Assembly: GCA_002708825.1 (NCBI GenBank)
Contig: PAPF01000003.1
Coordinates: 1-64,000, forward strand
Direction: 5' to 3'
DNA: 64,000 nucleotides
Origin: Phyllobacteriaceae bacterium
Lineage (GTDB): Bacteria > Pseudomonadota > Alphaproteobacteria > Rhizobiales > Rhizobiaceae
A program made the translations under genes and the position numbers. How positions within the stretch are numbered: the stretch's first letter is position 1; each line of letters opens with the position of its first letter. The notes below the pieces were generated by a model. That model worked only from the letters and a program-made list of their open reading frames with translations, ran no database searches and was not told the DNA's origin. This document shows, piece after piece, positions 1 to 64,000 of the stretch.

Positions 1-1
1 C

Positions 2-229
2 ATCTCCAAACGAATGCTGACACAAACGCTGAGAGCATTGCAGCGCGATGGACTGGTTGAGAGGACCGTTTATCCAACGACACCGCCGAGGGTCGATTAT
101 CGACTGACGGATCTCGGCCGTTCGGCGCTTCAGCCGCTGGCCGGGCTGATCGTCTGGGCCGACAGGCGCCATGACGATATCCGCACCGCGCGTGATGCCT
201 TCGACAGGCAAGAGACCGTTGCCGCTTAA
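2..229 (+). CDS. HxlR-family transcriptional regulator, C-terminal part
   Basis: The gene enters from the left edge, so only about the last 75 residues are present. They show the recognition-helix and wing segment of HxlR-type winged-helix regulators: [20 protein letters not shown], then a YRLTDLG wing and a C-terminal helix. HxlR proteins are dimeric, often respond to reactive electrophiles or oxidants, and usually act on an adjacent gene. The next gene, a glutathione S-transferase 90 bp downstream on the same strand, is a plausible target, but that is inferred from position only. Confidence 0.85.
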
Positions 230-322
230 TGCATCGCCGCGCAACATCGAGCACTTTTAATACCGATTGGTGGAAACATTGTCTCGCAGACATTTTTTAA
301 TTTCAAATAGGATAGCAACGTG

Positions 323-997
323 ATGACCAAGCTTACACTGATCAGTTTCCCGCTATGCCCCTTTGTGCAGCGAGCGGTCATCGCACTGAAAGAAAAAAGT
401 GCTGATTTTGATGTCGTCTACATTGATCTGGCGGACAGGCCGGACTGGTTTCGCGAGATATCGCCGTTCGGCAAGGTTCCCGTACTCAAAGTTGAGGGGG
501 ATGGAGAAGAGCCCGTCTATGTTTTCGAAAGCTCCGTGATCGTCGAGTATATTGAAGAGGCGGCGCCGGGACCGAAACTGCATCCACAGGATGCCCTGCA
601 ACGGGCGCGGCATCGTGCCTGGATGGAGTTTGCCTCACAGTTGCTGGGCGATCTCTGGAAATACACCACAGCGGGGAATGCTGCCGATCTCGATGCAGCT
701 GCAATGGCGGTCCGGGAAAAATTCGGGCGCCTGGAAGGCGAAGTTGAGGGACCGTATTTTGCCGGCGACGGATTTTCCTTTGTCGATGCCGCGTTCGGAC
801 CGGCTTTTCGTCAGATCGACACTATCGAAACCGTTTTGCCAACGGGTCTGGTCGAAGGCTTTGCCAAGCTTGAGGCTTGGCGCAAAGCACTCGCCGACCG
901 TGCGAGTGTGAAGACGGCTGTTCCAGCCGACTACGTCGATCTTTACCTGGATTTTCTCCGCAAGAACGACGCATTCGTCCTGGGCAGCCATACATAG
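323..997 (+). CDS. Glutathione S-transferase family protein
   Basis: This is a protein of about 224 residues with an N-terminal thioredoxin-like GST domain. It begins LTLISFPLCPFVQRAVIALK, where the SxxxCPFxxR region sits at the glutathione site, and continues with FGKVPVL and ESSVIVEYIEE, the cis-proline loop and the gamma-glutamyl-binding ES pair. An all-helical C-terminal domain follows. The CPF motif suggests an omega- or beta-like cysteine GST acting in deglutathionylation or xenobiotic conjugation. ATG at 323 is preferred over the GTG immediately before it; AGGA lies upstream at about 309. It follows an HxlR regulator in the same orientation. Confidence 0.88.
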   Translation: MTKLTLISFPLCPFVQRAVIALKEKSADFDVVYIDLADRPDWFREISPFGKVPVLKVEGDGEEPVYVFESSVIVEYIEEAAPGPKLHPQDALQRARHRAWMEFASQLLGDLWKYTTAGNAADLDAAAMAVREKFGRLEGEVEGPYFAGDGFSFVDAAFGPAFRQIDTIETVLPTGLVEGFAKLEAWRKALADRASVKTAVPADYVDLYLDFLRKNDAFVLGSHT

Positions 998-1299
998 GTG
1001 CCGCATCAGTTAGGTGCAGCTAATCCCAGGGAGAAAGCATTGATCCTTTGGATTCACGGTGATGAGCAGCGTCCGGGGTGTTCAGGGCGGCTGTGATCGG
1101 TGATCTCTGATCCACTGTTTCGATGAGAGTCGAAGCTCCAGCGGGTCAGCTGAGATGCAGGACATGGTTTGGTCGCGCGTCATGATATACGCGGATTTAC
1201 ACGGCGGACAGAACGTGTATATTATCAGCAATAATTACGTGCAATTCAACAACCGGGAAAACGCGTATCCTGACAGGATGCTGATCGCGGATACCTATC
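998..1299 (+). other. Intergenic region upstream of fic
   Basis: About 300 bp without a convincing gene. The half next to fic is AT-rich, around 1180-1260, and probably carries its promoter. No clear operator or terminator was recognised. Confidence 0.4.
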
Positions 1300-2823
1300 A
1301 TGGCCACGCCAAACGAAAAGCTCGCCGCCTCGCTCAAGGAGCTAAAAGACCTGCAAGCGCAGCACGGCAATGTGCTGAAAAGCGGTGAACTCAGCCGTAC
1401 GCACCGCGAGCGGTTGAAGAAGAACGGATTCCTGAAGGATATCATCCTTGGCTGGCTGATCGTCACCCGCCCCCAGGACAAGCCCAACGAATCCACCTTC
1501 TGGTACACGTCCTTTTGGGATTTCTGCCGCCGCTATTGTCATGATCGTTTCGGATCGGACTGGTGTTTCTCATCCGAGCAATCGCTATTGCTCCACGCGG
1601 AAAGCGGTTTCATCCCGAAACAGGTCATCATATGGAGCCCAAAGGGATCGGGGAACAACACCGTCCTGCCATTCGACACGTCGCTCTATGACCTCAAGAA
1701 GGCATTGCCTCCCAAAGAGAACATCGCCTCAAAGGACGAATTGCTCCTTCTGACCGTCGAGGCGGCGCTCATCAACGTTCCTGAAGCGTTTTTCAGAAAC
1801 TATCCGACCGAGGCACAGATTGTTCTCAGCGGCCTGAAAAACACGAACCCGCTTCTCTCCCGGCTCCTTGACGGCGGTCACGTGTCGGCCGCGGGGAGGA
1901 TCGCCGGTGCGCTACGCCGCATGGAACGGGGAGACGAGGCAGACGCCATTATCAGGAAAATGAAGGCGGCCGACTATGATGTGCGGGAAAAAGACCCGTT
2001 TGCCGACGTTGAGCATGTCGCGTCCCTTCCTGTCGGGATGTCTGCCCTTGCGGCACGTGTGAACAACGCATGGGACAAACATCGCCAGACGATCATCGAC
2101 CTGTTCCCGCAAGAGCCCGGGCTGCCCGGGGACAGGCAGGCCTATTTGGCCAAGGTCGATGACATCTATGTCAACGACGCCTATCACTCGCTGTCCATCG
2201 AGGGCTATTCGGTCACCGAAGAGCTGATTGAACAGGTGCGGCGAGGTTCGTTTGATCCGCTTGGCAATCCCGAACACAAGAAGGACATCGACGCTTTGGC
2301 GGCGAGGGGATACTGGCAGGCGTTCCAGGCTGTCCGGGCATCAATCGAAAAGATTATCGCAGGAGAACCGCCGGGTCTGGTTGTGAGCAAGGAGCACGAT
2401 AGCTGGTACGAAGAGCTGTTTCGACCATCGGTGACGGCAGGCATCCTGAAGGCGGGGGCACTGGCCGGATATCGCAATCATCCCGTTTATCTGCGCGGTT
2501 CCAGACATACTCCACCTCGCGTCGAGGCCATTTCCGATGGAATGGCGGCATTGTTTCATCGGCTTCAGCACGAGGAATCAGCGGCAGTCCGCGCCGTGTT
2601 GGGCCATTGGCTCCTGGGTTACATTCATCCCTATCCCGATGGTAACGGCCGTATGGCGCGTTTCCTGATGAACACCATGCTTGCTTCGGGCGGCTATCCC
2701 TGGACGATCATCGATCTGGAACACAGGGCCGCCTACATGACGGCTTTGGAGGCCGCGAGTGTCGAAGGTTCAATTGCATCATTTGCCGAATTGATTGCGG
2801 ACCGGCTTGCGTGGTCTGAATAG
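1300..2823 (+). CDS. fic: Fic-domain protein, class II, probable AMP-transferase
   Basis: This 507-residue protein carries the Fic core motif HPYPDGNGR at residues 443-451, with the catalytic His and the phosphate-binding GNGR. Fic proteins usually transfer AMP from ATP to a hydroxyl on a target protein. About 145 residues before the core, at residues 297-302, lies SLSIEG, which fits the inhibitory-helix signature [S/T]xxxE[G/N]; its position makes this a class II, self-inhibited Fic protein. The first 250 residues are a family-specific extension with no domain I can name. It lies beside defence genes (AbiE, a restriction enzyme), so a toxin or defence role is plausible but unproven. A 22-bp inverted repeat begins in its last codons. 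Confidence 0.88.
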   Translation: MATPNEKLAASLKELKDLQAQHGNVLKSGELSRTHRERLKKNGFLKDIILGWLIVTRPQDKPNESTFWYTSFWDFCRRYCHDRFGSDWCFSSEQSLLLHAESGFIPKQVIIWSPKGSGNNTVLPFDTSLYDLKKALPPKENIASKDELLLLTVEAALINVPEAFFRNYPTEAQIVLSGLKNTNPLLSRLLDGGHVSAAGRIAGALRRMERGDEADAIIRKMKAADYDVREKDPFADVEHVASLPVGMSALAARVNNAWDKHRQTIIDLFPQEPGLPGDRQAYLAKVDDIYVNDAYHSLSIEGYSVTEELIEQVRRGSFDPLGNPEHKKDIDALAARGYWQAFQAVRASIEKIIAGEPPGLVVSKEHDSWYEELFRPSVTAGILKAGALAGYRNHPVYLRGSRHTPPRVEAISDGMAALFHRLQHEESAAVRAVLGHWLLGYIHPYPDGNGRMARFLMNTMLASGGYPWTIIDLEHRAAYMTALEAASVEGSIASFAELIADRLAWSE

Positions 2824-2924
2824 ATGGGGTGGTTGCCGTCTTCTCCGTTTCGTTGCTTTCAGCAGCACGACCTTGGCACATCGCGATGCCGTCTGGAGAG
2901 GGCGGCAACCACCCCATCTATTCA
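2817..2924. repeat. 22-bp perfect inverted repeat overlapping the fic stop codon
   Basis: The arms at 2817-2838 and 2903-2924 are exact reverse complements over 22 bp, separated by 64 bp. The left arm includes the last codon and TAG stop of fic. The loop is too long for a typical intrinsic terminator, and no T-run follows. It could be a small palindromic mobile unit (MITE-like, 108 bp) or a long-stem mRNA structure. Confidence 0.7.
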
Positions 2925-3189
2925 AACCGCCATTGAAGCCGGTCGCCGCCAAGGACAGGATTGTTCGCCCTCCGATGTTGAAAGCCCAAGCCATAGTATC
3001 CGCTTTTGGGGGCCGATCCAAAGTGTGGAAAGGCGTATCGCGATGATCTCTACGCAGGCCTTTTCGCCCTGCTGACTGTGAACCGGCGTGCAAAAAGGAC
3101 CCCGTATTGGGGTGATCGGCTTCCAAAAGGGACCCCCCTGATGCGGTGGTCCATCATGCTTCCGAGGCAAATCGGGAGCGACTTTTGGG

Positions 3190-4755
3190 ATGTTGGTTGT
3201 GGAGACGATCGCGAAGATCCGGCGTTGGCACTTTCAGGACGGCAAGCCGATCAAGGAGATCTGCCGCGAGTTGGGCGTTTCGCGGAAGACGGTCCGGAAG
3301 GTGATCCGCTCCGGGGCTACCGAGTTCAGCTACGAACGCACCGTGCAGCCCCAGCCGAAGATCGGGCCGTGGCGGGATGAACTCGACCGCCTGCTCGCCG
3401 AGAATGCCGGTCGTCCGAAGCGGGAGCGTCTGACCCGCATCCGGAACTTCGAGGAACTCCGGGCCCTGGGCTACGAAGGCGGCTACGATGCGGTCCGGCG
3501 CTACGCCGCGAGTTGGTTGCAATCGGAGGCCGAAGCCTCCGCCGCAGCCTATGTTCCGCTGAGCTTCGATCCCGGCGAAGCCTTCCAGTTCGACTGGAGC
3601 CATGAGGTCGCGATCATCGACGGGGTGACCACCACGATCAAGGTGGCCCACGTCCGGCTGTGCCACAGTAGGATGGTCTTCGTCCGGGCCTATCCCCGCG
3701 AGACCCAGGAGATGGTGTTCGACGCCCATGACAAGGCGTTCGCCTTCTTCGGCGGCACCTGCGCGCGGGGCATCTACGACAACATGAAGACTGCGGTGGA
3801 CACGATCTTCGTCGGCAAGAACCGGGCCTACAACCGCCGGTTCCAGCAGATGAGCGGGCACTATCTCTTCGAACCGGTCGCCTGCACCCCGGCGTCGGGC
3901 TGGGAGAAGGGCCAGGTCGAGAACCAGGTCGGGGTGATCCGGCGGCGGTTCTTCGTGCCCAGGCCGAAGTTCAGGAGCTATGCCGAGCTCAACGCCTGGC
4001 TTCAGGACCGCTGCGTCGCCTGGGCGAAGGCCAATCCCCATCCGGAGTTCCGGGACAAGACCACCTGGGAGGTCTTCGAGGCCGAGCGTCCGCGCCTGGT
4101 GCCCTATGTCGGCCCGTTCGACGGCTTCCATGCCGTGCCCGCCTCGGTCTCCAAGACCTGCCTCGTGCGGTTCGACCGCAACCGCTACTCGGTCGACGCC
4201 CGCGCCGTCGGGCGCCCCATCGAGATCCGGGCCTACGCCGATCGGGTCGAGTTCTGGCAGGACGGTCAGGTGGTCGGCAGACATGCCCGCGCGTTCGGAC
4301 GGGATCATGCCGTCTACGACCCGCTGCACTACCTCCCCGTGCTTGCGCGCAAGCCCGGCGCACTGCGGAACGGGGCTCCGTTCAAGGACTGGAACCTTCC
4401 GCCCGCCATGCGCCGTGTCCGGCGGAAGCTGGGACGGATCCCGGGCGGGGATCGCCAGATGGTCGAGATCCTCGCCACCTTGCTGAGCGACGGCACGGAC
4501 GCCGTCGAAGCCGCCTGCGCCGAAGCGCTCGGCGAAGGCGTCCATTCCGCCGATGTCATTCTCAACATCCTCGCCCGCCGCCGCGAACCCGAGCCACCCG
4601 CGCCGATCTCCACCCCGGAAGCGCTGAAGCTGGCCCACGAACCCGTCGCCGACTGCGCCCGATACGACACCCTCAGGAGCACCGACCATGCAAAGATCGC
4701 AGATCCTCGACACGATGGGCCAACTCAAGCTCTACGGCATGAAGGCTGCCTATGA
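3190..4755 (+). CDS. istA: IS21-family transposase IstA
   Basis: This 521-residue DDE transposase catalyses strand cleavage and transfer for the IS21 element. It has an N-terminal helix-turn-helix ([20 protein letters not shown], about residues 17-36), an RNase-H-like integrase core beginning around [14 protein letters not shown] with the first catalytic Asp, the conserved [11 protein letters not shown] segment with the second, and GWEKGQVEN with the Glu. A C-terminal beta-barrel-like region follows. It overlaps istB by 68 bp, as is common in the family, so the two are translationally linked. No disruption is visible, so it may be active. Confidence 0.95.
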
Positions 4756-5416
4756 CGAGATCCTCACCACCGCGGTGAAGCGCCAGCACGAACCCCAACG
4801 GGTGATCGGCGACCTGCTCCAGGCCGAGATCAGCGAGAAGCGGGCTCGCTCCATCAAATATCAGATGACGGTGGCGAAGCTGCCGCTGGCCAAGGAGATC
4901 GACGAGTTCCAGTTCGAGGGCACGCCGATCAACGAGACCCTGGTCCGGGACCTTGCCTCAGGCGGCTTCCTCGAGCAGCAGCGCAACGTGGTGCTGATCG
5001 GCGGCACCGGAACCGGCAAGACTCATCTCGCTGTCAGCATCGTCCGCGCCTGCATCCGCAACGGCGCCCGAGGCCGCTTCTTCAATGCCGTTGACCTCGT
5101 CAACAAGCTCGATGCCGAGGCCCGCGACGATCGCCAGGGCCACACCGCCGACATCCTCGGTCGGCTCGACTTCCTCGTCCTCGACGAACTCGGCTACCTT
5201 CCATTTGCCCAGACCGGCGGCCAGCTCCTGTTCCACCTCGTCAGTCGCCTCTACGAGCGCACCTCGATCATCGTGACCACCAACCTCGCCTTCGGGGAAT
5301 GGCCCGCCGTCTTCGGCGATGCAAAGATGACGACAGCACTGCTCGATCGCATCACCCATCACTGCGACATCGTCGAAACCGGCAACGAGAGCTGGCGCTT
5401 CAAGACCCGTGCGTGA
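4688..5416 (+). CDS. istB: IS21-family helper ATPase IstB
   Basis: This 242-residue AAA+ ATPase, related to DnaC/DnaA, assembles on target DNA and activates IstA. The Walker A motif is [11 protein letters not shown] at about residues 105-115 and Walker B is LVLDELGY. The C-terminal region, including TTNLAFGEW and the [13 protein letters not shown] segment, is full length. It overlaps istA in a different frame. The intact C-terminus contrasts with the second IS21 copy in this window, whose istB is cut off. Confidence 0.95.
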
Positions 5417-5545
5417 CACCCGGTGACCCGCTGGCCCGATACGGCTGCGCGATATGGAAGCTACGCCGCATCGGGCCAGCTATCCCACCGCAAAGGGGTC
5501 CCTTTTGCACGCCGATAGGGGGTCCCTTTTGGAGGCCGATTGACA

Positions 5546-6150
5546 GTTCGGAATTCCCGTTGTGGCTCGCCCGGCGCTTGTTCGAGGATCCATTTTACGG
5601 CCCAAGCGTCGGCCTCGCGCTCTTGCTGGTGCATGAGCGTAGTGTGTACCTGGTGTCCAAGAGCAATGTGCCCGCACTCATGCAGGATCACCACGCTTGC
5701 GGCGGCTAAGAATAGATTGTTGATCAGGCCATCTTGGGAGGAGGGCTCTGCCAAGGTATTGGGTTCTGCCGGGACGCCGCTCCAGGAAAACGCTTCGCTG
5801 CGTATGAGCGCCAAGGCGGCGTTCTTGAGCTCGTTGATCTCTGAGCCTGGGCCTCCCGGCTCAATCGCGATTTGTGACTGTCCGGATGCGATGGCAGTTC
5901 GAGCCAGGCGCCATAAGATACTCACGGAGGCAGTCACGGCCCAGAGGCTCAACTATGCTGCGTGAGTCCCCTCAATCTCCTTGCTTTTCGGAAATGCCTC
6001 GAAATTCGCCGGGCCATTGATAATCTCCAGGATCCACGGCTCGCCTCCCATTGTCGCTAACAGTTCGTGACTGCGTTCGGGGGCGATCCTGAAGGGGCTT
6101 TCTCGAAGTGCCTGGACAAAGCCGCTCGTTAATCGTTCAGCGTCAGTCAT
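5546..6150 (-). pseudogene. HExxH metallopeptidase (Lit/U49-like) broken by an amber codon and IS21
   Basis: Read leftward from ATG at 6150, the frame gives 65 residues ending HAA, then an in-frame TAG (complement of 5953-5955). It continues in the same frame with a zinc-protease segment: HECGHIALGH followed by EREADAWAVKW, the two metal-binding helices of a gluzincin. The frame then runs into the IS21 right end at 5545, so the C-terminus is lost. The arrangement resembles the phage-exclusion protease Lit (peptidase U49), which cleaves EF-Tu, but that assignment is tentative. A minus-strand remnant beyond the element, around 2930-3076, could be the missing tail but is not convincing. Confidence 0.7.
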
Positions 6151-6190
6151 TCAAATTGCTCCGTTTGAAGGCGTTGAACATGCCTCTTGA

Positions 6191-6222
6191 ATGTCAGAAA
6201 AAAATATACTATTTTCTGACAT
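6191..6222. promoter_or_regulatory. AbiEi operator, 11-bp inverted repeat
   Basis: ATGTCAGAAAA at 6191-6201 and its exact reverse complement at 6212-6222 flank a 10-bp AT-rich spacer containing TATACT. The repeat ends one base before the ATG of the antitoxin gene. AbiEi antitoxins are known to bind inverted repeats in their own promoters, so this is the expected autoregulatory site, probably overlapping the -10 element. Confidence 0.7.
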
Positions 6223-6852
6223 ATGAAAAGCACGACCACATCAGTTCCTGATCAGATCATGCGACGCGCCCGCAGCAGTGGGCGTGGGGGCGTCTTCACG
6301 CCGCAAGACTTCCTCGATGTGGCGGCACGCGCGGCTGTCGACCAAGCGCTCTCCCGCTTGGTCAAGCGCGGAAAGCTGCGCCGCCTTGCACGCGGTCTCT
6401 ATGACTATCCAAAAATCCATCCGAAGCTGGGCCCGCTTTCACCCGCGCCTGATGACGTCGCGCGCGCGCTTGCGCGGGAGACCGGTTCGCGCGCGCAAAT
6501 CGCCGGCGCGCACGCTGCCAATGTGCTCGGGCTGTCGGCACAGGTACCCGCGAAGAACCTGTATTTGACGGATGGGCCTTCACGCCGGATCGTTCTTGGT
6601 AAGCGCGTGGTCGATCTGCGGCACGCTTCACCCAAGCATCTGATAGCACCGGGCAGTCCTGCCGGGACAGTTGTCCAGGCCCTTCGCCATGTCGGGCCGG
6701 TACGAGCTGATGACGTAGCTCGGGTTGCCGCGGGCCGGCTGTCGGCCAGTGACAAGAAGGTGCTTGTCTCCAGCGCAGTTCAGGCTCCCGCCTGGATGCG
6801 GCCTACACTGATTTCGATCGGCAACACACCGGCGGACGCAGTGAATGGATAA
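6223..6852 (+). CDS. abiEi: AbiEi-type antitoxin (DUF6088 family)
   Basis: A 209-residue protein with an N-terminal winged helix (QALSRLVKRGKLRRLARGLY) followed by the antitoxin domain found in type IV AbiE systems. AbiEi proteins repress their own promoter through the N-terminal domain and counteract the toxin through the C-terminal domain without stable toxin binding. The start is set by the operator that ends at the ATG. It overlaps the toxin gene by 8 bp, as expected for a two-gene operon. A second, clearly different AbiEi lies at 35726-36469. Confidence 0.88.
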   Translation: MKSTTTSVPDQIMRRARSSGRGGVFTPQDFLDVAARAAVDQALSRLVKRGKLRRLARGLYDYPKIHPKLGPLSPAPDDVARALARETGSRAQIAGAHAANVLGLSAQVPAKNLYLTDGPSRRIVLGKRVVDLRHASPKHLIAPGSPAGTVVQALRHVGPVRADDVARVAAGRLSASDKKVLVSSAVQAPAWMRPTLISIGNTPADAVNG

Positions 6853-7882
6853 GGTTGCTCTCCTGCCAGCAAGCGATCGGGCCGCGCTCTTTGGAGAAAC
6901 GGGCGCCGGCCGTGGCGTCGCTAACACGATCATCGAGAAGGACTTCTGGGTCTGCTGGACCTTGAAACGCCTGTTCGGTCTTCCGCAGAATGCGGCGGCG
7001 AGCCTGGTCTTCAAGGGTGGTACGTCTCTCTCAAAGGCCTTCGGGATCATCAGGCGCTTTTCGGAGGACATCGACTTGTCGTTCGATCGGGCCGATCTCG
7101 GCTACACAGGTGATCGCGATCCGGAAAAAGAAGGGCTCAGCCGGAAGAAGGCAGGGCGGCTCATTGATGATCTTGTGGGCGATGTGGAGAAACACATCGC
7201 CCACAACCTGCTTCCAGCACTTCGCGCAGCGATCGCCGACGAACTCGGCGAGCCACAAAAAGAGGAGTGGTCGCTTTCAATCGATGATGCCGACGCGCAG
7301 ACATTGAACTTTCACTACCCGATCGCGCTGCCTGCCTCAGAATATCAAGGGATGGCCTACATCACGCCGCGGGTGAAGCTGGAACTCGGCGCGCGAGGCG
7401 ATCCATGGCCTGCAGAAAAGAAGGTCATTCGGCCCTACGCGGCAGAGGATTTCGCTGACTTCTTCGAGGACCCGGATACGACCGTCACGGTACTCTCGGC
7501 ACGGAGAACCTTCTGGGAGAAGGCGACCGCGTTGCACGCGGAGGCGAACCGTCCGGCGGAGTCGCCAACGCCGCAATATTTCTCGCGACACTATTACGAT
7601 CTCGCCATGCTATTCGGTTCCGATGAGGGCCGGGCCGCCGCAGCTGATCTTGAACTCTTGGCCACAGTGGCAAAGCACAAAGCCACCTTCTTTCGTTCAG
7701 GTTGGGCCAGTTACGAGACAGCACGACCAGGAACGTTGTTGCTGATGCCCAGCGAGCCCCGGATCAAAGATTTACGCTCCGATTATCGTGCCATGGCACC
7801 CATGATGTTTGACGAAAATCCGCTCTCGTTCGACGAGATACTTGCCAAAATCGGAAAGCTTCAGGAATCAATAAATAGCTAG
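6845..7882 (+). CDS. abiEii: AbiEii/AbiGii-type nucleotidyltransferase toxin
   Basis: A 345-residue protein of the AbiEii family. The nucleotidyltransferase signature FKGGTSLSKAFGIIRRFSED continues into IDLSFD, giving the GG-x-S loop and the paired acidic residues. Related toxins modify tRNA acceptor ends or otherwise arrest growth, and the system causes abortive infection by phage. Conserved downstream segments include RRTFWEKATALHAE and FSRHYYDLAML. It is translationally coupled to abiEi. The flanking peptidase and endonuclease genes are both broken, but this pair appears intact. Confidence 0.9.
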   Translation: MDKVALLPASDRAALFGETGAGRGVANTIIEKDFWVCWTLKRLFGLPQNAAASLVFKGGTSLSKAFGIIRRFSEDIDLSFDRADLGYTGDRDPEKEGLSRKKAGRLIDDLVGDVEKHIAHNLLPALRAAIADELGEPQKEEWSLSIDDADAQTLNFHYPIALPASEYQGMAYITPRVKLELGARGDPWPAEKKVIRPYAAEDFADFFEDPDTTVTVLSARRTFWEKATALHAEANRPAESPTPQYFSRHYYDLAMLFGSDEGRAAAADLELLATVAKHKATFFRSGWASYETARPGTLLLMPSEPRIKDLRSDYRAMAPMMFDENPLSFDEILAKIGKLQESINS

Positions 7883-7898
7883 CTCATTTTCCCAAGCT

Positions 7899-8792
7899 GT
7901 GGGGGGAGGCCTTATTAGCTCGATACGATCCATCGATCTCCGTCTTGTAGATGATCTCGTTGACTTCGTCCGAGGGCAGGGTTTCGTGCTGGACTTCTCC
8001 GACGCGAGCTTCACCGAGTTCTTTGCGTCGGAACTCCAAGTCGATATCGATGACCCGAAATACTCAGTAAAGGGCGGCTCGAAAGGCAAGCGCCTGCGAT
8101 ACTTCCTACAGCACTGCGATGATACCACAGCAGTTCGCGCTCTCGCAGCACTCTGCTAGCATCGGGTCGATTACCTTACCCGCAGTGATACGAAAGACCC
8201 GGTCAAGAATGCCGAGGACCGCTATCAGGCGCTGATAAATCGTCTTTCGGGCAAATCCGCTCCACCATCGGCCGCAACAAGTGCTCCGGTCACTGTCATC
8301 GACAGCAAGAAGATCGCAAAAGCCAAGTCTGCCCTACTCCAAGTCTCATCACTCGATCCCCAGGCTCGAGGCTACGCGTACGAAACATTTCTCAAGGACT
8401 TGTTCGACGCCTTCGGGCTGGCCGCCCAGGAACCTTTCCGCCTTCGCGGCGAACAAATCGACGGCAGCTTCCAGCTTGGCAGCGACGTCTATCTTCTGGA
8501 AGCCAAGTGGCAGGGACATCCGATAGGCGTTGCCGATCTGCACACGTTTCATGGCAAGATCGAGCAGAAGGCGGCATGGACGCGCGGCCTTTTTGTAAGC
8601 AATAGCGGTTTCACTGATGATGGCCTTGCCGCCTTTGGCCGCGGCAAGCGCGTCATCTGTATGGACGGCCTCGACCTCTATGAAATGCTGGATCGACAGC
8701 TACCGCTGACACAGGTTCTTGAGCGCAAGGTTCGCCGCGCTGCCGAAACAGGTTCGCCGTTCGTCCGCGTTCGCGATCTCTTTCCAGTTTGA
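7899..8792 (+). pseudogene. Mrr-like restriction endonuclease gene with an in-frame amber codon
   Basis: One reading frame runs from about 7899 to the stop at 8790-8792, interrupted only by TAG at 8157-8159. The first part, ending ALAALC, carries a domain with DFSDASFTEFF and SKGKRLRYFLQ that resembles N-terminal modules of abortive-infection proteins. The second part ends in a Mrr-type PD-(D/E)XK domain: [12 protein letters not shown], then QIDGSF and the catalytic LLEAKW. A single base change to a sense codon would restore a protein of about 297 residues, so the gene is recently inactivated or read through. The start is uncertain; GTG at 7899 is the furthest upstream likely one. Confidence 0.72.
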
Positions 8793-9202
8793 CACCGGAG
8801 AGGGACGTATGGGGACGAGCGGGCCTTTTGCGGGCGCAGGTTGGCGAGGAGGGTCGGGCGGCTCGATCTCACCTATCTGGGGCCTGCAGACCTTTCTGGC
8901 GAGTGAGCAGCGGAGGGTCGCGCTCGCATTCACGCTTCATAAATTGCATCCGGGCGTCCGCGAAAGTGTGCGGCCTCTTGCGACCCCGACCTATGGGCCT
9001 AACCGCAGAACGGTCCAATTCGATGAAAGACTGGCTTGCCTCATTGGCGGAGGCAAACTTTGAGATTTCAGAAGATGCCATCAGATACTCCGCACTGATG
9101 GAGCGGCATCGGATGGTTATAGTTGATAATAATCAATGGTTTATTATTGCCCCTGTTGGGCGAGGGCGATAGGTTGAGCAAAATGAACTTGGAGCAAGCC
9201 CA
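8793..9202 (+). other. Intergenic region, no supported gene
   Basis: About 410 bp between the broken endonuclease gene and the VOC gene. Short open frames exist, but none shows a recognisable domain or a good ribosome-binding site. AT-rich sequence at 9110-9150 may be the promoter of the VOC gene. Confidence 0.4.
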
Positions 9203-9631
9203 ATGGGAATCCGCTATCTACATACGATGGTCCGCGTGCTGGATCTGGAGGAAAGCATGGCCTTCTTTCGGCTTCTGGGGCTGGAGGAGGCGAAGCGCTT
9301 CGAAAGCGAACAAAGGCGCTTCACGCTGGTCTTCATGGCCCCCCCCGGCCAGCCCGAATGCCAGGTGGAACTGACCTACGACTGGGATGGCGATGCAGGC
9401 CTTCCGTCCGACAGCCGCCACTTCGGGCATCTGTCCTACGAGGTCGACGACATTCACGCCATTTGCGATCACCTTCAGGCAAATGGCGTTCTGATCAACC
9501 AACCACCGCGCGATGGCCGCAGGGCGTTTGTCCGCAGCCCCGACAACGTTACGATCGAGTTGATGCAGAAGGGAGCGGCTCTGACGCCAACGGAGCCGTG
9601 GACCAGCATGCCCGACACGGGCCATTGGTGA
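9203..9631 (+). CDS. VOC-superfamily protein, lactoylglutathione-lyase-like
   Basis: A 142-residue protein with the paired beta-alpha-beta-beta-beta modules of vicinal-oxygen-chelate enzymes. HTMVRVLDLEESMAFF at the N-terminus holds a candidate metal-binding His, FGHLSYEVDDIHAICDHL another, and VTIELMQKG the C-terminal Glu, as in glyoxalase I (GloA), which isomerises methylglyoxal-glutathione to lactoylglutathione. The length fits GloA. The C-terminal tail (about 20 residues) is longer than in typical GloA, so the substrate could differ. It stands alone. Confidence 0.8.
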   Translation: MGIRYLHTMVRVLDLEESMAFFRLLGLEEAKRFESEQRRFTLVFMAPPGQPECQVELTYDWDGDAGLPSDSRHFGHLSYEVDDIHAICDHLQANGVLINQPPRDGRRAFVRSPDNVTIELMQKGAALTPTEPWTSMPDTGHW

Positions 9632-10766
9632 GAGCGGAAGGGGCTAAGGTCCCTTCTATCTTTCGCTTGGGAGGGGTCTCCCTCACCACGACAAACCGGT
9701 CCCGAGACCGACTTGTTGGGAAGAGGACAAGCATCACGTGATGGCACCCAATCCTTCGGGGCATCTTGTCGGCCGTAAGGGCAAGACCATCAAATGCAGG
9801 TGTGGCAGCAACTCTGGCCTCCGGCACCAATAGGGGCGTGATGGAACAGTTTGACTGCCACACCCCCTTCGGGGCGAAATCCGGCGGCGAGGCTGGTCCT
9901 GCATGGTCTGCTTGTTCGGCGATCCTGAATGTCCAAATTGACCCACCAAACGCACTGGCGGCATGTTTCGGTATGCGCCAACGCGAGACATCGGGCCAAA
10001 AGGACATGGTGGGCAAGAGCAGTTACTCCGACGAGATCACTCGTGATGCGGCGGTGCGATTCGCCAAGAATGGCTATTTGTAAGAGAAGTCAAAGCGGCC
10101 ATCTGAGCCGCGATACGGGATCTGAATAGCATGTTTGTTCTGGCTCTGACCCGGCTTCGAGCGATCGGGTGCCGTACTTTTCAGATCGTCGGTCTTCAGC
10201 GGGCTGGCGATCAAATCGGTCGCTTGTCTCGCGTGGCCGCTAGGAGAGGTGCGTGACGGTCAGGCACAACCGGAGTGCCAGGCCGGCGAACAGTGATAGC
10301 TGACAGGAGCTACGGTCAGGACGAGCGGTTGTGATCATGTCGAGCGGGCTGCGTCGTCAGGTCACTTGGTCAGGTCACGTGCACCCCGCGGTTGCGGGAC
10401 CAAACAATATGGTTGAACACGTTCACGGCGCTGCGCCGCAAAGCTATCGTTCGCCAGAACATCGAAGCTAACGGGTTGGAAACCCCGCGAGAATCCTCAC
10501 AAGGGAACAGCCTGCGATATTGTGCTCTCGAAACAAGTTTTTCAAAATTTGGAAATTCTAGAAAAAATACGTGACAGTAGTAGCTGTAGCCGCTACTTCA
10601 CAGAAAGATGGTCGGAGATGGCTATCAGCCTGAACCTGACGTTGGCGCCTCACGAATTTGATGCAGTTCGATCGTTGTAACGAAGCATCGGAGCGGGTGT
10701 CGCGGCGACGGGTTGGCTCGTGCCCTATGGTTGTCGAAATGCGGCAGTGCAAACGAGGAGGATGGA
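9632..10766 (+). other. 1.1-kb region without a supported gene
   Basis: No frame in this stretch has a recognisable domain, and the open frames on both strands are short. Its base composition is patchy and it lies between unrelated genes, which suggests remnants of mobile or decayed DNA. The last 230 bp are AT-richer and hold a sequence motif repeated at 13904-13946, near the start of the hydroxylase gene. Confidence 0.4.
10535..10576. promoter_or_regulatory. Candidate GntR operator, copy 1
   Basis: The 42-bp segment contains AATTTGGAAATT, an A-rich tract and then GTGACA. A closely similar segment lies at 13904-13946, where the core is a clear dyad TTTCCAA-taat-TTGGAAA. Both copies flank the hydroxylase and GntR genes, so the repeat is a plausible binding site for that regulator. 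The assignment is inferred from the repetition. Confidence 0.45.
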
Positions 10767-12230
10767 TTGAATACCGCCAAGTCTGATGAGGAAAAATTCG
10801 ACGTTGCGATCGTCGGTTACGGCCCGGTCGGTGCCACGTTGGCGCATCTGCTGGGAATGTCCGGGCTGAGCGTCATCGTTCTTGAGCGTGAGGGAGCGGC
10901 GTACCACTTGCCGCGCGCCGTCCAGTTCGACGACGAGGTCATGCGCGTGTTCCAGACCATCGGGCTGGCCGAGCTGATCGGCGCGAAGACCCGCGTCAAC
11001 ACCAATGTGCACTTCGTCGATGCTGCCGGCAAGATGCTGATGGACTGGCCTCGACCTGGCGGCATCGGTCGCCATGGCTGGTACGGAAGCTACCGCTTCC
11101 ATCAACCGGAACTGGAAACCATTCTGCGCGACGGGCTGGCCCGCTATCCCAATGTCACGGTGCGGACACGCTGCGATGTCTTCATGGTTGAGGATCGGGG
11201 GGATTCTGTTCACCTGCGCTACGAGGACATGACCAACGGCCGCATTCACCGGATAGGTGCCGCGTTCGTGGTCGGCTGTGACGGCGCGCGCTCCTTGGTT
11301 CGACGGTTCATCGAGACCGATATGGAAGATCTCGGCTTCCATGAACGCTGGCTGGTGGTCGATGTGCTGCTCAAGGGTGAAAAACCCGAACTGGGCGACC
11401 ATTCGGTGCAGCATTGTGACCCGGCCCGCCCCATCACCTATATTCGCGGCACCGGCAACCGACGCCGGTGGGAGATCACGGTGCATCCGGACGAAGACAC
11501 CGCCCGCGCGACGACCCCGGAGTTCGTCTGGAACGTGCTCTCGCGCTGGGTGACTCCGGAGGAGGCAGAGATCGAGCGCGCGACCGTTTACATGTTCCAT
11601 TCGCTGATCGCGAATGACTGGCGGCGCGGGCGGTTGTTCGTGGCCGGCGATGCCGCTCACCAGACCCCGCCGTTCCTGGGGCAGGGGATGTGCGCGGGCA
11701 TACGCGATGTGGCCAATCTGAGCTGGAAACTCGAACGGGCCGTTCGCGACGGCGACGATACCTTGCTCGACAGCTACCAAAGCGAGCGTATTCCACACAC
11801 ACGGGAATACATTGAGACGGCCGTGCGGTTGGGGTGGCTGATCAATACCGAGGGCCCGGAGGCGGCCCTTGGCGCAGCCGAGCCCGGCCAGGACGGCGCT
11901 GCCACGATGGTAAAAGTCGGGCCACCCCTCGGTCCCGGGCTCGGGAATGGACCCCATGCTGGTCAGATCTTCGGCCAGCCGCTACTCGCCGATGGCCGGC
12001 GGCTGGACGATGCCGTGGGTTATGCACCGTGTCTCGTCGCCGAACCGTCGCTGCTCGAGGCGGTCGCGCTGCCCGAAGGACTTGTGGCGGTGTCGAGCGC
12101 CGATGCGCCCGAAGTCGTCGCGGAGTTGGAGCGTTTCGGCGCCGCGGCCGTCCTGGTGCGGCCGGACCGTTATGTTCTAGGCGCCGCCAACGATGCCGCC
12201 GGCCTGTCGGAATTGGTTGCCGCCATCTGA
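10767..12230 (+). CDS. FAD-dependent aromatic hydroxylase (MhpA/PheA-type)
   Basis: A class A flavoprotein monooxygenase of about 487 residues. The N-terminal Rossmann fold is DVAIVGYGPVGATLAHLL, the FAD/NADPH DG motif is VVGCDGARSLVRR, and the GD motif is RLFVAGDAAHQTPPFLGQGM. A thioredoxin-like C-terminal domain typical of phenol and 3-(3-hydroxyphenyl)propionate hydroxylases follows. Such enzymes hydroxylate a phenolic ring next to an existing hydroxyl before ring cleavage. TTG at 10767 is chosen as start because GAGGAGG lies at 10755-10761; a longer frame upstream lacks such a site. A GntR regulator follows 250 bp downstream. Confidence 0.88.
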   Translation: MNTAKSDEEKFDVAIVGYGPVGATLAHLLGMSGLSVIVLEREGAAYHLPRAVQFDDEVMRVFQTIGLAELIGAKTRVNTNVHFVDAAGKMLMDWPRPGGIGRHGWYGSYRFHQPELETILRDGLARYPNVTVRTRCDVFMVEDRGDSVHLRYEDMTNGRIHRIGAAFVVGCDGARSLVRRFIETDMEDLGFHERWLVVDVLLKGEKPELGDHSVQHCDPARPITYIRGTGNRRRWEITVHPDEDTARATTPEFVWNVLSRWVTPEEAEIERATVYMFHSLIANDWRRGRLFVAGDAAHQTPPFLGQGMCAGIRDVANLSWKLERAVRDGDDTLLDSYQSERIPHTREYIETAVRLGWLINTEGPEAALGAAEPGQDGAATMVKVGPPLGPGLGNGPHAGQIFGQPLLADGRRLDDAVGYAPCLVAEPSLLEAVALPEGLVAVSSADAPEVVAELERFGAAAVLVRPDRYVLGAANDAAGLSELVAAI

Positions 12231-12483
12231 AACCGGTGCGGTGCACGATCCGGACATGACCGGCCTCGTGCACCGCAAGCGTCGCCGTTTCCTCACTTGA
12301 TCGGCACGCGCCGGCCAACGCATAGTGAGCAGGCTCGAGAGCGTGATCTGCCGCATGAAACCTAAACGCGATACAGCTTGGAGACGGTGCGGACCTGTCC
12401 GGATTGGCAGGGCCGCTCCGAGGGGCTGATCCCAGGAAACGCGGGGCTTTCCCGGCCACGCAAACAAACAAGGATCGAATTGC

Positions 12484-13209
12484 ATGCCAGGCTCGCAAGT
12501 GGGCACCGAACAGTTCGTAGGTTCGGTGGAAGAACCAGCCCCGCGCACGTTGGCCGAAAGGGTGTATCGCCAGTTGCGCGTCGATATCGTTCTGGGCCGG
12601 ATCCCGCCCGGTACGCGGCTGCGTTCGGAGAAGCTGCGGCAAACCTATTCCATCGGCATCAGCCCGTTGCGTGAAGCGCTATTTCGTCTCGCTTCCGACG
12701 GACTTGTCGTGTCCAACGAGCAGAAAGGCTTCCAGGTCGCGCCAATAGATGCCAAGCACGTACGCGACACGATGGAAACTAGGATCGTCATCGAAACCAG
12801 CGCGCTGGAACGGGCTATCGAATTCGGGGATCTCTCGTGGGAGGCATCCATCGTCGCCTCCTATCACAAACTGACCAGCATCGACTCGCCCTCCGACACC
12901 GAGGACGGGGCCGAAACCTGGGCAAGATATCACCGTGATTTCCACATGAGCCTGATCGCCAGTTGCCGGTCGAGCTGGTTGATACATTTCGCCAACCTGC
13001 TGTTCGACCAGGCAGAACGGCACCGCATGATCGTCGTTCGTTTCCGGGACACCGTGCCGACCAAAAGAAGCGCGGCAACCGAACACGAACTCCTCGTCAA
13101 AGCCACGCTTGGGCGGAAAAAGAAAGAGGCCGTTAAGTTGCTGACCGGTCATTACCGCGAAACGGCAAATCATGTGATCGAGCTGATTGGGGTTCATTTC
13201 GGCGAGTGA
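12484..13209 (+). CDS. GntR-family regulator, FadR/FCD subfamily
   Basis: This 241-residue regulator has an N-terminal winged helix (LAERVYRQLRVDIVLGRIPP, then LRQTYSIGISPLREALFRL, about residues 23-75) and a helical FCD effector domain with likely metal-binding positions around HRDFHMSLI and TEHELL. FCD regulators usually sense small organic acids and repress the catabolic genes beside them. Likely targets are the hydroxylase upstream and the secreted hydrolase that was next to it before the Tn3 insertion. Two copies of a candidate operator flank the pair. Confidence 0.88.
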   Translation: MPGSQVGTEQFVGSVEEPAPRTLAERVYRQLRVDIVLGRIPPGTRLRSEKLRQTYSIGISPLREALFRLASDGLVVSNEQKGFQVAPIDAKHVRDTMETRIVIETSALERAIEFGDLSWEASIVASYHKLTSIDSPSDTEDGAETWARYHRDFHMSLIASCRSSWLIHFANLLFDQAERHRMIVVRFRDTVPTKRSAATEHELLVKATLGRKKKEAVKLLTGHYRETANHVIELIGVHFGE

Positions 13210-13953
13210 GTCAGGTTGGAATAGCTCCGACGATGTGACCAACCTTCGATCGCCTCAAACAGCCAAGGTACGTCTTCTGGGACCCACTTAGTGAGGCCAT
13301 CAGCAGGGCGATAATCCCGGTTCAATCGCGACGCAGCCGAGTAACTCGCTCGACCCTTCTTAGCGTCACAGCGGCGGTCACCCTTCCTAAACATACTTTC
13401 CGGCTTTCATTGTTGTGAGCGCACAGCCACGCGGTTGCGAACTGCTGGCCGCCGCCTGTCCGGGACGTCATGCCGCGCGGGTTGACGGGTCACCGCGCAA
13501 GCACAGCGGATCGGCACCTGCGAATCCGTCCGCATCTCATCAACCAGCGCCCCATTCCGGGCAAGCCCTAGAGCCTTTGCGTGCCGACGTCTTGAAGCAC
13601 TCCCTGTCGAACGAGAGTGCCGCGACGATTTTCATTTGTCGCTTGTTCCTCTGCTCCTGCGCCCCGGAGACGCTTCATTTCGGACGGCACCAAGACGGCC
13701 CATTTCTGCTTTCAATCGAAGACCATCCCCGAGCCTATCCCTGCCCTCATGTGTTTCCAATCCCCCTCCCGGCGAGGGGATTCTGTGCGGAAAACTGAAA
13801 CAAGAGCCGAACATACATCCTGGGGCACGTCACGCCGCGGCCCTACCCACTCTTGCTTGGCCTCAGTCGCGCGGACCCGAAACCCCGACGATCCCGGACG
13901 GAACAAACTTTCCAATAATTTGGAAATTTCAAAAAAAATATGTGACAAGGCGT
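13210..13953 (+). other. Intergenic region with candidate GntR operator copy 2
   Basis: Some 740 bp carry no gene I can support. At 13904-13946 lies the second copy of the 42-bp motif seen at 10535-10576, here with the clean dyad TTTCCAA-taat-TTGGAAA, an A tract and GTGACA. The Tn3 element begins 8 bp further on. Without the transposon this site would lie about 140 bp upstream of the secreted hydrolase gene. Confidence 0.5.
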
Positions 13954-14006
13954 AACAGGCCCGAGCGTGCATATTTGATCGTTTGATGGGACAAAAGGCG
14001 TACAAG

Positions 14007-14486
14007 CTATGCGCCTGAGCGCTGCAGGTACATGACGACGTTTTCGGCGGGGAACTTGAAGCTTCGGCCATCGGAGACGCGCTCTGCGCTGATCGGATAT
14101 TTTGGCCTGTTTGGATTGATGGCGACGATGCGGAAGAGTTCATCCTTCGATCGGAAGGTGCGGCCGTGATCCTCGGGCTCCAGGCCAAAATGAGGCGCGA
14201 GCACCTCGAACAGGGCCTTCTCTGGTGAGTAGATCTCGCCGCTCTCTTGCGGGATGCCGACGCGGAAGCTGATCTCGAAGCTATGGCGCAGATCGATATC
14301 CGAGAGATCCCCGCCTTCGACCGTCAGCCCGTGGGTTTCTGCCACGGCGAGGCAGGCCTTCATCATGTCCCGGCGCAGCCGGTCGCAAAGCTCAGGGGTC
14401 AGGTTGCGTGGTGGTGGGACCTTGGCCCCTGTTTGCACAGGCACCTTGGGCGCTGAAGGCTGTCGCTTGCGTGGGGGCTTTTTCAT
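14007..14486 (-). CDS. Tn3 passenger protein of unknown function
   Basis: A 159-residue protein of unknown function. The first 25 residues are rich in Lys, Pro and Arg, suggesting a disordered basic tail. The rest is mixed alpha/beta with no catalytic motif I recognise; FEISFRVGIPQESGEIYSPE and GRTFRSKDELFRIVAINPN are distinctive stretches. It is transcribed with tnpR, overlapping its stop by 4 bp (ATGA), so it is probably an integral accessory gene of this transposon lineage. Confidence 0.7.
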   Translation of the reverse strand: MKKPPRKRQPSAPKVPVQTGAKVPPPRNLTPELCDRLRRDMMKACLAVAETHGLTVEGGDLSDIDLRHSFEISFRVGIPQESGEIYSPEKALFEVLAPHFGLEPEDHGRTFRSKDELFRIVAINPNRPKYPISAERVSDGRSFKFPAENVVMYLQRSGA

Positions 14487-15076
14487 GCAGTCCGCCCCTC
14501 TACGATATCGTTGCCCGTCAGCATTTCAGCCTTTGCTTTATAGACAGTACCGCGCGAGATCCCCATTTCGCGGGCAATTTCCGTTGGAGAGAGGCCTGCA
14601 CCAAGCTTGGCCTGAATGGTGGCCATGTCGATCTTGGGTGGGCGACCGCGATAGACCCCTTTGCGTTTCGCGGCCTTGATCCCTTCAGCCTGCCGCTCGC
14701 GGCGGAGATTGGTTTCAAACTCCGCAAAGACGCCAAGCATGTCGAAGAACGCTTTGCCCGTCGCCGTGGAGGTATCCACGGGCTGCTCGGTGGCCGCCAG
14801 ATGCGCGCCCTTTTCTTTCAGCCGCGCAACGATGGTCTGAAGATCCTGCATTGAGCGGGCAAGCCGGTCGATCCGCGTCACCACCAGGGTTTCGCCTGGG
14901 TGAATAAAGTCGAGGATGGTTTTCAATTCAGGGCGGCCTTCAAGCGTCGCGCCACTGCGCTGTTCTTGGCGCACCATCCCACATCCTGCGGCTGTCAGCG
15001 CCTCAATTTGGGCATCGAGGTTCTGATCGACGGTCGATGTTCGGGCATAGCCGATTTTGGGGCTCGATCTGTTCAT
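14483..15076 (-). CDS. tnpR: Serine resolvase/recombinase TnpR
   Basis: A 197-residue serine recombinase that resolves the cointegrates formed by Tn3 transposition. The N-terminal catalytic domain starts IGYARTSTVDQNLDAQIEAL with the nucleophilic Ser, and continues with VTRIDRLARSMQDL, the conserved Arg/Asp cluster. The C-terminal helix-turn-helix (GLSPTEIAREMGISRGTVYK) binds res. The length is typical of small resolvases. It lies between its own res-like region and the passenger gene, divergent in function but not in orientation from tnpA. Confidence 0.93.
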   Translation of the reverse strand: MNRSSPKIGYARTSTVDQNLDAQIEALTAAGCGMVRQEQRSGATLEGRPELKTILDFIHPGETLVVTRIDRLARSMQDLQTIVARLKEKGAHLAATEQPVDTSTATGKAFFDMLGVFAEFETNLRRERQAEGIKAAKRKGVYRGRPPKIDMATIQAKLGAGLSPTEIAREMGISRGTVYKAKAEMLTGNDIVEGRTA

Positions 15077-15099
15077 TTTGGGTGTGCCTCTGACATGAT

Positions 15100-15191
15100 G
15101 TGTTCACTATCTCGAAACAGACCCAAAGTGAACACGCAAATCGCATGTTCCGGTGTTTATGCGCGCCGTCATTATGGGTATACCCATAATG
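15100..15191. promoter_or_regulatory. Candidate res site with two dyads
   Basis: The gap between tnpR and tnpA holds an inverted repeat GTGTTCACT (15100-15108) / AGTGAACAC (15127-15135), and a perfect 22-bp palindrome at 15170-15191 centred on GGTATACC. Dyads of this kind in the intergenic space upstream of tnpR are the expected resolvase-binding subsites. The palindrome lies four bases from the tnpA stop codon. Confidence 0.6.
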
Positions 15192-15195
15192 CGCG

Positions 15196-18123
15196 TCAAG
15201 CCGCCATGCGTTCGTAGTCAATCCGAGTGGACAGGTCGATGTCGTAGCGGCCATAGGGAGTGATGTGCGCGTAGATCAGCGGGGTCAGGCCGCGATAATC
15301 CTCAGGCGACAGTCGGTCTTGCCAGTTCGGGTCCGACAGGACCGACTGGACCATGCGCGTGTTCACATAGACCATCGACGCTTGGACCAGTTGCAGCGCC
15401 AGGGCGGAGATCTCCTGGTCGGCGATGCGGTTCGAGGCGATCTCACCGCCCTTGCCGAAGAACACGAACCCGTTCGCGCTGTTCCAGTTCTCGACGACGT
15501 TCAGGCCGTCGTGGATTTCCCGGCGAAGGGCTTCCGACCGCAGATATCGGCACAGGAAGATCGACTTGATGGCACGACCCAGTTCGGCCAGCGCTTTGTA
15601 GGTCGGGTGCATCACGTCGGTCCGGGCGAACCGGCGCAGGATCGCCTCGGGGTCGGCGGTGCCATGTTGCATGGCGGCGGCGTATTTGACCATCTCGTCA
15701 TATTGCTGCTCGATCTCGGCCCAATCGACCACGTTCGACAAGATCGGCGCCAGGTTCGGCAGGCGCGCCCGCATGCCCGCAGCGGGAAGAACCAGCTTTT
15801 GGCGGGCAATCGCTTTCAGACGTGGTGCCAATTCGAATCCAAGCAGATGGCAGAACGCGAACCCGACAGCGGTCTGACCATGGCTGTCGACGTATTGGCG
15901 CTGGATTTCCATGTCGGTGCAATGGCGGAGCACGCCCTCGATCATCGCCGCGACCTCGGAGGAGGAACACCTTTTGAGCTGCGAATAGATACATGTCGCC
16001 TGACGCTCGACGTGCCAATAGATCATCACGCCACGCCCGCCATAGCGCGCATGCCACTCCGTCATCAGGTTGCGATCCCAGGCGCCGAACTTGGTGGAAT
16101 CCGAACCACAAGCAGTACCCGCCTCGCCCCAGATCACCGGATTGCGGACCCTCAGTGTCGCGTTGGCCACGCGTGCCGCAGCGGCACGCAGCGTGTTCGG
16201 GTCGATATAGCGGCGGTGGATATGGAGCAGTTCGTCATAGCTGATGTCGCCGACACCGGCGGCGACGCGTTTGATCCCGGCATTGGTCCCTGCGGCATAG
16301 AGCGCCAGCAGCAACCGCCGGTCCCGGTCCGCACGCGGCAGGGCTTCGCGGCTGGCTGAGGTCTCGAAGCAGTCCAGAAACCCCGTGTCCAGGGCCGTCT
16401 CCTTGAGGACATCGAGCAGGCCAGTCATCGGCCAGACGCGTTCGACCTCTCTCTTGAGAGCTCCCAGCCCCGGTGGTTCAGGCGCCGGTGCGAAGGGCGT
16501 GATCCTGATCCGGTTCTCTCCGGATGTTCGCAGCCGGACATGGCCATTTTCCGGCAGGGCCCGGTTCAGAAGGTGGAGTTCGCGCGTTAGCTCATCACGC
16601 ACCTGCGCGACAAACGCACCGGCATCCAGGGAGAGGCCAAGACCCTGATAATATGTGTCCCTCCGCACCTCGAAATCGGCGGGCAGATCATCATCGGGGT
16701 TGCGGTAGCGGTCGGCGCCATCGACCCAGATTTCCTTCGCGCGCACCCGCTCACGCAACTGCGCCAGGACACAGAGTTCAAAGGAAATCACATTGAGACG
16801 GCCGGCCGCATCGATGACGCCCTCGCGCCATTTGGCGGGAACTGACCCCTCAGGGGCCAGATCGGTAGGCACGACCCGCCGTCCATCCTGTTGCCATCGC
16901 TGAATCAAGTCGAGCGCGTCCAGGATCGGGCGCCAGCTTGCATTGTTCGATCGGAATTGCAGCACAGCCAGAAGCGGTGGCACCATCCGGCGGTAGTGGC
17001 TGGCATAGGAGCCACGCATCACCGTCTGAATGCGGCCGTCAAGCGTGCCCTTGGCCCGATCTTCCTCGATCACGGCCTTCAACCTGGCCACGCTCGCGAC
17101 GGGATAAATGACCTCGAGCACCCGACCCTCGGGGTCATCCACCGCGGCAATGGCCATATCGACAAGCAGGCGTTCCTTGCCATGAACTCGCTCGATGTCC
17201 CGCGCGATCGCCCCCACCACCCGGCGGCGCGACCGCGTCTGCATCCGGTGGATGATTTCAAGCAGCAGGTCGATCAACGCGTCGATCATCCCCGCACGGC
17301 GGTGCATGAGATGGAGCGCGAAGAACCCCAGACGCCGCGTGTCGCCATGGCGGCGCATCTCGGCCGCGGTCTCACCATCGACCCGCCGGGACAGGCGCTG
17401 AACCAAAGCGGGATCGACACTTGCCATGGCGTCGAACGGCAGACCGAGCGTGTTCACGAATGCCAATCGCGTCGCCGCCGCCAGGATGCTCTCAAGCGTG
17501 GCGGCACCCGCATCCGCTTTCAAGCTCAGAAACCCCGTGGCGCATTTGGGATCGGCCAGGCTGGCCTCCAGTTTCCCGCGTGTCTCACCGGACAGGCTAT
17601 CGGCAATCTTCGCGAGAAGGTTTTCAACGGCATCATGCCGAGCCCCGCGCACAAGCCGCTCCATGATCTTGTCGGACGGCACGAAATATCCCCGCGCACG
17701 GCTCTTGCGATACCCGAGTTCGACCTGGTTCTCGATCTTCCCGAAAGCCCCCTGAAACATCTCGGCCAGTTCGTCCCGCAACGCCTGCCGGTCCCGATCC
17801 GTGGCGCGCCGAATACCCAAATGCCGAAGGATCGCCGCCCGGTGCCTACGCGCAGTCACGTGACCGTATTCGAAATCCCGCGTTTCCGGTGCAGCAACCC
17901 CCAACTGCTCGGCCAGGTATCGCAAGACATCGGCCTGGATATCGCCCGGCCGGGATGGAAAGCGCGACCGCTCTCGGAAAAAGCAAAGCTGAAACGCAAA
18001 CCAAACCCGACCAGAACGATTGACCCCCTCAATCAAACCGATGTCATCAAAGGACAGGCTCCAAACCTCGACAAATGACCGTTCCAATTTTCTGTCCCCC
18101 GCTTCCAAAGCGGCGACAGCCAA
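15196..18123 (-). CDS. tnpA: Tn3-family transposase TnpA
   Basis: A transposase of about 975 residues, the usual length for Tn3. The catalytic acids can be placed in [28 protein letters not shown] and the C-terminal [15 protein letters not shown] region. The N-terminal part matches the DNA-binding and scaffolding domains of the family ([16 protein letters not shown]). The start is uncertain because the reading frame is open to a TTG at 18123 near the terminal repeat. The gene is uninterrupted, and with tnpR and both ends present the element may be functional. Confidence 0.94.
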
Positions 18124-18306
18124 CCGCGATCAAACACAACCGTCAACAGCCAAAACGTTCTCCAATTGTTCCTTCAAATGATCAAATATGCACGCTCGGG
18201 CCTGTTGGGCCTTGACACGAATAAAATTAGCTATCTAACTCACGTGAGACGTGTGGAGGAACATGATGCTCGCACGCAGAAGGCATTTCGACTCGGGAGG
18301 AAGAAG

Positions 18307-19746
18307 ATGGTACAAATCAATAAACTGGCTGGCCTGCGCTCGCGGGTGGGTCTGATGGCGCTCGCGGTTACCCTCACGATCGGCGCTGCTTCGCACGCTG
18401 ATACACAGGGTCAGACGGCTTTCACGGAGCATAGCGGCACGTTACCCGATGGAACCGCATGGCTGATCCGGGTTCCCGAAAACTGGAACGGGCGCCTGCT
18501 GCGCGATCTCGACTTCGCCAGCTTCATCAACGTTCCCAGCTACGCGCCGCGCTACGACGATCTGTTGGCCCGCGGCTATGCCTTTGCCGGTTTGGCTCGA
18601 CATCCGTTGCGGCTGTGGCAGTATGATCCGCAACGTGAGATCATGAATCTAGAAAGCGTGCAGGACATCTTCGTCGAGCGCGAACGCAAACCCGACATGG
18701 TATTGCAATACGGATGTTCGGGCGGCGGGCTCGACAGCCTCGCCTCCGCCGAGGACTTCCCGGACAAGATCGATGGCTCTGTAGTTCTGGCCGCGCATAC
18801 GCCAGTCTGGATCATGAACAGTTTCCTGGACGGCTGGTTCGCCATGCAGGCGCTGCTGGCAGAGGAGTTCGAAGCTCAAGGCCTGGGGGCCGCCTCGGAC
18901 CTGTCCGTGGCCGGCTTGCCCAACGCGGGCGCAAACTCTGACCGGAGCCTGCAAGACATCCAGGCCTCGTGGAAAAGCGCGATCGAAATGGCTGCCAAGA
19001 CCCCAGAGGGCCGCGCTCGCCTCGCTCTTGCCTTTGCGATCGGGCAATGGTCTCCTTGGATGGTCGAAGGATCGGAGATGGCCGATGTCTCCGACATCGA
19101 GGCCATGGGCGACATGATTGTGCAATCCATGATGCGCATCGCCGGAAACGTCGGCGGCTCCTCACGCCTGCTCTTTGAAAACGCTGCCTCCGGCCAGCAG
19201 CTCTCGGGAAACGAAGACGCGGATTACGTCGCGTTCTACGACAACGCCGCCCCGGCGATGAAGCAGGTGGTTGAGGGTCTTTACGCCGAGACCGACCTAG
19301 ATCTGGCAAGCGACATCGAGAAAATCGATGCCCAGCCGCGCATCGCAGCATCGGAATACGCGCTGGAGTTCTGGTCGGGCGACGGTCGGACCACTACCGG
19401 CGAACTGCAGGTTCCTGCGATCCGGCTCCACATGCTCGGCGACTGGGCAGTGCCATACACCCTCATGCAGGGATATGCGGCGCTGGTGGAGGAGGCAGGC
19501 ACAACCGACCTTTACCGGCAGTCCTTGGTCAATGGGGCGGGCCACTGCGAATTCACCGCTGCCGAAAGCAGCGTCGCGGTGGAAATGCTCGTTCAGCGGG
19601 TCGAGAGCGGCAGCTGGCCCGACACCAGTCCCGAAGCATTGAACGCGGCTGCCGATGCGCTCGAGACCGGGTCGGATGCCCGCTTCATGGAGTTCGGCGA
19701 CTGGCAGGTCGGCGCCTACAATCGTGCCTGGACGCCGTCGAATTGA
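18307..19746 (+). CDS. Secreted alpha/beta-hydrolase, serine-esterase-like
   Basis: A 479-residue exported protein. ATG at 18307 is chosen because GGGAGGAAG lies just upstream and the protein then starts with a signal peptide (basic MVQINK..R, hydrophobic VGLMALAVTLTIG, cleavage near ASHA). Longer frames would begin inside the Tn3 end. The nucleophile elbow is YGCSGGGLDS; a candidate His lies in NGAGHCEF near the C-terminus. The fold and context suggest an esterase acting on an aromatic or plant-derived ester, feeding the hydroxylase nearby, but the substrate is not evident. Confidence 0.75.
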   Translation: MVQINKLAGLRSRVGLMALAVTLTIGAASHADTQGQTAFTEHSGTLPDGTAWLIRVPENWNGRLLRDLDFASFINVPSYAPRYDDLLARGYAFAGLARHPLRLWQYDPQREIMNLESVQDIFVERERKPDMVLQYGCSGGGLDSLASAEDFPDKIDGSVVLAAHTPVWIMNSFLDGWFAMQALLAEEFEAQGLGAASDLSVAGLPNAGANSDRSLQDIQASWKSAIEMAAKTPEGRARLALAFAIGQWSPWMVEGSEMADVSDIEAMGDMIVQSMMRIAGNVGGSSRLLFENAASGQQLSGNEDADYVAFYDNAAPAMKQVVEGLYAETDLDLASDIEKIDAQPRIAASEYALEFWSGDGRTTTGELQVPAIRLHMLGDWAVPYTLMQGYAALVEEAGTTDLYRQSLVNGAGHCEFTAAESSVAVEMLVQRVESGSWPDTSPEALNAAADALETGSDARFMEFGDWQVGAYNRAWTPSN

Positions 19747-19756
19747 TATCGGCACC

Positions 19757-19780
19757 GAGGCCGGTCATGCGACCGGCCTC
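19757..19780 (+). terminator. Hairpin after the hydrolase gene
   Basis: GAGGCCGGTC-atgc-GACCGGCCTC is a perfect 10-bp stem with a 4-base loop, 10 bp after the stop codon. No T-run follows, so it may act as a Rho-type or 3'-stabilising structure instead of a strong intrinsic terminator. Confidence 0.55.
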
Positions 19781-19944
19781 TACGCCGCCGGAGGCCAAAA
19801 AGCTGGCTTCACTATCTTGCGAGGCAGGAGTTCGAGTTTTGGCGGTTCGAGGGAGGATGCCCGCTGCCTCCAATCCGAAAATCGGCGCGGTCATCGGTAT
19901 CAGCGCCAAGCCCCCGTGAGATCGCGCGTTCGTCGTTATCCCAG

Positions 19945-20669
19945 ATGGAGCGCCTGAAGCCATTCTTTCCCAAGAGCCACGGCAAGCCCCGCGTCGATGA
20001 CCGTCGCGTCCTCAGCGGCATAATCTTCATCAATCGCAATGGCTTGCGATGGTGCGACGCGCCGAAGGAATACGGCCCCGCCAAGACGCTTTACAACCGA
20101 TGGAAGCGCTGGAGCGACAACGGGGTCTTCGCCCGGATCATGGTCGGCCTGGCCGCCGAGAGTGCCGAGCACAAGACAATCATGATCGACGCGACCTACC
20201 TCAAGGCACACCGCACGGCGTCGAGCCTCGGGGTGAAAAAGGGGGGCGCGGGCGCCAGATCGGGCGCACCAAAGGTGGCATGAACACCAAGCTGCACGCC
20301 GTCGCCGATGCAAACGGACGCCCGATTGGATTCTTCATGTCCGCAGGCCAGGTCAGCGATTATACCGGCGCGGCCGCTTTGCTGGACAGCCTGCCGAAGG
20401 CAGGGTGGCTGCTGGCCGACAGAGGCTATGATGCCGATTGGTTCAGAGAAGCGTTAAAAGACAAGGGGATAAAGGTCTGCATCCCGGGCCGGAAGTCCCG
20501 CAAGATGGCGGTGAAATACGACAAGAGGCGCTACAAACGGCGCAACCGCATCGAGATCATGTTCGGCCGCCTCAAGGACTGGCGGCGCGTCGCCACGCGA
20601 TACGACCGCTGCCCGGAAACCTTCTTCTCAGCGATCATGCTCGCCGCAACCGTTCTGTTCTGGCTGTGA
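19945..20669 (+). CDS. IS5-family transposase read by -1 frameshifting
   Basis: Two overlapping frames together give one IS5-type transposase. The first (19945-20283) contains the N-terminal domain and IMIDATYLKAHRTASS with the first catalytic Asp. The second, one base back, supplies GGMNTKLHAVADANGRPI, LLADRGYDADWFRE with the second Asp, and RRNRIEIMFGRLKDWRRVAT with the Glu (YREK-like) region. The switch point lies at the slippery A5G6 run near 20237-20248 (GTGAAAAAGGGGGG), as in IS427-group elements. I could not fix the terminal repeats; the 5' part looks slightly shortened, so the element may be incomplete. Confidence 0.85.
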
Positions 20670-21029
20670 AAGGCAATGAGTCTGGAACCTAATGATGTGA
20701 ACGACATGCTTAAGTCGAGTTTGCGGGCACCTATTGAAAGGGCATTTCGGCGCAGAATATTCTCCAGATTTAATCAACATTAAGTTTTGGAGACTTGACC
20801 ATAAGGACAAGTTGCCGCACGCGTCATGTTCAGGCAAAAGAGGCTTATCAGCCGGGCGGCCCCTGTGTTGTTGTCATGTTCCCAAGTGCTTGCCGCCCGG
20901 CTGGAAGATCCAGCCAAAGCCATGTTCCAGCGGCCAGCCTGTGCCGGATCAGCAGCCTCTCTCCACCTTTTTGCCCTGTCGTGACCTGTAGTCCTTGACG
21001 ATCAGGAGCATATCGGAACTATGGCCTGT
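20670..21029 (+). other. Intergenic region with a strong stem-loop
   Basis: About 360 bp with no supported gene. A 12-bp GC-rich stem pairs 20849-20860 with 20892-20903 around a 31-base loop; the stem core is GCCGGGCGGC. It could be a terminator remnant or a structured RNA. The region ends at the LexA box of umuD. Confidence 0.5.
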
Positions 21030-21044
21030 GTTCACGGATTGTTC
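21030..21044. promoter_or_regulatory. LexA box of the umuDC operon
   Basis: GTTCACGGATTGTTC is an exact GTTC-N7-GTTC, the LexA operator of alphaproteobacteria, ending six bases before the umuD start. This predicts DNA-damage induction of umuDC. Confidence 0.85.
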
Positions 21045-21050
21045 TTGGCC

Positions 21051-21485
21051 ATGTCACTTGATCTTCATCCTCTCAGCGTGACGCTGATCGACCGCGACAT
21101 GCCGCTGGCTGCCATTCAGGTGCCAGCCGGTTTTCCCTCGCCTGCGGCCGATGATCTTGAGGACACGGTTGATCCGTTCAAATGGGTCATCCGCCATGAA
21201 CACGCGACCTTCTGGTGGCGTGTCTCGGGCGACAGCCTGGAGGCCGAAGGCATCCTGGACGGGGATCTGATCGCGGTGGATCGCGCAGGACGGCGGCGCA
21301 GCGGGCGCATTGTCCTGGCCGTGGTCGATGGGCAGATCACCGTCAAGAAGCTCGCCAAGCGCGAGGGCCGGTGGTTTCTGGACCCGCGCGCCCGCAGCGA
21401 CGGCTACCAGACCATTCCCGTGACCGAGACGACCGAGATATGGGGCGTGGTGGCGGGCGTGGTGCGCCGCCTGCCTGTCGAATAG
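21051..21485 (+). CDS. umuD: UmuD-like S24 self-cleaving protein
   Basis: A 144-residue UmuD homologue. RecA filaments stimulate its self-cleavage to the form that joins UmuC as DNA polymerase V. The predicted cleavage site is Ala26-Gly27 in [12 protein letters not shown], matching the Cys-Gly site of E. coli UmuD. The catalytic pair is Ser62 (SGDSL) and Lys99 (TVKKL), with the same spacing as Ser60/Lys97. ATG at 21051 is preferred over an in-frame ATG at 21021 because the longer form would cover the LexA box. It lies 4 bp upstream of umuC. Confidence 0.9.
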
Positions 21486-21489
21486 GGCG

Positions 21490-22722
21490 ATGCTGGAGGC
21501 GTCTGATAAGCCGATAGCCCTGATCGACTGCAACAATTTCTATGTGTCCTGCGAACGGCTTTTTGACACATCGCTGCACGGTATCCCCGTGATCGTCCTC
21601 TCGAACAATGACGGCTGCGCCGTTGCGAGGTCTGACGAGGCCAAGGCGCTCGGGATCAAGATGGGGGCGCCCGCCTTCAAGATGCGCGACTTCATGGAGC
21701 GGCATGGCGTGAAGGCCCTTTCGTCCAACTATACGCTTTATGGCGATTTATCATCGCGCGTGACGCAAGTGCTGCACGCCTTTTCACCGCGCCTCGACGT
21801 GTATTCTATTGACGAGACCTTTGTTGACCTGTCGGGCTTTGGAGACCGCATGGAGGCGCACGCGGCCCGGATGCGCCAGGCGGTTCGGAAGCAAGTGGGC
21901 ATCCCCACCTGCGTTGGGATCGGGCCGACAAAGACCCTCGCCAAGCTGGCGAACTTCGCCGCCAAGAAGAACCCGATCTTCGGGAGCGTCTGCAACCTGA
22001 TGAACCCCCAGGTGCGGGACTATGTGATGCAGCGTATCCCGATTGGCGAGATATGGGGCGTCGGCCCGGCGACCGAGGCAAAGCTGATCGCCCAGGGCGT
22101 CGGAACCGCGGCCGCGCTGCGCGACCTGCCGATGGCGCTTTCCCGCAAGATCGGCACCGTTGTCCTGGAACGGCTGGTGGCGGAGCTGCGCGGCATCGCC
22201 TGCATCGACTTCGAGGACGTGCCGCCGCAGCGCAAGGGCATGGCCGTGACCCGATCCTCGGGCACGCCCATGACGACATTCGATGTGCTGGCGCAGGCCG
22301 TCACCGCCCATGCGACCCGCGCGGCCGAGAAGCTGCGCCAGCACGGCCTTGTCGCCGGAACGCTGACCGTGTTTTTTCACACCAACCCGCACAAGCCGAA
22401 CCGCCCGCAGCACTCCGCCTCGCGCAGCGTGCGCCTGCGGCCCATGTCCAACCACACTTTCGACCTGGTGGATGCTGCCGTGTCAGGCGCGCGCCGAGGC
22501 TGGCGCGGCGATCCATCCGGCAACGGCTGCGGCTATACCAAGGCAGGCGTCATCCTCGATGACCTGCTGCCCGAGGCCGACCGGCCGGCCATGCTGTTCC
22601 AGCCTGACCGGCCGCGCGACGCGCGCCTGACAGACGCGCTCGATGCGATCAATGACCGCTTTGGCAAAAAGACGATGGTGCTGGCGCGCGAAGGCTTCGC
22701 CGGTGAATGGCGCTTGCCGTAA
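21490..22722 (+). CDS. umuC: UmuC, Y-family polymerase, C-terminally truncated
   Basis: A translesion polymerase of 410 residues. The catalytic acids lie in [14 protein letters not shown] and [10 protein letters not shown]; the helix-hairpin-helix and little-finger domains follow. Normal UmuC ends about 15 residues later, in a segment resembling SPxYTTRW. Here the frame stops after GEWRLP, where homology switches at about 22717-22722 to the truncated istB of an IS21 element on the opposite strand. The lost tail includes residues near the beta-clamp and UmuD' contacts, so activity is uncertain. The catalytic core is intact. Confidence 0.88.
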
Positions 22723-23300
22723 AGCTTGCTCAGCAGATGGAAGAGCAGTGCGCCGCCTGAGGCACTGAACGGCAGGTAACCCAGCTCGTCGAGGATCACG
22801 AGGTCGAGGCGCACGAGGGTCTCGGCAAGCTGGCCTGCCTTTCCCTTCGTCTTTTCCTGCTCAAGGGCGTTGACCAATTCGATGGTCGAGAAGAACCGCA
22901 CCTTGCGGCGGTGATGCTCAATGGCCTGGATGCCAAGCGCGGTCGCAACATGGGTCTTTCCGGTGCCGGGCCCACCGATGAGCACGATGTTCTGCGCCCC
23001 CTCCATGAACTCGCATCGATGGAGCTGGCGCACCGTGGCTTCATTCATCTCGCTGCTTGAGAAGTCGAAACCCGACAGATCTTTGTAGGCCGGAAAGCGT
23101 GCCGCTTTCATATGATAGGCAATCGACCGGACCTCTCGTTCGGCCATCTCCGCCTTCAACAGCTGGGTTAGGACCGGGACTGCCGCTTCGAATGCAGGCG
23201 CGCCTTGCTCAATCAAATCGGTCACGGCCTGCGCCATGCCATGCATCTTGAGGCTGCGAAGCATGATAATGATGGCGCCGCTGGCGGGATCATGACGCAT
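22721..23300 (-). pseudogene. istB: istB, C-terminally truncated
   Basis: The helper ATPase starts at 23300 (MRHDPASG) and has a normal Walker A (IGGPGTGKTHVATAL) and Walker B ([12 protein letters not shown]). Homology ends at LLSKLY, after which the frame reads antisense umuC sequence. The C-terminal sensor region present in the first element's IstB is absent, so this copy should not support transposition. The frame stays open to 22533 only because of the fusion. It overlaps istA by 11 bp. Confidence 0.85.
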
Positions 23301-24822
23301 GGCGGCCTCCGGTGTTATGGGCCCGCAGATCGTCGTAGCGCCCGACATTTGCCTTAGGCTCGCGGCGCAGCGCAAGCGCTTGGGGCGTATCGATGAGCGG
23401 CCCATCGTTGGTTTTGCCATCAATCAGGCGATGGAGGATATTCAGCACATGTGTCTTGGTGGCGACCCCTTCGGCCAAAGCCAGTTCCACAGCGGTCAGA
23501 ACAGCTTGCTCGTCATGGTGCAGGACCAATGCAAGGATATCGACCATCTCACGGTCTCCACCAGGACGTCGCAGCATCTGTTCCTGCAGTTGCTTGAATC
23601 CTGACGGCAGTTCGGCAAACGGAGCGCCATTCCTAAGCGCGCCAGGTTTGCGCTGGATGACCGCCAAATAATGCCGCCAGTCGTAGACCGTTCGCGGCGG
23701 TAGTTGGTGGGAGCGGTCAATACGCCGTGCATGCTCGCATAAGATCTGGCCCTCTGCGGCGATGACGAGCCGGTCAGGATAAACGCGGAGGCTGACAGGG
23801 CGGTTCGCGAACGACGCCGGCACGCTGTAGCGAGTGCGCTCGAAGCTGATCAGACAGGTGGGAGAGACGCGCTTGCTCCATTCGATGAAGCCATCGAAGG
23901 CCGGCGGCACCGGCATCAACGCGGTCTGTTCCTCAGCCCAGGCATCGGCAACAGTCCCAGCCAGACGGCCATGCGGGATCTCCTGCCAGAGCGCCTTGCA
24001 GCGCTGTTCCAGCCAATCATTCAGCGCCGCGAGATCGGGAAAGTCCGGCATCGGCTGCCAAAGCCGCGGTCGTGCATCTTGGACGTTCTTCTCGACCTGA
24101 CCCTTCTCCCAACCTGCGGCCGGATTGCAGAATTCCGGCTCGAAGACATAATGGTTGGCCATGGCGAGGAAACGCATGTTGACCTGACGCTCCTTGCCGC
24201 GCCCGATCCGATCCACCGCTGTCTTCATGTTATCGTAGATGCCACGTTCCGGCACACCGCCCAGAACGCGGAAGCCGTGCCAGTGGGCATCGAACAGCAT
24301 CTCGTGGGTCTGAAGCAGATATGCCCGCACGAGGAACGCCCGGCTGTGAGACAGCTTGATATGCGCAACCTGCAACTTTGTGCGCTCACCGCCAAGAACC
24401 GCGTAATCTTCGCTCCAGTCGAACTGGAAGGCTTCACCCGCTCGGAAGGTTAGTGGCACGAAACTGCCGCGCCCCGTCGTTTGTTGTTCACGCTGGCGGT
24501 CTGCCCGCCACGCACGGGCGAAGGCCGCAACTCTGCCATAAGAACCGGTGAAGCCAAGAGCCACGAGATCAGCGTGAAGCCGTGTCAGCGGACGGCGCTG
24601 CTTACGTGATTTGGACGCCTCGGTCTTCAGCCATGCCGCAAGCTTGTCCGCAAAAGGATCAAGCTTGCTCGGACGCTCCGGAACCGAGAACTTCGGCTCG
24701 ACCGTGCCAGAGTTCAGATACTTCTTGATAGTGTTGCGCGACAAACCTGTGCGACGTGCGATCTCACGGATCGGCAGTTTCTGTCGCAGGGCCATCCGCC
24801 GGATGACATTCAAAAGTCCCAT
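23290..24822 (-). CDS. istA: IS21-family transposase IstA, second element
   Basis: A 510-residue DDE transposase. ATG at 24822, with GAGGAG just upstream, gives MGLLNVIRRMALRQKLPIRE, the expected N-terminal helix-turn-helix region (LPIREIARRTGLSRNTIKKY). Core motifs are [28 protein letters not shown] and [12 protein letters not shown] longer frame upstream would run into the end repeats. It differs clearly from the IstA at 3190-4755, so the two elements are separate arrivals and not copies of one. Confidence 0.93.
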   Translation of the reverse strand: MGLLNVIRRMALRQKLPIREIARRTGLSRNTIKKYLNSGTVEPKFSVPERPSKLDPFADKLAAWLKTEASKSRKQRRPLTRLHADLVALGFTGSYGRVAAFARAWRADRQREQQTTGRGSFVPLTFRAGEAFQFDWSEDYAVLGGERTKLQVAHIKLSHSRAFLVRAYLLQTHEMLFDAHWHGFRVLGGVPERGIYDNMKTAVDRIGRGKERQVNMRFLAMANHYVFEPEFCNPAAGWEKGQVEKNVQDARPRLWQPMPDFPDLAALNDWLEQRCKALWQEIPHGRLAGTVADAWAEEQTALMPVPPAFDGFIEWSKRVSPTCLISFERTRYSVPASFANRPVSLRVYPDRLVIAAEGQILCEHARRIDRSHQLPPRTVYDWRHYLAVIQRKPGALRNGAPFAELPSGFKQLQEQMLRRPGGDREMVDILALVLHHDEQAVLTAVELALAEGVATKTHVLNILHRLIDGKTNDGPLIDTPQALALRREPKANVGRYDDLRAHNTGGRHAS

Positions 24823-24929
24823 GTGGATCACTCCTCGGTCCCCCGTCGCTCGCTGCGTTGGGAGAAGGGTCACATGGGTCAATTCTCAATGAAAATTATC
24901 CCGTCTACCGGGTCACGTCTCGGCGGAAA

Positions 24930-26036
24930 TCAACAGACGCCCTGCTCAACGTCGGTGGGCTTCTCCCCACGCACATAGGTTACAAACTCGGCGATCACAC
25001 TGACCGGATCGTCCAGTTTCGAATGTGCACGTCCCGAAGCCGTGATCACTAGATCCTGTTTTTTCTCGCGAAGGGTCTGAAGAATGTTTGGATAGAAGGG
25101 CCGCAGCTGCGCGGCGGGTTCCACAAGTGCACCCTCGTCTAAAAGAACGGCGCAGATCAGATCCTCGCTAGGGTTAGCTTGTGCTTCGGCAACGAGATCG
25201 GCCAGCAATCCCCGCACCTCACGGACACGGCGCAAAGGCTTGAACGCAATCTGTTCGAGATTGGCCAAGCTTCCGTCGGCCGTGAGGTCGAAGACGATCA
25301 TGGACTTTGATGTGTTCGCTTCGTCAAAGCCGAAAGCCAAAGGCGATCCGCTGTAGCGAATACCGTCTCTTCCAGCGGCTTGTGGGCGATGAAGGTGCCC
25401 CAATGCGACATAGTCGGCGCCATCGAAGATCGCCTGTGACACCATTTCGACGGTCCCGACAGCCAGGCGACGCTCACTGTCACTCGGTTGGCAATCGGCG
25501 ACGAAGGCATGGGCGACTATGACCCAGCGGGCGCCTTCCGGTTTATGGCGCCGCGCCGCTTCGATCTGGTTTCGGAGCACATCTTCCGGCGTCCGGATGG
25601 TCTCGTCCTCGAAGTCGCGCCGAGCTGCATAGATCTCGCCATAGGGTAGAGCCGAAAACGCCACAGCTCCATGCTCATCCTCAAGCACGAGCGGCGTCTC
25701 GTCCTTCGAGAGCGGACCTCTGATGAGGATACGCCCTTTGTCGAAGAGCTTGGTGACCGCGCCCAGGCGCTGGCCTGAATCATGATTACCGGCGATCACG
25801 ATGATCGCTGTCTCTGTCTCTTCGTAAACGCGTTCAATGAAATCGCTGTAGAGCTTAACAGCCGGTTCCGGCGGCGACGCCTTGTCATAGACATCACCGG
25901 CCACGATGAGAACGTCGATGTTCGATGCAACAATCACCTCTAAGATCTGATTCAGAACATGGGCTTGGTCCTCGAGCAGCGACACCCCGCGTAGCGAGCG
26001 TCCCAGATGCCAATCTGCTGTATGAAGGATCTTCAT
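24930..26036 (-). CDS. sbcD: SbcD-like exonuclease subunit, 3' end cut by IS21
   Basis: A metallophosphoesterase of about 368 residues with the five Mre11/SbcD metal motifs: HTADWHLGRS, VAGDVYD, IAGNHDS, VIVAHAF and ALGHLHRPQ. SbcD pairs with the SMC-like ATPase SbcC to cut DNA hairpins and blocked ends. The last codon and stop lie inside the IS21 end (24935), so the native C-terminus is missing. No sbcC follows; the expected position is occupied by the IS21 element. Upstream it is divergent from a WYL regulator with a shared 71-bp promoter region. Confidence 0.87.
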   Translation of the reverse strand: MKILHTADWHLGRSLRGVSLLEDQAHVLNQILEVIVASNIDVLIVAGDVYDKASPPEPAVKLYSDFIERVYEETETAIIVIAGNHDSGQRLGAVTKLFDKGRILIRGPLSKDETPLVLEDEHGAVAFSALPYGEIYAARRDFEDETIRTPEDVLRNQIEAARRHKPEGARWVIVAHAFVADCQPSDSERRLAVGTVEMVSQAIFDGADYVALGHLHRPQAAGRDGIRYSGSPLAFGFDEANTSKSMIVFDLTADGSLANLEQIAFKPLRRVREVRGLLADLVAEAQANPSEDLICAVLLDEGALVEPAAQLRPFYPNILQTLREKKQDLVITASGRAHSKLDDPVSVIAEFVTYVRGEKPTDVEQGVC

Positions 26037-26037
26037 C

Positions 26038-26064
26038 TTACACCATCAGTTAATACACGTGTAA
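26038..26064. promoter_or_regulatory. Operator-like dyad between sbcD and the WYL gene
   Basis: TTACAC (26038-26043) and GTGTAA (26059-26064) form a spaced dyad, and the right half sits in the perfect palindrome TACACGTGTA (26054-26063). BrxR/CapW-type WYL regulators are known to bind inverted repeats in their own promoters, so this is a natural candidate site controlling both divergent genes. Confidence 0.5.
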
Positions 26065-26107
26065 AAATTAGATGGACAAAAGGAGGGAGTCAAGCTAGTT
26101 TCTGCCC

Positions 26108-26926
26108 ATGGCCTTTAACGACCTGAAACACGCGCAACGCGCCCGCCTGGAGCATCTCGACCGACTCTTCTTTTGGGACGGTGCGGCAACCCGTACTTCG
26201 TTGATCAAGCAGTTTGGTATTTCGAACGCGCAGGCTGCACTCGACTTTCGCGCTTATCTCGCCGAGGCAAAAAAAGATGCGCTCCGCTATGATGCCTCAT
26301 CCCGCCAATACCTCGCGCAGGAAGGCTTTCAGCGGCTGAGCGGGGAGGCCACATCTGCGGAACTGACGCAACTGCTGACCACCGATTTTGCCGCGGCGTT
26401 TGACAGACTGCCAGACCTTCAGCGGGTTCAGGATATGCGCGTGCTGCGCCCGCTCTATCGGGCGTTCAAGGCCAAGGAGGCGGTGAAAATAGTCTACCAA
26501 TCGATGCGTGATCCAGAGCCGATTACGCGCTGGATCGCTCCAGTTCGCTTCGCTTCGGATGGCGTTCGACTGCACGTCCGTGCCTGGTGTTATACCCGAC
26601 AGGCCTTTCGGGATTTCCACCCGGCGCGCATAGACCCCGAACGATCGTTTGAGGAGACAAGGCCTGCCGAAGCCGTACCAACTGACGAGGACTGGTTCAC
26701 CTGGGCTATATTGAAGCTCAAGCCCCATTCTCGACTGACTGATGCCCAACAGCGTGTTGTGCGGATCGAGTTCGGGTTCACCGCCGACGTGCTCGAAGTC
26801 CGAACCAGGAAAGCGCTTGAGTTTTACACCGAGTGCCGATGGGGGCTCGAACAAAAGGAGCCCAGGCTCGAGCGCGTTTCCACGGAATATGTCGTCATGG
26901 GTGCGGAGGAAACTGATGCAATTTGA
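26108..26926 (+). CDS. WYL-domain regulator, BrxR/CapW-like
   Basis: A 272-residue regulator with an N-terminal winged helix (RLEHLDRLFFWDGAATRTSL, about residues 13-60), a WYL domain at about 120-190 (AVKIVYQSMRDPEPITRWIA, RAWCYTRQAFRDFHPARI) and a C-terminal WCX-type extension (VRIEFGFTADVLEVRTRKAL). This layout matches BrxR/CapW repressors, which guard phage-defence loci and may sense nucleic acid through WYL. It is divergent from sbcD, overlaps the next gene by 11 bp, and faces the minus-strand defence block. Its targets are inferred from position. Confidence 0.87.
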   Translation: MAFNDLKHAQRARLEHLDRLFFWDGAATRTSLIKQFGISNAQAALDFRAYLAEAKKDALRYDASSRQYLAQEGFQRLSGEATSAELTQLLTTDFAAAFDRLPDLQRVQDMRVLRPLYRAFKAKEAVKIVYQSMRDPEPITRWIAPVRFASDGVRLHVRAWCYTRQAFRDFHPARIDPERSFEETRPAEAVPTDEDWFTWAILKLKPHSRLTDAQQRVVRIEFGFTADVLEVRTRKALEFYTECRWGLEQKEPRLERVSTEYVVMGAEETDAI

Positions 26927-27161
26927 CATGCGTCGCGTCGACCCGTCACGCAATATGAACCGCTTCTATTCCGTAGAGTTGACCAAAGACCTTTTCGGTG
27001 CTCATGGCGTACATCGTCAGTGGGGACGGTTCGGCACATGGGGACGACATCGGTTTGACTGGTACAAATCGCTACCCGAGGCCGAGCGCGCTCTATCCGA
27101 TTTGGTCAAACAAAAACTGGCGCGCGGTTATCTGCTTAAGCCACCGGTCCCTGATGCATAA
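26916..27161 (+). CDS. Small WGR-domain protein
   Basis: An 81-residue protein that is essentially one WGR domain: NMNRFYSVELTKDLFGAHGV, then RQWGRFGTWG and a helix ending VKQKLARGYL. WGR domains bind DNA ends or nucleic acid in PARPs and in many bacterial proteins. The start ATG at 26916 lies inside the end of the WYL gene with GGAGG upstream, so the two should be translated together. Its 3' end overlaps the convergent DUF6527 gene by 34 bp. A stand-alone WGR protein with a WYL regulator suggests a DNA-end adaptor for this locus. Confidence 0.83.
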   Translation: MQFDMRRVDPSRNMNRFYSVELTKDLFGAHGVHRQWGRFGTWGRHRFDWYKSLPEAERALSDLVKQKLARGYLLKPPVPDA

Positions 27162-27562
27162 AGGTCAGCATCGGCTGAGTTTTCGAGTTCGTGGCCGCTG
27201 CCATTGGCCGGTAACTTTGGTCGTCCGCCCTTGCACCACTGAACCTGACCCTGTTTGATCCAGAAATGACACCCGCACGCGTTTTGCTGATGCACTGACG
27301 GCTTGACTGTTGGTCGCATCCAAAAGTCTTCCGAGATCGTCCAGCGTGGTCGCCGGTTGGGGTTCAAGGATAGGTTTATGACCTCTCCGCAGCCGCCCGG
27401 GCATCTGAGGCAAGCCCATTTCCTGATGCCACCACTTTCCACGAGCGTGACGCGTTGGTCCGCAACCTGTGATCCGTCCGGAAAGGACGGGCTACGGTCG
27501 ATCAACAGGTCATAACGCAGCAAACGGAGACGGCGGAGAAGCTTCAAAATCTGGCGTTTCAT
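27128..27562 (-). CDS. DUF6527-family zinc-binding protein
   Basis: A 144-residue protein with a basic N-terminal helix and Cys/His pairs: CLRCPGGC (Cys51, Cys54, Cys58), NACGCHFWIKQGQVQWC (Cys96, Cys98, His99, Cys110). The pattern, including INLSLNPN and HFWIKxGxVxWC, identifies DUF6527, a predicted metal-binding partner found with bacterial multi-ubiquitin/E1/E2 operons. Its ATG lies one base after the E1 stop, so it is the last gene of that operon. Its biochemical role is unknown; it might recognise targets or act as an accessory ligase-like factor. Confidence 0.82.
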   Translation of the reverse strand: MKRQILKLLRRLRLLRYDLLIDRSPSFPDGSQVADQRVTLVESGGIRKWACLRCPGGCGEVINLSLNPNRRPRWTISEDFWMRPTVKPSVHQQNACGCHFWIKQGQVQWCKGGRPKLPANGSGHELENSADADLYASGTGGLSR

Positions 27563-27563
27563 G

Positions 27564-28955
27564 TCAGCTCACCATGTCCAAAAATGGCCGTACATCCGCG
27601 CGACCGAGCGTCTCTGCCTGGCTGCAACACGGGCAGCTGGATCGTGACTCGACCAAAGGCCTGCGTTCGTCTCGTGCATGGAAGCGCCGGATGCGTGTAG
27701 GCAACATCCCCGCTTCACCGGCAAGTCCGGTCACGCCCGCCAGCCACTCATTCACCGCCATGGTCGCCGCCTCGGTCGTGAAAGTAACAACTGCCGGAGA
27801 TGGGTCGCCTTCTCCCAGGACATATGCTTCCTCTTTCAGACGCTGATAGGCGTCAGGATCATTCCGTCTAAGCGCCTCTTCACGCGCGCGGCGCGGATCG
27901 ACATAATCGCCGCAGAGCAGACAAGGATGGCCAGGCACGAGCGTTGAAACTCGGGCGAAGAGATCGAATGCGGTGCCCGTCCGCCGCTGCATGGCAAGCC
28001 CCACGTCTATCACGGGGATACCGTAGAACCGGGCAAAACGGTTCAGAAACAGTCGGCCGGCATGATCGTCCGTGCAGCAGAAGATCACATCGCAGGCTTT
28101 GAGCGCATCCCACGTTTCCGGATGTCCGGCCCAGGCATTTATTGTCACCAACGTCATTCCGAGGCCGGATTCCAATACAGTCCGTGTGTGTATGGAGGTC
28201 TTCGGCATCTTCGCATCGACATCTGAGCGCCGCGCACCATGGAGGCGGTTGAGATTGGTCTCGTCCACGATGTCCTTGTCGAACTGAACGGCTTCGGCGA
28301 CGCCAAGCCTCAACAAGAGGGACAGGAGCGCGCTCCCGGTTGCACCCCCGCCAGCAATTCCACACCGAAAGCCCGACACCTGCCGCGACGCCTCCTTCCC
28401 GAACAGGCGAACCTGGCGGTCCAAGAAATCCTCCGGAGTCCCTTCGAGACCCGAAATGCGCAAGCGGGGTCCGGAATGCAGGACCCTGCCAATGTCGATT
28501 GCTGTGTCGGCCTGTGTCCAGATGCGTGCGGCGATGTCACCATTCCCGGCTATGACAATGCTGATCAGCCCGGGCATCCCTTTCAAAAGAGCGGTGCGGG
28601 CAAGTTCGGCTTCGTTGCGATCGTCCTGTTCGGAAAATCTGGCATTGCCTTTCGGATGACTATGGACAAGTGCCGGTACGTGACCAGCGACTTTTGCGTC
28701 ATTCAACAGCCGCATGAAGCCATCCGTCTGCCAAGTGACATGCCGCCCGGAGGCCGAGACAAGAGCGTCGTCATCGATCTGGTCGAACTGATGCGAAATC
28801 AAACGCCGGCGCGATGCCTTGGTCCACGGGTCGGATTCGATATCGGCGATGCCAAAGAGCATGTAGGCTGATCGCTCTGATCCGGCCCCTTGCGTCAGCA
28901 GAGACCGGATTTGCGCCTCGTGCGGGTCCAGAAGGACGAGATCCTGTGTCTTCAT
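27564..28955 (-). CDS. JAMM peptidase-E1 (ThiF) fusion
   Basis: A 463-residue fusion. The N-terminal half is a JAB/MPN protease with an intact JAMM zinc site: His98, His100, Ser108 and Asp111 in HSHPKGNARFSEQD. The C-terminal half is an E1-like ThiF adenylation domain with the nucleotide loop GIAGGGATG (199-207), Asp/Arg positions in DETNLNRL, and zinc pairs Cys345/Cys348 and Cys441/Cys444. It should activate the ubiquitin-like protein and also cut or recycle conjugates. ATG at 28955 is chosen because its first base is the last base of the E2 stop (TGATG). A longer frame upstream is a shadow of the E2 gene. Confidence 0.87.
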   Translation of the reverse strand: MKTQDLVLLDPHEAQIRSLLTQGAGSERSAYMLFGIADIESDPWTKASRRRLISHQFDQIDDDALVSASGRHVTWQTDGFMRLLNDAKVAGHVPALVHSHPKGNARFSEQDDRNEAELARTALLKGMPGLISIVIAGNGDIAARIWTQADTAIDIGRVLHSGPRLRISGLEGTPEDFLDRQVRLFGKEASRQVSGFRCGIAGGGATGSALLSLLLRLGVAEAVQFDKDIVDETNLNRLHGARRSDVDAKMPKTSIHTRTVLESGLGMTLVTINAWAGHPETWDALKACDVIFCCTDDHAGRLFLNRFARFYGIPVIDVGLAMQRRTGTAFDLFARVSTLVPGHPCLLCGDYVDPRRAREEALRRNDPDAYQRLKEEAYVLGEGDPSPAVVTFTTEAATMAVNEWLAGVTGLAGEAGMLPTRIRRFHARDERRPLVESRSSCPCCSQAETLGRADVRPFLDMVS

Positions 28956-29809
28956 CACGCCCGGGCCTCCATCAAAGCGGTCCGCACGCGGGCGACCATG
29001 GTCTGAAGACCATCGACGCCGGGGCGCCAGGCATTGTTGTGCCGCGACCAGCGCTGCCAGACACGGCCGGCAAAATGATGCTCCTTCTTGCATGCCTTCG
29101 GCACCTGTCCGGTCCCGGCCAGCGTGAGCTTCGGCGACACATAGAACATGTCGGGCGAACAGTCGGGATAGCCACGGGGCAGCAAGATCAGAACGTCGGC
29201 TGTCTCATGGTCGAATTTGCCCTCCGGCAGCGCCAAGGCTGTCAGGATGATGCCCGTGGCGCCGCCTTCCATCACGACTTCGAACTCGTAGCCGTGATCG
29301 GAAAGGTAGGTCTGATCTTTCGACGGAAGGGCGTCCCCCTCCGTCGTCTGATCAATAAGCGACACGAAGCGTTCCACCCCGACGTCGGCCAGGTTGATCA
29401 CATCTGTATCGGTGATCTTCTTGTCGTGCTGACCGGGGATCTCCTGCCAGAGATTGTAGTTCGCCGGCAGCTTGGCCAGCTTGCGCAGCACAAAGCCACT
29501 GATGCAGGCCCGCGGCCATTCAAGATCGGCGTCGTCGATCTTGAACTTGAAGCTCCGATCCGAACAAGCAACCAGTACCCTCTCGGCACCGCGACCGTTC
29601 AGATCAAAGCTTTCGTCAAGGCGGATGTCTTCAAAGTCCCCATTGGGCAGAATGGCAATTGCCACATGCTCGTCGACGGGATGCCCGCCAGCGGCCTCGA
29701 TCAACTGCCGCCCCAGAACCTTGGGATCGTCGAAGACGTGCTTTTTGAAGTTGAGGCTCTCATCGCCGATGAGAACCGGGAAGCGAGGAGTGTTTCCTTG
29801 CGGCTTCAT
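28955..29809 (-). CDS. Multi-ubiquitin-E2 fusion protein
   Basis: A 284-residue protein with two ubiquitin-like repeats (about residues 10-80 and 85-152; the second includes FKFKIDDADLEWP and the GVERFVSL end) followed directly by a prokaryotic E2/UBC domain of the E2_E type (about 165-284; LPRGYPDCSPDMFYVSP and GRVWQRWSRH). No Gly-Gly tail separates the parts. Candidate active cysteines are Cys217 and Cys240. Start ATG at 29809 has AAGGAAA upstream. Usually the multi-ubiquitin and E2 parts are separate genes, so the fusion suggests conjugation in cis or a modular carrier. Confidence 0.83.
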   Translation of the reverse strand: MKPQGNTPRFPVLIGDESLNFKKHVFDDPKVLGRQLIEAAGGHPVDEHVAIAILPNGDFEDIRLDESFDLNGRGAERVLVACSDRSFKFKIDDADLEWPRACISGFVLRKLAKLPANYNLWQEIPGQHDKKITDTDVINLADVGVERFVSLIDQTTEGDALPSKDQTYLSDHGYEFEVVMEGGATGIILTALALPEGKFDHETADVLILLPRGYPDCSPDMFYVSPKLTLAGTGQVPKACKKEHHFAGRVWQRWSRHNNAWRPGVDGLQTMVARVRTALMEARA

Positions 29810-29878
29810 ATTTGATTTCCTTGTGTTGTATGAGGCCGCAGACACCATGTCTGCGCCTTCACAAGGACAATCGCGGCG

Positions 29879-32800
29879 TCAGGAGGAATCCGGTAAGCCG
29901 ATTCCGATTTTTTTTCTGAGCGTGCCGGAGGGTGGGGCGGTGCAGATGAAAAAGTGGGGGCAGCGCGCGCATCGGTCGCTACGTTTTGGCGGAAACCGGC
30001 CCTCAAGAATAGCGAATGCAGCGTCAGCGATTGTGGCTTTCTTGTTCCCGAGCTGCCCACTCTTCATTGCCAACCGGTCTTGCGATCTGCCTGTCAAATA
30101 GACGAATTCCGCTTCACCTCGGCCCTCGGCAGCAATCTGAAAAGCGGCCGCATCAAGCGCGGTTACCGCAGTGCTTGTCTTGCGGCCTGTGCGGATGCGC
30201 CGGAACACTGTGGCGTGTTCCGTTTCGATTTCTTCATGAGCTGTCACGACGACTTCAGCGTCGCCAAACCGGAGCGAAAGGGATTGCGGCGTGCGCCGGG
30301 TTTCACCCTCCCTCAGCTGAAAGAAGAATTGCAGCAATTGGTCGGAGATCTGCCGGTATTCCGAGGCATAGCCATGCTCAATCGGTCCATGGGCCGTCCA
30401 TGCGGCATCCATGATCGCCTGCAGTTCGGCTTCGTCCGGCACGTCGTTCAGACGGCCTGTAAGCTCATCAATGACGACCTGGATAGCATTGTGCATCCGC
30501 ATGGGAGCTGACTCCGTTCGCCGACCGCCAACCTGCAGCACGTGAGCAAAGAAAAATCTCCGGGGGCACTTTTCGTATGTGGCAAGCTGGGACGGCGACA
30601 CGCGGGCAATGCCATCGACTTCCAACGTGAAGCGCTCACCTGTGACCGAAACGTTGATTGGTGTCGATATTGGTGATGCCTCGAACAGCGTACCGGAAAT
30701 GTCGTCGATGAAACTCGATCGGCTCTGCCGGCGTCCATTCGATTGTTTGTTCGGCGCATAGAGTGTCAGGTGCTCTTCCGCCCGGGACAATGCCACGAAG
30801 AACAGGCAACGCTGTTCTTCGTCATGTCCAGCCTTCATAGCTTCACTGCCGCGAAATGGGGCGCCCTCGATCATCCCGTCCGGTGGAGCAAGGCCACGGC
30901 TCTGATTGGCCGAGCGAGGAAGCGAGCCACTCGTCAAAGCGGGCAGGTGGAGAGCTTTGAACTCGAGGCCCTTGCTCCCATGGATCGTCATCAGTCGAAC
31001 GGCGTCCAGGCCCTGGGCGGCGTTAGGGAGATCACGCAAATCCCGCTCGTCGGACAGGATGACCAGCCGCCGAATGTGCTCCAGAAGGTCGCGGATGGGA
31101 TAACCGCTTTTTTCGGGCAGGGCGGAGCGGAGGAAGTTCTGGAACTGCCAAAGGGCAAGCGCAGGGTTGGCGTTGCCCTCGCGAGCCTGCGTGGCAATAT
31201 CGGCAGCAAGGCGCGTTCGATCCAGGTAAATTTTCGTTATGATCTGCCACGGCGTAGCCGTAGGCTCGATCCCGGCGAACGCATCGACAAGCGCTTTGGC
31301 AGAGACCTGCCCGCCTTCCGTCAACCCCGAGATTGCTGTCAGTATGTCTCGCCAATCTAGTGGAAGAGGTTTGTCGGCGCCTCGGATCTCCTCGATTGCG
31401 AGCGAAACGTCCTCGATAGCCATCTGAAACGCCGCCATCGAGGCGACGCACGTCAGTCCCATTGCTCGCGGATCGATCACGAGCGACAAGAGCGACAAGG
31501 CCTCTTTGATCTCCGGACGGTCGAACAAAGGTCCAAGAAACAGAACCGGTATGCCCCGTGCCTCCAGACCCGAAGCGATCTCTGCCAACCGCGCATTGCC
31601 CTTGCAGATGACCGCCTGATCCCGAAACGGGATCCTGTCCGTACAGGCGGTTATGCGTGCGGCGATCTCATCGATTTCGTGATCTTTCGATTCAACTGAG
31701 ACGAAGGAAGGGGCCACACCGTTTGTGCCTTTGAAGGCGTTCGCTTCGAAATCGGTGGCATTCATACGCGTTCTCGCGAACTCGCGGAACGCATCGCAGA
31801 TTTCCTGCGATGACCGGTAGTTTGTACTGAGTTGCAGCGATGTCCCGCCCTGAAAGTCGTCAGTCTCGAACCGGTCGATGTTGTAAGAGGAAGCTCCACG
31901 GAAACGGTAAATCGACTGCTTCGCATCGCCGACGACCCAGAGGTTTTCGCCTTCCGGTTTGAGCGCGCGCAGGAGCCGCACGCTTGCTCGGTTCACATCT
32001 TGGTACTCGTCCACCAGGATGTGTTGGTACCGACTTTGAAGTTGCGCACGCACGGCGTCATCGGATTCGACCAACGCCGTTGGACGAGCCACGAGATCCC
32101 CGAAATCAACGGCGCATCGATCAGACTTGAGCTGCTCATAGAGGTCGTAGACCGAAGCGATCTCGAGACATTTCTCGGCGGCGATCCGCTCTTCTTCCGA
32201 CTCCGCAACATCCGCCATTTGCTGGGCAAGTGCCCGGTATTGGTGATGGTCCACAACCTCGTCTTTTGCGCGTGAGATGGCTGAGAGAATGGACCGCAGA
32301 TTGTCGGTCGGGTCATAAAGATCGTTGAAATGCGTCAGCCGCAGTCGCGGAAACTCGTCCTCCAGCAGTGCAATAGCTTCGGTGGCATCGATTAACCTCG
32401 GATCGGGCGGCAAATCCGCACGATCGTGAAACCGGCGCAGCAGATCGAGCCCGAAGGAATGAAAGGTACCAATCCAGGCTGAACCGGCCGCTTCCGGCCA
32501 GGCCGCCATGGCGCGATCCGTCAGTTCGCCGGCCGCCTTGTTCGAAAAGGTCAAGAGCAAGATGCTTTCCGGATCGACACCGCGATCCTTCAGAACAGAC
32601 AATCTGCCGACGAGGGTTTGCGTCTTGCCAGTGCCGGGTCCGGCTTTTAGGAGCAACGCCTTGCCGTCGTGCTCGGCTGCTCGCTTCTGCTCGTCATTTA
32701 GAGGCTTTGGGGCCGGTGCAGCCTCCTCATTCGATTCAGTCTGCGGCAACAGGAGTGCATCGAACAGCTGGACCGCCACCATGTCGTAGGGCGCTCCGAG

Positions 32801-33289
32801 ACGCTCGGCTATAGCCTTTGTGCTTAGGGCCCCGTCGATGTGCCAGGACCAGGCCAATGCTCGCGGAAAAAGGAACTCACGCGCAAAGAGGTCCATCTGA
32901 ACTTCTTGCCGGGCGCGATTGCTGTAATCGACGACTCGATCGGCGCCCACGGATGATGGGTCTGCCGAACGCGCCGGATCGATGCCCATGACCGGCGGAA
33001 CGTCAACCAAGCCGCCGAATTCATCATGTCCGAGTTCATGGGCGACCAGAAACGCATCAAGGAAGGCGCTTCCGGTATCTTCGTGCAGGATTACACCGGC
33101 GTGTCTCTGGAACAGCGCCCGACCACCGTTCAGCTGCGGATGCCCGGCAGGAAGTTTCCTGACCTCAATATCGCGATCCCTGGCTTCGTGAAGGGCAAAT
33201 TCATACGGGTTTGTCGGATCGCCGCCCTTGCCCGTGCGCTCCGCGTGAAGATCCGCTGCGCGGGTCCGTGTCGCTTCAATCCGATCCAT
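29879..33289 (-). CDS. ImmA/IrrE peptidase-UvrD helicase-Fe-S nuclease-like fusion
   Basis: An 1136-residue three-part protein. Residues about 1-180 are an ImmA/IrrE zinc peptidase with HELGH at 84-88 and a downstream Glu near 129 ([16 protein letters not shown]). Residues about 195-870 are a UvrD/Rep SF1A helicase: Walker A AGPGTGKT (216-223), [28 protein letters not shown], and [11 protein letters not shown]. The C-terminus has the Fe-S cysteine layout of AddB/Cas4-like nucleases (Cys908, Cys1107, Cys1110, Cys1116), but the expected D/ExK acid-lysine set reads [10 protein letters not shown], so catalysis is doubtful. ATG at 33289 overlaps the upstream XRE-like gene by 14 bp. Confidence 0.87.
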
Positions 33290-33824
33290 CGCCTGCAAGC
33301 AACTTCTGCAAAGCGCGTTGCTCCTCCTCGGCAAGCCCGGCCTGGCCGACATAGTCCCAGAACTCGATGGGCGCTTCCTTGCTTGGCTTTGAATCGGATT
33401 TCATCGCGACGGCTTGGCCGTCGCCCTGCTGCATTCCTCTGATCAGGTCCTGCAACCGCACATCCAGGCTTGCCGCGAGGCCTTTCAGGAATTCTGAGGG
33501 CATCGAGCCGAGGTGAACAATATTGGCGTTCAATCCCATGAAGAACGCGCGAGGGAGGCCCATCTCGCGAGCGAGTTCTTTGACCCCGTTGCCAAACAAA
33601 GATTGTCGAACGTGTTGAACCCTCAAAGCCTCCGCCGTCATCGCCTTTGTCTCAAGCGGTAGGTTGGCCTCAGTCGCCTCGAGGTCGCTCAGCGAAAGCT
33701 CGTTAAAGAGCGCCAGTAAGTCCTTGGTGTACTCGGGATAGCGCTGCAGGTAGTCCTTGAGGACCGCGGGCGACATTTCTTCCTCAATCGTGAAATCGCT
33801 TAGGACGTCGTCTCTATTCGCCAT
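33276..33824 (-). CDS. XRE-like protein, possible ImmA substrate
   Basis: A 182-residue protein. The first 70 residues are acidic and helical ([20 protein letters not shown]). Residues about 75-140 resemble a shortened Cro/C1 helix-turn-helix: [18 protein letters not shown] and [20 protein letters not shown]. ImmA/IrrE peptidases typically cut a neighbouring XRE repressor, and this gene overlaps the ImmA-helicase gene by 14 bp and the sigma-like gene by 11 bp. It may therefore be the protease-sensitive repressor, or an anti-sigma-like partner. That role is inference; the HTH assignment itself is only moderate. Confidence 0.62.
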
Positions 33825-34617
33825 CGTCGATCTCCAAATCCAGTGCTCGCCTTATTCTCGCATAGGCACGATCCCGCCGGTTGCGAACTGTCTTTTCCAC
33901 GCAACCCAGAAGTTCCGTCATCGACGGTTCGCCATCCTTGCTGGTTTCAATCGGAATGTCTGCGAGCAACAAATCAATCACCTCTCGTTCGTCTGTCGGT
34001 AAGACGTCAATCGCGCGGCGCAGGTGAATCCGGTAATCGAAATCTTCTTCAGCCGTAAGTCCGGTCTTCTTGTAGCGATCCAACGCCGCCTCCACGACAG
34101 TGCGGATCTCCCCGGTGATGGCGTCCTCTACCTCTTCAGTAGCGTTTTCTCGGCGGTTCACTTTGCGAAGTTTGGTGATCCGCGCCGAACGCACTGCCTT
34201 GTCGAATACAACCTCATAAATATCGAGTTGCTCGTCGTAGCCTTGCCGGTCGATGAACATCAGTTCAGTGACATGGTTGATCGTCGCGTCGCGAATCTCG
34301 GCAATACGGCTGTCTTCGTAGACCGTGTCGTCTACATGGCGGTTCGGGCGTGGACAGGCCGCCTCCACCCGATCGCGAAGGATATCGTAGAGTGCAACAA
34401 ACCGACCGTCCGAATTGTCGGACTTGGTCTGACGCAAGTGATACACAATCACCTCTGACGGCACATAGTCGCTGTGCCTGCGATCTTTTATTTCGGCCTG
34501 CCTCAAAAACTCGTCGAAGGGCCAATCGAGGCTCTTCTCGATGAAGTGAGTTACAGGCGGCCGGCGCGTATATAGTTCGCCGCTTTCTTTCCGTTTTCGA
34601 AGTGGGTTGATATGCAT
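33814..34617 (-). CDS. Sigma-factor-like protein with region-4 HTH
   Basis: A 267-residue protein whose C-terminus (about 205-262) matches sigma-70 region 4: LRRAIDVLPTDEREVIDLLL followed by SMTELLGCVEKTVRNRRDRA, where the second helix would contact DNA. The N-terminal 150 residues (FVALYDILRDRVEAA and following) could correspond to region 2 but are weak. It lies 18 bp after AbiEii and overlaps the XRE-like gene. Sigma-like, XRE-like and ImmA genes in a row suggest a regulated switch that could reprogram transcription of the locus. Confidence 0.62.
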   Translation of the reverse strand: MHINPLRKRKESGELYTRRPPVTHFIEKSLDWPFDEFLRQAEIKDRRHSDYVPSEVIVYHLRQTKSDNSDGRFVALYDILRDRVEAACPRPNRHVDDTVYEDSRIAEIRDATINHVTELMFIDRQGYDEQLDIYEVVFDKAVRSARITKLRKVNRRENATEEVEDAITGEIRTVVEAALDRYKKTGLTAEEDFDYRIHLRRAIDVLPTDEREVIDLLLADIPIETSKDGEPSMTELLGCVEKTVRNRRDRAYARIRRALDLEIDDGE

Positions 34618-34635
34618 GTTGCGCCGAATCTCAAG

Positions 34636-35745
34636 TCAGGTCGGTTGCTTGCTTTGTGTCTCATTTATGAATATTTCAAGCGCTTCAATACTGTCCATGA
34701 CTTCTTCGAATTTTGGCGGGATCCCGAATATCATGGCGGACATCCGCTCATAGTCAGTCTCCAGCTTCTTGCTCATCTCCGCGGTTGGCATCAGGCGGTA
34801 CGAGCCCGGTTCTGCCCGATCGTACCGATGGTCAGGCGCACGGAACATGAGCTGCTTGTGCTGTCGGCATGCTTCGGCCAGATCGCCCATCGAGGCTACA
34901 TTCTCGCCGTACTCTGCATGCCGCCAAATCTGGTGGACATCGTAGTAGTGCCGCGAATAGCGATTGAGATCAGGGACCGGACGGCCGGGATCACTATCTG
35001 CGGCGCGTTTTTCCGTCATTTCCGTCATGGCGTGCAGGATCAGCACCTTTTCCCAAAAGGTGCGTTCCGGCTTGACCGTCGTCACCCCACCGAATTTGAT
35101 GGCGGCGCCATTTGGAAGTTCGTCTGCCACGTAGGGAACGATCTCACGCGCTTCGACGGGAACGGGGTCGGGCCGGGCGCCACCCTCAATCCGTACTGCA
35201 GCCTGGACATAGCCGTCTCCGGATCCGAATGCGCTGTCATAGCCGACCACCAGAACATCGAGTGCATCCCTGTTCCGATAAGGATCGAAGCCAAACTCTA
35301 CGGAGAAATGGCCACTCCTGCCTGACAGTTCTTCGACGGTCGCGATCTCTTTCAGTAGCTGGTCACGAAGCGTGCCGGATATGTATTTGCGCGCCGCTTC
35401 GTCGACCTCCTCGGCGAGGGCCTTTTGCTGTTTGGTGATCGATGGCAGTGCGGCGATATCGGCCTCAAGCGGGGCATTGAGGTCGGCTTTGAATATTCCG
35501 ATATCGATGTCTTCTGAGAACCGTCTTATAAGACCATACGCCTTGCTCAGGCTGGTTCCGCCCTTGAAATAGAGGTGGACCGGGTCGTTCTTGCGCCGGT
35601 TGAACAGGAAATCGAGAACCCAGCAGACATAAAGGTCCTTCTCGACATTTTCGGCGCGCGTTTCCAGTTTGGCCGCGACCGCCGAATAGAGGGCTTGGCG
35701 TTCATCGGTACTCGATTTGAGGATTTCAGCGAATGCCTTCTGCAT
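34636..35745 (-). CDS. abiEii: AbiEii-type nucleotidyltransferase toxin, second module
   Basis: A 369-residue AbiEii toxin with YFKGGTSLSKAYGLIRRFSE continuing to DIDIGI, the nucleotidyltransferase loop and acidic pair. Further family segments are PERTFWEKVLILHAM and YSRHYYDVHQIW. ATG at 35745 is chosen because it overlaps the antitoxin stop by 20 bp, while the longer frame would begin deep inside the antitoxin gene. It is only distantly similar to the AbiEii at 6845-7882, so the two modules were acquired separately. Confidence 0.9.
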   Translation of the reverse strand: MQKAFAEILKSSTDERQALYSAVAAKLETRAENVEKDLYVCWVLDFLFNRRKNDPVHLYFKGGTSLSKAYGLIRRFSEDIDIGIFKADLNAPLEADIAALPSITKQQKALAEEVDEAARKYISGTLRDQLLKEIATVEELSGRSGHFSVEFGFDPYRNRDALDVLVVGYDSAFGSGDGYVQAAVRIEGGARPDPVPVEAREIVPYVADELPNGAAIKFGGVTTVKPERTFWEKVLILHAMTEMTEKRAADSDPGRPVPDLNRYSRHYYDVHQIWRHAEYGENVASMGDLAEACRQHKQLMFRAPDHRYDRAEPGSYRLMPTAEMSKKLETDYERMSAMIFGIPPKFEEVMDSIEALEIFINETQSKQPT

Positions 35746-36469
35746 GTGCCCCCGTCGTATCAGATAGCTGCGATGCGTCGTCCGAGCCTTCATCAGTCGG
35801 CAGTGTTCGCGTAATCTTCTCGATTACCGGATACATCCAGGCAGGAACGGCTTGGATGTTCTGGTGCAGGTCTTCGACAATTGCGTCACGCTCCCGCGCG
35901 CTAGCGAGGCGTCGGACAATCCCGTTAACGGCGGCATCCAGGCTTGCTCGATCATCGCGAAACCATGACAGGGCCTGAACGACGCGCATGGCCGGCCGGC
36001 CGGCCCAGAATGCCGTCTTGGCGGAGATCCGTTTGAAGTCGAGTTTGTAGACGACCGGCTCTTTCGCGTTTGGGTCGCCCGTGTTGGCAATAATCTCGAT
36101 CGTCCTTGGATAGGTGTCGGCGTAAATCGTGCTTCGGGCCGGGACTGCCGTTGTCAGTCCAAGGTCATTGGCCGCGGTCATTCCGTCAACGAGCACTCGC
36201 AGCTTGTCGCGCCGCGCGATTGCATCGACAAATGATGCGATGGGAGGGAACACCATTTTGCCGGTCAGTTTGCTTGTAGTCGGTTTATCATAGAGGCCAC
36301 GGCACGGGCGCCGGATGTCGCCACGCTTGGCAAGCCTCTGCAGGGCCTTCTCGACCCCGTTTGGGCTGGCGATGTCCAGGAAATCGGCGCGCGACCAGAC
36401 CCCGCCGGGGGCGCCTGCGGTGATACGTGCATAAACCCGATTGAGTGTATCGGACGTCGGATCTGGCAT
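35726..36469 (-). CDS. abiEi: AbiEi-type antitoxin, second module
   Basis: A 247-residue antitoxin of the DUF6088/AbiEi group. The N-terminal winged helix is VWSRADFLDIASPNGVEKAL continuing RLAKRGDIRRPCRGLY; the antitoxin domain follows, with a charged C-terminal tail after residue 220 that the first AbiEi lacks. It is the first gene of an eight-gene minus-strand block. Two copies of a TTTGGTC-type dyad lie directly upstream, which fits negative autoregulation by cooperative binding, as shown for AbiEi proteins. Confidence 0.88.
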   Translation of the reverse strand: MPDPTSDTLNRVYARITAGAPGGVWSRADFLDIASPNGVEKALQRLAKRGDIRRPCRGLYDKPTTSKLTGKMVFPPIASFVDAIARRDKLRVLVDGMTAANDLGLTTAVPARSTIYADTYPRTIEIIANTGDPNAKEPVVYKLDFKRISAKTAFWAGRPAMRVVQALSWFRDDRASLDAAVNGIVRRLASARERDAIVEDLHQNIQAVPAWMYPVIEKITRTLPTDEGSDDASQLSDTTGAHAEGIR

Positions 36470-36485
36470 TCGAATCCTCGTTTAA

Positions 36486-36567
36486 TGACCAAAGATTATA
36501 TACGAATTTTGGTCAGTAGCAATGCCGAGCGCGAAAGGCGACCAAAGTTTTTATACAAATTTTGGTC
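36486..36567. promoter_or_regulatory. Tandem operators upstream of the second abiEi
   Basis: GACCAAA-N14-TTTGGTC occurs twice, at 36487-36514 and 36540-36567. Both 14-bp spacers are AT-rich and contain TATA(T)AC-like sequence that could be -10 elements on the minus strand. The copies are 53 bp apart, about five helical turns. The first ends 17 bp before the antitoxin start. Confidence 0.75.
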
Positions 36568-36844
36568 AGTAGTGGTCGAAAACAACCTGATATGGTGTCG
36601 CGCGCACCCTGACAAAAGCACCGAAAACGTGTCGTCGTCTGCTCCAGGGCTTCCCCCCAGATTGTGAACCGCCTCGCTATGGCTTATATTGCCGAATCGG
36701 AGCCGATCGCCAGGGCTGCAAGCGACCCAAAAGACGGCAGTGAATTCGATTTGAAAACCTGAACGGCAATCATTCAGCCGGCGCAGGGTGTTCATGAAGC
36801 GCTTGCGACCACCCCTCACAGACGCCGGTGAGAAATGGATTGTC

Positions 36845-37510
36845 ATGTCTATCCAAAAAGAATGCGCAGACCGTCTGCGCGAGACCTATCGCAACCTGAC
36901 CGGATCCAAACTGAAATCCGGCCATGCCCGTGAACTCGTCGCTGCCTATTTCGGCTACGGGACCGCGGCGGCGCTTCAAGCCGAAACCGAATATCCAGTC
37001 GAAGCCATCGAAACGGCAGCGATTCTCATTCCCGACCTCGCCCTGATGGATCGACGGCGAGAAGAGCTCAATCAGCTCCCTTCCGACCTCCAACCCGTCG
37101 ACAACCTTGCTAGGGAAATCAGCGCGTACCTACTCGACGAGGGTTATTTCTCGGGCAAGGTTTGGTACGCCAGAGACCTCAGCGACGAGATTAACTCCTA
37201 TGTCATGGAAGATCCGATGCTCATCGAGGATGCGTTGTCGGGAGAGATTGCTTCAACGAACGCCTTTTTCGATGAGCTTTATATCGATGAAGTCGCGGTC
37301 GAGGTCACGGACGATGCCTTTGTTGCTACGCTCACTGGTTCGTTGAACGGAGATCAAGACCAGGATCGGGCGTTCCACGGAGACAAGATCAACTTCACGA
37401 GCATCATGACGATGTATCGGGTTGCGGCCCGTAATGCGTATCAGAAGCTGGACTTTGAAACGAGTGGAGGTGTCGACGACTCCATGTACTTTGAAGACCA
37501 ACCGGCTTAG
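36845..37510 (+). CDS. Hypothetical protein with a glyoxalase-associated N-terminal motif
   Basis: A 221-residue acidic protein. The opening SGHARELVAAYFGYGTAAAL segment resembles the short helical motif at the N-terminus of many proteins labelled glyoxalase-superfamily, usually in accessory DNA, but no glyoxalase fold is evident afterwards. Alternative starts at 36788 and 36794 are in frame; ATG at 36845 is preferred because the extension is basic and poorly conserved in character. Nothing catalytic is visible. It is divergent from the AbiE operators, so those dyads might also influence it. Confidence 0.55.
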   Translation: MSIQKECADRLRETYRNLTGSKLKSGHARELVAAYFGYGTAAALQAETEYPVEAIETAAILIPDLALMDRRREELNQLPSDLQPVDNLAREISAYLLDEGYFSGKVWYARDLSDEINSYVMEDPMLIEDALSGEIASTNAFFDELYIDEVAVEVTDDAFVATLTGSLNGDQDQDRAFHGDKINFTSIMTMYRVAARNAYQKLDFETSGGVDDSMYFEDQPA

Positions 37511-37522
37511 TCACGAAGCGAA

Positions 37523-37549
37523 GGGACCGCCGGTCTAGCCAGCGGTCCC
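37523..37549 (+). terminator. Hairpin after the hypothetical gene
   Basis: GGGACCGC (37523-37530) pairs perfectly with GCGGTCCC (37542-37549) around an 11-base loop, 12 bp after the stop codon. No clear T-run follows. Confidence 0.5.
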
Positions 37550-37634
37550 CATGCTCCAAACGCATTCTTCTCGCGGCGGAAAATCAATAATGCCACTGCC
37601 GAACAGAGGTGCATTTTCCGTGTCCAGCCCGGTC

Positions 37635-38711
37635 TTAGTACCTTCTGTGGGCACGCACGATTGCCCCAACCGCCTTGCCGGAAGCTCCTTCAATTCCGAC
37701 AAGGACCTGCACGCGCGGCTTCTGCAGTTCCTTGACAGCCAAGCCAATCGGCTGAAGTTCGTCCATTGCCACCCATCTGTCACCGATAGGAACGCTCTCG
37801 ATTAAGTCGTTCACCGTATGATCGGCTAGTGCAACAAGGCCTTCCAATTCCTTTGCACGTGCCCCGATAAAGAGCGCTACGTCGACGGATGTGAAGGCGG
37901 CCGTTGGCCTTCCGTCCTGGTCCACGCAAATAATCGCCGGGTGTTTCTCTACAATTTTATCGGTCAGCTCGTTGAGCTTGGTATCCACGGAAACTGCAAC
38001 AAAATTCTTGTCGAGTTTCGTTGAGAGGCTGTTTGCGATTATGCCGTCACGCCGCGGACGGGTCCTGACGATGGTGCCAACAGTCGAATAATGCCTCATC
38101 CACTTGGCTGTATCCACGCAACGAAGCTCGGTCAGGCGAATAATCTTGGAGTAGGTATCATTGATGTTCATGTCGAGAACCGGTTCATGATGAGCGACCC
38201 GGTTTCGAAAGGCGTTGATCGGCCTCACAAGGTTCTGGATATCTTGCCTGCTCTCTCCATGTTGTAGGTGTGGGAAAGCTCGGTTCACCTTCGTGCGCCA
38301 AAGAGATCCGTATTCTGATCGGAAGAGGTTCGACCAAAAATCAAAGGTAAGCGTTGCGATCACCTGACCGCGCGGAGCGTTCTGACCGGCCCGCTGGATC
38401 GCCTTGTCGAGAGTTGCCAACCCTTCGGCAGTCAGCGTTTGGTTCCGGAACGCTGCATCTTGATGCCAGTCTTGCTGAAAGGTAGACACTAGGATCTCGT
38501 CAACTGCATTGCGCAACGTAACTTCTGCCACGTTGAGCGGGAAGAGGAACGCCTTCGCAAGCCGCGCGTTGTAGAGATAGAGGGCCAGCGCATACTCCTC
38601 GTGGTTGCCGCCTTTTGAAAGGTAAGTGGCAAATCGAGGTTCAGAGATTGATGCCCGGATCGCCTGCAGGTCTTGCGGCGTGTATGGATAAGGAACTTGA
38701 CTTTCGGCCAT
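37635..38711 (-). CDS. Abi_2/HEPN-like protein fused to CBS-like domains
   Basis: A 358-residue protein. The first 220 residues match Abi-family (AbiD/F, Abi_2) proteins: LYLYNARLAKAFLFPLNVAE, FWSNLFRSEYGSLWRTKVN, and the HEPN RNase motif RNRVAHHE (169-176). The last 130 residues read as a CBS pair (FVAVSVDTKLNELTDKIVEK, IICVDQDGRPTAAFTSVDVA, then a second copy ending GKAVGAIVRAHRRY). CBS domains bind adenosine nucleotides, so the RNase could be nucleotide-gated. ATG at 38711 (MAESQVPYPY) is preferred. It lies alone between the AbiE block and the SOS locus. Confidence 0.75.
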   Translation of the reverse strand: MAESQVPYPYTPQDLQAIRASISEPRFATYLSKGGNHEEYALALYLYNARLAKAFLFPLNVAEVTLRNAVDEILVSTFQQDWHQDAAFRNQTLTAEGLATLDKAIQRAGQNAPRGQVIATLTFDFWSNLFRSEYGSLWRTKVNRAFPHLQHGESRQDIQNLVRPINAFRNRVAHHEPVLDMNINDTYSKIIRLTELRCVDTAKWMRHYSTVGTIVRTRPRRDGIIANSLSTKLDKNFVAVSVDTKLNELTDKIVEKHPAIICVDQDGRPTAAFTSVDVALFIGARAKELEGLVALADHTVNDLIESVPIGDRWVAMDELQPIGLAVKELQKPRVQVLVGIEGASGKAVGAIVRAHRRY

Positions 38712-39003
38712 AAAACGACGATAACCCACCAAAGCAGTCGAACAGGCCCCACTGGCTCGCCATGCGCCTTCGACATAGAATTTATGTACACCAGGTCAGG
38801 CCAGTCCTCACCTGGTGTTTCATTTTTATAGCCTAGTATCATACAGATCTGCACTAAACGAGCTTCAGCGGATATCAATCGCAGAGAACAGGTTCGGTAG
38901 AACCTTTCTAATCCGCGCACGGCGGCGCTCCGATTGCGGGGTTGCTCTTCTGGTCGTACAGCTCCCGGGCCTGGTCAGATTTCAATCTGCCTTGCGATGT
39001 ACC

Positions 39004-39678
39004 TCAGAACAGAGCTTCATCGTCCTTCGGATTGGCCGGCGGCTCCACCAGGACCAGCATGTTGCCGGGCAGCGGACGCTGCAGATGTTTGACGTCCGCC
39101 CATTCCCCGGTCAGCCAGAGATCGACCTCTTCCGGCGTCGTCAGGATCGCCGGCATGGCCTTTTCGTGGATGGGCTTGACGATCTCATTCGGCGTCGTCG
39201 TCAGGAATCCGAAGAGCTCATATTCCTGCTCGCCGTCGCGGACCTTTCGCACACCCTTCCAGGGTGTCCAGAAACCGGCGAAGAACATCAGCGGCCGGTC
39301 GGGGTTCTGCGCGAACCAGGCGTTCGGCACGCGGCCGCCCTCGACCTTGCTCGCGGGATCGGGCTCCGCGAACGAGGTGAACGGAACGACGCAGCGGCTT
39401 GTCGGTCCGAGCCACCGGCGCCAATGCGGCGATCCGACATTGCGAATATTCGTAACCCCGCGATCGGCCTTGCCTTTGACGAAGGCAGGCGGCGTCGGCA
39501 TACCCCAGGTCGCGCTGACAATCTCGCGATTGCCGTCATCTCCAACACGGACGATCGGCGCCAGCGTGTTCGGATAGACATTCAAGGAGGGCTCGTTCCA
39601 ACCGGCCTTGTCCGCCATGGCCTTGGTGAACTCGACAACCGCGTCCCGCGTCGTCGTCAGATTATAGAGATTGCACAA
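39004..39678 (-). CDS. SRAP/YedK-type abasic-site protein
   Basis: A 224-residue SOS-response-associated peptidase domain protein. It begins with Met-Cys2 (MCNLYNLTTT), whose cysteine forms a thiazolidine link to abasic sites in single-stranded DNA. It also has Asn in VTNIRN, the catalytic Glu in FTSFAEP and His in HEKAMPAIL. YedK/HMCES proteins shield abasic sites at forks. It starts 12 bp after the UvrD-like helicase gene and should be co-transcribed from the LexA-controlled promoter region. Confidence 0.92.
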   Translation of the reverse strand: MCNLYNLTTTRDAVVEFTKAMADKAGWNEPSLNVYPNTLAPIVRVGDDGNREIVSATWGMPTPPAFVKGKADRGVTNIRNVGSPHWRRWLGPTSRCVVPFTSFAEPDPASKVEGGRVPNAWFAQNPDRPLMFFAGFWTPWKGVRKVRDGEQEYELFGFLTTTPNEIVKPIHEKAMPAILTTPEEVDLWLTGEWADVKHLQRPLPGNMLVLVEPPANPKDDEALF

Positions 39679-39690
39679 ATCCTGCTCCCG

Positions 39691-41760
39691 TCAGCGCCAC
39701 ATGCCGCGCATCCGCGCCCCGACATCGAGACGCATTTGCCGCGGTCCGGCATTACTCGCTTGGCCCGGCGCGACCACCGGCCAGGTCCTATTCTCGAAAA
39801 GCTGCAACAACATAGCGGGAATGAACCGTGTTCGCGAGGCGTAGACATGCCGGTCGCCGGTCGAAGACTGTCCATGGGTGAAGAAACGCTGCGGGACGAC
39901 AAGGTTCAGACTGTCTTTTGCTCGCGTCATCGCCACGTAGAGCAATCTCCGTTCTTCTTCGATCTCGTCTGTCGTCCCGACGCCCAGATCGGAAGGAATG
40001 CAGCCGTCGACCGTGTTGAGGACGAAGACCGAGCGCCACTCCTGGCCCTTGGCCGAATGGATGGTGGAGAGGATCAGGTAATCCTCATCGAGCAGCGGTA
40101 CACCGGTCTGGCCGGACGTTGCATCCGGAGGGTCGAGCGTCAGCTCCGTCAGAAACCGCTCGCGTGACGGATAGCCGGCGGCGATGTCCTCGAGCTGCAG
40201 GAGATCGGCGCGGCGCATTTCGAAGTCTTCGTGGATGCGCTCCAGGTGCGGTTCGTACCATGCACGGATCCTGCCGATTTCAGCGGGCCAGCCAATGTTT
40301 GCTGTCCGCAGGTCCGAAACCAGCGATACAAGAGCCGGCCAGTCGGCTGCGGCACGCGACGGTGCGGGCAGGGCGGCGAGGGTCTCGACGGGATCGGCGG
40401 TTTCGCTAACGGCATCGAGGGCGATTTGCGCCGAGGCCGGACCGACACCCGGCAGGAGCTGCATCAGTCGGAAGCCCGCCACGCGATCACGCATGTTTTG
40501 GGCGAAGCGAAGGGCCGCCAGCATGTCCTTCACATGGGCGGAATCGAGGAACTTCAGGCCGCTGAATTTGACGAAGGGGATGTTCCGTCGGGTCAGCTCC
40601 ACTTCCAGCGGGCCGCTATGATGGCTCGCCCGGAACAGGACAGCCTGGTCCTTCAGGCGCATGCCGCCTTCACGATTGTCGAGCACTTCGTCGGCGACGA
40701 AGCGCGCCTGGTCACCTTCATCGCGGACGGTCACCAATCGCGGCTTTTCATTGGAGGCACGCTCGGTCCAGAGGTCTTTCGTGTAGCGCTCTTGCGCGAG
40801 ACCGATGACACCGTTGGCGGCGGCGAGGATGGGCTGCGTCGACCGGTAGTTGCGGTCGAGCGTGATCACGTCGGCCTTTGGCGAGAATTCATTCGGGAAG
40901 TCGAGGATGTTGCGCACCGTGGCGGCGCGGAACGAGTAGATCGCCTGGGCGTCGTCGCCGACGACCGTCAACCCGCGCCCGCCGAGCTTGAGCGCCATCA
41001 GGATCGACGACTGCAGGCGGTTGGTATCCTGATATTCGTCGACCAGAACGTGGTCCCAGCGTCCGCCGATCTCGTCGGCGAGGACTGGATCGCCCATGGT
41101 TTGCGCCCAGTAGAGGAGCAGATCGTCATAATCGAGGACGTTCTGGATCTGCTTGGCCTCGACATAGGCCGCGAACAGGTCCTTCAGCTCCTTTTCCCAC
41201 GCGGCGCACCACGGGAAGTTCGCTCTCAGGATTTCATCCAGCGGCGCCTCGGCATTGACGGTGCGCGAATAGATGGAAAGGCAGGTGCCCTTGGCCGGAA
41301 ACCGGTTTTCCGTCTTCGAGAAACCGAGATCATGCCGGGCAAGGTTCATCAGGTCGGCCGAGTCCTCCCGGTCGTGGATGGTGAACTGCGGATCGAGGCC
41401 GAGCTCGATGGCGTATTCCCTGAGTAGCCGCGCGCCGATCCCGTGAAACGTGCCCGACCAGGCAAGCCCGTCGGCCATCATCCCCGCCTTGTCGCCAAGC
41501 GCTTTCGCGCAGATCCGCTCGACCCGTTTTCCCATTTCGGCGGCCGCGCGACGCGAAAAGGTCATCAAAAGAATGCGCCTTGGATTGGCTCCGGAAATCA
41601 CGAGCTGGGCGACACGATGGGCGAGTGTATTGGTTTTCCCGGAGCCCGCGCCGGCGATGATCAGCAACGGCCCGCCGATGCCGCCATCGGGCAAATCGAT
41701 GCCGTGCAGGACCGCGGCCCGCTGATTGTCGTTCAATTTTTCCAGATGCGCTGCGCTCAT
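39691..41760 (-). CDS. UvrD/PcrA-like ATP-dependent helicase
   Basis: A 689-residue SF1A helicase with all standard motifs: Walker A IAGAGSGKTNTLA, DYDDLL, VDEYQDTNRLQ, GDDAQAIYSFRAA, LDRNYRSTQPI and TIHSAKGQEW. ATG at 41760 (MSAAHLEKLNDNQ) is chosen; the longer frame starts in the promoter region. It faces imuA across a LexA box, is followed closely by the SRAP gene, and is shorter than housekeeping UvrD. It is therefore probably a damage-induced paralogue and not the main UvrD. Confidence 0.9.
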   Translation of the reverse strand: MSAAHLEKLNDNQRAAVLHGIDLPDGGIGGPLLIIAGAGSGKTNTLAHRVAQLVISGANPRRILLMTFSRRAAAEMGKRVERICAKALGDKAGMMADGLAWSGTFHGIGARLLREYAIELGLDPQFTIHDREDSADLMNLARHDLGFSKTENRFPAKGTCLSIYSRTVNAEAPLDEILRANFPWCAAWEKELKDLFAAYVEAKQIQNVLDYDDLLLYWAQTMGDPVLADEIGGRWDHVLVDEYQDTNRLQSSILMALKLGGRGLTVVGDDAQAIYSFRAATVRNILDFPNEFSPKADVITLDRNYRSTQPILAAANGVIGLAQERYTKDLWTERASNEKPRLVTVRDEGDQARFVADEVLDNREGGMRLKDQAVLFRASHHSGPLEVELTRRNIPFVKFSGLKFLDSAHVKDMLAALRFAQNMRDRVAGFRLMQLLPGVGPASAQIALDAVSETADPVETLAALPAPSRAAADWPALVSLVSDLRTANIGWPAEIGRIRAWYEPHLERIHEDFEMRRADLLQLEDIAAGYPSRERFLTELTLDPPDATSGQTGVPLLDEDYLILSTIHSAKGQEWRSVFVLNTVDGCIPSDLGVGTTDEIEEERRLLYVAMTRAKDSLNLVVPQRFFTHGQSSTGDRHVYASRTRFIPAMLLQLFENRTWPVVAPGQASNAGPRQMRLDVGARMRGMWR

Positions 41761-41877
41761 CCCGTCCCACCTCAAACCCCTGGGAATCAACGATGCGCGT
41801 CCCACGCATCGGCGTTTTCTGCCGGTCGAGGTGGCCTGAGCCCATCAAAGAGTCCGATTGACTCAAAACCGGAAAGA

Positions 41878-41892
41878 GAACAAATAATGAAC
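41878..41892. promoter_or_regulatory. LexA box between the helicase and imuA
   Basis: GAACAAATAATGAAC is the reverse complement of GTTC-N7-GTTC, the alphaproteobacterial LexA operator. It lies 50 bp upstream of imuA and 117 bp upstream of the divergent helicase, and it is the only such site in the gap. Confidence 0.87.
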
Positions 41893-41942
41893 ATACCGGA
41901 GATTTTCGCCGTTGCAAAGCCTTAAAGGAGACCTTTCCGCAC

Positions 41943-42704
41943 ATGCCGAGCCATTCGGTCAGTCCCGCTATTTCCGAGCTTCGAGAGCGCATCGCGCATC
42001 TCGAAGGACCGGGGGGACGTGCGCGCTCGGTTCTGCCTTTCGGGCTGACTGACATCGACCGAAGGCTTCCGGGAGGAGGGCTGGGGCTCGGGTGCCTGCA
42101 TGAGGTGGCGGGCGGTGGCAATGGCGCCGTGGATGGGGCCGCGGCTGCGCTGTTTGCCGCCGGGATCGCGGCGCGCACCAAGGGCAAGGTGCTCTGGGTG
42201 GTCACGCGGCCCGATCTCTTCGCGCCGGCGATCGCCCAGGCCGGACTTGCGCCCGACCGGGTGATCCATGTCGAGGCCGGCGACGAAAAGGCGCTGCTCG
42301 CCTGTTTCGAGGAAGGCCTGCGCCATGGCGGGCTCGGCGCCGTCGTCGCCGAGACGGCGCGCCTCTCGATGACCGCCTCGCGGCGTCTGCAACTGGCGGC
42401 CGAGAGTTCGAACACCATCGGCCTGGCGCTCCGCCGATGGCGCAGGCAGACCGAAGCCGGGGATTTCGGGCAGCCGACCGCCAGCATTACCCGTTGGCGG
42501 GTCTCCGTCCTGCCCTCGCGGCCCTTGCCGGTTCCCGGTCTCGGCCGGGCCCGCTGGCTGGTCGAGCTTATAAGATGCCGCGCCGGCGAAAGTGCAGATT
42601 TTGAAGTGGAAGCGTGTGATGACACGGGTCGTCTCGCTCTTCCTTCCGAGGTGGCCGACCGATCGCCTCAGAAGGAAATCGGGCGACGCATCGCCTCCGG
42701 CTGA
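41943..42704 (+). CDS. imuA: ImuA, SOS mutasome component
   Basis: A 253-residue ImuA protein. It has a degenerate RecA-like fold (VLPFGLTDIDRRLPGGGLGL, VTRPDLFAPAIAQAGL, RWRRQTEAGDF) and interacts with ImuB and the RecA filament during damage-induced mutagenesis. It is the first gene of imuA-imuB-dnaE2 and overlaps imuB by 86 bp in another frame, an unusually long overlap. The LexA box lies 50 bp upstream. Confidence 0.92.
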   Translation: MPSHSVSPAISELRERIAHLEGPGGRARSVLPFGLTDIDRRLPGGGLGLGCLHEVAGGGNGAVDGAAAALFAAGIAARTKGKVLWVVTRPDLFAPAIAQAGLAPDRVIHVEAGDEKALLACFEEGLRHGGLGAVVAETARLSMTASRRLQLAAESSNTIGLALRRWRRQTEAGDFGQPTASITRWRVSVLPSRPLPVPGLGRARWLVELIRCRAGESADFEVEACDDTGRLALPSEVADRSPQKEIGRRIASG

Positions 42705-44142
42705 TGCGCCGCTCGTCATGGCCGGACGGACGGGCCGCCGCCGTCTGATCACCGCGCTCGATGCCAATGCAGAACGGCTCGGCGTGCGGATCGGCATGGC
42801 CGTCACCAAGGCGCAGGCTCTCGTGCCTGGCCTCATCGTTGCCGAGTCCGATCCCGTTGCGGAGTCTGAGGGCCTGACCAAGCTGGCGCTCTGGGCGCTG
42901 CAGCGGATTTCCCCCATCGTCATGGCGGATCCGCCGGACGGGCTGGTCATCGATACGACCGGCGCCGATCATTTGCATGGCGGGGAGGCGGCGATGCTGG
43001 CGGACATGATCAAGCGCTTTGCCGCCTCCGGCGTTGAAGCCCGGGCAGCGGTCGCCGACACTTGTGGCGCGGCCCATGCCGCAGCCCGGTTTGTCGCCCG
43101 GCCGGTCATCATCATTCCGCCCGGCGAGGGTGAAGCCTTGCTTCGGACCCTGCCGCTGCAGGCGCTCCGGCTCGATCCCGGAACGGTGTCCGGCCTCCAC
43201 ACCCTCGGTTTCGAGACAGTGGGCGAACTGCTCGATCAGCCGCGCGCGCCGCTTGCACTGCGGTTCGGCCCGGAGATCGGCCGCCGGCTGGACCAGGCGC
43301 TTGGCCGGATCGCGGAACCGGTCGATCCCGTCCGGTCGCCGGAGCTGATCGAGGCGCGCAAGGTTTTCGGCGAGCCCATAGGCGCCGCCGAAACCATTGC
43401 CCGCTATATCGGCAAACTGGTCGATGCCCTTTGCATCGAGCTTGAGAAAGGCGGGCTTGGCGCGCGGCGGCTCGATCTGCTGTTTCATCGGGTCGACAAC
43501 ACTATGCAATGCGTGCGGATCGGTTTGGCCCAGCCGGTGCGCGATCCCAGGCGCCTGACCCGGCTCTTCCGCGACAAGCTGGAAACCGTCGATCCGGGTT
43601 TCGGCATCGAGATCATGGTGCTGGTCGCCATACAGACGGAGCCGATCCGCCAAATGCAGATGATCTCCTCCCTGGTCGAGGAACCCGAGCCCGATGTCTC
43701 CGACCTTGTCGACGTGCTCGCAAACCGGGTCGGCGACAGGATGCTATGCCGGTTCACACCGGTGCAAAGCGATGTGCCGGAACGGTCCGTGGCGCGCATT
43801 CCGCCGCTGGCGCCGGAAACCGGGCTGACCTGGGAGGGCGACTGGCCGCGGCCGCCGCGGCTTCTGCCCCGGCCCGAGCCTGTCGAGACCATGGCGCTTC
43901 TCCCCGACCATCCGCCGGTCTGGTTCACATGGCGCGGCGTGCGCCGCCGGGTCCGCCGCGCCGACGGTCCGGAACGCATCCGCGGCGAATGGTGGAAACG
44001 CGACGCCGAGTTGACGACGGTCCGGGATTATTTCCGGGTCGAGGACGAGACGGGCGAGCGCTACTGGCTCTTCCGGTCGGGCGACGGCGAACATGAAGAA
44101 AGCGGGTCGCAACGCTGGTTTCTTCACGGAATCTTCGGATGA
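42619..44142 (+). CDS. imuB: ImuB, Y-family-like mutasome hub
   Basis: A 507-residue protein with a Y-family polymerase fold. The usual catalytic acids are missing, as expected for ImuB: the start reads [16 protein letters not shown] where active polymerases have an acidic DxD-type motif. ImuB binds the beta clamp and recruits DnaE2. ATG at 42619 is chosen; a longer frame begins at 42592 but has no better site. Its stop overlaps the dnaE2 start by 4 bp. Confidence 0.92.
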
Positions 44143-47100
44143 GCGGGCCGCGCTATGCCGAACTGCAAGTGACCACCCATTTCTCGTTTCTGCGCGGGGC
44201 AAGCAGTTGCGACGAGCTATTCGCGCGCGCTGCCGAACTCGGCATCGCGGCGCTCGGCATCGTCGACCGCAATTCGCTGGCCGGCGTCGTGCGCGCGCTC
44301 GAAGCCTCCCGGCAGACCGGCGTCCGGCTGGTCGTCGGCTGCCGGCTTGATCTCGCCGACGCCTTGCCGGTCCTGGTCTATCCGACCGACCGGGCGGCCT
44401 ATGCGCGGCTTTGCCGTTTGCTCTCGCTCGGCAAGAGCCGCGCGGGGAAGGGGAAATGCCATCTCGAATGGGCCGACCTCGTGGCTTACGGGGAAGGGCT
44501 GATTACCGTCCTCGTGCCCCATCGGGCCGATGACGAGTGCGCACTGCACCTGAGATGGCTGCGGGAGGCCTTCGGCGACCGCGCCTATCTGGCGCTGACA
44601 CTGCGCCGGCGTCCCAACGATCAGCTCCGCCTCTGGCAGCTCTCGAACCTGGCCGCAGCGGCGCGGGTTCCGACTGTCGTCACCAATGACGTGCTGTTTC
44701 ATGAGGTGGGCCGGCAGCTCATGCAGGATGTCGTCACTGCCATCCGGCACAATGTCACCATCGACGAACTCGGCCATCGCCGCGAGCGTTTCGCCGACCG
44801 TTATTTGAAGCCGGCGGAGGAGATGCACCGGCTGTTCGATCGCTACCCCGAAGCGCTTGCCCGCACGATCGAGATCATGGATCGCTGCAAGTTCTCGCTC
44901 GAGGAGCTGGCCTACCAGTATCCGGAAGAGAGGCTCTTTCCGGACCTTTCCCCGCAACAGGCGCTCGAAAAGCTGACCTGGGAGGGTGCTGCCGAACGCT
45001 ATCCCGAAGGCCTGCCCGACAAGGTGCGGGCCAATCTCAATCACGAGCTGGCGCTGATCGAGAAGCTGGACTACGCGCCGTATTTCCTCACGGTGAACGC
45101 GATCGTGCGCTTTGCCCGCTCGAAGGATATTCTTTGCCAGGGCAGGGGATCGGCCGCCAACTCGGCCGTCTGCTATGTCCTTGGCGTCACCTCGGTCGAT
45201 CCGGACCGCAACGACCTTCTGTTCGAACGTTTCGTGTCGGAGGAACGGCGCGAGCCGCCCGACATCGATGTCGATTTCGAGCACGAGCGCCGCGAGGAAG
45301 TCATCCAGTGGGTCTACCAGACCTATGGCCGCGAACGGGCTGCGCTCTGTTCCACCGTCATCCGCTACCGCTCCAAAGGCGCGCTCCGCGACGTCGGCAA
45401 GGCGCTCGGCCTGACCGAGGATCTGACCAAGACGCTGTCATCGCAGGTCTGGGGCTGGTCGGAAGGCGTTGAGCAGAAGCACGCCGAGGAGCTGAATCTC
45501 AATTTGGGCGACCGGCGGCTGCGGCTCGTCATGGAACTTGCCCACCAGCTCGTCGGCACGCCGCGCCACCTTTCCCAGCATCCCGGTGGATTTGTTCTGA
45601 CACATGACCGGCTCGACGAACTGGTGCCGATCGAACCCGCGGCCATGGAGGACCGGCAGGTCATCGAATGGGACAAGGACGACATCGATGTCCTGAAATT
45701 CATGAAGGTCGACGTGCTGGCGCTCGGCATGCTCTCCTGCATGCGTCGTGCATTTGATCTCCTTGCCGAGCATAAGGATATCCGGCTCGACCTCGCGACG
45801 ATACCGGCCGAGGATCCACGCACCTATGCGATGATCCGCAAGGCCGACACGCTTGGTACGTTCCAGATCGAAAGCCGCGCCCAGATGGCGATGCTGCCGC
45901 GCATCAAGCCGCGGACCTTCTACGATCTCGTCATCGAGGTCGCGATCGTCCGGCCCGGTCCGATCCAGGGCGACATGGTGCATCCCTATCTGCGCCGGCG
46001 GGAAGGTAAGGAAGATGTGACCTTTCCAAAGCCCGAGCTCGAAGCGGTTCTCGGCAAGACGCTCGGTGTGCCGTTGTTTCAGGAACAGGCCATGCGCGTC
46101 GCGATCGAATGCGCAGGGTTCACCGCCGGCGAGGCCGACCGGCTTCGCCGCGCCATGGCGACCTTCAAGCACACCGGTGGGGTCTCGAAGTTCGGCACCA
46201 AGCTGATCGAGGGCATGGTGGGCAATGGCTATGACCGGGAGTTCGCCGAGCGCACCTTCAGGCAGCTCGAGGGTTTCGGCTCATACGGTTTTCCCGAAAG
46301 CCACGCGGCGAGCTTTGCGCTGATCGCCTATGCCTCCTCCTGGATGAAATGCTGGCACCCCGACGCCTTTTGCTGTGCGCTACTGAATGCCCAGCCGATG
46401 GGCTTTTACGCCCCCGCCCAGATCGTCCGCGATGCGCGCGATCACGGTGTCGAGGTTCGCCCGGTCTGCATCAATGCCAGCCGGTGGGATTGCACGCTGG
46501 AGCCCATAAAGGGTGATGACAGCCGCTTTGCGGTTCGTCTGGGCCTGCGTCTGGTGAAGAGTCTCGGCAATGCCGAAGCGGCCCGGCTTGTCTCTTGTCG
46601 GGAAGATGGCGGGTTTGCCTCGGTCGACGATCTCTGGCGCCGGGCCGCCATTCCGGCCGCCGCCCTGGTCGAACTTGCCGATGCCGATGCCTTCCGGCCC
46701 TCGCTCGGCCTTGCCCGGCGTGAGGCGCTCTGGGCGATCAAGGCGCTACGCGACGAACCCCTTCCGCTCTTTGCAGCGGCTGCCAATCGCGAGGCCGGCA
46801 TCGTCCCAGAACAAGCGGAACCGGCGGTTTTCCTGAAGCCTATGGAAGCGGGCAGGGAGGGGGTCGAGGACTATGGCCATTTGGGCCTGAGTCTCCGCCG
46901 GCACCCGGTCTCCTTTCTGCGGTCAGACCTGACCCGGCGGCGCTTCGTGACCTGCGCAGAAGCCGTCGCCTTGCGGGACGGCCGCTGGGTCGATGTCGCC
47001 GGCCTGGTGCTCGTGCGCCAGCGGCCGGGATCGGCCAAGGGCGTCATGTTCATCACCCTCGAGGACGAAACGACCGTCGCCAATCTCGTCGTCTGGTCCA

Positions 47101-47399
47101 AGGTGTTCGAGAAGTACCGGCGCACGGTGCTCGGGTCAGGCATGCTCGGTGTCAAGGGTCGGGTCCAGCGGGAAGGGGAAGTGGTCCATATTGTCGCCCG
47201 GGAGTTGATCGACCTGTCTTCCGAGCTGGCGAGTGTGGGAACGCGGGACGCGGCCTTTCCACTTCCACATGGGCGGGGCGACGAGTTACATCATGGGTCG
47301 CCGGCGCCCGATCCGCGTGGGATGCCGAAGCCGCGGGATATGTTCGATCCCTATGGTCACATCGACGAAATCAGGGTGAAAACCCGGGATTTTCGTTAG
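44139..47399 (+). CDS. dnaE2: Error-prone DNA polymerase DnaE2
   Basis: A 1086-residue C-family polymerase that carries out translesion synthesis with ImuA and ImuB. The N-terminal PHP domain begins [19 protein letters not shown]; the catalytic aspartates are in [15 protein letters not shown] and nearby; the C-terminal OB-type segment is [20 protein letters not shown]. The length is typical for DnaE2 and shorter than DnaE1. The ATGA overlap with imuB indicates coupled translation. Confidence 0.95.
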
Positions 47400-47662
47400 C
47401 TTAGGTGGCGAGCTGATCGGTGCCGCCGGAGGATCTGTTTGCCGGTATCCATTTGAAAGGCATCAAAGGACACGCGAACACACATTATATCATATGTGTA
47501 TGGCCCCCATACGGATTTTTATTTGTGACTTCGCCCTCGAGATCATAGCGTTGCTTCGAGTTGGGTTGAGTAGGGCCGCTTCCGAAGGCTGCGCCCAGCG
47601 ATTTCCAAAATTCAACGCGTTTGCCAACCGGACGCGCTTCGTACCCCGCAAAGGAACACTAA
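47400..47662 (+). other. Intergenic region upstream of leucine dehydrogenase
   Basis: About 260 bp with no gene. A short dyad ACACAT (47480-47485) / ATGTGT (47494-47499) lies in an AT-rich patch and may be an operator or promoter element. AAAGGAA at 47649-47655 is the likely ribosome-binding site for the next gene. Confidence 0.4.
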
Positions 47663-48724
47663 ATGGAAGTTACGGCCCGTCCCGATTATCGCGGGCATGA
47701 AAAAGTGGTCTTTGCGAATGACCCGGACTCTGGCCTGAAGGCAATCATCGCCGTCCACTCGACCGTCCTCGGTCCGGCCGCAGGCGGCTGCCGCATCTGG
47801 TCATATGAAACCGAGGCGGAAGCCTTGTCAGATGCCCTGAGGCTATCAAGGGGCATGACCTACAAGAACGCAATCGCGGGTCTCGATCTGGGCGGCGGCA
47901 AGTCCGTGATCATGCTGCAAAACGGGCAGCAAAAGACCAGGGCGATGATGCTCGCATTCGGCAAGGCGGTCGAAGAACTCAATGGCGACTATTACACCGC
48001 TGAAGATGTCGGTTCGACAACCGAGGACATGGCGGTCGTCCGCACGCAAACGAACTATGTTGCCGGTTTGTCCGAGGGCAAGTTCGCCAGTGGTAACCCT
48101 TCTCCCGTAACCGCGCGAGGCGTATTCGAAGGGATCAAACTGGCTTGCGCGACGGCGTTCAACGTTTCCCGCCTCGATGGTCTGCGCTTCGCGGTTCAGG
48201 GTGTCGGACATGTCGGATGGAACCTGTGCGAAATGCTGTATGCATCCGGCGCGGAGTTGATCATCTCAGATGTCAACCAAGAGCGCTGCCGATCGGCGGC
48301 CGAACGGTTCAGCGCCGAGATTGGAGATCCAGACCAGTTCCATGCTGTCGAGTGCGATGTCTACGCGCCATGCGCGCTCGGCGGGACCTTGAACACCGTG
48401 TCGATTCCAGAAATCAAGGCAAGGATTGTCGCCGGCGCGGCAAACAATCAGCTCGCCCGCGAATCCGACGCTGACCAACTTTTCAAGGCGGGGATCCTCT
48501 ATATGCCCGATTTTCTGATCAATGCGGGTGGCATCTTGAACGCTGCCGCCGAGATCAAGAAGATCGCTGACAATGGCTGGGTGGATGAGCAGATCGCCGT
48601 CCTTGTCAGCACCATGCAGAGCGTGCTCAAAGGATCCCAGGCGGAAAACCGATCTCCACATCACATCGCGATGGGCATGGCAGAGGACCGGGTCAACGCG
48701 GCCAGACTTGCGGCGGCCGAGTAG
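47663..48724 (+). CDS. Leucine/branched-chain amino acid dehydrogenase
   Basis: A 353-residue Glu/Leu/Phe/Val dehydrogenase that deaminates leucine-type amino acids to keto acids with NAD. The catalytic Lys region is RGMTYKNAIAGLDLGGGKSV, the Asp is in YYTAEDVGSTTEDM, and the nucleotide fold is FAVQGVGHVGWNLCEML. It matches Bacillus leucine dehydrogenase along its length. It stands apart from the ABC transporter cluster, although deamination would fit with amino acid catabolism there. Confidence 0.9.
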   Translation: MEVTARPDYRGHEKVVFANDPDSGLKAIIAVHSTVLGPAAGGCRIWSYETEAEALSDALRLSRGMTYKNAIAGLDLGGGKSVIMLQNGQQKTRAMMLAFGKAVEELNGDYYTAEDVGSTTEDMAVVRTQTNYVAGLSEGKFASGNPSPVTARGVFEGIKLACATAFNVSRLDGLRFAVQGVGHVGWNLCEMLYASGAELIISDVNQERCRSAAERFSAEIGDPDQFHAVECDVYAPCALGGTLNTVSIPEIKARIVAGAANNQLARESDADQLFKAGILYMPDFLINAGGILNAAAEIKKIADNGWVDEQIAVLVSTMQSVLKGSQAENRSPHHIAMGMAEDRVNAARLAAAE

Positions 48725-48751
48725 GGAGGGGACTCCCCATATCCGGATCAC

Positions 48752-49474
48752 ATGACGCAGGACAGGGACGAACGGCCGAACAGTATCGGGTCATCCGGTA
48801 ATGAGGCGCACCTCACACACTCCGCCAGACAGCATCTCCGAAACGCCAACCAGTCGCGTTTCGGCGGCTGGCGAGCGACTGCGACCCAACACAGTCCGCT
48901 CGAAGACGCCCAGGCGATCGTAACGGGGACCGTGCTCGCAACACTCGGCGTTGCCCTGCTCGCCCACCTGAATTTCCTGACAAGCGGCGTGGCAGGTCTC
49001 GCGCTCATCATCTCCTACACCTTTGGCATCAATGTCGGGCTTGCCTTCTTCCTGATCAACCTGCCTTTCTTCGCGCTGGCCGCTCTGCGCATGGGAAGGG
49101 CTTTTACGGTCAAGACCTTCGTCGCCATCGCCGCGCTCTCGGCGATGATCGGAGTTCAGCCACAGGTGTTCACATTTGGCGAGATCGATCCTTTCGTCGG
49201 CGCGGTTGTCGCAGGTCTTCTGATCGGTTTCGCTTTGCTGGCCCTGTTCCGGCACAGAGCGAGCCTCGGTGGAGCAGGCATCCTTGCGATCTTTCTGCAG
49301 GAGAGGTTCGGTTGGCGCGCGGGCCTCACCCAATTGGTCGTCGACATGGCGATCCTCGGCCTGGCCTTTTTGGTGGTTGATCGGACGTCTGTCCTCTACT
49401 CGCTGGTCGGAGCGATCGTTTTGAACGGCTTCCTTGCCATCAATCACCGAAGTGACCGGTACATTGCAAAATAG
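48752..49474 (+). CDS. YitT-family membrane protein
   Basis: A 240-residue integral membrane protein with about five or six hydrophobic segments from residue 55 on (GTVLATLGVALLAHLNFL, VGLAFFLINLPFFALAALRM, AVVAGLLIGFALLALF, VDMAILGLAFLVV). The hydrophilic N-terminal 50 residues are unusual in composition. YitT (DUF161) proteins are of uncertain function, probably transporters. It follows the leucine dehydrogenase by 27 bp on the same strand, so the two may be co-transcribed. Confidence 0.85.
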   Translation: MTQDRDERPNSIGSSGNEAHLTHSARQHLRNANQSRFGGWRATATQHSPLEDAQAIVTGTVLATLGVALLAHLNFLTSGVAGLALIISYTFGINVGLAFFLINLPFFALAALRMGRAFTVKTFVAIAALSAMIGVQPQVFTFGEIDPFVGAVVAGLLIGFALLALFRHRASLGGAGILAIFLQERFGWRAGLTQLVVDMAILGLAFLVVDRTSVLYSLVGAIVLNGFLAINHRSDRYIAK

Positions 49475-49476
49475 TG

Positions 49477-50403
49477 TCAGGTCTTGTGGCCACCGAACAA
49501 CGCGCCGATATCCGATTTTTCCTCGGCAACGATTTCCTTCAGGATCTCGACGAAACTGTCGACCGGTCGTCCCCGTGGCTTGCCCTTGGGAAAGATCATG
49601 ATCGCGTTGTGGAGCGGCGCCGGAACGAACGGTCTTGCGACCACACCTCCGTGCAGGTAGTCCCGCACGATGTGCGGATTGACGACGGCGACGCCAACCC
49701 CCTGCATCACGAGCGAGCAGGTTATCGCGCTGTACGATGTTTCGATCGTCTGGGCGACATCCACATTGGCGTCCAGAAGTATCCGATCCATGAGAACGCG
49801 GGGCGGATCGCCTCGCGGGAAAGTAATGAAGCGTTCACCGGCGAGATCCTGGGGCGTCACCACCTCCTTTTCGGCAAGAGGATGAGACTCGTGCATGATG
49901 CAGACGCCGTCGGCAGCATAGAGCAACTCCCATTCGATCCCCTCCTCGACACCTGGAAACGAAATAATGCCGAGATCGCAGGTGTGTTCGCCGACCCACC
50001 GTGACAACAGGCTGGAATGGGCGGTCTGAATGGAAAGTTTGACTTCCGGGAACCGATCCGTGAACCGTTTTACAGCCCGGGGAACGATCGAGAGCGACAG
50101 CGTCTGCACGGCTCCGAGCCGCAGAATTCCGCTCCCCGATCTTCGGATTCGGCCGGCCGCCTCGGTCAGTCTTTGCAGCCCGATGAAGCTCCGTTGGACC
50201 TCTTCGAAGAGGGCCCGTGCGTCGGCTGTAGGCACCAGTTTGCCCGGTACCCTCTCAAACAGCTTGAGACCGGTTTCCTTTTCCAGCCGCGAGATCGAGC
50301 GGCTGATGTTTGGTTGCGAGGTGTGCATTATCCCGGCTGCGGCGGTCATGGAACCTGTCCGCATGACGGCCTGGAAGGCCTCGAAATGACTTAGTCTGAT
50401 CAT
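49477..50403 (-). CDS. LysR-family regulator, NocR/OccR-like
   Basis: A 308-residue LysR regulator. The N-terminal helix-turn-helix is HFEAFQAVMRTGSMTAAAGI continuing HTSQPNISRSISRLE; the periplasmic-binding-like effector domain follows. ATG at 50403 (MIRLSHFEAFQ) is chosen over the longer frame. It is divergent from the ABC transporter operon. Its subgroup resembles the opine-responsive NocR/OccR activators, in line with an opine-oxidase-like dehydrogenase in that operon. Confidence 0.88.
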   Translation of the reverse strand: MIRLSHFEAFQAVMRTGSMTAAAGIMHTSQPNISRSISRLEKETGLKLFERVPGKLVPTADARALFEEVQRSFIGLQRLTEAAGRIRRSGSGILRLGAVQTLSLSIVPRAVKRFTDRFPEVKLSIQTAHSSLLSRWVGEHTCDLGIISFPGVEEGIEWELLYAADGVCIMHESHPLAEKEVVTPQDLAGERFITFPRGDPPRVLMDRILLDANVDVAQTIETSYSAITCSLVMQGVGVAVVNPHIVRDYLHGGVVARPFVPAPLHNAIMIFPKGKPRGRPVDSFVEILKEIVAEEKSDIGALFGGHKT

Positions 50404-50648
50404 CCTACCGCGACTCTGCCGAAAGCCTGGGCCACATAGGTGCACCGAAAGCCGGGTGAAATTTCAAGATGGGACTCACCGTCATCGCCTCACGTTCATT
50501 CGACCGAAGCATATCAATACTGAATAAGCCCCATGCATATTTTTATTTGCGGTGTCATATTGCTGTCAATAGCGTGAATAAATGCAGGGGCGTCACCTTC
50601 CGTTAATAGATCTTCCCTGCTGGACGACCCAACCAGAGGGAGAAGAAA
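50404..50648. promoter_or_regulatory. Divergent promoter region of the LysR gene and the ABC operon
   Basis: The stretch 50510-50585 is strikingly AT-rich (including GCATATTTTTATTTGC at 50533-50548) within GC-rich surroundings. It probably holds the LysR-binding site and promoter of the transporter operon. AGAGGGAGAAG just before 50649 is the ribosome-binding site. I did not define a unique T-N11-A box. Confidence 0.5.
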
Positions 50649-51686
50649 ATGAAACAGGTAGGTATTCCGCTCATTCTTGCCGCCATGGCGATCAGCACGC
50701 CGGCGCTCGCGCAGGAAACACTGTATTTGGCCGGCTACGGCGGCAGCTTTCAAAAGATGATGGAAGAAGATGTTCTTCCCGCTTTCGAAGCTGAACACGA
50801 CGTCAAGATCACCTACGTCGCCGGACGGTCGGCCGAGACCGTCGCGAAACTGCAGGCCCAGAAAGGCAATCAGGAAATCAATGTCGCCATCGTTGATGAT
50901 GGTCCGATGTTCCAGGCAATCGAGTTCGGGTTCTGCGACGCTGTGAGCGACGCTCCAGTGTATTCCAGCGTCTACGATCTTGCCGGCCCCGCCAGCTTCA
51001 GTGGCAAGGCGGTCGGTATCGGCCTTGTCGCAACCGGCATCACCTACAACACGGAAGCCTTCAAGAAGAACGGTTGGGCCGCACCGAAGTCGTGGAACGA
51101 CTTGCTCGACCCCAAATTCGAACAACGTGCATCTTCATCCCCTATCGGGGGCACCTACGGGCTCCATATGCTGGTGAAGTTCGCCCAGCTCAACGGCGGC
51201 GGTGAAGATAACATCGAACCTGGCTTTGACTTGGTCCGCGAGAAACTCGTGCCGAACATCCTGAGCTGGACATCTTCGAACGACCAGCTCGCCCAGATGT
51301 TCCAGAACGGAGAGATCGACATCGCGGTATGGGGGAGCGGCCGTGCGCTTGCCCTGAAGAAGTCCGGTTTCCCGGTTGACTTCGTTTATCCGGAGGAAGG
51401 TGCTGTCGCGCTCAGATCCGCTGTCTGCCCTGTCGTTGACAACAGTCAGCCGGAACTGTCCCAGGCGCTCGTTCAGTACCTCGTGTCGCCGGAAGTTCAG
51501 GCAAAGCTGGCCGCGGGCGCCGGCTTCGGTCCGGTCAACAAGGACACTCAACTGACTGACGAAGTGGCGGTCAGCGTGCCCTACGGTCCCGAAACCGTGA
51601 ACAAGATGACATCCGTTGACTGGAAGGTCATCAATGAGCGTCGTGCGGACTGGACCAATGAGTGGAACCGTACGGTCGAGCGCTGA
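50649..51686 (+). CDS. ABC transporter substrate-binding protein, PotD/PotF-like
   Basis: A 345-residue periplasmic binding protein. The signal peptide is MKQVGIPLILAAMAISTPAL with cleavage at ALA-QE. The mature part begins TLYLAGYGGSFQKMMEEDVL, typical of family 1 spermidine/putrescine and related binders, and PKSWNDLLDP is a conserved hinge segment. The substrate is unknown; the dehydrogenase genes downstream point to an opine, a D-amino acid or an N-substituted amino acid. First gene of a nine-kilobase rightward cluster. Confidence 0.9.
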   Translation: MKQVGIPLILAAMAISTPALAQETLYLAGYGGSFQKMMEEDVLPAFEAEHDVKITYVAGRSAETVAKLQAQKGNQEINVAIVDDGPMFQAIEFGFCDAVSDAPVYSSVYDLAGPASFSGKAVGIGLVATGITYNTEAFKKNGWAAPKSWNDLLDPKFEQRASSSPIGGTYGLHMLVKFAQLNGGGEDNIEPGFDLVREKLVPNILSWTSSNDQLAQMFQNGEIDIAVWGSGRALALKKSGFPVDFVYPEEGAVALRSAVCPVVDNSQPELSQALVQYLVSPEVQAKLAAGAGFGPVNKDTQLTDEVAVSVPYGPETVNKMTSVDWKVINERRADWTNEWNRTVER

Positions 51687-51737
51687 CAAGCAGCGTCGAC
51701 TGAACTTACTCTCTCCCTCGATCGCGAGCTGCTGCCA

Positions 51738-52805
51738 ATGAGTACAATGTCCCTGCGAGGCCTATCGAAATCCTTCGGTAACGTTCAGGCCGTCAACAAT
51801 CTCGACCTGAACGTGGAAGGCGGCGAGTTCCTCTCGCTTCTCGGTCCCTCGGGATGCGGAAAAACCACCACTCTGCAAATGGTTGCCGGCTTCTTGCCGC
51901 CGACCGCCGGAAAAGTGCTCGTCGAGGGAGAGGATATCACCTATGTCGTGCCCGAAAAGCGCGACATGGGGATCGTCTTCCAGAGTTACGCCCTGTTTCC
52001 ACATATGACGATCGCCCAGAATGTCGGTTTCGGTCTCGAAATGCGGAAGATGAAGCGTCCGCAATTGCAGGAGCGGGTCGATGAGGCTCTCTCCATGGTC
52101 CGCCTGTCCGGCCTCGAGGACCGCTATCCGAGCCAGTTATCGGGGGGACAGCGTCAACGCGTCGCGATAGCACGCGTCCTCGCCATTCGACCGCGTGTCC
52201 TGCTTCTGGACGAACCGATGTCCAATCTGGATGCCAAGCTGCGCGGCGACATGCATGTCGAATTGCGCGCGCTCCAGCGTCGCCTGGGGATCACCACCAT
52301 ACTAGTGACCCATGATCAGGTCGAAGCCATGACGATGAGCGACCGCATCGCCGTCATGACTGGCGGAAAGATCGCGGAACTGGGAACACCTCAACAGGTC
52401 TATGACAAACCGGTCTCCGAGTTCGCCTATCGGTTTCTCGGACAGACCAACGAGATCAACGGCGAGATCTCAGTAAGCGATGCTGGCTCAACCGCTGTCC
52501 GGGTCGGTTCGGCGTCCATTCCTGTCGAAGCCAGTGAGGCCCCTCAGGGTGGTGCGATCAAGCTGTTCGTTCGGCCCGAGCGCCTTCGCATCTGTCCGGC
52601 CGACAATTCCAAGGTAAAAGGCAAGATCACAACCCGCCTCTTCCTCGGCGGTGTCTGGTTCTACGACATCGACAGCGACATTGGTCATTTGCGCGTCTCG
52701 GCGCCGAACCTCGGCGCTGCCCAGGCAGACGAGGGCGAGACCGTCGGAATCGACTGGAACCCCGGCGATATGCAGGTCGCAACCCCGGAGGTGGCAAATG
52801 GCTGA
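51738..52805 (+). CDS. ABC transporter ATPase, PotA-like
   Basis: A 355-residue ATPase of the importer in this operon. Walker A is LLGPSGCGKTTTLQMVAG, the signature is LSGGQRQRVAIARVLAI, and Walker B is VLLLDEPMSNLDAKLR. The C-terminal TOBE domain (residues about 280-350) is present. It overlaps the first permease gene by 8 bp. Confidence 0.95.
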   Translation: MSTMSLRGLSKSFGNVQAVNNLDLNVEGGEFLSLLGPSGCGKTTTLQMVAGFLPPTAGKVLVEGEDITYVVPEKRDMGIVFQSYALFPHMTIAQNVGFGLEMRKMKRPQLQERVDEALSMVRLSGLEDRYPSQLSGGQRQRVAIARVLAIRPRVLLLDEPMSNLDAKLRGDMHVELRALQRRLGITTILVTHDQVEAMTMSDRIAVMTGGKIAELGTPQQVYDKPVSEFAYRFLGQTNEINGEISVSDAGSTAVRVGSASIPVEASEAPQGGAIKLFVRPERLRICPADNSKVKGKITTRLFLGGVWFYDIDSDIGHLRVSAPNLGAAQADEGETVGIDWNPGDMQVATPEVANG

Positions 52806-53667
52806 TGCGGCACTTCGCCAGAGCAGTGCTCCCTGGCTCCTTTCCCTTCCCTCCCTTCTGCTGTTTGTCGGGCTACTCGCCGTGCCGATGGCGCTGACCG
52901 CTGTGCTGTCGTTCCATGTTTTCGAGGGAATGCGCGGGATCCAGCCCACCTTCACGATCGCGAACTACGTTCAGGTCCTGACCGACGGCTACTACTACGA
53001 GCTTTTCCTGCGTACGGGGCTGATGTCGCTCGGCGTCACGGCGATTTGCGTTCTTATCGGTGTCCCGGAAACGCTAATCCTGGCGAAGATGCGGCCGGCC
53101 CTTCAGGGGACGTTCTTCGTCGTCATTCTCGGGCCCCTGCTGATCTCTGTCGTCGTCCGCACGCTTGGCTGGCAGATCCTTCTGGGACGCCAGGGACCGG
53201 TCAATTCCGCACTCCTTTCCCTCGGACTTGTCGAGGAGCCCGTCCGGTTTCTCTATTCAATGACCGGTGTCGTCATAGTGCTGACCCATGTCCTGCTGCC
53301 ATTCATGATCGTTGCAATCTGGAGCGCGCTGCAGAAACTTGACGGCCAGGTGGCACACGCGGCCAGATCGCTCGGGGCAGGGCCGATCACCACCTTCCGC
53401 AGGGTTGTCCTTCCGCAATTGATGCCAGGCATTCTGTCGGGCGCGATCATCGTCTTCACCCTCGCTGCGTCCGCTTTTGCGACGCCTGCCATCATCGGCG
53501 GCCGCAGGGTCAAGGTCGTCACGACGGCCATCTACGATGAATTCCTTACGTCACTGAACTGGCCGTTGGGCGCAGCCATCGCAATCATGCTTCTGATCGC
53601 CATCGTCGCCGTGGTTCTCGGCTCAAACAGGCTCGTTGAGCGCCGTTTCAAGCAGGTGTTCGCATGA
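52798..53667 (+). CDS. ABC transporter permease, PotB-like
   Basis: A 289-residue membrane protein with six hydrophobic segments and the EAA-type loop HAARSLGAGPITTFRRVVLP that docks on the ATPase. ATG at 52798 lies in the end of the ATPase gene; a longer frame starting upstream is a shadow. It overlaps the second permease by 4 bp. Confidence 0.93.
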   Translation: MADAALRQSSAPWLLSLPSLLLFVGLLAVPMALTAVLSFHVFEGMRGIQPTFTIANYVQVLTDGYYYELFLRTGLMSLGVTAICVLIGVPETLILAKMRPALQGTFFVVILGPLLISVVVRTLGWQILLGRQGPVNSALLSLGLVEEPVRFLYSMTGVVIVLTHVLLPFMIVAIWSALQKLDGQVAHAARSLGAGPITTFRRVVLPQLMPGILSGAIIVFTLAASAFATPAIIGGRRVKVVTTAIYDEFLTSLNWPLGAAIAIMLLIAIVAVVLGSNRLVERRFKQVFA

Positions 53668-54473
53668 GCAACAAGAGAATTGATCAAAATGGACCGATTG
53701 CCCTGGCGTTTCACGTCCTGCTGACCGTGTTCATCCTGGCGCCGCTTGTTGTTGTGGTCGTCGCCTCTTTCTCCGACAAAGACTTCATCTCCATGCCGTT
53801 CGATGGCGCATCCCTGCGTTGGTATCGGGAAATCCTCGATGCACCTGAACTGATCAGCGCATTCTGGCTTTCCATTCGGCTGGCTTTTGCGTCGGCGACA
53901 CTGGCTGCGGTCGTTGCCGTGCCGGCTGCTCTCGCGATCGCACGTCATCGTTTCGTCGGCCGCGATGCGGTCATGGCGTTCCTGATGTCGCCGATGATGA
54001 TCCCGCATGTGGTGCTGGGTGTCGCCTTCCTGCGCTTCTTCTCCATTATGGGCTGGACCGGCTCGTTCTTTGCGATGGTTCTGGTCCACGCGCTGATCGT
54101 TGTTCCCTTCTCCCTGCGTCTGACGCTTGCCGCGGTCATCGGCCTGGAACGCGACGCCGAGAATGCGGCAAGGTCGCTCGGTGCCTCTCGCTTCGTCGCC
54201 TTTCGCCGCATTCTTCTGCCGCTGATCATGCCTGGCGTGGCGGGTGGTTGGGTTCTGTGCTTCATCCAGAGTTTCGACGAAGTCACCATGACGATCTTCG
54301 TGGCGACGCCCGGGACGACGACATTGCCCGTCGCGCTCTATCACCGGATAGCATTCCTGTCAGATCCCGTGACCACCTCGGTGTCGACCGTGATGATCGT
54401 CGGAACGGTGGTCTTCATGTTTGCTCTCGACCGGATCGTGGGGCTGGACAAAGTCTTGATCGGAAAAAAATAG
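53664..54473 (+). CDS. ABC transporter permease, PotC-like
   Basis: A 269-residue membrane protein with six hydrophobic segments and the EAA loop NAARSLGASRFVAFRRILLP. The N-terminal segment starts QNGPIALAFHVLLTVFILAP. It completes a binding protein-ATPase-two permease importer of the polyamine/opine/Fe type. A gap of about 100 bp follows before the dehydrogenase genes. Confidence 0.93.
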   Translation: MSNKRIDQNGPIALAFHVLLTVFILAPLVVVVVASFSDKDFISMPFDGASLRWYREILDAPELISAFWLSIRLAFASATLAAVVAVPAALAIARHRFVGRDAVMAFLMSPMMIPHVVLGVAFLRFFSIMGWTGSFFAMVLVHALIVVPFSLRLTLAAVIGLERDAENAARSLGASRFVAFRRILLPLIMPGVAGGWVLCFIQSFDEVTMTIFVATPGTTTLPVALYHRIAFLSDPVTTSVSTVMIVGTVVFMFALDRIVGLDKVLIGKK

Positions 54474-54570
54474 GGCCGCCGAAGCCCGCAGTTCCCCGCT
54501 TCGTTGCGGGAGGACGGGAAAACTATGCCGAGAACCGGGAATGGAAACCAGGAAGGGTGAGAACACGAGG

Positions 54571-55707
54571 ATGAGCAAGCGGCAAATGACCGTGGTAGGA
54601 GGCGGCCTTCTTGGAGCGGCGATCGCATATGGCGCCGCGCGCGCCGGCACGAGTGTGCGCATACTCGACCAGGGCGACAGCGCCTTGCGCGCTTCACGCG
54701 GCAATTTCGGCCTCGTCTGGGTCCACGGGAAAGGCACGACCATGCCCGACTACGTCCAATGGTCCAAGGAGGGTCTGCGACTCTGGCCGGAATTGCAGAA
54801 TGAACTCATGGAGCTCACCGGCGTCGATGCCGGTCTGCAGCAGCCCGGTGGGTTCTGGCTCGGCTTTGACGAAAAGGACGTCGAAGCCCGCGCGGTGGCA
54901 CTCGACAAGATCAACCAGGATGGCGGCGATGTCCCGTTCCAGATGATGGATCGGGCCGAACTCAGGCAATACCTGCCAGGCCTTGGCGATGCCGTGGTTG
55001 GAGGAAGCTTCTGCTCTCTCGAAGGTCAGGCCAATCCCCTCATGCTGCTTCGAGCCCTGCACGCTGCCTTGAAGGCGAAAGGCGTGGACATCATAAGTGG
55101 TGTCGACATCGCCAAGGTCGAACACGATGCCGCAACCGGCACGTTCGTCGCCATCGCCAAGGATGGGCAGCGCTGGAAAAGCGACCGGTTGGTTCTCGCA
55201 GCAGGACTCGGCAATGCAACGCTTGCGCCGCAGGTCGGGCTGCTCGCGCCAATCAAGCCTACCCGCGGACAGGTGTTGATCACCGAACGTCTGAAGCCAT
55301 TCCTCGACTACCCGACCAATAAATGCCGTCAGACGAAGGAAGGTACCGTTCAGCTCGGCTCGACGGCCGAAGACGTCGGGTATGATGACGGCACTTCCGC
55401 GGACAAGATCGAATGGCTCGCCCGCCGGGCTGTCGAAACCTTTCCAGTGCTCGGCCAGGCGCGCCTGGTCCGTGCCTGGGGCGCGTTAAGACCGCTCACC
55501 CCTGATGGCTATCCGATTTACCAGGAATCTGAGACCTGCCCGGGCGCCTTCGTCGTCAGCAGCCACAGTGGCGTAACACTCGCTGCCTCACATTGTTACG
55601 TCCTCGGGCCCTGGACCAGCGGTCTGACGCAGACACCGCGGGAATTCAAATCATTCCGCGGTGAGAGGTTCCTGGATCCCAATGCGAGTTTTTCCAATGG
55701 CTACTGA
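54571..55707 (+). CDS. FAD-dependent amino acid/opine dehydrogenase (DAO fold, HcnC/OoxB-like)
   Basis: A 378-residue flavoprotein of the D-amino-acid oxidase fold. The FAD-binding start is MTVVGGGLLGAAIAYGAARA. The C-terminal ACTIVE-type region is RAWGALRPLTPDGYPI and VVSSHSGVTLAASHC. It resembles HcnC, OoxB/SoxB and D-hydroxyproline dehydrogenases, which oxidise a secondary amine or amino acid. ATG at 54571 is preferred; an ATG at 54541 is in frame. It overlaps the 2Fe-2S gene by 11 bp. Confidence 0.88.
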   Translation: MSKRQMTVVGGGLLGAAIAYGAARAGTSVRILDQGDSALRASRGNFGLVWVHGKGTTMPDYVQWSKEGLRLWPELQNELMELTGVDAGLQQPGGFWLGFDEKDVEARAVALDKINQDGGDVPFQMMDRAELRQYLPGLGDAVVGGSFCSLEGQANPLMLLRALHAALKAKGVDIISGVDIAKVEHDAATGTFVAIAKDGQRWKSDRLVLAAGLGNATLAPQVGLLAPIKPTRGQVLITERLKPFLDYPTNKCRQTKEGTVQLGSTAEDVGYDDGTSADKIEWLARRAVETFPVLGQARLVRAWGALRPLTPDGYPIYQESETCPGAFVVSSHSGVTLAASHCYVLGPWTSGLTQTPREFKSFRGERFLDPNASFSNGY

Positions 55708-56026
55708 CACCTTCTTTTCAATTCCGGAACCTTCAGCGGCGGGAAGGGTGACCATCACATTCGAAGGCGAACCGTTGAGCGTGCCGGCCGGTATCAGCGT
55801 TGCGGCGGCCCTGCTGGCCGGCGGCGTCAAGACCTTCCGTTCCAGCGTCGTCGGCGGCGGGCCACGCGCACCCTATTGCATGATGGGCGTGTGCTTCGAG
55901 TGCCTCGTCGAAATTGATGGGGTCCCGGCCCGCCAGAGCTGCCTGATCCCTGTTCGTGAAGGGATGGCGATACGGCGGCAGATCGGGGCCGTGGAACTGC
56001 AGTTCGGCGCGGGAGAAGAGGCATGA
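55697..56026 (+). CDS. 2Fe-2S subunit, HcnA/OoxA N-terminal type
   Basis: A 109-residue ferredoxin-like protein with cysteines in PYCMMGVCFECLVEIDG and QSCLIPV, the plant-type 2Fe-2S pattern of HcnA and related small subunits. It should carry electrons between the two flavoproteins. ATG at 55697 overlaps the DAO-type gene; the next gene overlaps by 4 bp. Confidence 0.9.
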   Translation: MATDTFFSIPEPSAAGRVTITFEGEPLSVPAGISVAAALLAGGVKTFRSSVVGGGPRAPYCMMGVCFECLVEIDGVPARQSCLIPVREGMAIRRQIGAVELQFGAGEEA

Positions 56027-57390
56027 ACGGCGATGTAACAGACCTCGTGGTCATCGGCGCCGGTCCGGCGGGACTGGCGGCTGCCTGCGAAGCGCGGGCG
56101 CTCGGCCTTTCCGTCATACTGCTCGATGAGCAGACAACGATAGGCGGACAGATTTACCGAAACATCGAAGCAGCACCACCGGACCGGCGAGAGATACTCG
56201 GTGAGGATTATGCCGCCGGCGAGAAGCTCGCAGCAGAGTTTCGGGAAAGTGGCACCGACTATCGCGGTGGAACTTCCGTATGGAATGTCACCACGGACGG
56301 GACGGTCGACTATGTCGCCGGCCATTCCGCGACTGTCACGGGGCGATGCGTCCTCATGGCCAGCGGCGCCATGGAACGGCCTTTCCCGATCAAGGGTTGG
56401 ACACTGCCCGGAGCAATGGGCGCCGGCGCTGCGCAAATCCTGCTTAAGGGAGCGGGTGCTATGCCTTCCGGCCCGGTCGTCCTCGCCGGATGCGGTCCGC
56501 TTCTTTACCTTCTCGCCTGGCAATATCTGAGGGCCGGGGCCGAGATCGGCGCTGTTGTCGACACGACCGACGTGGCGGGATATGTCCGCGCGCTCCCCCA
56601 TGCGTTCGGCGCGATCATGGGCTGGCGGGATCTTTCCAAGGGTCTGAAACTGTTGGCTACCCTCAAGCGTAGCGGCGTTCCCGTCTATTCCGGGGCAAGC
56701 ACATTGGCGATCGAGGGCGAGACCGCAGTCGAAGCACTGACGTTCAAACATCGGGGCAAGCCGGTCCGCCTGTCTGCATCGCTGGTGCTGTTGCATCAGG
56801 GTGTTGTGCCGAACACTCAGCTTAGTCTGTCGACGGGGCTCGAGCACCACTGGAATTCAGCCCAACTCTGCTGGCAGCCGGTGACCGATGAATGGGGCCG
56901 CATGGGCGACAGCGCGCTTTATGTCGCCGGCGACAGCCGCGGCATCGTCGGCGCTTTGGCGTCCGCAGCACAAGGCCGTCTTGCGGCCCTATCGATCGCC
57001 AAACAACTGGGCGCCGCAGCCGATATCGCTCAGCGTGGGACCGAGCTCAAGCGACAACTGGCGGGCCACACCCGTATCCGGCCATTCCTCGACGCCCTCT
57101 ACCGGCCACTCACAGAACATCGTGTTCCGCCGCGCGACGACGTAACGGTCTGCCGCTGTGAGGAAGTCACTGCGGGACAAATTCGAAGCTATGTCGACCT
57201 TGGTTGCCTCGGGCCCAATCAGACCAAGACCTTCGGGCGCTGCGGCATGGGACCGTGCCAGGGACGGTTCTGCGGTCTCACGGTCACCGAACTGATTGCC
57301 GAAGCCCGCGGCGTTGATCCCGAAGAGGTGGGCCATTACCGCGTCCGGCCACCGATCAAACCCGTCCTTCTTGGCGATTTCGTCGACTAG
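56023..57390 (+). CDS. NAD/FAD-type oxidoreductase with a BFD-like Fe-S tail (HcnB/OoxA-like)
   Basis: A 455-residue flavoprotein. The first Rossmann motif is VVIGAGPAGLAAACEARALG, and the second is VVLAGCGPLLYLLA. The C-terminal BFD-like 2Fe-2S module has CRCEEVTAGQIRSY and CGMGPCQGRFCG. It matches the large A subunit of opine oxidases and HcnB. With the DAO-type and 2Fe-2S proteins it forms a three-part membrane-associated dehydrogenase feeding electrons to the respiratory chain. Confidence 0.9.
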   Translation: MNGDVTDLVVIGAGPAGLAAACEARALGLSVILLDEQTTIGGQIYRNIEAAPPDRREILGEDYAAGEKLAAEFRESGTDYRGGTSVWNVTTDGTVDYVAGHSATVTGRCVLMASGAMERPFPIKGWTLPGAMGAGAAQILLKGAGAMPSGPVVLAGCGPLLYLLAWQYLRAGAEIGAVVDTTDVAGYVRALPHAFGAIMGWRDLSKGLKLLATLKRSGVPVYSGASTLAIEGETAVEALTFKHRGKPVRLSASLVLLHQGVVPNTQLSLSTGLEHHWNSAQLCWQPVTDEWGRMGDSALYVAGDSRGIVGALASAAQGRLAALSIAKQLGAAADIAQRGTELKRQLAGHTRIRPFLDALYRPLTEHRVPPRDDVTVCRCEEVTAGQIRSYVDLGCLGPNQTKTFGRCGMGPCQGRFCGLTVTELIAEARGVDPEEVGHYRVRPPIKPVLLGDFVD

Positions 57391-57442
57391 CACACCACGG
57401 GTGTGATTGCCCGCAAACATCAACAGCCCAAAGGAAACCACA

Positions 57443-57802
57443 ATGAGCGAAATCACCCGGATCGAGACCGATACACGGCGCAGCCGCGCCGTCGTCTATA
57501 ATGGCGTCGTCTATGTCGGCGGCATGGCCGCCGACGACCGAAGCCAGGACATCACCGGACAGACCGAACAGGCTTTGGCCAGGGTCGAAAACTTCCTTGC
57601 CCAGGCGGGGACGGACAAGAGCCGCCTGCTCACCGCGCAGATCTGGCTGAAGGATATCAAACGCGATTTCGAGGCGATGAACGCGGTCTGGAACGCCTGG
57701 ACCGCGCCGGGCTGCGCGCCGACTCGTGCGACCTGCCAGTGCGAGATGGGCGCTCCAGACGTGCTCGTCGAGATCATCGTCACCGCGGCGGCTTCACAGT
57801 AG
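57443..57802 (+). CDS. ridA: RidA-family imine deaminase
   Basis: A 119-residue RidA/YjgF protein. It starts SEITRIETDTRRSRAVVYNG, with the family's VVYVGGMAA and a conserved Arg before CQCEMGAPDVLVEIIV. RidA hydrolyses reactive enamines and imines made by amino acid dehydrogenases and PLP enzymes, so it would clear the imine product of the upstream dehydrogenase. ATG at 57443 lies 52 bp after that gene. Confidence 0.9.
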   Translation: MSEITRIETDTRRSRAVVYNGVVYVGGMAADDRSQDITGQTEQALARVENFLAQAGTDKSRLLTAQIWLKDIKRDFEAMNAVWNAWTAPGCAPTRATCQCEMGAPDVLVEIIVTAAASQ

Positions 57803-58163
57803 CCAAAGCATCCAGTCCTCGACGACGAACGCAACTGCGTTCGCACATTTTCGGTCCGCGTGCTGTCGAAACCGGACCAGGATCCTCCCCACCAGGAGCG
57901 CGGCACGAAACCTCCCTCTCCTGGCAACTGGCCGGTGGGCGCGTCAGCAGCGAACGCCTCCGCCGGCCAATTTTCTCGAGCGCAGCTTTGGCGTCGTCGT
58001 CCAGCTCAATCCTCGGCGCCTGCGAGGAACTGGGCAGTGAATTCGCGCAACATTGCACTTCCAGGTAGCGCGATATTCAAATATGCGGCAAAAATAAATC
58101 GACGCTGTTTTGCCTATTTTCAGCTATTTGAAAATATACTGTCCTCAATGGGAAGCAATCATT
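57803..58163 (+). other. Intergenic region with a nested dyad at 58076-58132
   Basis: No gene is supported between RidA and the next accessory genes. At its end lies a nested inverted repeat: TTCAAATA (58076-58083) pairs with TATTTGAA (58125-58132), and inside it GGCAAAA (58087-58093) pairs with TTTTGCC (58108-58114). The AT-rich dyad sits 31 bp before the start of the next gene, a likely operator for this operon. Confidence 0.55.
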
Positions 58164-58601
58164 ATGCCAGCTCTTGAATTATCAGTTTTCGATGACGAAA
58201 CGCTTGCCGCGCTGGCGAACGGCGCCGCGTTGCCCGCAGATATGTCGGCTCTTGAGACGTATGAGAAGCAGTTTCAGGATGACGTACTGCCGAAAGGTCT
58301 GGGCTTTGGTCCTCGCGATTACTGGAAGGCTCTGAAGCTAGAGTTTCACACGCTGGTTTGCGGTGCGAGCAAGGGCGAAGCCGATTCATACAAAGACCTC
58401 AGAAAAGTGATCGACAAACACGGCTCCAAATCCCAGCTCGCCATTGTCAGCAGCATAGCCGCCTTCATCGGTGCGCAGATTGGCCTTGAGGCTGCAATAC
58501 TCGTTCCCTGGATCGCGATATTCCTCGGCGTCGTCAGGAAAGTCGGCGTGGAGGCCTTCTGCCGGGCGATGCAGGAAGAGCTAAAGCAGAAATCGGGATG
58601 A
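58164..58601 (+). CDS. Hypothetical protein with a two-helix membrane segment
   Basis: A 145-residue protein of unknown function. The first 90 residues are soluble and partly helical. Two adjoining hydrophobic stretches follow (LAIVSSIAAFIGAQIGL and AAILVPWIAIFLGVV), likely a helical hairpin in the membrane. ATG at 58164 (MPALELSV) is preferred over 58110. The next gene, a metallopeptidase, starts 7 bp after its stop, so they are an operon and might form a protease and membrane-partner pair. Confidence 0.6.
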   Translation: MPALELSVFDDETLAALANGAALPADMSALETYEKQFQDDVLPKGLGFGPRDYWKALKLEFHTLVCGASKGEADSYKDLRKVIDKHGSKSQLAIVSSIAAFIGAQIGLEAAILVPWIAIFLGVVRKVGVEAFCRAMQEELKQKSG

Positions 58602-58608
58602 GCTGCAC

Positions 58609-59949
58609 ATGTCGGTCGGGGAGAATGATTCCGATCCTGCCGCACTGCTGCGCGAACACGCCAACCTCTATGTTTCAGGGGCAATTGAGACTTTCGCGAA
58701 GGATTTTCAGTCTCTCGAACTTGAGACCGAATTGCGCGTGTCCTTCGACTTCATTGATGACAAATGGCTTGCCGCCGCATGCCGGACGGAGAATTCCGAA
58801 GCGGCAGAGAACCTCATAATCGAAATCAGCACAGCCTGCCTCCAAGCTTTTGCACGCGACATCGATGTGAACAGCGAAGCCGAGGCCCCCATTTATGAAT
58901 GGCGCTTTTGCTGGCTGGTCTTTCATGAGATCGCCCACTGGCTTTATGGACATATTCGCTACTACCAGCAGCAAGGCTGGATTGGCGAACCCGGCTTGTG
59001 CGAGGCAGTCTCTTTCTCAGGCAACAGTCTGGGTTCCGCAAATACCGATCCACACTCGACGTCAAAGACGCACCCGCTCGCCCATGCGGCCGAGCTACAG
59101 GCCGATGCATTCGCAACGATCGAACTCTTCAACCTGATCAATCAGCTTCCGGTCGATGAGGATGATGAGGACGAACAGCTTCCGCTCGAGCTGGACATTC
59201 AGTTCTGCTATTTCTGCATCGTCACGACGATCTGCAGTTTCTACAAGGACTCCGGCCAGGCCAAAGCCGGGCCGTTCCATCCATCCTGGAACGTGCGATG
59301 CCTCAACATCCTGCTCACCTTGTTCCGCGCCTATTCGCGTGCCCGGGGACTAGAGGGCGGTCCCGACCTGACCTACGAGAACCATGTCGTTGCAGCGGTC
59401 GTGGGGGGATTCATCGACAATGCTGTTCTACCAACCGTCGAAGGCATAGAGGACTTTGCGAAGACCGCCGGACTTGCCCATCTTGTTCACGATCGCGAAC
59501 AGCAAGGCCTTTACGACCCGCTTGACTTCATCCGTTTGCTCAACGGCGATTTCGACGATCAAAACCTGGCACGGGAACTCGCCGAGTTTCTGGATCTCGT
59601 CGATGAACTCAATCTGGCGACAGCGCCGCTTCGCTCCGCGCGCGGGTTCGAACCGCACAGCGCGTCCGTTCAGCCTGGCAAACCGCGAGAAACCTTCCGG
59701 TTTCAAATCCTGTGCAATCTGCCTCGCGCCGAGATTGAGCGTGTCATTGATGATTGGCGCGATCAACACGGGTTAAGCGAACTCGAGATCAAATTCGAAC
59801 CCTATGCCGGGCCGCTGGACGCCAACGACGTGATCGATATCCGATTCCGTGTCGGTGAGCCCATCACCCAACGGAAAGCACAGGACCTTGTTCGTCAGTT
59901 GATCGATGCATCCGATAACCGAGCCGGCGGCGGCCGGTTGGAAAAATAG
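58609..59949 (+). CDS. HExxH metallopeptidase of unknown family
   Basis: A 446-residue protein with the zinc motif HEIAH at 106-110 (FHEIAHWLYGH) and a likely third ligand in ELQAD (Glu162), the gluzincin pattern. The remaining sequence is acidic and has no other domain I recognise; the C-terminal 80 residues (FRFQILCNLPRAEIERVIDD) may be a small alpha/beta module. No signal peptide, so it should act in the cytoplasm. It follows the small membrane protein by 7 bp. Its 3' end overlaps the convergent peptidase gene by 55 bp. Confidence 0.72.
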   Translation: MSVGENDSDPAALLREHANLYVSGAIETFAKDFQSLELETELRVSFDFIDDKWLAAACRTENSEAAENLIIEISTACLQAFARDIDVNSEAEAPIYEWRFCWLVFHEIAHWLYGHIRYYQQQGWIGEPGLCEAVSFSGNSLGSANTDPHSTSKTHPLAHAAELQADAFATIELFNLINQLPVDEDDEDEQLPLELDIQFCYFCIVTTICSFYKDSGQAKAGPFHPSWNVRCLNILLTLFRAYSRARGLEGGPDLTYENHVVAAVVGGFIDNAVLPTVEGIEDFAKTAGLAHLVHDREQQGLYDPLDFIRLLNGDFDDQNLARELAEFLDLVDELNLATAPLRSARGFEPHSASVQPGKPRETFRFQILCNLPRAEIERVIDDWRDQHGLSELEIKFEPYAGPLDANDVIDIRFRVGEPITQRKAQDLVRQLIDASDNRAGGGRLEK

Positions 59950-60965
59950 GCCCGAAACTCTTCCAGGATTTTGCCGAATTCGACTTGACCCATCCTATGG
60001 GTGCTTTCACCCCACCAGCGTCCCTTCGCCAGCTTCGCACGCTCGGCAACCCCACTCACATTGACCCAGACCCCATCCAGGAATTCGCGGATGTTGTCCC
60101 ACTCGAACCCGAACGCGTTGCCAATCCCGTCCAGAAATGCCTCATCCACCATCATTGCGCGATGAACCGGCGCGGGATGCGAGGATCTTTTTGAGGCGGC
60201 GATCGATGAATCTGTGTCGAGAGCCATCAGAACCATCATCCAGGCTGCAACGGTCGCCCGCAGATAATCGAACGTGACCTCCTGCGGCTGCTCCGACCAG
60301 TCTGCATCCTCTAGCAGGTCTTCCAGGTGGAGCTGGACCGCCCAGACGTCGGCTTCGAACTCACGGTTTCGAATGGCCTTGTCGCCGGCAATATGCGCCG
60401 AAAGGGCTTCACTTTCGCTCAGATACTGCCTCGTGTCCTGTCCGGCCTGCCGCTCGATATGGCCACGGTCAATATGCGCGAGTTCGTGCTGAACGACATA
60501 TTCGAGCATCTGGAGAAACATGTTGTGTGCGAAGGACCAACTGCTCTCATTGAGACCGTGCTCACGCCAGACGTCGGCGAGCGACGGCCAGATGTCGTCG
60601 AGAAATTCGCTGTAGGTTTCTTGAGCGTCGTCTTCCCCGTCCTGGTGCCAGCCGACGAAGTACAAAGCCGCGAACTGCAAGAGCCGCCGCGCCAGCCCGC
60701 TGAAAAGCACAATGGCTGCCTTGCCGCGATCGACGACCACAAGCGCCGTTGCGTGCTCGCTCGTGATGAAGACGGTTCCGATATCGTCCTTCTCGTAATT
60801 CGGCCAGACGTCAGTGTCGCTCCATCGCCTCAATATGCTTGAGGCGAGCAGGGCGAAGGTCTGGTTGAGCCGCATATCGAGATCGTCGGGGTCGGACACA
60901 TCGTCGACACGCGACAGGGTCAGATTGCCGATGCCTTCTCCGAAAATCTCTTCCCAGTCGCTCAA
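59895..60965 (-). CDS. HExxH metallopeptidase, Lit/U49-like
   Basis: A 356-residue cytoplasmic protein with HELAH at 160-164 (HELAHIDRGH) and EFEADVWA near 202-209, the two metal-binding segments of a gluzincin. The spacing and the long predicted N-terminal helical part resemble Lit-type phage-exclusion proteases and the broken peptidase gene at 5546-6150 (HECGH, EREADAWA). That similarity is by pattern only. It is convergent with, and overlaps, the preceding peptidase gene. Confidence 0.7.
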   Translation of the reverse strand: MSDWEEIFGEGIGNLTLSRVDDVSDPDDLDMRLNQTFALLASSILRRWSDTDVWPNYEKDDIGTVFITSEHATALVVVDRGKAAIVLFSGLARRLLQFAALYFVGWHQDGEDDAQETYSEFLDDIWPSLADVWREHGLNESSWSFAHNMFLQMLEYVVQHELAHIDRGHIERQAGQDTRQYLSESEALSAHIAGDKAIRNREFEADVWAVQLHLEDLLEDADWSEQPQEVTFDYLRATVAAWMMVLMALDTDSSIAASKRSSHPAPVHRAMMVDEAFLDGIGNAFGFEWDNIREFLDGVWVNVSGVAERAKLAKGRWWGESTHRMGQVEFGKILEEFRAYFSNRPPPARLSDASIN

Positions 60966-61030
60966 TTCGAATTATCCCGTTCAACTTCCGCCTCTATCGC
61001 ATATCCTGAATCCGGATCAGGCGCTTTGCA

Positions 61031-62686
61031 TCATGCATTCGTCCGGGCGAAAAACTTCCGGCGCACCGATCGCGGCGTTTCGCCGAAATAGTCCTTCCAC
61101 CAATCATCTGTCCGCAATGGCTTAGGCGGTTTGGAGTCCCGAAACGTCAGGGATTCACGAAAAGCGTGATGGCTGTAGAGCCGCATGAATTCGCCGAGAT
61201 AGATGTCGGCGACCCGTTTGTCGCCGCGCACGACAAGCATGTTCTCGTCGTTGTCCTCCGTCGATGCTCCCGAGAAATTGGCCGACCCGCCGACCACGAT
61301 CGGGTCGTTGCCCAGCGGATCGATCAGCATGAACTTGTTGTGCACGTAGCGCACATGGCTGTTGAGCCCGGTCAGCCGTTCCTTCACCCAGCCGTCGATC
61401 TTGTTGGTCTTGATCAGGCTACCGATCGCAAAAGTGTTTTCCGGCATGTTCCGGAGCACCTGGATCTTGCGCTCTTCGGCCTTCGTTTCCTCCTTTGTCC
61501 GCTTCGGTCCCGACGCCTTCTCCATCAGGGCGAGCCGGAACGGCGCGCCGCCTGAGCGATAGACCTCCTTGAAGACATCGTTCATTCCGAACGCAAACGT
61601 CATCATCAGACCCTCGCGTGCCTTGCCGGCGATGTCGGCATACCAGTTGAGCGCATCGATCGAATCGCGCGGGCTGAAGATGGCGGTCGTTCCCGCCGGC
61701 GGCTTACCGGTCGGCAGAACCGAGATCGCCTCGACCTTGTGCCGCGTCGGTTCACCGTTCAGATCTTCGTGCAGGATTGCCCAATAGTCGAGAAACGACT
61801 GGGCGACATCGGCATCCTCGACGACATGGGCGACGTTGGACTGGCCGAAAATCCCGCCCTCGGAGAAATTGGTGCCACCGGTCCACACGCTGACCGGGGC
61901 TCCGTCTCGGAGCTTGACCATGAACTTGTTGTGCTGGATGGCGCTCTTGAATTCCAGACGCTCCTTGCACACGCCCGCAAGACCTGCCGCGGCAACGGCC
62001 TTCCGGTTCTCGTCGCGGGGAAAGTCTTTGCGCGCATCGTAGATGATCTGCACATCGACGCCGCGATCGACGGCTGCCTTCAGCCGATCCAGGATCGGGC
62101 CGTAGCGAAACTCGTAAGCCGCGATGCGCAGTCCGTCGCGGCCGCCCTCGCACCCGTCGATATAGTTGGCCATGGCCTCGACGAGACCGCGCGACAGCCA
62201 ATCGTAAGCGGCATTGTTCTGGACCTCTTCGGGCCTGCGGTCGCCAAACCGTCGCGTATAGGCCTGCGAACCCGCGACGCCGCGGTTGAAGTAGATGTCC
62301 TGATCTCCCGCTTCAGGTGCCTCGGTGGTAATAGTGATCTCTACCTCCGCGAAGACTTCGAGGTTCTTCGGCTCACCTTTCAGGGCCGAAACCCTGTAGG
62401 TGTATTCATGCCCGGGCTTGGCCGTGTAGTCCGACCACTGAAACGATTGGACAGGATGGTATCTCGTTGAATGGGGTGACCCGGGTGGAAAGCCGGGATC
62501 GGTCTCTTCGAAAGCCTTTTGCCCGCTCAAATAATAGGACTCATCCTCGGTATGGTCGGTGCGGTGAACCGAAAACCCCATCAGGCCCTCGCATTTGTCC
62601 TCAGGCAAGTGCCACCCGAGCAGCACGACATAGCTGCCCGCCACGACATGGAGCTTCAATCCATTTTTCGTTTTCGTTTCGCGCAT
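61031..62686 (-). CDS. Phospholipase-D-like protein with an N-terminal fibronectin-like domain
   Basis: A 551-residue protein. Residues about 10-120 look like a fibronectin type III domain (YVVLLGWHLP, then YTYRVSALKG). Two PLD repeats follow. The second is a complete HKD motif, HNKFMLIDPLG, with GGSANFSGAS after it; the first, HNKFMVKLRDG (His252, Lys254), has its Asp displaced. PLD-type enzymes cleave phosphodiesters in lipids or nucleic acids, and many bacterial ones are effectors or nucleases. No signal peptide is present. It lies between two metallopeptidase genes. Confidence 0.85.
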   Translation of the reverse strand: MRETKTKNGLKLHVVAGSYVVLLGWHLPEDKCEGLMGFSVHRTDHTEDESYYLSGQKAFEETDPGFPPGSPHSTRYHPVQSFQWSDYTAKPGHEYTYRVSALKGEPKNLEVFAEVEITITTEAPEAGDQDIYFNRGVAGSQAYTRRFGDRRPEEVQNNAAYDWLSRGLVEAMANYIDGCEGGRDGLRIAAYEFRYGPILDRLKAAVDRGVDVQIIYDARKDFPRDENRKAVAAAGLAGVCKERLEFKSAIQHNKFMVKLRDGAPVSVWTGGTNFSEGGIFGQSNVAHVVEDADVAQSFLDYWAILHEDLNGEPTRHKVEAISVLPTGKPPAGTTAIFSPRDSIDALNWYADIAGKAREGLMMTFAFGMNDVFKEVYRSGGAPFRLALMEKASGPKRTKEETKAEERKIQVLRNMPENTFAIGSLIKTNKIDGWVKERLTGLNSHVRYVHNKFMLIDPLGNDPIVVGGSANFSGASTEDNDENMLVVRGDKRVADIYLGEFMRLYSHHAFRESLTFRDSKPPKPLRTDDWWKDYFGETPRSVRRKFFARTNA

Positions 62687-62701
62687 GATCCTCCCCTTTC
62701 A

Positions 62702-63625
62702 TTATTCGTCGGATTGCTGCAACTTCTCCAGATTCCCGATCAGGTTTTCGAATTCACCGCTGCCCGGATGAACGAGGCGCATACCTCCGTCGGGTGTAAA
62801 GATCCGCACACTGCCCCGGCTGCTCTCCCCGCGCGCTCGTTCATAGTCATTGAGGAGCTGCTGCGACGTCTCACTTCGTGCGATCGCATGGTTCATCTTG
62901 AGCAATCGGTATTCGAGATTTTCATGCGATTGGCTGTGATCCCAGAATATGTCCGGCGATCCTAAAGCCCGGCAGCCAAAGCAGTTCAAAGTCGCTTCCG
63001 TGCTGATGATGAAGGAAAGACTTGATACGAAGGTGATCACCATCACGCCCGGGATATAGGCCTCTCCGCGTCCCATGGCGTCCATTTCATCGCTTAGGAT
63101 TCCGGCCGCGAACGCATCGGCTTCCGTTTCGCGTTCCTTTGAAGCGGTTGGGTCCAGATTGAGCGATGCTGCCTGGCCGGTGGGGAGGAATGCGCCGTAA
63201 TGCTTGTGGCGGATGTGGCCGAGTTCGTGCAGGAGGAGCAGTGCCAACATTTCATTCTCGTCGCCCTCAAGCAGCACATTGCCCTCTGCGAGCTTTGGAA
63301 AAGACAGCTCGAATTCCTGGGTGCCGACCAGGATCGCCCGGCATCCTTCCCGCACATGGGCCACCATCCCATTGGCGTCGCGAGGTTTGACGGCATAGAC
63401 GGGGATCGCGGAGCCTTCCAGATCACCGTCCTTTGCCAATTCAAGCCGAAGTTCAGGATCGTGTACAAGGCCGTTGACGATCTCAATCGCTTTGCTGAGC
63501 TGGGTTTCAGTAGGCTCGATGAGGCGCTTTTCGAAGGAGCATTCCTGTGCTGACGCCGACGCACGGGCAAATGCCGACAGGATGAGGACGGCACCCAGAA
63601 CTGGAATTGCCCGCGGGAGCCTCAT
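62702..63625 (-). CDS. Exported M48-like metallopeptidase
   Basis: A 307-residue protein with a signal peptide (MRLPRAIPVLGAVLILSAFA, cleavage near ASA-QE). HELGH is at 133-137 (LHELGHIRHKH) and ETEADAFAAG supplies the third ligand (Glu168), as in M48 proteases. Two cysteines in NCFGCRAL could form a disulfide. ATG at 63625 overlaps the stop of the small upstream gene by 4 bp. A longer open frame continues upstream, but it is a shadow of that small gene and joins the edge frame. Confidence 0.78.
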   Translation of the reverse strand: MRLPRAIPVLGAVLILSAFARASASAQECSFEKRLIEPTETQLSKAIEIVNGLVHDPELRLELAKDGDLEGSAIPVYAVKPRDANGMVAHVREGCRAILVGTQEFELSFPKLAEGNVLLEGDENEMLALLLLHELGHIRHKHYGAFLPTGQAASLNLDPTASKERETEADAFAAGILSDEMDAMGRGEAYIPGVMVITFVSSLSFIISTEATLNCFGCRALGSPDIFWDHSQSHENLEYRLLKMNHAIARSETSQQLLNDYERARGESSRGSVRIFTPDGGMRLVHPGSGEFENLIGNLEKLQQSDE

Positions 63626-63864
63626 GCGGGACACCGCGCGACCTTGCGCTCCATCTCTCCGAGATATTGTTCGGCAAGCGCTGCATTGCTCTCCGAGCGG
63701 AGGTCTTGCACCGTCTTGCGGACCTGTTTCTCGATCTCGGAGATGCACCCGAAGCTCTGCTTGGCCTGGCCGTCCATATACCCGGCGGCATAGGTCGAGA
63801 CCGCCGACAGGCTTCCGAGCAGTCCGATTGCCACGGTAGACCTTCTTCTTCTTGAGATCCTCAT
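63622..63864 (-). CDS. Small membrane protein, possibly the second half of a frameshifted gene
   Basis: Eighty residues: a basic start (MRISRRRRS), one membrane helix (TVAIGLLGSLSAVSTYAAGY) and a soluble tail with two cysteines ending VARCPA. Translation is coupled to the exported peptidase (ATGA overlap). The frame one base away enters from the edge with another membrane helix and ends in KKKK at the same point where this one has RRRR. The two may be halves of one two-helix protein split by an indel in the AAG repeat near 63845-63855, or two overlapping genes. Confidence 0.5.
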   Translation of the reverse strand: MRISRRRRSTVAIGLLGSLSAVSTYAAGYMDGQAKQSFGCISEIEKQVRKTVQDLRSESNAALAEQYLGEMERKVARCPA

Positions 63865-64000
63865 ACAGTTTCTGCAGACCGGCGAAAAAGGCGATCAAGG
63901 ATCCGGCGACGAAGACGAAAAACAAGAGCCGCTGCGCCCAGGTCTGATAGCTGATGCCGCTCTCGTTGAGCGTGTTGGCGCGGTCATTGGCGTTCTGGAC
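63820..64000 (-). CDS. N-terminal part of a membrane protein entering from the right edge
   Basis: The edge frame reads a soluble start (NANDRANTLNESGISYQTW), then one hydrophobic helix (LLFFVFVAGSLIAFFAGL) and LYEDLKKKK. It has no stop before merging with the frame of the exported peptidase, so the real end is unclear. A shift of one base would join it to the 80-residue small membrane protein, giving two helices around a basic loop. Confidence 0.4.

Follow-up and report, generated by a model that had tools for sequence, protein, structure and literature searches.

A conserved six-gene ubiquitin-like conjugation cassette with a putative three-protein controller and an optional AbiE neighbour in a Phyllobacteriaceae bacterium

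Introduction

The polyUbl operons of type 6e are probably among the bacterial operons now named Bub, reportedly by Gong 2025 and Ye 2026. As described in the available text of Iyer et al. 2006 (PMC1779556), type 6e operons encode a polyUbl protein fused to an E2/RWD-like domain with no conserved cysteine, a JAB-E1 protein and a Zn-finger-like metal-binding protein; they are patchily distributed and often carried on mobile elements. Controllers of Bub operons that respond to DNA damage have a precedent (available text of PMC13373217), as has the cleavage of an HTH repressor by an M78 peptidase activated by ssDNA (available text of PMC10904395). In the available text of these two papers, CapH+CapP and PprI/IrrE-DdrO consist of an HTH protein beside an M78 peptidase, heading immune or polyUbl operons, and CapK+CapS and CapW/BrxR controllers precede Bub operons as well as immune operons of other kinds (PMC13373217). 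Two further systems are relevant: the type IV toxin-antitoxin system AbiE, an adjacent AbiEi/AbiEii pair with an inverted-repeat operator (available text of PMC7319586), and Gabija, with the UvrD-type helicase GajB and the OLD-type nuclease GajA.

The locus described here lies in a 64,000-nucleotide stretch (hereafter the window) of Phyllobacteriaceae bacterium (GCA_002708825.1, contig PAPF01000003.1, positions 1 to 64,000, forward strand). It shares the gene content of type 6e: tandem Ubl domains, an RWD/E2-like domain, JAB-E1 and a Zn-finger-like protein, as judged by Pfam matches and motif counts. It differs in its controller genes, promoter element and leader, none of which appears in the available description of type 6e, where the words “UvrD” and “helicase” do not occur (PMC1779556). 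No earlier description of the controller trio (sigma-like, XRE-like and M78-UvrD proteins) was found in the main texts of the openly licensed literature. By analogy, the locus may be a polyUbl operon under CapH/CapP-like control, a kind already known, in a new form. Our preferred reading, which we hold to be probable, is that of a six-gene conjugation cassette with a dedicated three-protein controller, in which damage leads to M78 cleavage and then to a sigma switch, with AbiE as an optional addition.

Results and Discussion

Eight co-directional genes and a conserved core of six

The original prediction described eight leftward genes, and all eight ORFs were confirmed on the minus strand; their domain assignments were upheld by Pfam and PADLOC, with the sequence matches of the sigma-like and XRE-like proteins falling under the Pfam cut-offs. 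Among the seven junctions, the predicted gaps of 1 bp and 18 bp were found, as was the longest gap of 69 bp if the Ubl-E2 gene starts at 29809 (30 bp if it starts at 29848), but the overlaps numbered four rather than five. Comparison with relatives favoured the shorter genes: helicase start 33289, Ubl-E2 start 29809 and E1 start 28955. The Ubl-E2 start has an annotated counterpart in a relative (L002) and is preceded by a ribosome-binding-site-like AAGGA.

Conservation was followed in sigma-anchored loci (the best 80 of 108 relatives), an unevenly sampled set of 27 clusters at 70% identity in which a single cluster holds 31 of the 72 loci whose upstream sequence was available. Where enough sequence was available, the XRE gene came next after the sigma gene in 77 of 78 loci, the helicase was present in 73 of 73 and a conjugation gene in 68 of 70 (not found in L064 and L078); DUF6527 was present in 66 of 70. 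The predicted association of the helicase trio with the conjugation genes therefore stood across genomes, and the genes for the sigma-like, XRE-like, M78-UvrD, polyUbl-E2, JAB-E1 and DUF6527 proteins are, judged from gene content, a conserved six-gene cassette. In L080, the sole XRE exception, the XRE match sits in a longer ORF, probably a gene-calling artefact.

Conjugation proteins

The polyUbl-E2 gene (28955..29809, minus strand; longest ORF to 29848) encodes two Ubl domains and a Prok-E2_E domain (Multi_ubiq 1.4e-26, Prok-E2_E 3.9e-46). The E2 domain had no invariant cysteine in the alignment, which makes ordinary E2 chemistry doubtful. The JAB-E1 protein (27564..28955, minus strand; longest ORF to 29093; Pfam Prok-JAB and ThiF) retained the JAMM motif H-x-H...S-x-x-D, the E1 motif G-x-G-x-T-G-S and four cysteines, each in 26 of 26 sequences. 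The DUF6527 zinc-finger-like protein (27128..27562, minus strand; PF20137, E 5.1e-24) has C54, C58, C96 and H99 kept at 95% or more in 71 relatives, and resembles the metal-binding protein of type 6e as described in the available text of PMC1779556.

Controllers at other polyUbl loci

In a sample of 385 genomes of the class, twelve had a Multi_ubiq match (11 over the cut-off). Their controllers were the trio in three, an M78 + HTH pair divergent from the conjugation genes in eight and an Xre/RES-like pair in one; the HTH proteins of L124, L125, L129 and L130 and the Xre/RES-like pair of L127 were assigned by eye. Six trio-less plasmid loci had other controllers at the position of the trio, and a polyUbl operon of Citrobacter (L098) was preceded by a CapK/CapS-like pair, also labelled by eye; CapK+CapS and CapW/BrxR are kinase/STAS or WYL proteins and, unlike the trio, include no sigma factor or helicase. 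On a Robbsia plasmid the trio itself was divergent from the conjugation genes. Together with its place before at least four kinds of cassette, the trio looks, from sequence comparison, like a controller of the conjugation genes.

Mapped on a helicase tree (FastTree, midpoint root, 11 helicases removed beforehand to thin near-identical loci), cassette type required 13 Fitch changes, against 30.8 with shuffled labels. Because L084 was mislabelled and L075 and L136 were scored as “unknown”, cassette exchange is put at about ten changes rather than 13.

The helicase-protease fusion

The third controller gene (29879..33289, minus strand; longest ORF from 33352; Pfam M78, UvrD and PDDEXK_1) encodes an M78 (ImmA/IrrE-type) peptidase fused to UvrD and to an Fe-S domain of PD-(D/E)XK fold. 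The M78 site (H105, E106, G108, H109, E150) and the helicase Walker A and D448-E449-x-Q451-D452 motifs were intact in 74 of 74 sequences, and four cysteines in 73-74 of 74. Position 1052, which we take to be the D of D-x-K (aligned by eye), lacked Asp in all 74; an active nuclease was rejected on this ground, and the domain is predicted to be catalytically dead and Fe-S-bearing. The locus shows the arrangement of CapH/CapP, in which an M78 peptidase with intact HExxH and a neighbouring HTH protein head an immune-type operon; the likeness of the M78 domain to CapP was confined to the active-site region. Three features set the trio apart from CapH+CapP and PprI/IrrE-DdrO: the fusion of the peptidase to UvrD and a dead nuclease fold, an additional domain at the N-terminus of the HTH protein, and the presence of a sigma factor. 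As for Gabija, the helicase core is of the GajB type, but M78 and dead PDDEXK domains are added, and no OLD-type nuclease domain as in GajA was found among the eight proteins.

The invariant UvrD motifs, the matches of PADLOC GajB models to the helicase core and the presence of SbcD-like exonuclease genes somewhere in the fetched stretch of 14 of the 80 loci would suit an alternative in which M78-UvrD is mainly an effector, Gabija-like or RecB/AddA-like, acting on phage DNA, with the conjugation genes modifying or regulating it and the sigma-like and XRE-like proteins serving as ordinary local regulators. We regard this as unlikely: the nuclease Asp is lost throughout while the M78 site is invariant, M78 peptidases hold the same place in trio-less operons, and the trio may stand divergent from the conjugation genes, as in Robbsia. 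A controlling role of the helicase-protease is preferred.

XRE-like and sigma-like proteins

The XRE-like protein (P0005; 33276..33824, minus strand; Pfam E 0.012, under the cut-off) was modelled with pLDDT 83 as an N-terminal helical domain, an HTH (about 69-133), a loop and C-terminal helices. Its HTH aligned weakly with CapH (7t5u) and DdrO (6rnz), with Z 3.8 each; in sequence no link to CapH was found, the family profile reaching E 0.12 against the CapH-like protein of pSYSX among 17 sequences. K142 is near-invariant and P147 invariant, both beside a low-confidence loop (138-142). When the PDB was searched by sequence, neither the M78 domain nor the XRE alignment brought up a usable match, and no convincing sequence link was found between the XRE-like or sigma-like families and the HTH, small or sigma proteins of the six trio-less plasmid loci. 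By analogy, the XRE-like protein is proposed to be the M78 substrate and a repressor or sigma partner.

The sigma-like protein (P0006; 33814..34617, minus strand; Pfam E 0.024, under the cut-off) matched sigma region 4 weakly in sequence, its family profile reaching E 0.0015 against FliA; a match to sigma region 2 was not found. Its AF2 model (pLDDT 85) aligned with sigma4 of SigL (3hug_K) over 68 residues with Z 9.7 and rmsd 2.0 in VIA-align, where helical folds may reach Z 13-14 without kinship. The VIA rows shown were mostly sigma factors, with further sigma4 rows among them; two-domain sigma rows had Z 8-10 with rmsd 8-23. The top row and two others were integrative models (RPSD, RPSH and RPSB with polymerase subunits), not recognisable as sigma factors. 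Foldseek at E<=0.001 returned nothing for either model. Structural support is thus good for the sigma4 domain and weak for the XRE-type HTH, VIA being more telling for the sigma-like than for the XRE-like protein. The model has the sigma4 (-35-binding) fold of the sigma-70 family and suggests a diverged two-domain, ECF-like sigma factor, with a well-supported sigma4 and a probable sigma2-like part. A phage origin was also considered and set aside: the protein had no match in 50,697 phage records (E 1e-3) and two partial matches in IMG/VR contigs.

A two-box element at the cassette

A promoter-like element, TTACCGG-N16-CGATT, precedes the polyUbl gene (29869..29896, minus strand), and a second copy (34009..34036, minus strand) lies within the sigma gene itself, some 185 bp ahead of the XRE gene. 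These were the only two exact matches in the 4.70-Mb genome. The element was found in its strict form in 65 of 84 regions, in 70 with a relaxed first box, and in 22 of 25 sigma clusters; none of 15 trio-less polyUbl loci had it. Of the 14 regions counted as misses, two (L069 and L080) do carry it before polyUbl, and several (L015, L038, L067, L074, L091, L004, L005) were, by eye, about one base off the consensus. The copy inside the sigma gene was exact in 65 of the 72 sigma genes analysed, eight more having been missed by the search string. Its codons were near-fixed (TAC 72/72, CGG 69/72, GCG 72/72, ATT 69/72), against 49, 21, 34 and 32% respectively elsewhere in the same genes. When seven further genomes with the trio or the sigma gene were searched, no exact match was present in three (G130, G166, G313), and two (G149 and G224) had extra matches elsewhere. 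In the window alone, two matches with up to one mismatch arose in 1 of 100 shuffles; the evidence draws its weight from the whole genome and from comparison across loci.

The co-distribution of element and gene suggests that TTACCGG-N16-CGATT is read by the cassette sigma factor. Alternatively, the element may be the operator of the XRE-like or another regulator at a housekeeping promoter, with the sigma-like protein as a DNA-binding accessory and no working sigma factor. In its favour, sequence support for sigma is confined to region 4, and overall rmsd is large wherever the sigma2-like part is aligned. The alternative seems distinctly improbable, since the two boxes differ from one another and form no palindrome, the spacer is 16 in 69 of 70 regions, all strict matches inside sigma genes and gaps of the 80 loci point with transcription, and the VIA rows are mostly sigma factors. 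The consensus was absent from L134-L138, whose controllers are diverged; in only two of these (L135 and L136) was a variant found, and there the changed box pair precedes both the sigma-position gene, itself unrecognisable or weakly recognisable, and the conjugation genes, and this joint change also speaks for reading by the sigma factor.

A folded leader before the polyUbl gene

Between the element and the polyUbl gene lies a structured 5' leader (29807..29868, minus strand; -25.2 kcal/mol, z -4.6), with an outer stem that includes the ribosome-binding site and an inner hairpin. Folding at z<-2 was seen in 46 of 54 distinct leaders, against 1 of 106 control windows, and the ribosome-binding core was paired in 49 of the 54 (two of the 56 distinct leaders, longer than 70 nt, were left out). 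Architecture was assessed from separate folds with a loose script rule, one leader per group, the 25 groups including the close kin window, L002 and L014. The stems were not brought into register when 24 of the 56 were aligned with MAFFT, so covariation was counted on 13 window-like leaders, where one of the measures, further pair types, showed no excess (12 against 12.5 in shuffles). No known RNA family fitted the leader; the only Rfam row in the region was sR28 (E 0.031, under the gathering score) at 30022-30071. The predicted hairpin may add a translational gate.

AbiE as an optional neighbour

Upstream of the cassette lie an AbiEii nucleotidyltransferase-type toxin (34636..35793, minus strand; PADLOC AbiEii 4.8e-94, Pfam 2.1e-32) and an AbiEi antitoxin (35726..36469, minus strand; PADLOC AbiEi 6.4e-86, DUF6088 3.4e-21): an adjacent pair with an inverted-repeat operator as in type IV AbiE (available text of PMC7319586), differing in the DUF6088-type AbiEi and in forming an optional unit before a cassette. 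The expected AbiEi operator at the head of the block was borne out (36487..36567): two 28-bp palindromes, GACCAAA-N14-TTTGGTC, at 36487-36514 and 36540-36567, in register 53 bp apart, with 0 in 100 shuffles. AbiEi of the window may bind these palindromes. A promoter-like TTGCTA-16-TATAAT (36522-36495) overlaps the first palindrome; as a class, promoter-like sites showed no clear excess in the region (6 against 3.3 +/- 1.5 in shuffles). The operator did not hold up as the only control point: conserved promoter-like elements also occur at 29896-29869 and 34036-34009, and because the former stands in front of the Ubl gene, a separate transcript start before 29809 is predicted, a finding that the original prediction had named as evidence against it.

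Of the 72 loci with upstream sequence (from the best 80 of 108 relatives), 29 had AbiE no more than 3 kb upstream, as did 5 of the 25 sigma clusters, and AbiE is thus a recurrent neighbour. In the other 43 loci and 20 clusters it was not found in that interval, on which ground the eight-gene core was rejected; what stands of the proposed single system is the unit of trio and conjugation genes, and AbiE, which has an operator of its own, is from its distribution optional. A single eight-gene system governed by the AbiEi operator is very improbable. In its favour are the common direction of the genes, the strong operator at the head, the 18 bp between AbiEii and sigma in the window and, in one largely rhizobial cluster, a 4-bp overlap of these two genes in 17 loci when the longest ORFs are taken. 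Against it, besides these absences, AbiE is divergent in 8 loci, the near relative L014 has the six genes intact with AbiEii reduced to a 78-aa remnant, and the Ubl gene has a conserved element of its own in front.

Proposed mechanism

For the six-gene cassette under its three-protein controller, the following order of events is proposed. The XRE-like protein would keep the circuit off beforehand, as a repressor or anti-sigma factor. Phage or damage would give rise to DNA ends or single strands that engage the helicase part, and the engaged helicase would activate the M78 peptidase, which, on the model of PprI/DdrO and CapP/CapH, would cut the XRE-like protein. The freed sigma factor may then steer RNA polymerase to TTACCGG-N16-CGATT: the in-gene copy for XRE and helicase, and the copy before polyUbl-E2/JAB-E1/DUF6527 to turn on the conjugation genes, with the leader hairpin over the ribosome-binding site as a possible further, translational gate. 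The conjugation enzymes would link Ubl to target molecules, or set it free, in defence or in response to stress.

A more ambitious version, offered tentatively, is a damage switch of a new class: a translocating UvrD helicase with a dead Fe-S nuclease fold would read DNA ends, its built-in M78 would destroy an HTH/anti-sigma partner, the dedicated sigma factor thereby released would have its own cassette as its whole regulon, through one promoter within the sigma gene and another ahead of the Ubl genes, a leader hairpin would add a gate on translation, and the whole would be a portable module re-paired many times with different Ubl cassettes.

The ubiquitin-like operons of bacteria are probably related to ubiquitin signalling in eukaryotes, and their triggers are only partly known. 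The optional AbiE unit is now set apart from the core, and the leader RNA and promoter offer simple handles for experiments.

Gene block and conserved core

All eight leftward ORFs with the predicted domains were present in the window on checking of ORFs and domains. Of the seven junctions, four overlapped and not five as originally predicted, while the spacings of 1, 18 and 69 bp were correct (the longest shrinks to 30 bp if the longer Ubl ORF is used). Set against relatives, the helicase, Ubl-E2 and E1 genes start at 33289, 29809 and 28955.

Aligned sigma-like sequences served as the query for a scan of contigs; 108 relatives were found and the best 80 kept, forming 27 clusters at 70% identity, and the gene content of their loci was assigned with custom HMMs run on all ORFs. 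Among these best 80 of 108, the XRE-like gene (33276-33824, - strand, in the window) followed the sigma-like gene (33814-34617, -) in 77 of the 78 loci having 700 bp downstream, and the M78-UvrD helicase gene (29879-33289, -) in 73 of 73 having 1.5 kb. The predicted association of this trio with conjugation genes was borne out: where 7 kb were available, a conjugation gene was found in 68 of 70 loci and DUF6527 in 66. The best 80 of 108 relatives belonged mostly to Alphaproteobacteria, with others in Gammaproteobacteria, Burkholderiales, Acidobacteria and Planctomycetes; the cassette was also on one cyanobacterial plasmid. Its spread was patchy: within the window's order, 6 of 249 genomes (window genome included) had the sigma-like gene, as had 76 of 72,556 plasmid records.

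Just downstream of the window cassette, an SbcD-like exonuclease gene (24930-26036, -) was divergent from a WYL-domain regulator gene (26108-26926, +). Roseovarius pelagicus (L132), L014 and L026 also had SbcD-like and WYL matches close to the trio, and SbcD-like genes were present in 14 of the best 80 of 108 loci. A Mu-type transposase ORF (23290-24882, -), presumably IS21-like, stood directly after SbcD, at the expected place of its SbcC partner. An Abi_2 family gene (37635-38732, -) and a second UvrD helicase gene lacking an M78 match (39691-41805, -) were nearby, perhaps making up a defence island.

AbiE as a neighbour

The original prediction joined AbiE (AbiEi, 35726-36469, -; AbiEii, 34636-35793, -) to the system, which the comparison did not uphold: among the best 80 of 108 relatives, 29 of 72 loci had AbiE within 3 kb upstream of the sigma-like gene (co-directional in 21, divergent in 8), and these fell in only 5 of 25 sigma clusters. 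In one largely rhizobial cluster, 17 loci had a 4-bp overlap between the AbiEii stop and the longest sigma ORF; the spacing in the window was 18 bp. In the near relative L014, AbiEii was reduced to 78 aa, with all six cassette genes intact. The AbiEi operator in the window consisted of two 28-bp palindromes, and the 8 divergent loci (L017, L020-L026) had a common palindrome, TGTCAGA-N14-TCTGACA, 107-119 bp before the sigma-like gene, which was not found in L032, likewise divergent. AbiEi autoregulation via inverted repeats is established in other bacteria (PMC7319586). AbiE is read as a recurrent, self-regulated companion outside the core. An apparent AbiEi/AbiEii-like pair downstream of the conjugation genes (L068:17248-19370, by eye) would be another AbiE arrangement.

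Exchange of conjugation genes behind the trio

Behind the trio, at least four kinds of conjugation cassette were seen: the window type (polyUbl-E2, 28955-29809; JAB-E1, 27564-28955; DUF6527, 27128-27562; all -); polyUbl with an E1 carrying a different N-terminal domain and DUF6527; a Ubl-sized protein with DUF7665, JAB and E1 (L006, L132-L135, L137), whose Ubl/E2 roles are presumed from place and size and whose JAB and ThiF matches were below cut-off; and a Ubl/E2-like fusion with JAB and E1 (L049, by eye). In L064 just SbcD/SbcC-like genes followed the trio. About 10 changes of cassette type fell on the helicase tree (13 by Fitch, some labels being faulty).

In L084, polyUbl, E2, JAB-E1 and DUF6527-like matches (5004-9819) lay directly upstream of the trio and an X-E1 cassette, so that two conjugation sets stood side by side. 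The polyUbl proteins lacking E2 (L039, L004, L005 and others) mostly ended in FNVTRTxxS, the last residue being Ser, not Gly, in 43 of 44, and their partner E1 had no JAB domain.

Protein motifs

HExGH, Glu150, Walker A and D-E-x-Q-D were invariant in 74 helicase fusions; four Cys, reminiscent of the Fe-S site in Cas4/AddB nucleases, were kept in 73 or 74, and the D of D-x-K was absent from all 74. Judged from these motifs, the fusion retains protease, motor and cluster and has lost the cutter, as a sensor might, and may sense DNA. JAB and E1 motifs were complete (26/26). The E2 domain had no invariant Cys (C230 and C253, 16/25 each) and an invariant WQRWSRH, which agrees with the inactive RWD-like reading in the type 6e description of Iyer 2006 (PMC1779556).

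The XRE-like protein was modelled with pLDDT 83; its HTH aligned weakly with XRE folds, including CapH (7t5u) and DdrO (6rnz), Z 3.8 each. DdrO is cut by ssDNA-activated PprI and CapH by CapP, both M78 peptidases (PMC10904395). The XRE-like protein may likewise be cleaved, and we would guess at its conserved K142...P147 stretch, adjoining a low-confidence loop of the model, as the candidate region.

The sigma-like protein and an associated element

The sigma-like protein was modelled with pLDDT 85, and its second-look matches (VIA) were mostly sigma factors; the sigma4 part superposed on SigL with an rmsd of 2.0 A over 68 residues (Z 9.7, VIA), the sigma2 assignment in the model being less certain. 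An element, TTACCGG-N16-CGATT, lay before polyUbl (29896-29869) and inside the sigma-like gene (34036-34009). The 84 regions compared comprised the window, 70 loci from the best 80 of 108, and 13 others; the strict pattern preceded the conjugation genes in 65 of them, and 70 had it with a relaxed first box. The spacer was 16 in 69 of these 70, and 22 of 25 clusters had the element. The 80 loci, 1.45 Mb in total, contained 131 strict matches: 65 inside the sigma-like gene, 60 in the gap, and 6 at other places, of which two also lay directly before polyUbl. Sigma-gene codons at the internal copy (TAC 72/72, CGG 69/72, GCG 72/72 and ATT 69/72, vs. 49, 21, 34 and 32% over the same genes) were nearly fixed to keep the element, counts that kinship among loci inflates.

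The window genome (4,696,839 bases) contained the element twice, both at the cassette, and the reversed pattern nowhere. Seven further genomes that carry the trio or a sigma-like locus were searched. G084 and G512 had two matches each, all at the locus; G149 had two there and a third away from it; in G224 there were four, of which one was in the sigma-like gene, one, identical to the window's gap element, was on another contig, and two were elsewhere; and G130, G166 and G313 had none. Four trio-less genomes had 1, 0, 1 and 0 matches, and none of 15 trio-less polyUbl loci had the element. L135 and L136 carried TTCCGAT-N15-CGACT before both the sigma-position gene and the conjugation genes. Such a distribution would be expected of a dedicated sigma factor whose regulon is local, the sigma-like protein presumably using the element. 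Extra copies outside the usual two places were seen at L061:17293, L073:17343 and L068:9753 (-), with no ORF of at least 80 aa starting within 400 bases behind them.

Predicted leader fold

Between element and start codon, the leader was predicted to enclose the ribosome-binding site in an outer stem, with an inner hairpin (z -4.6 in the window; no Rfam family matched the leader). Among 54 distinct leaders, 46 had z<-2 (median -3.1; control windows 1/106) and 49 had the ribosome-binding core paired; a loose rule recognised the outer-plus-inner form in 23 of 25 groups. Thirteen window-like leaders showed 10 two-sided changed cells vs. 2.9 in shuffles and 89.5% pairing, falling to at most 50.2% on partner sliding; their further pair types (12) were not in excess of shuffles (12.5). 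The covariation, among related rows, supports the predicted fold, short of proof. Trio-less loci gave z<-2 for 2 of 13 leaders (simpler shuffle).

What stands in place of the trio

The trio is read as a putative controller of the conjugation genes. In a class sample, Multi_ubiq matched in 12 of 385 genomes (11 above cut-off), 3 of them with the trio (window, L121, L126). In eight (L122-L125, L128-L131), HMMs placed an M78 peptidase gene in divergent orientation to the conjugation genes, with an HTH gene beside it (HMM in L122, L123, L128 and L131; by eye in L124, L125, L129 and L130); the L123 and L131 pairs were close to the CapH/CapP-like pair of pSYSX. L127 had an Xre/RES-like pair, by eye. 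Six trio-less plasmid loci, with gene names as annotated, carried HTH+ImmA (pSYSX), a sigma-70 gene, a small gene and ImmA (Pseudosulfitobacter), two small genes and ImmA (Paracoccus), four genes ending in HTH+ImmA (Agrobacterium, Methylomagnum), and an ATP-binding/DNA-binding pair, CapK/CapS-like by eye (Citrobacter). The Pseudosulfitobacter set (L099:4959-6747; the small protein acidic) was divergent from the polyUbl operon and appears to follow a trio-like logic, with no detectable sequence relation to the trio.

In Robbsia andropogonis, M78-UvrD and two smaller genes were divergent from polyUbl/ThiF/DUF6527; the XRE-like gene was confirmed by HMM (3e-28), and the sigma-position gene had no recognisable HMM or Pfam match. 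In seven distant M78-UvrD plasmid loci (L132-L138), picked from spread match rows, the genes in front matched the XRE-like HMM in 6 and the sigma-like in 5, an IS256-type transposase separating the sigma match from the remaining genes in L134.

Comparison with described systems

The conjugation part was described as type 6e by Iyer 2006, in whose type 6e description the trio was not found (PMC1779556). Of 544 Bub operons, 219 had CapW or CapH+CapP and 59 CapK+CapS, according to the 2026 CapK/CapS study, the main text of which does not contain the word "helicase" (PMC13373217). No description of trio, element or leader was found in searches of openly licensed papers, and tables of the Bub papers may contain part of this. 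The sigma/XRE/M78-UvrD and conjugation genes form a conserved cassette, probably with a role in defence, of a known conjugation kind whose controller looks new.
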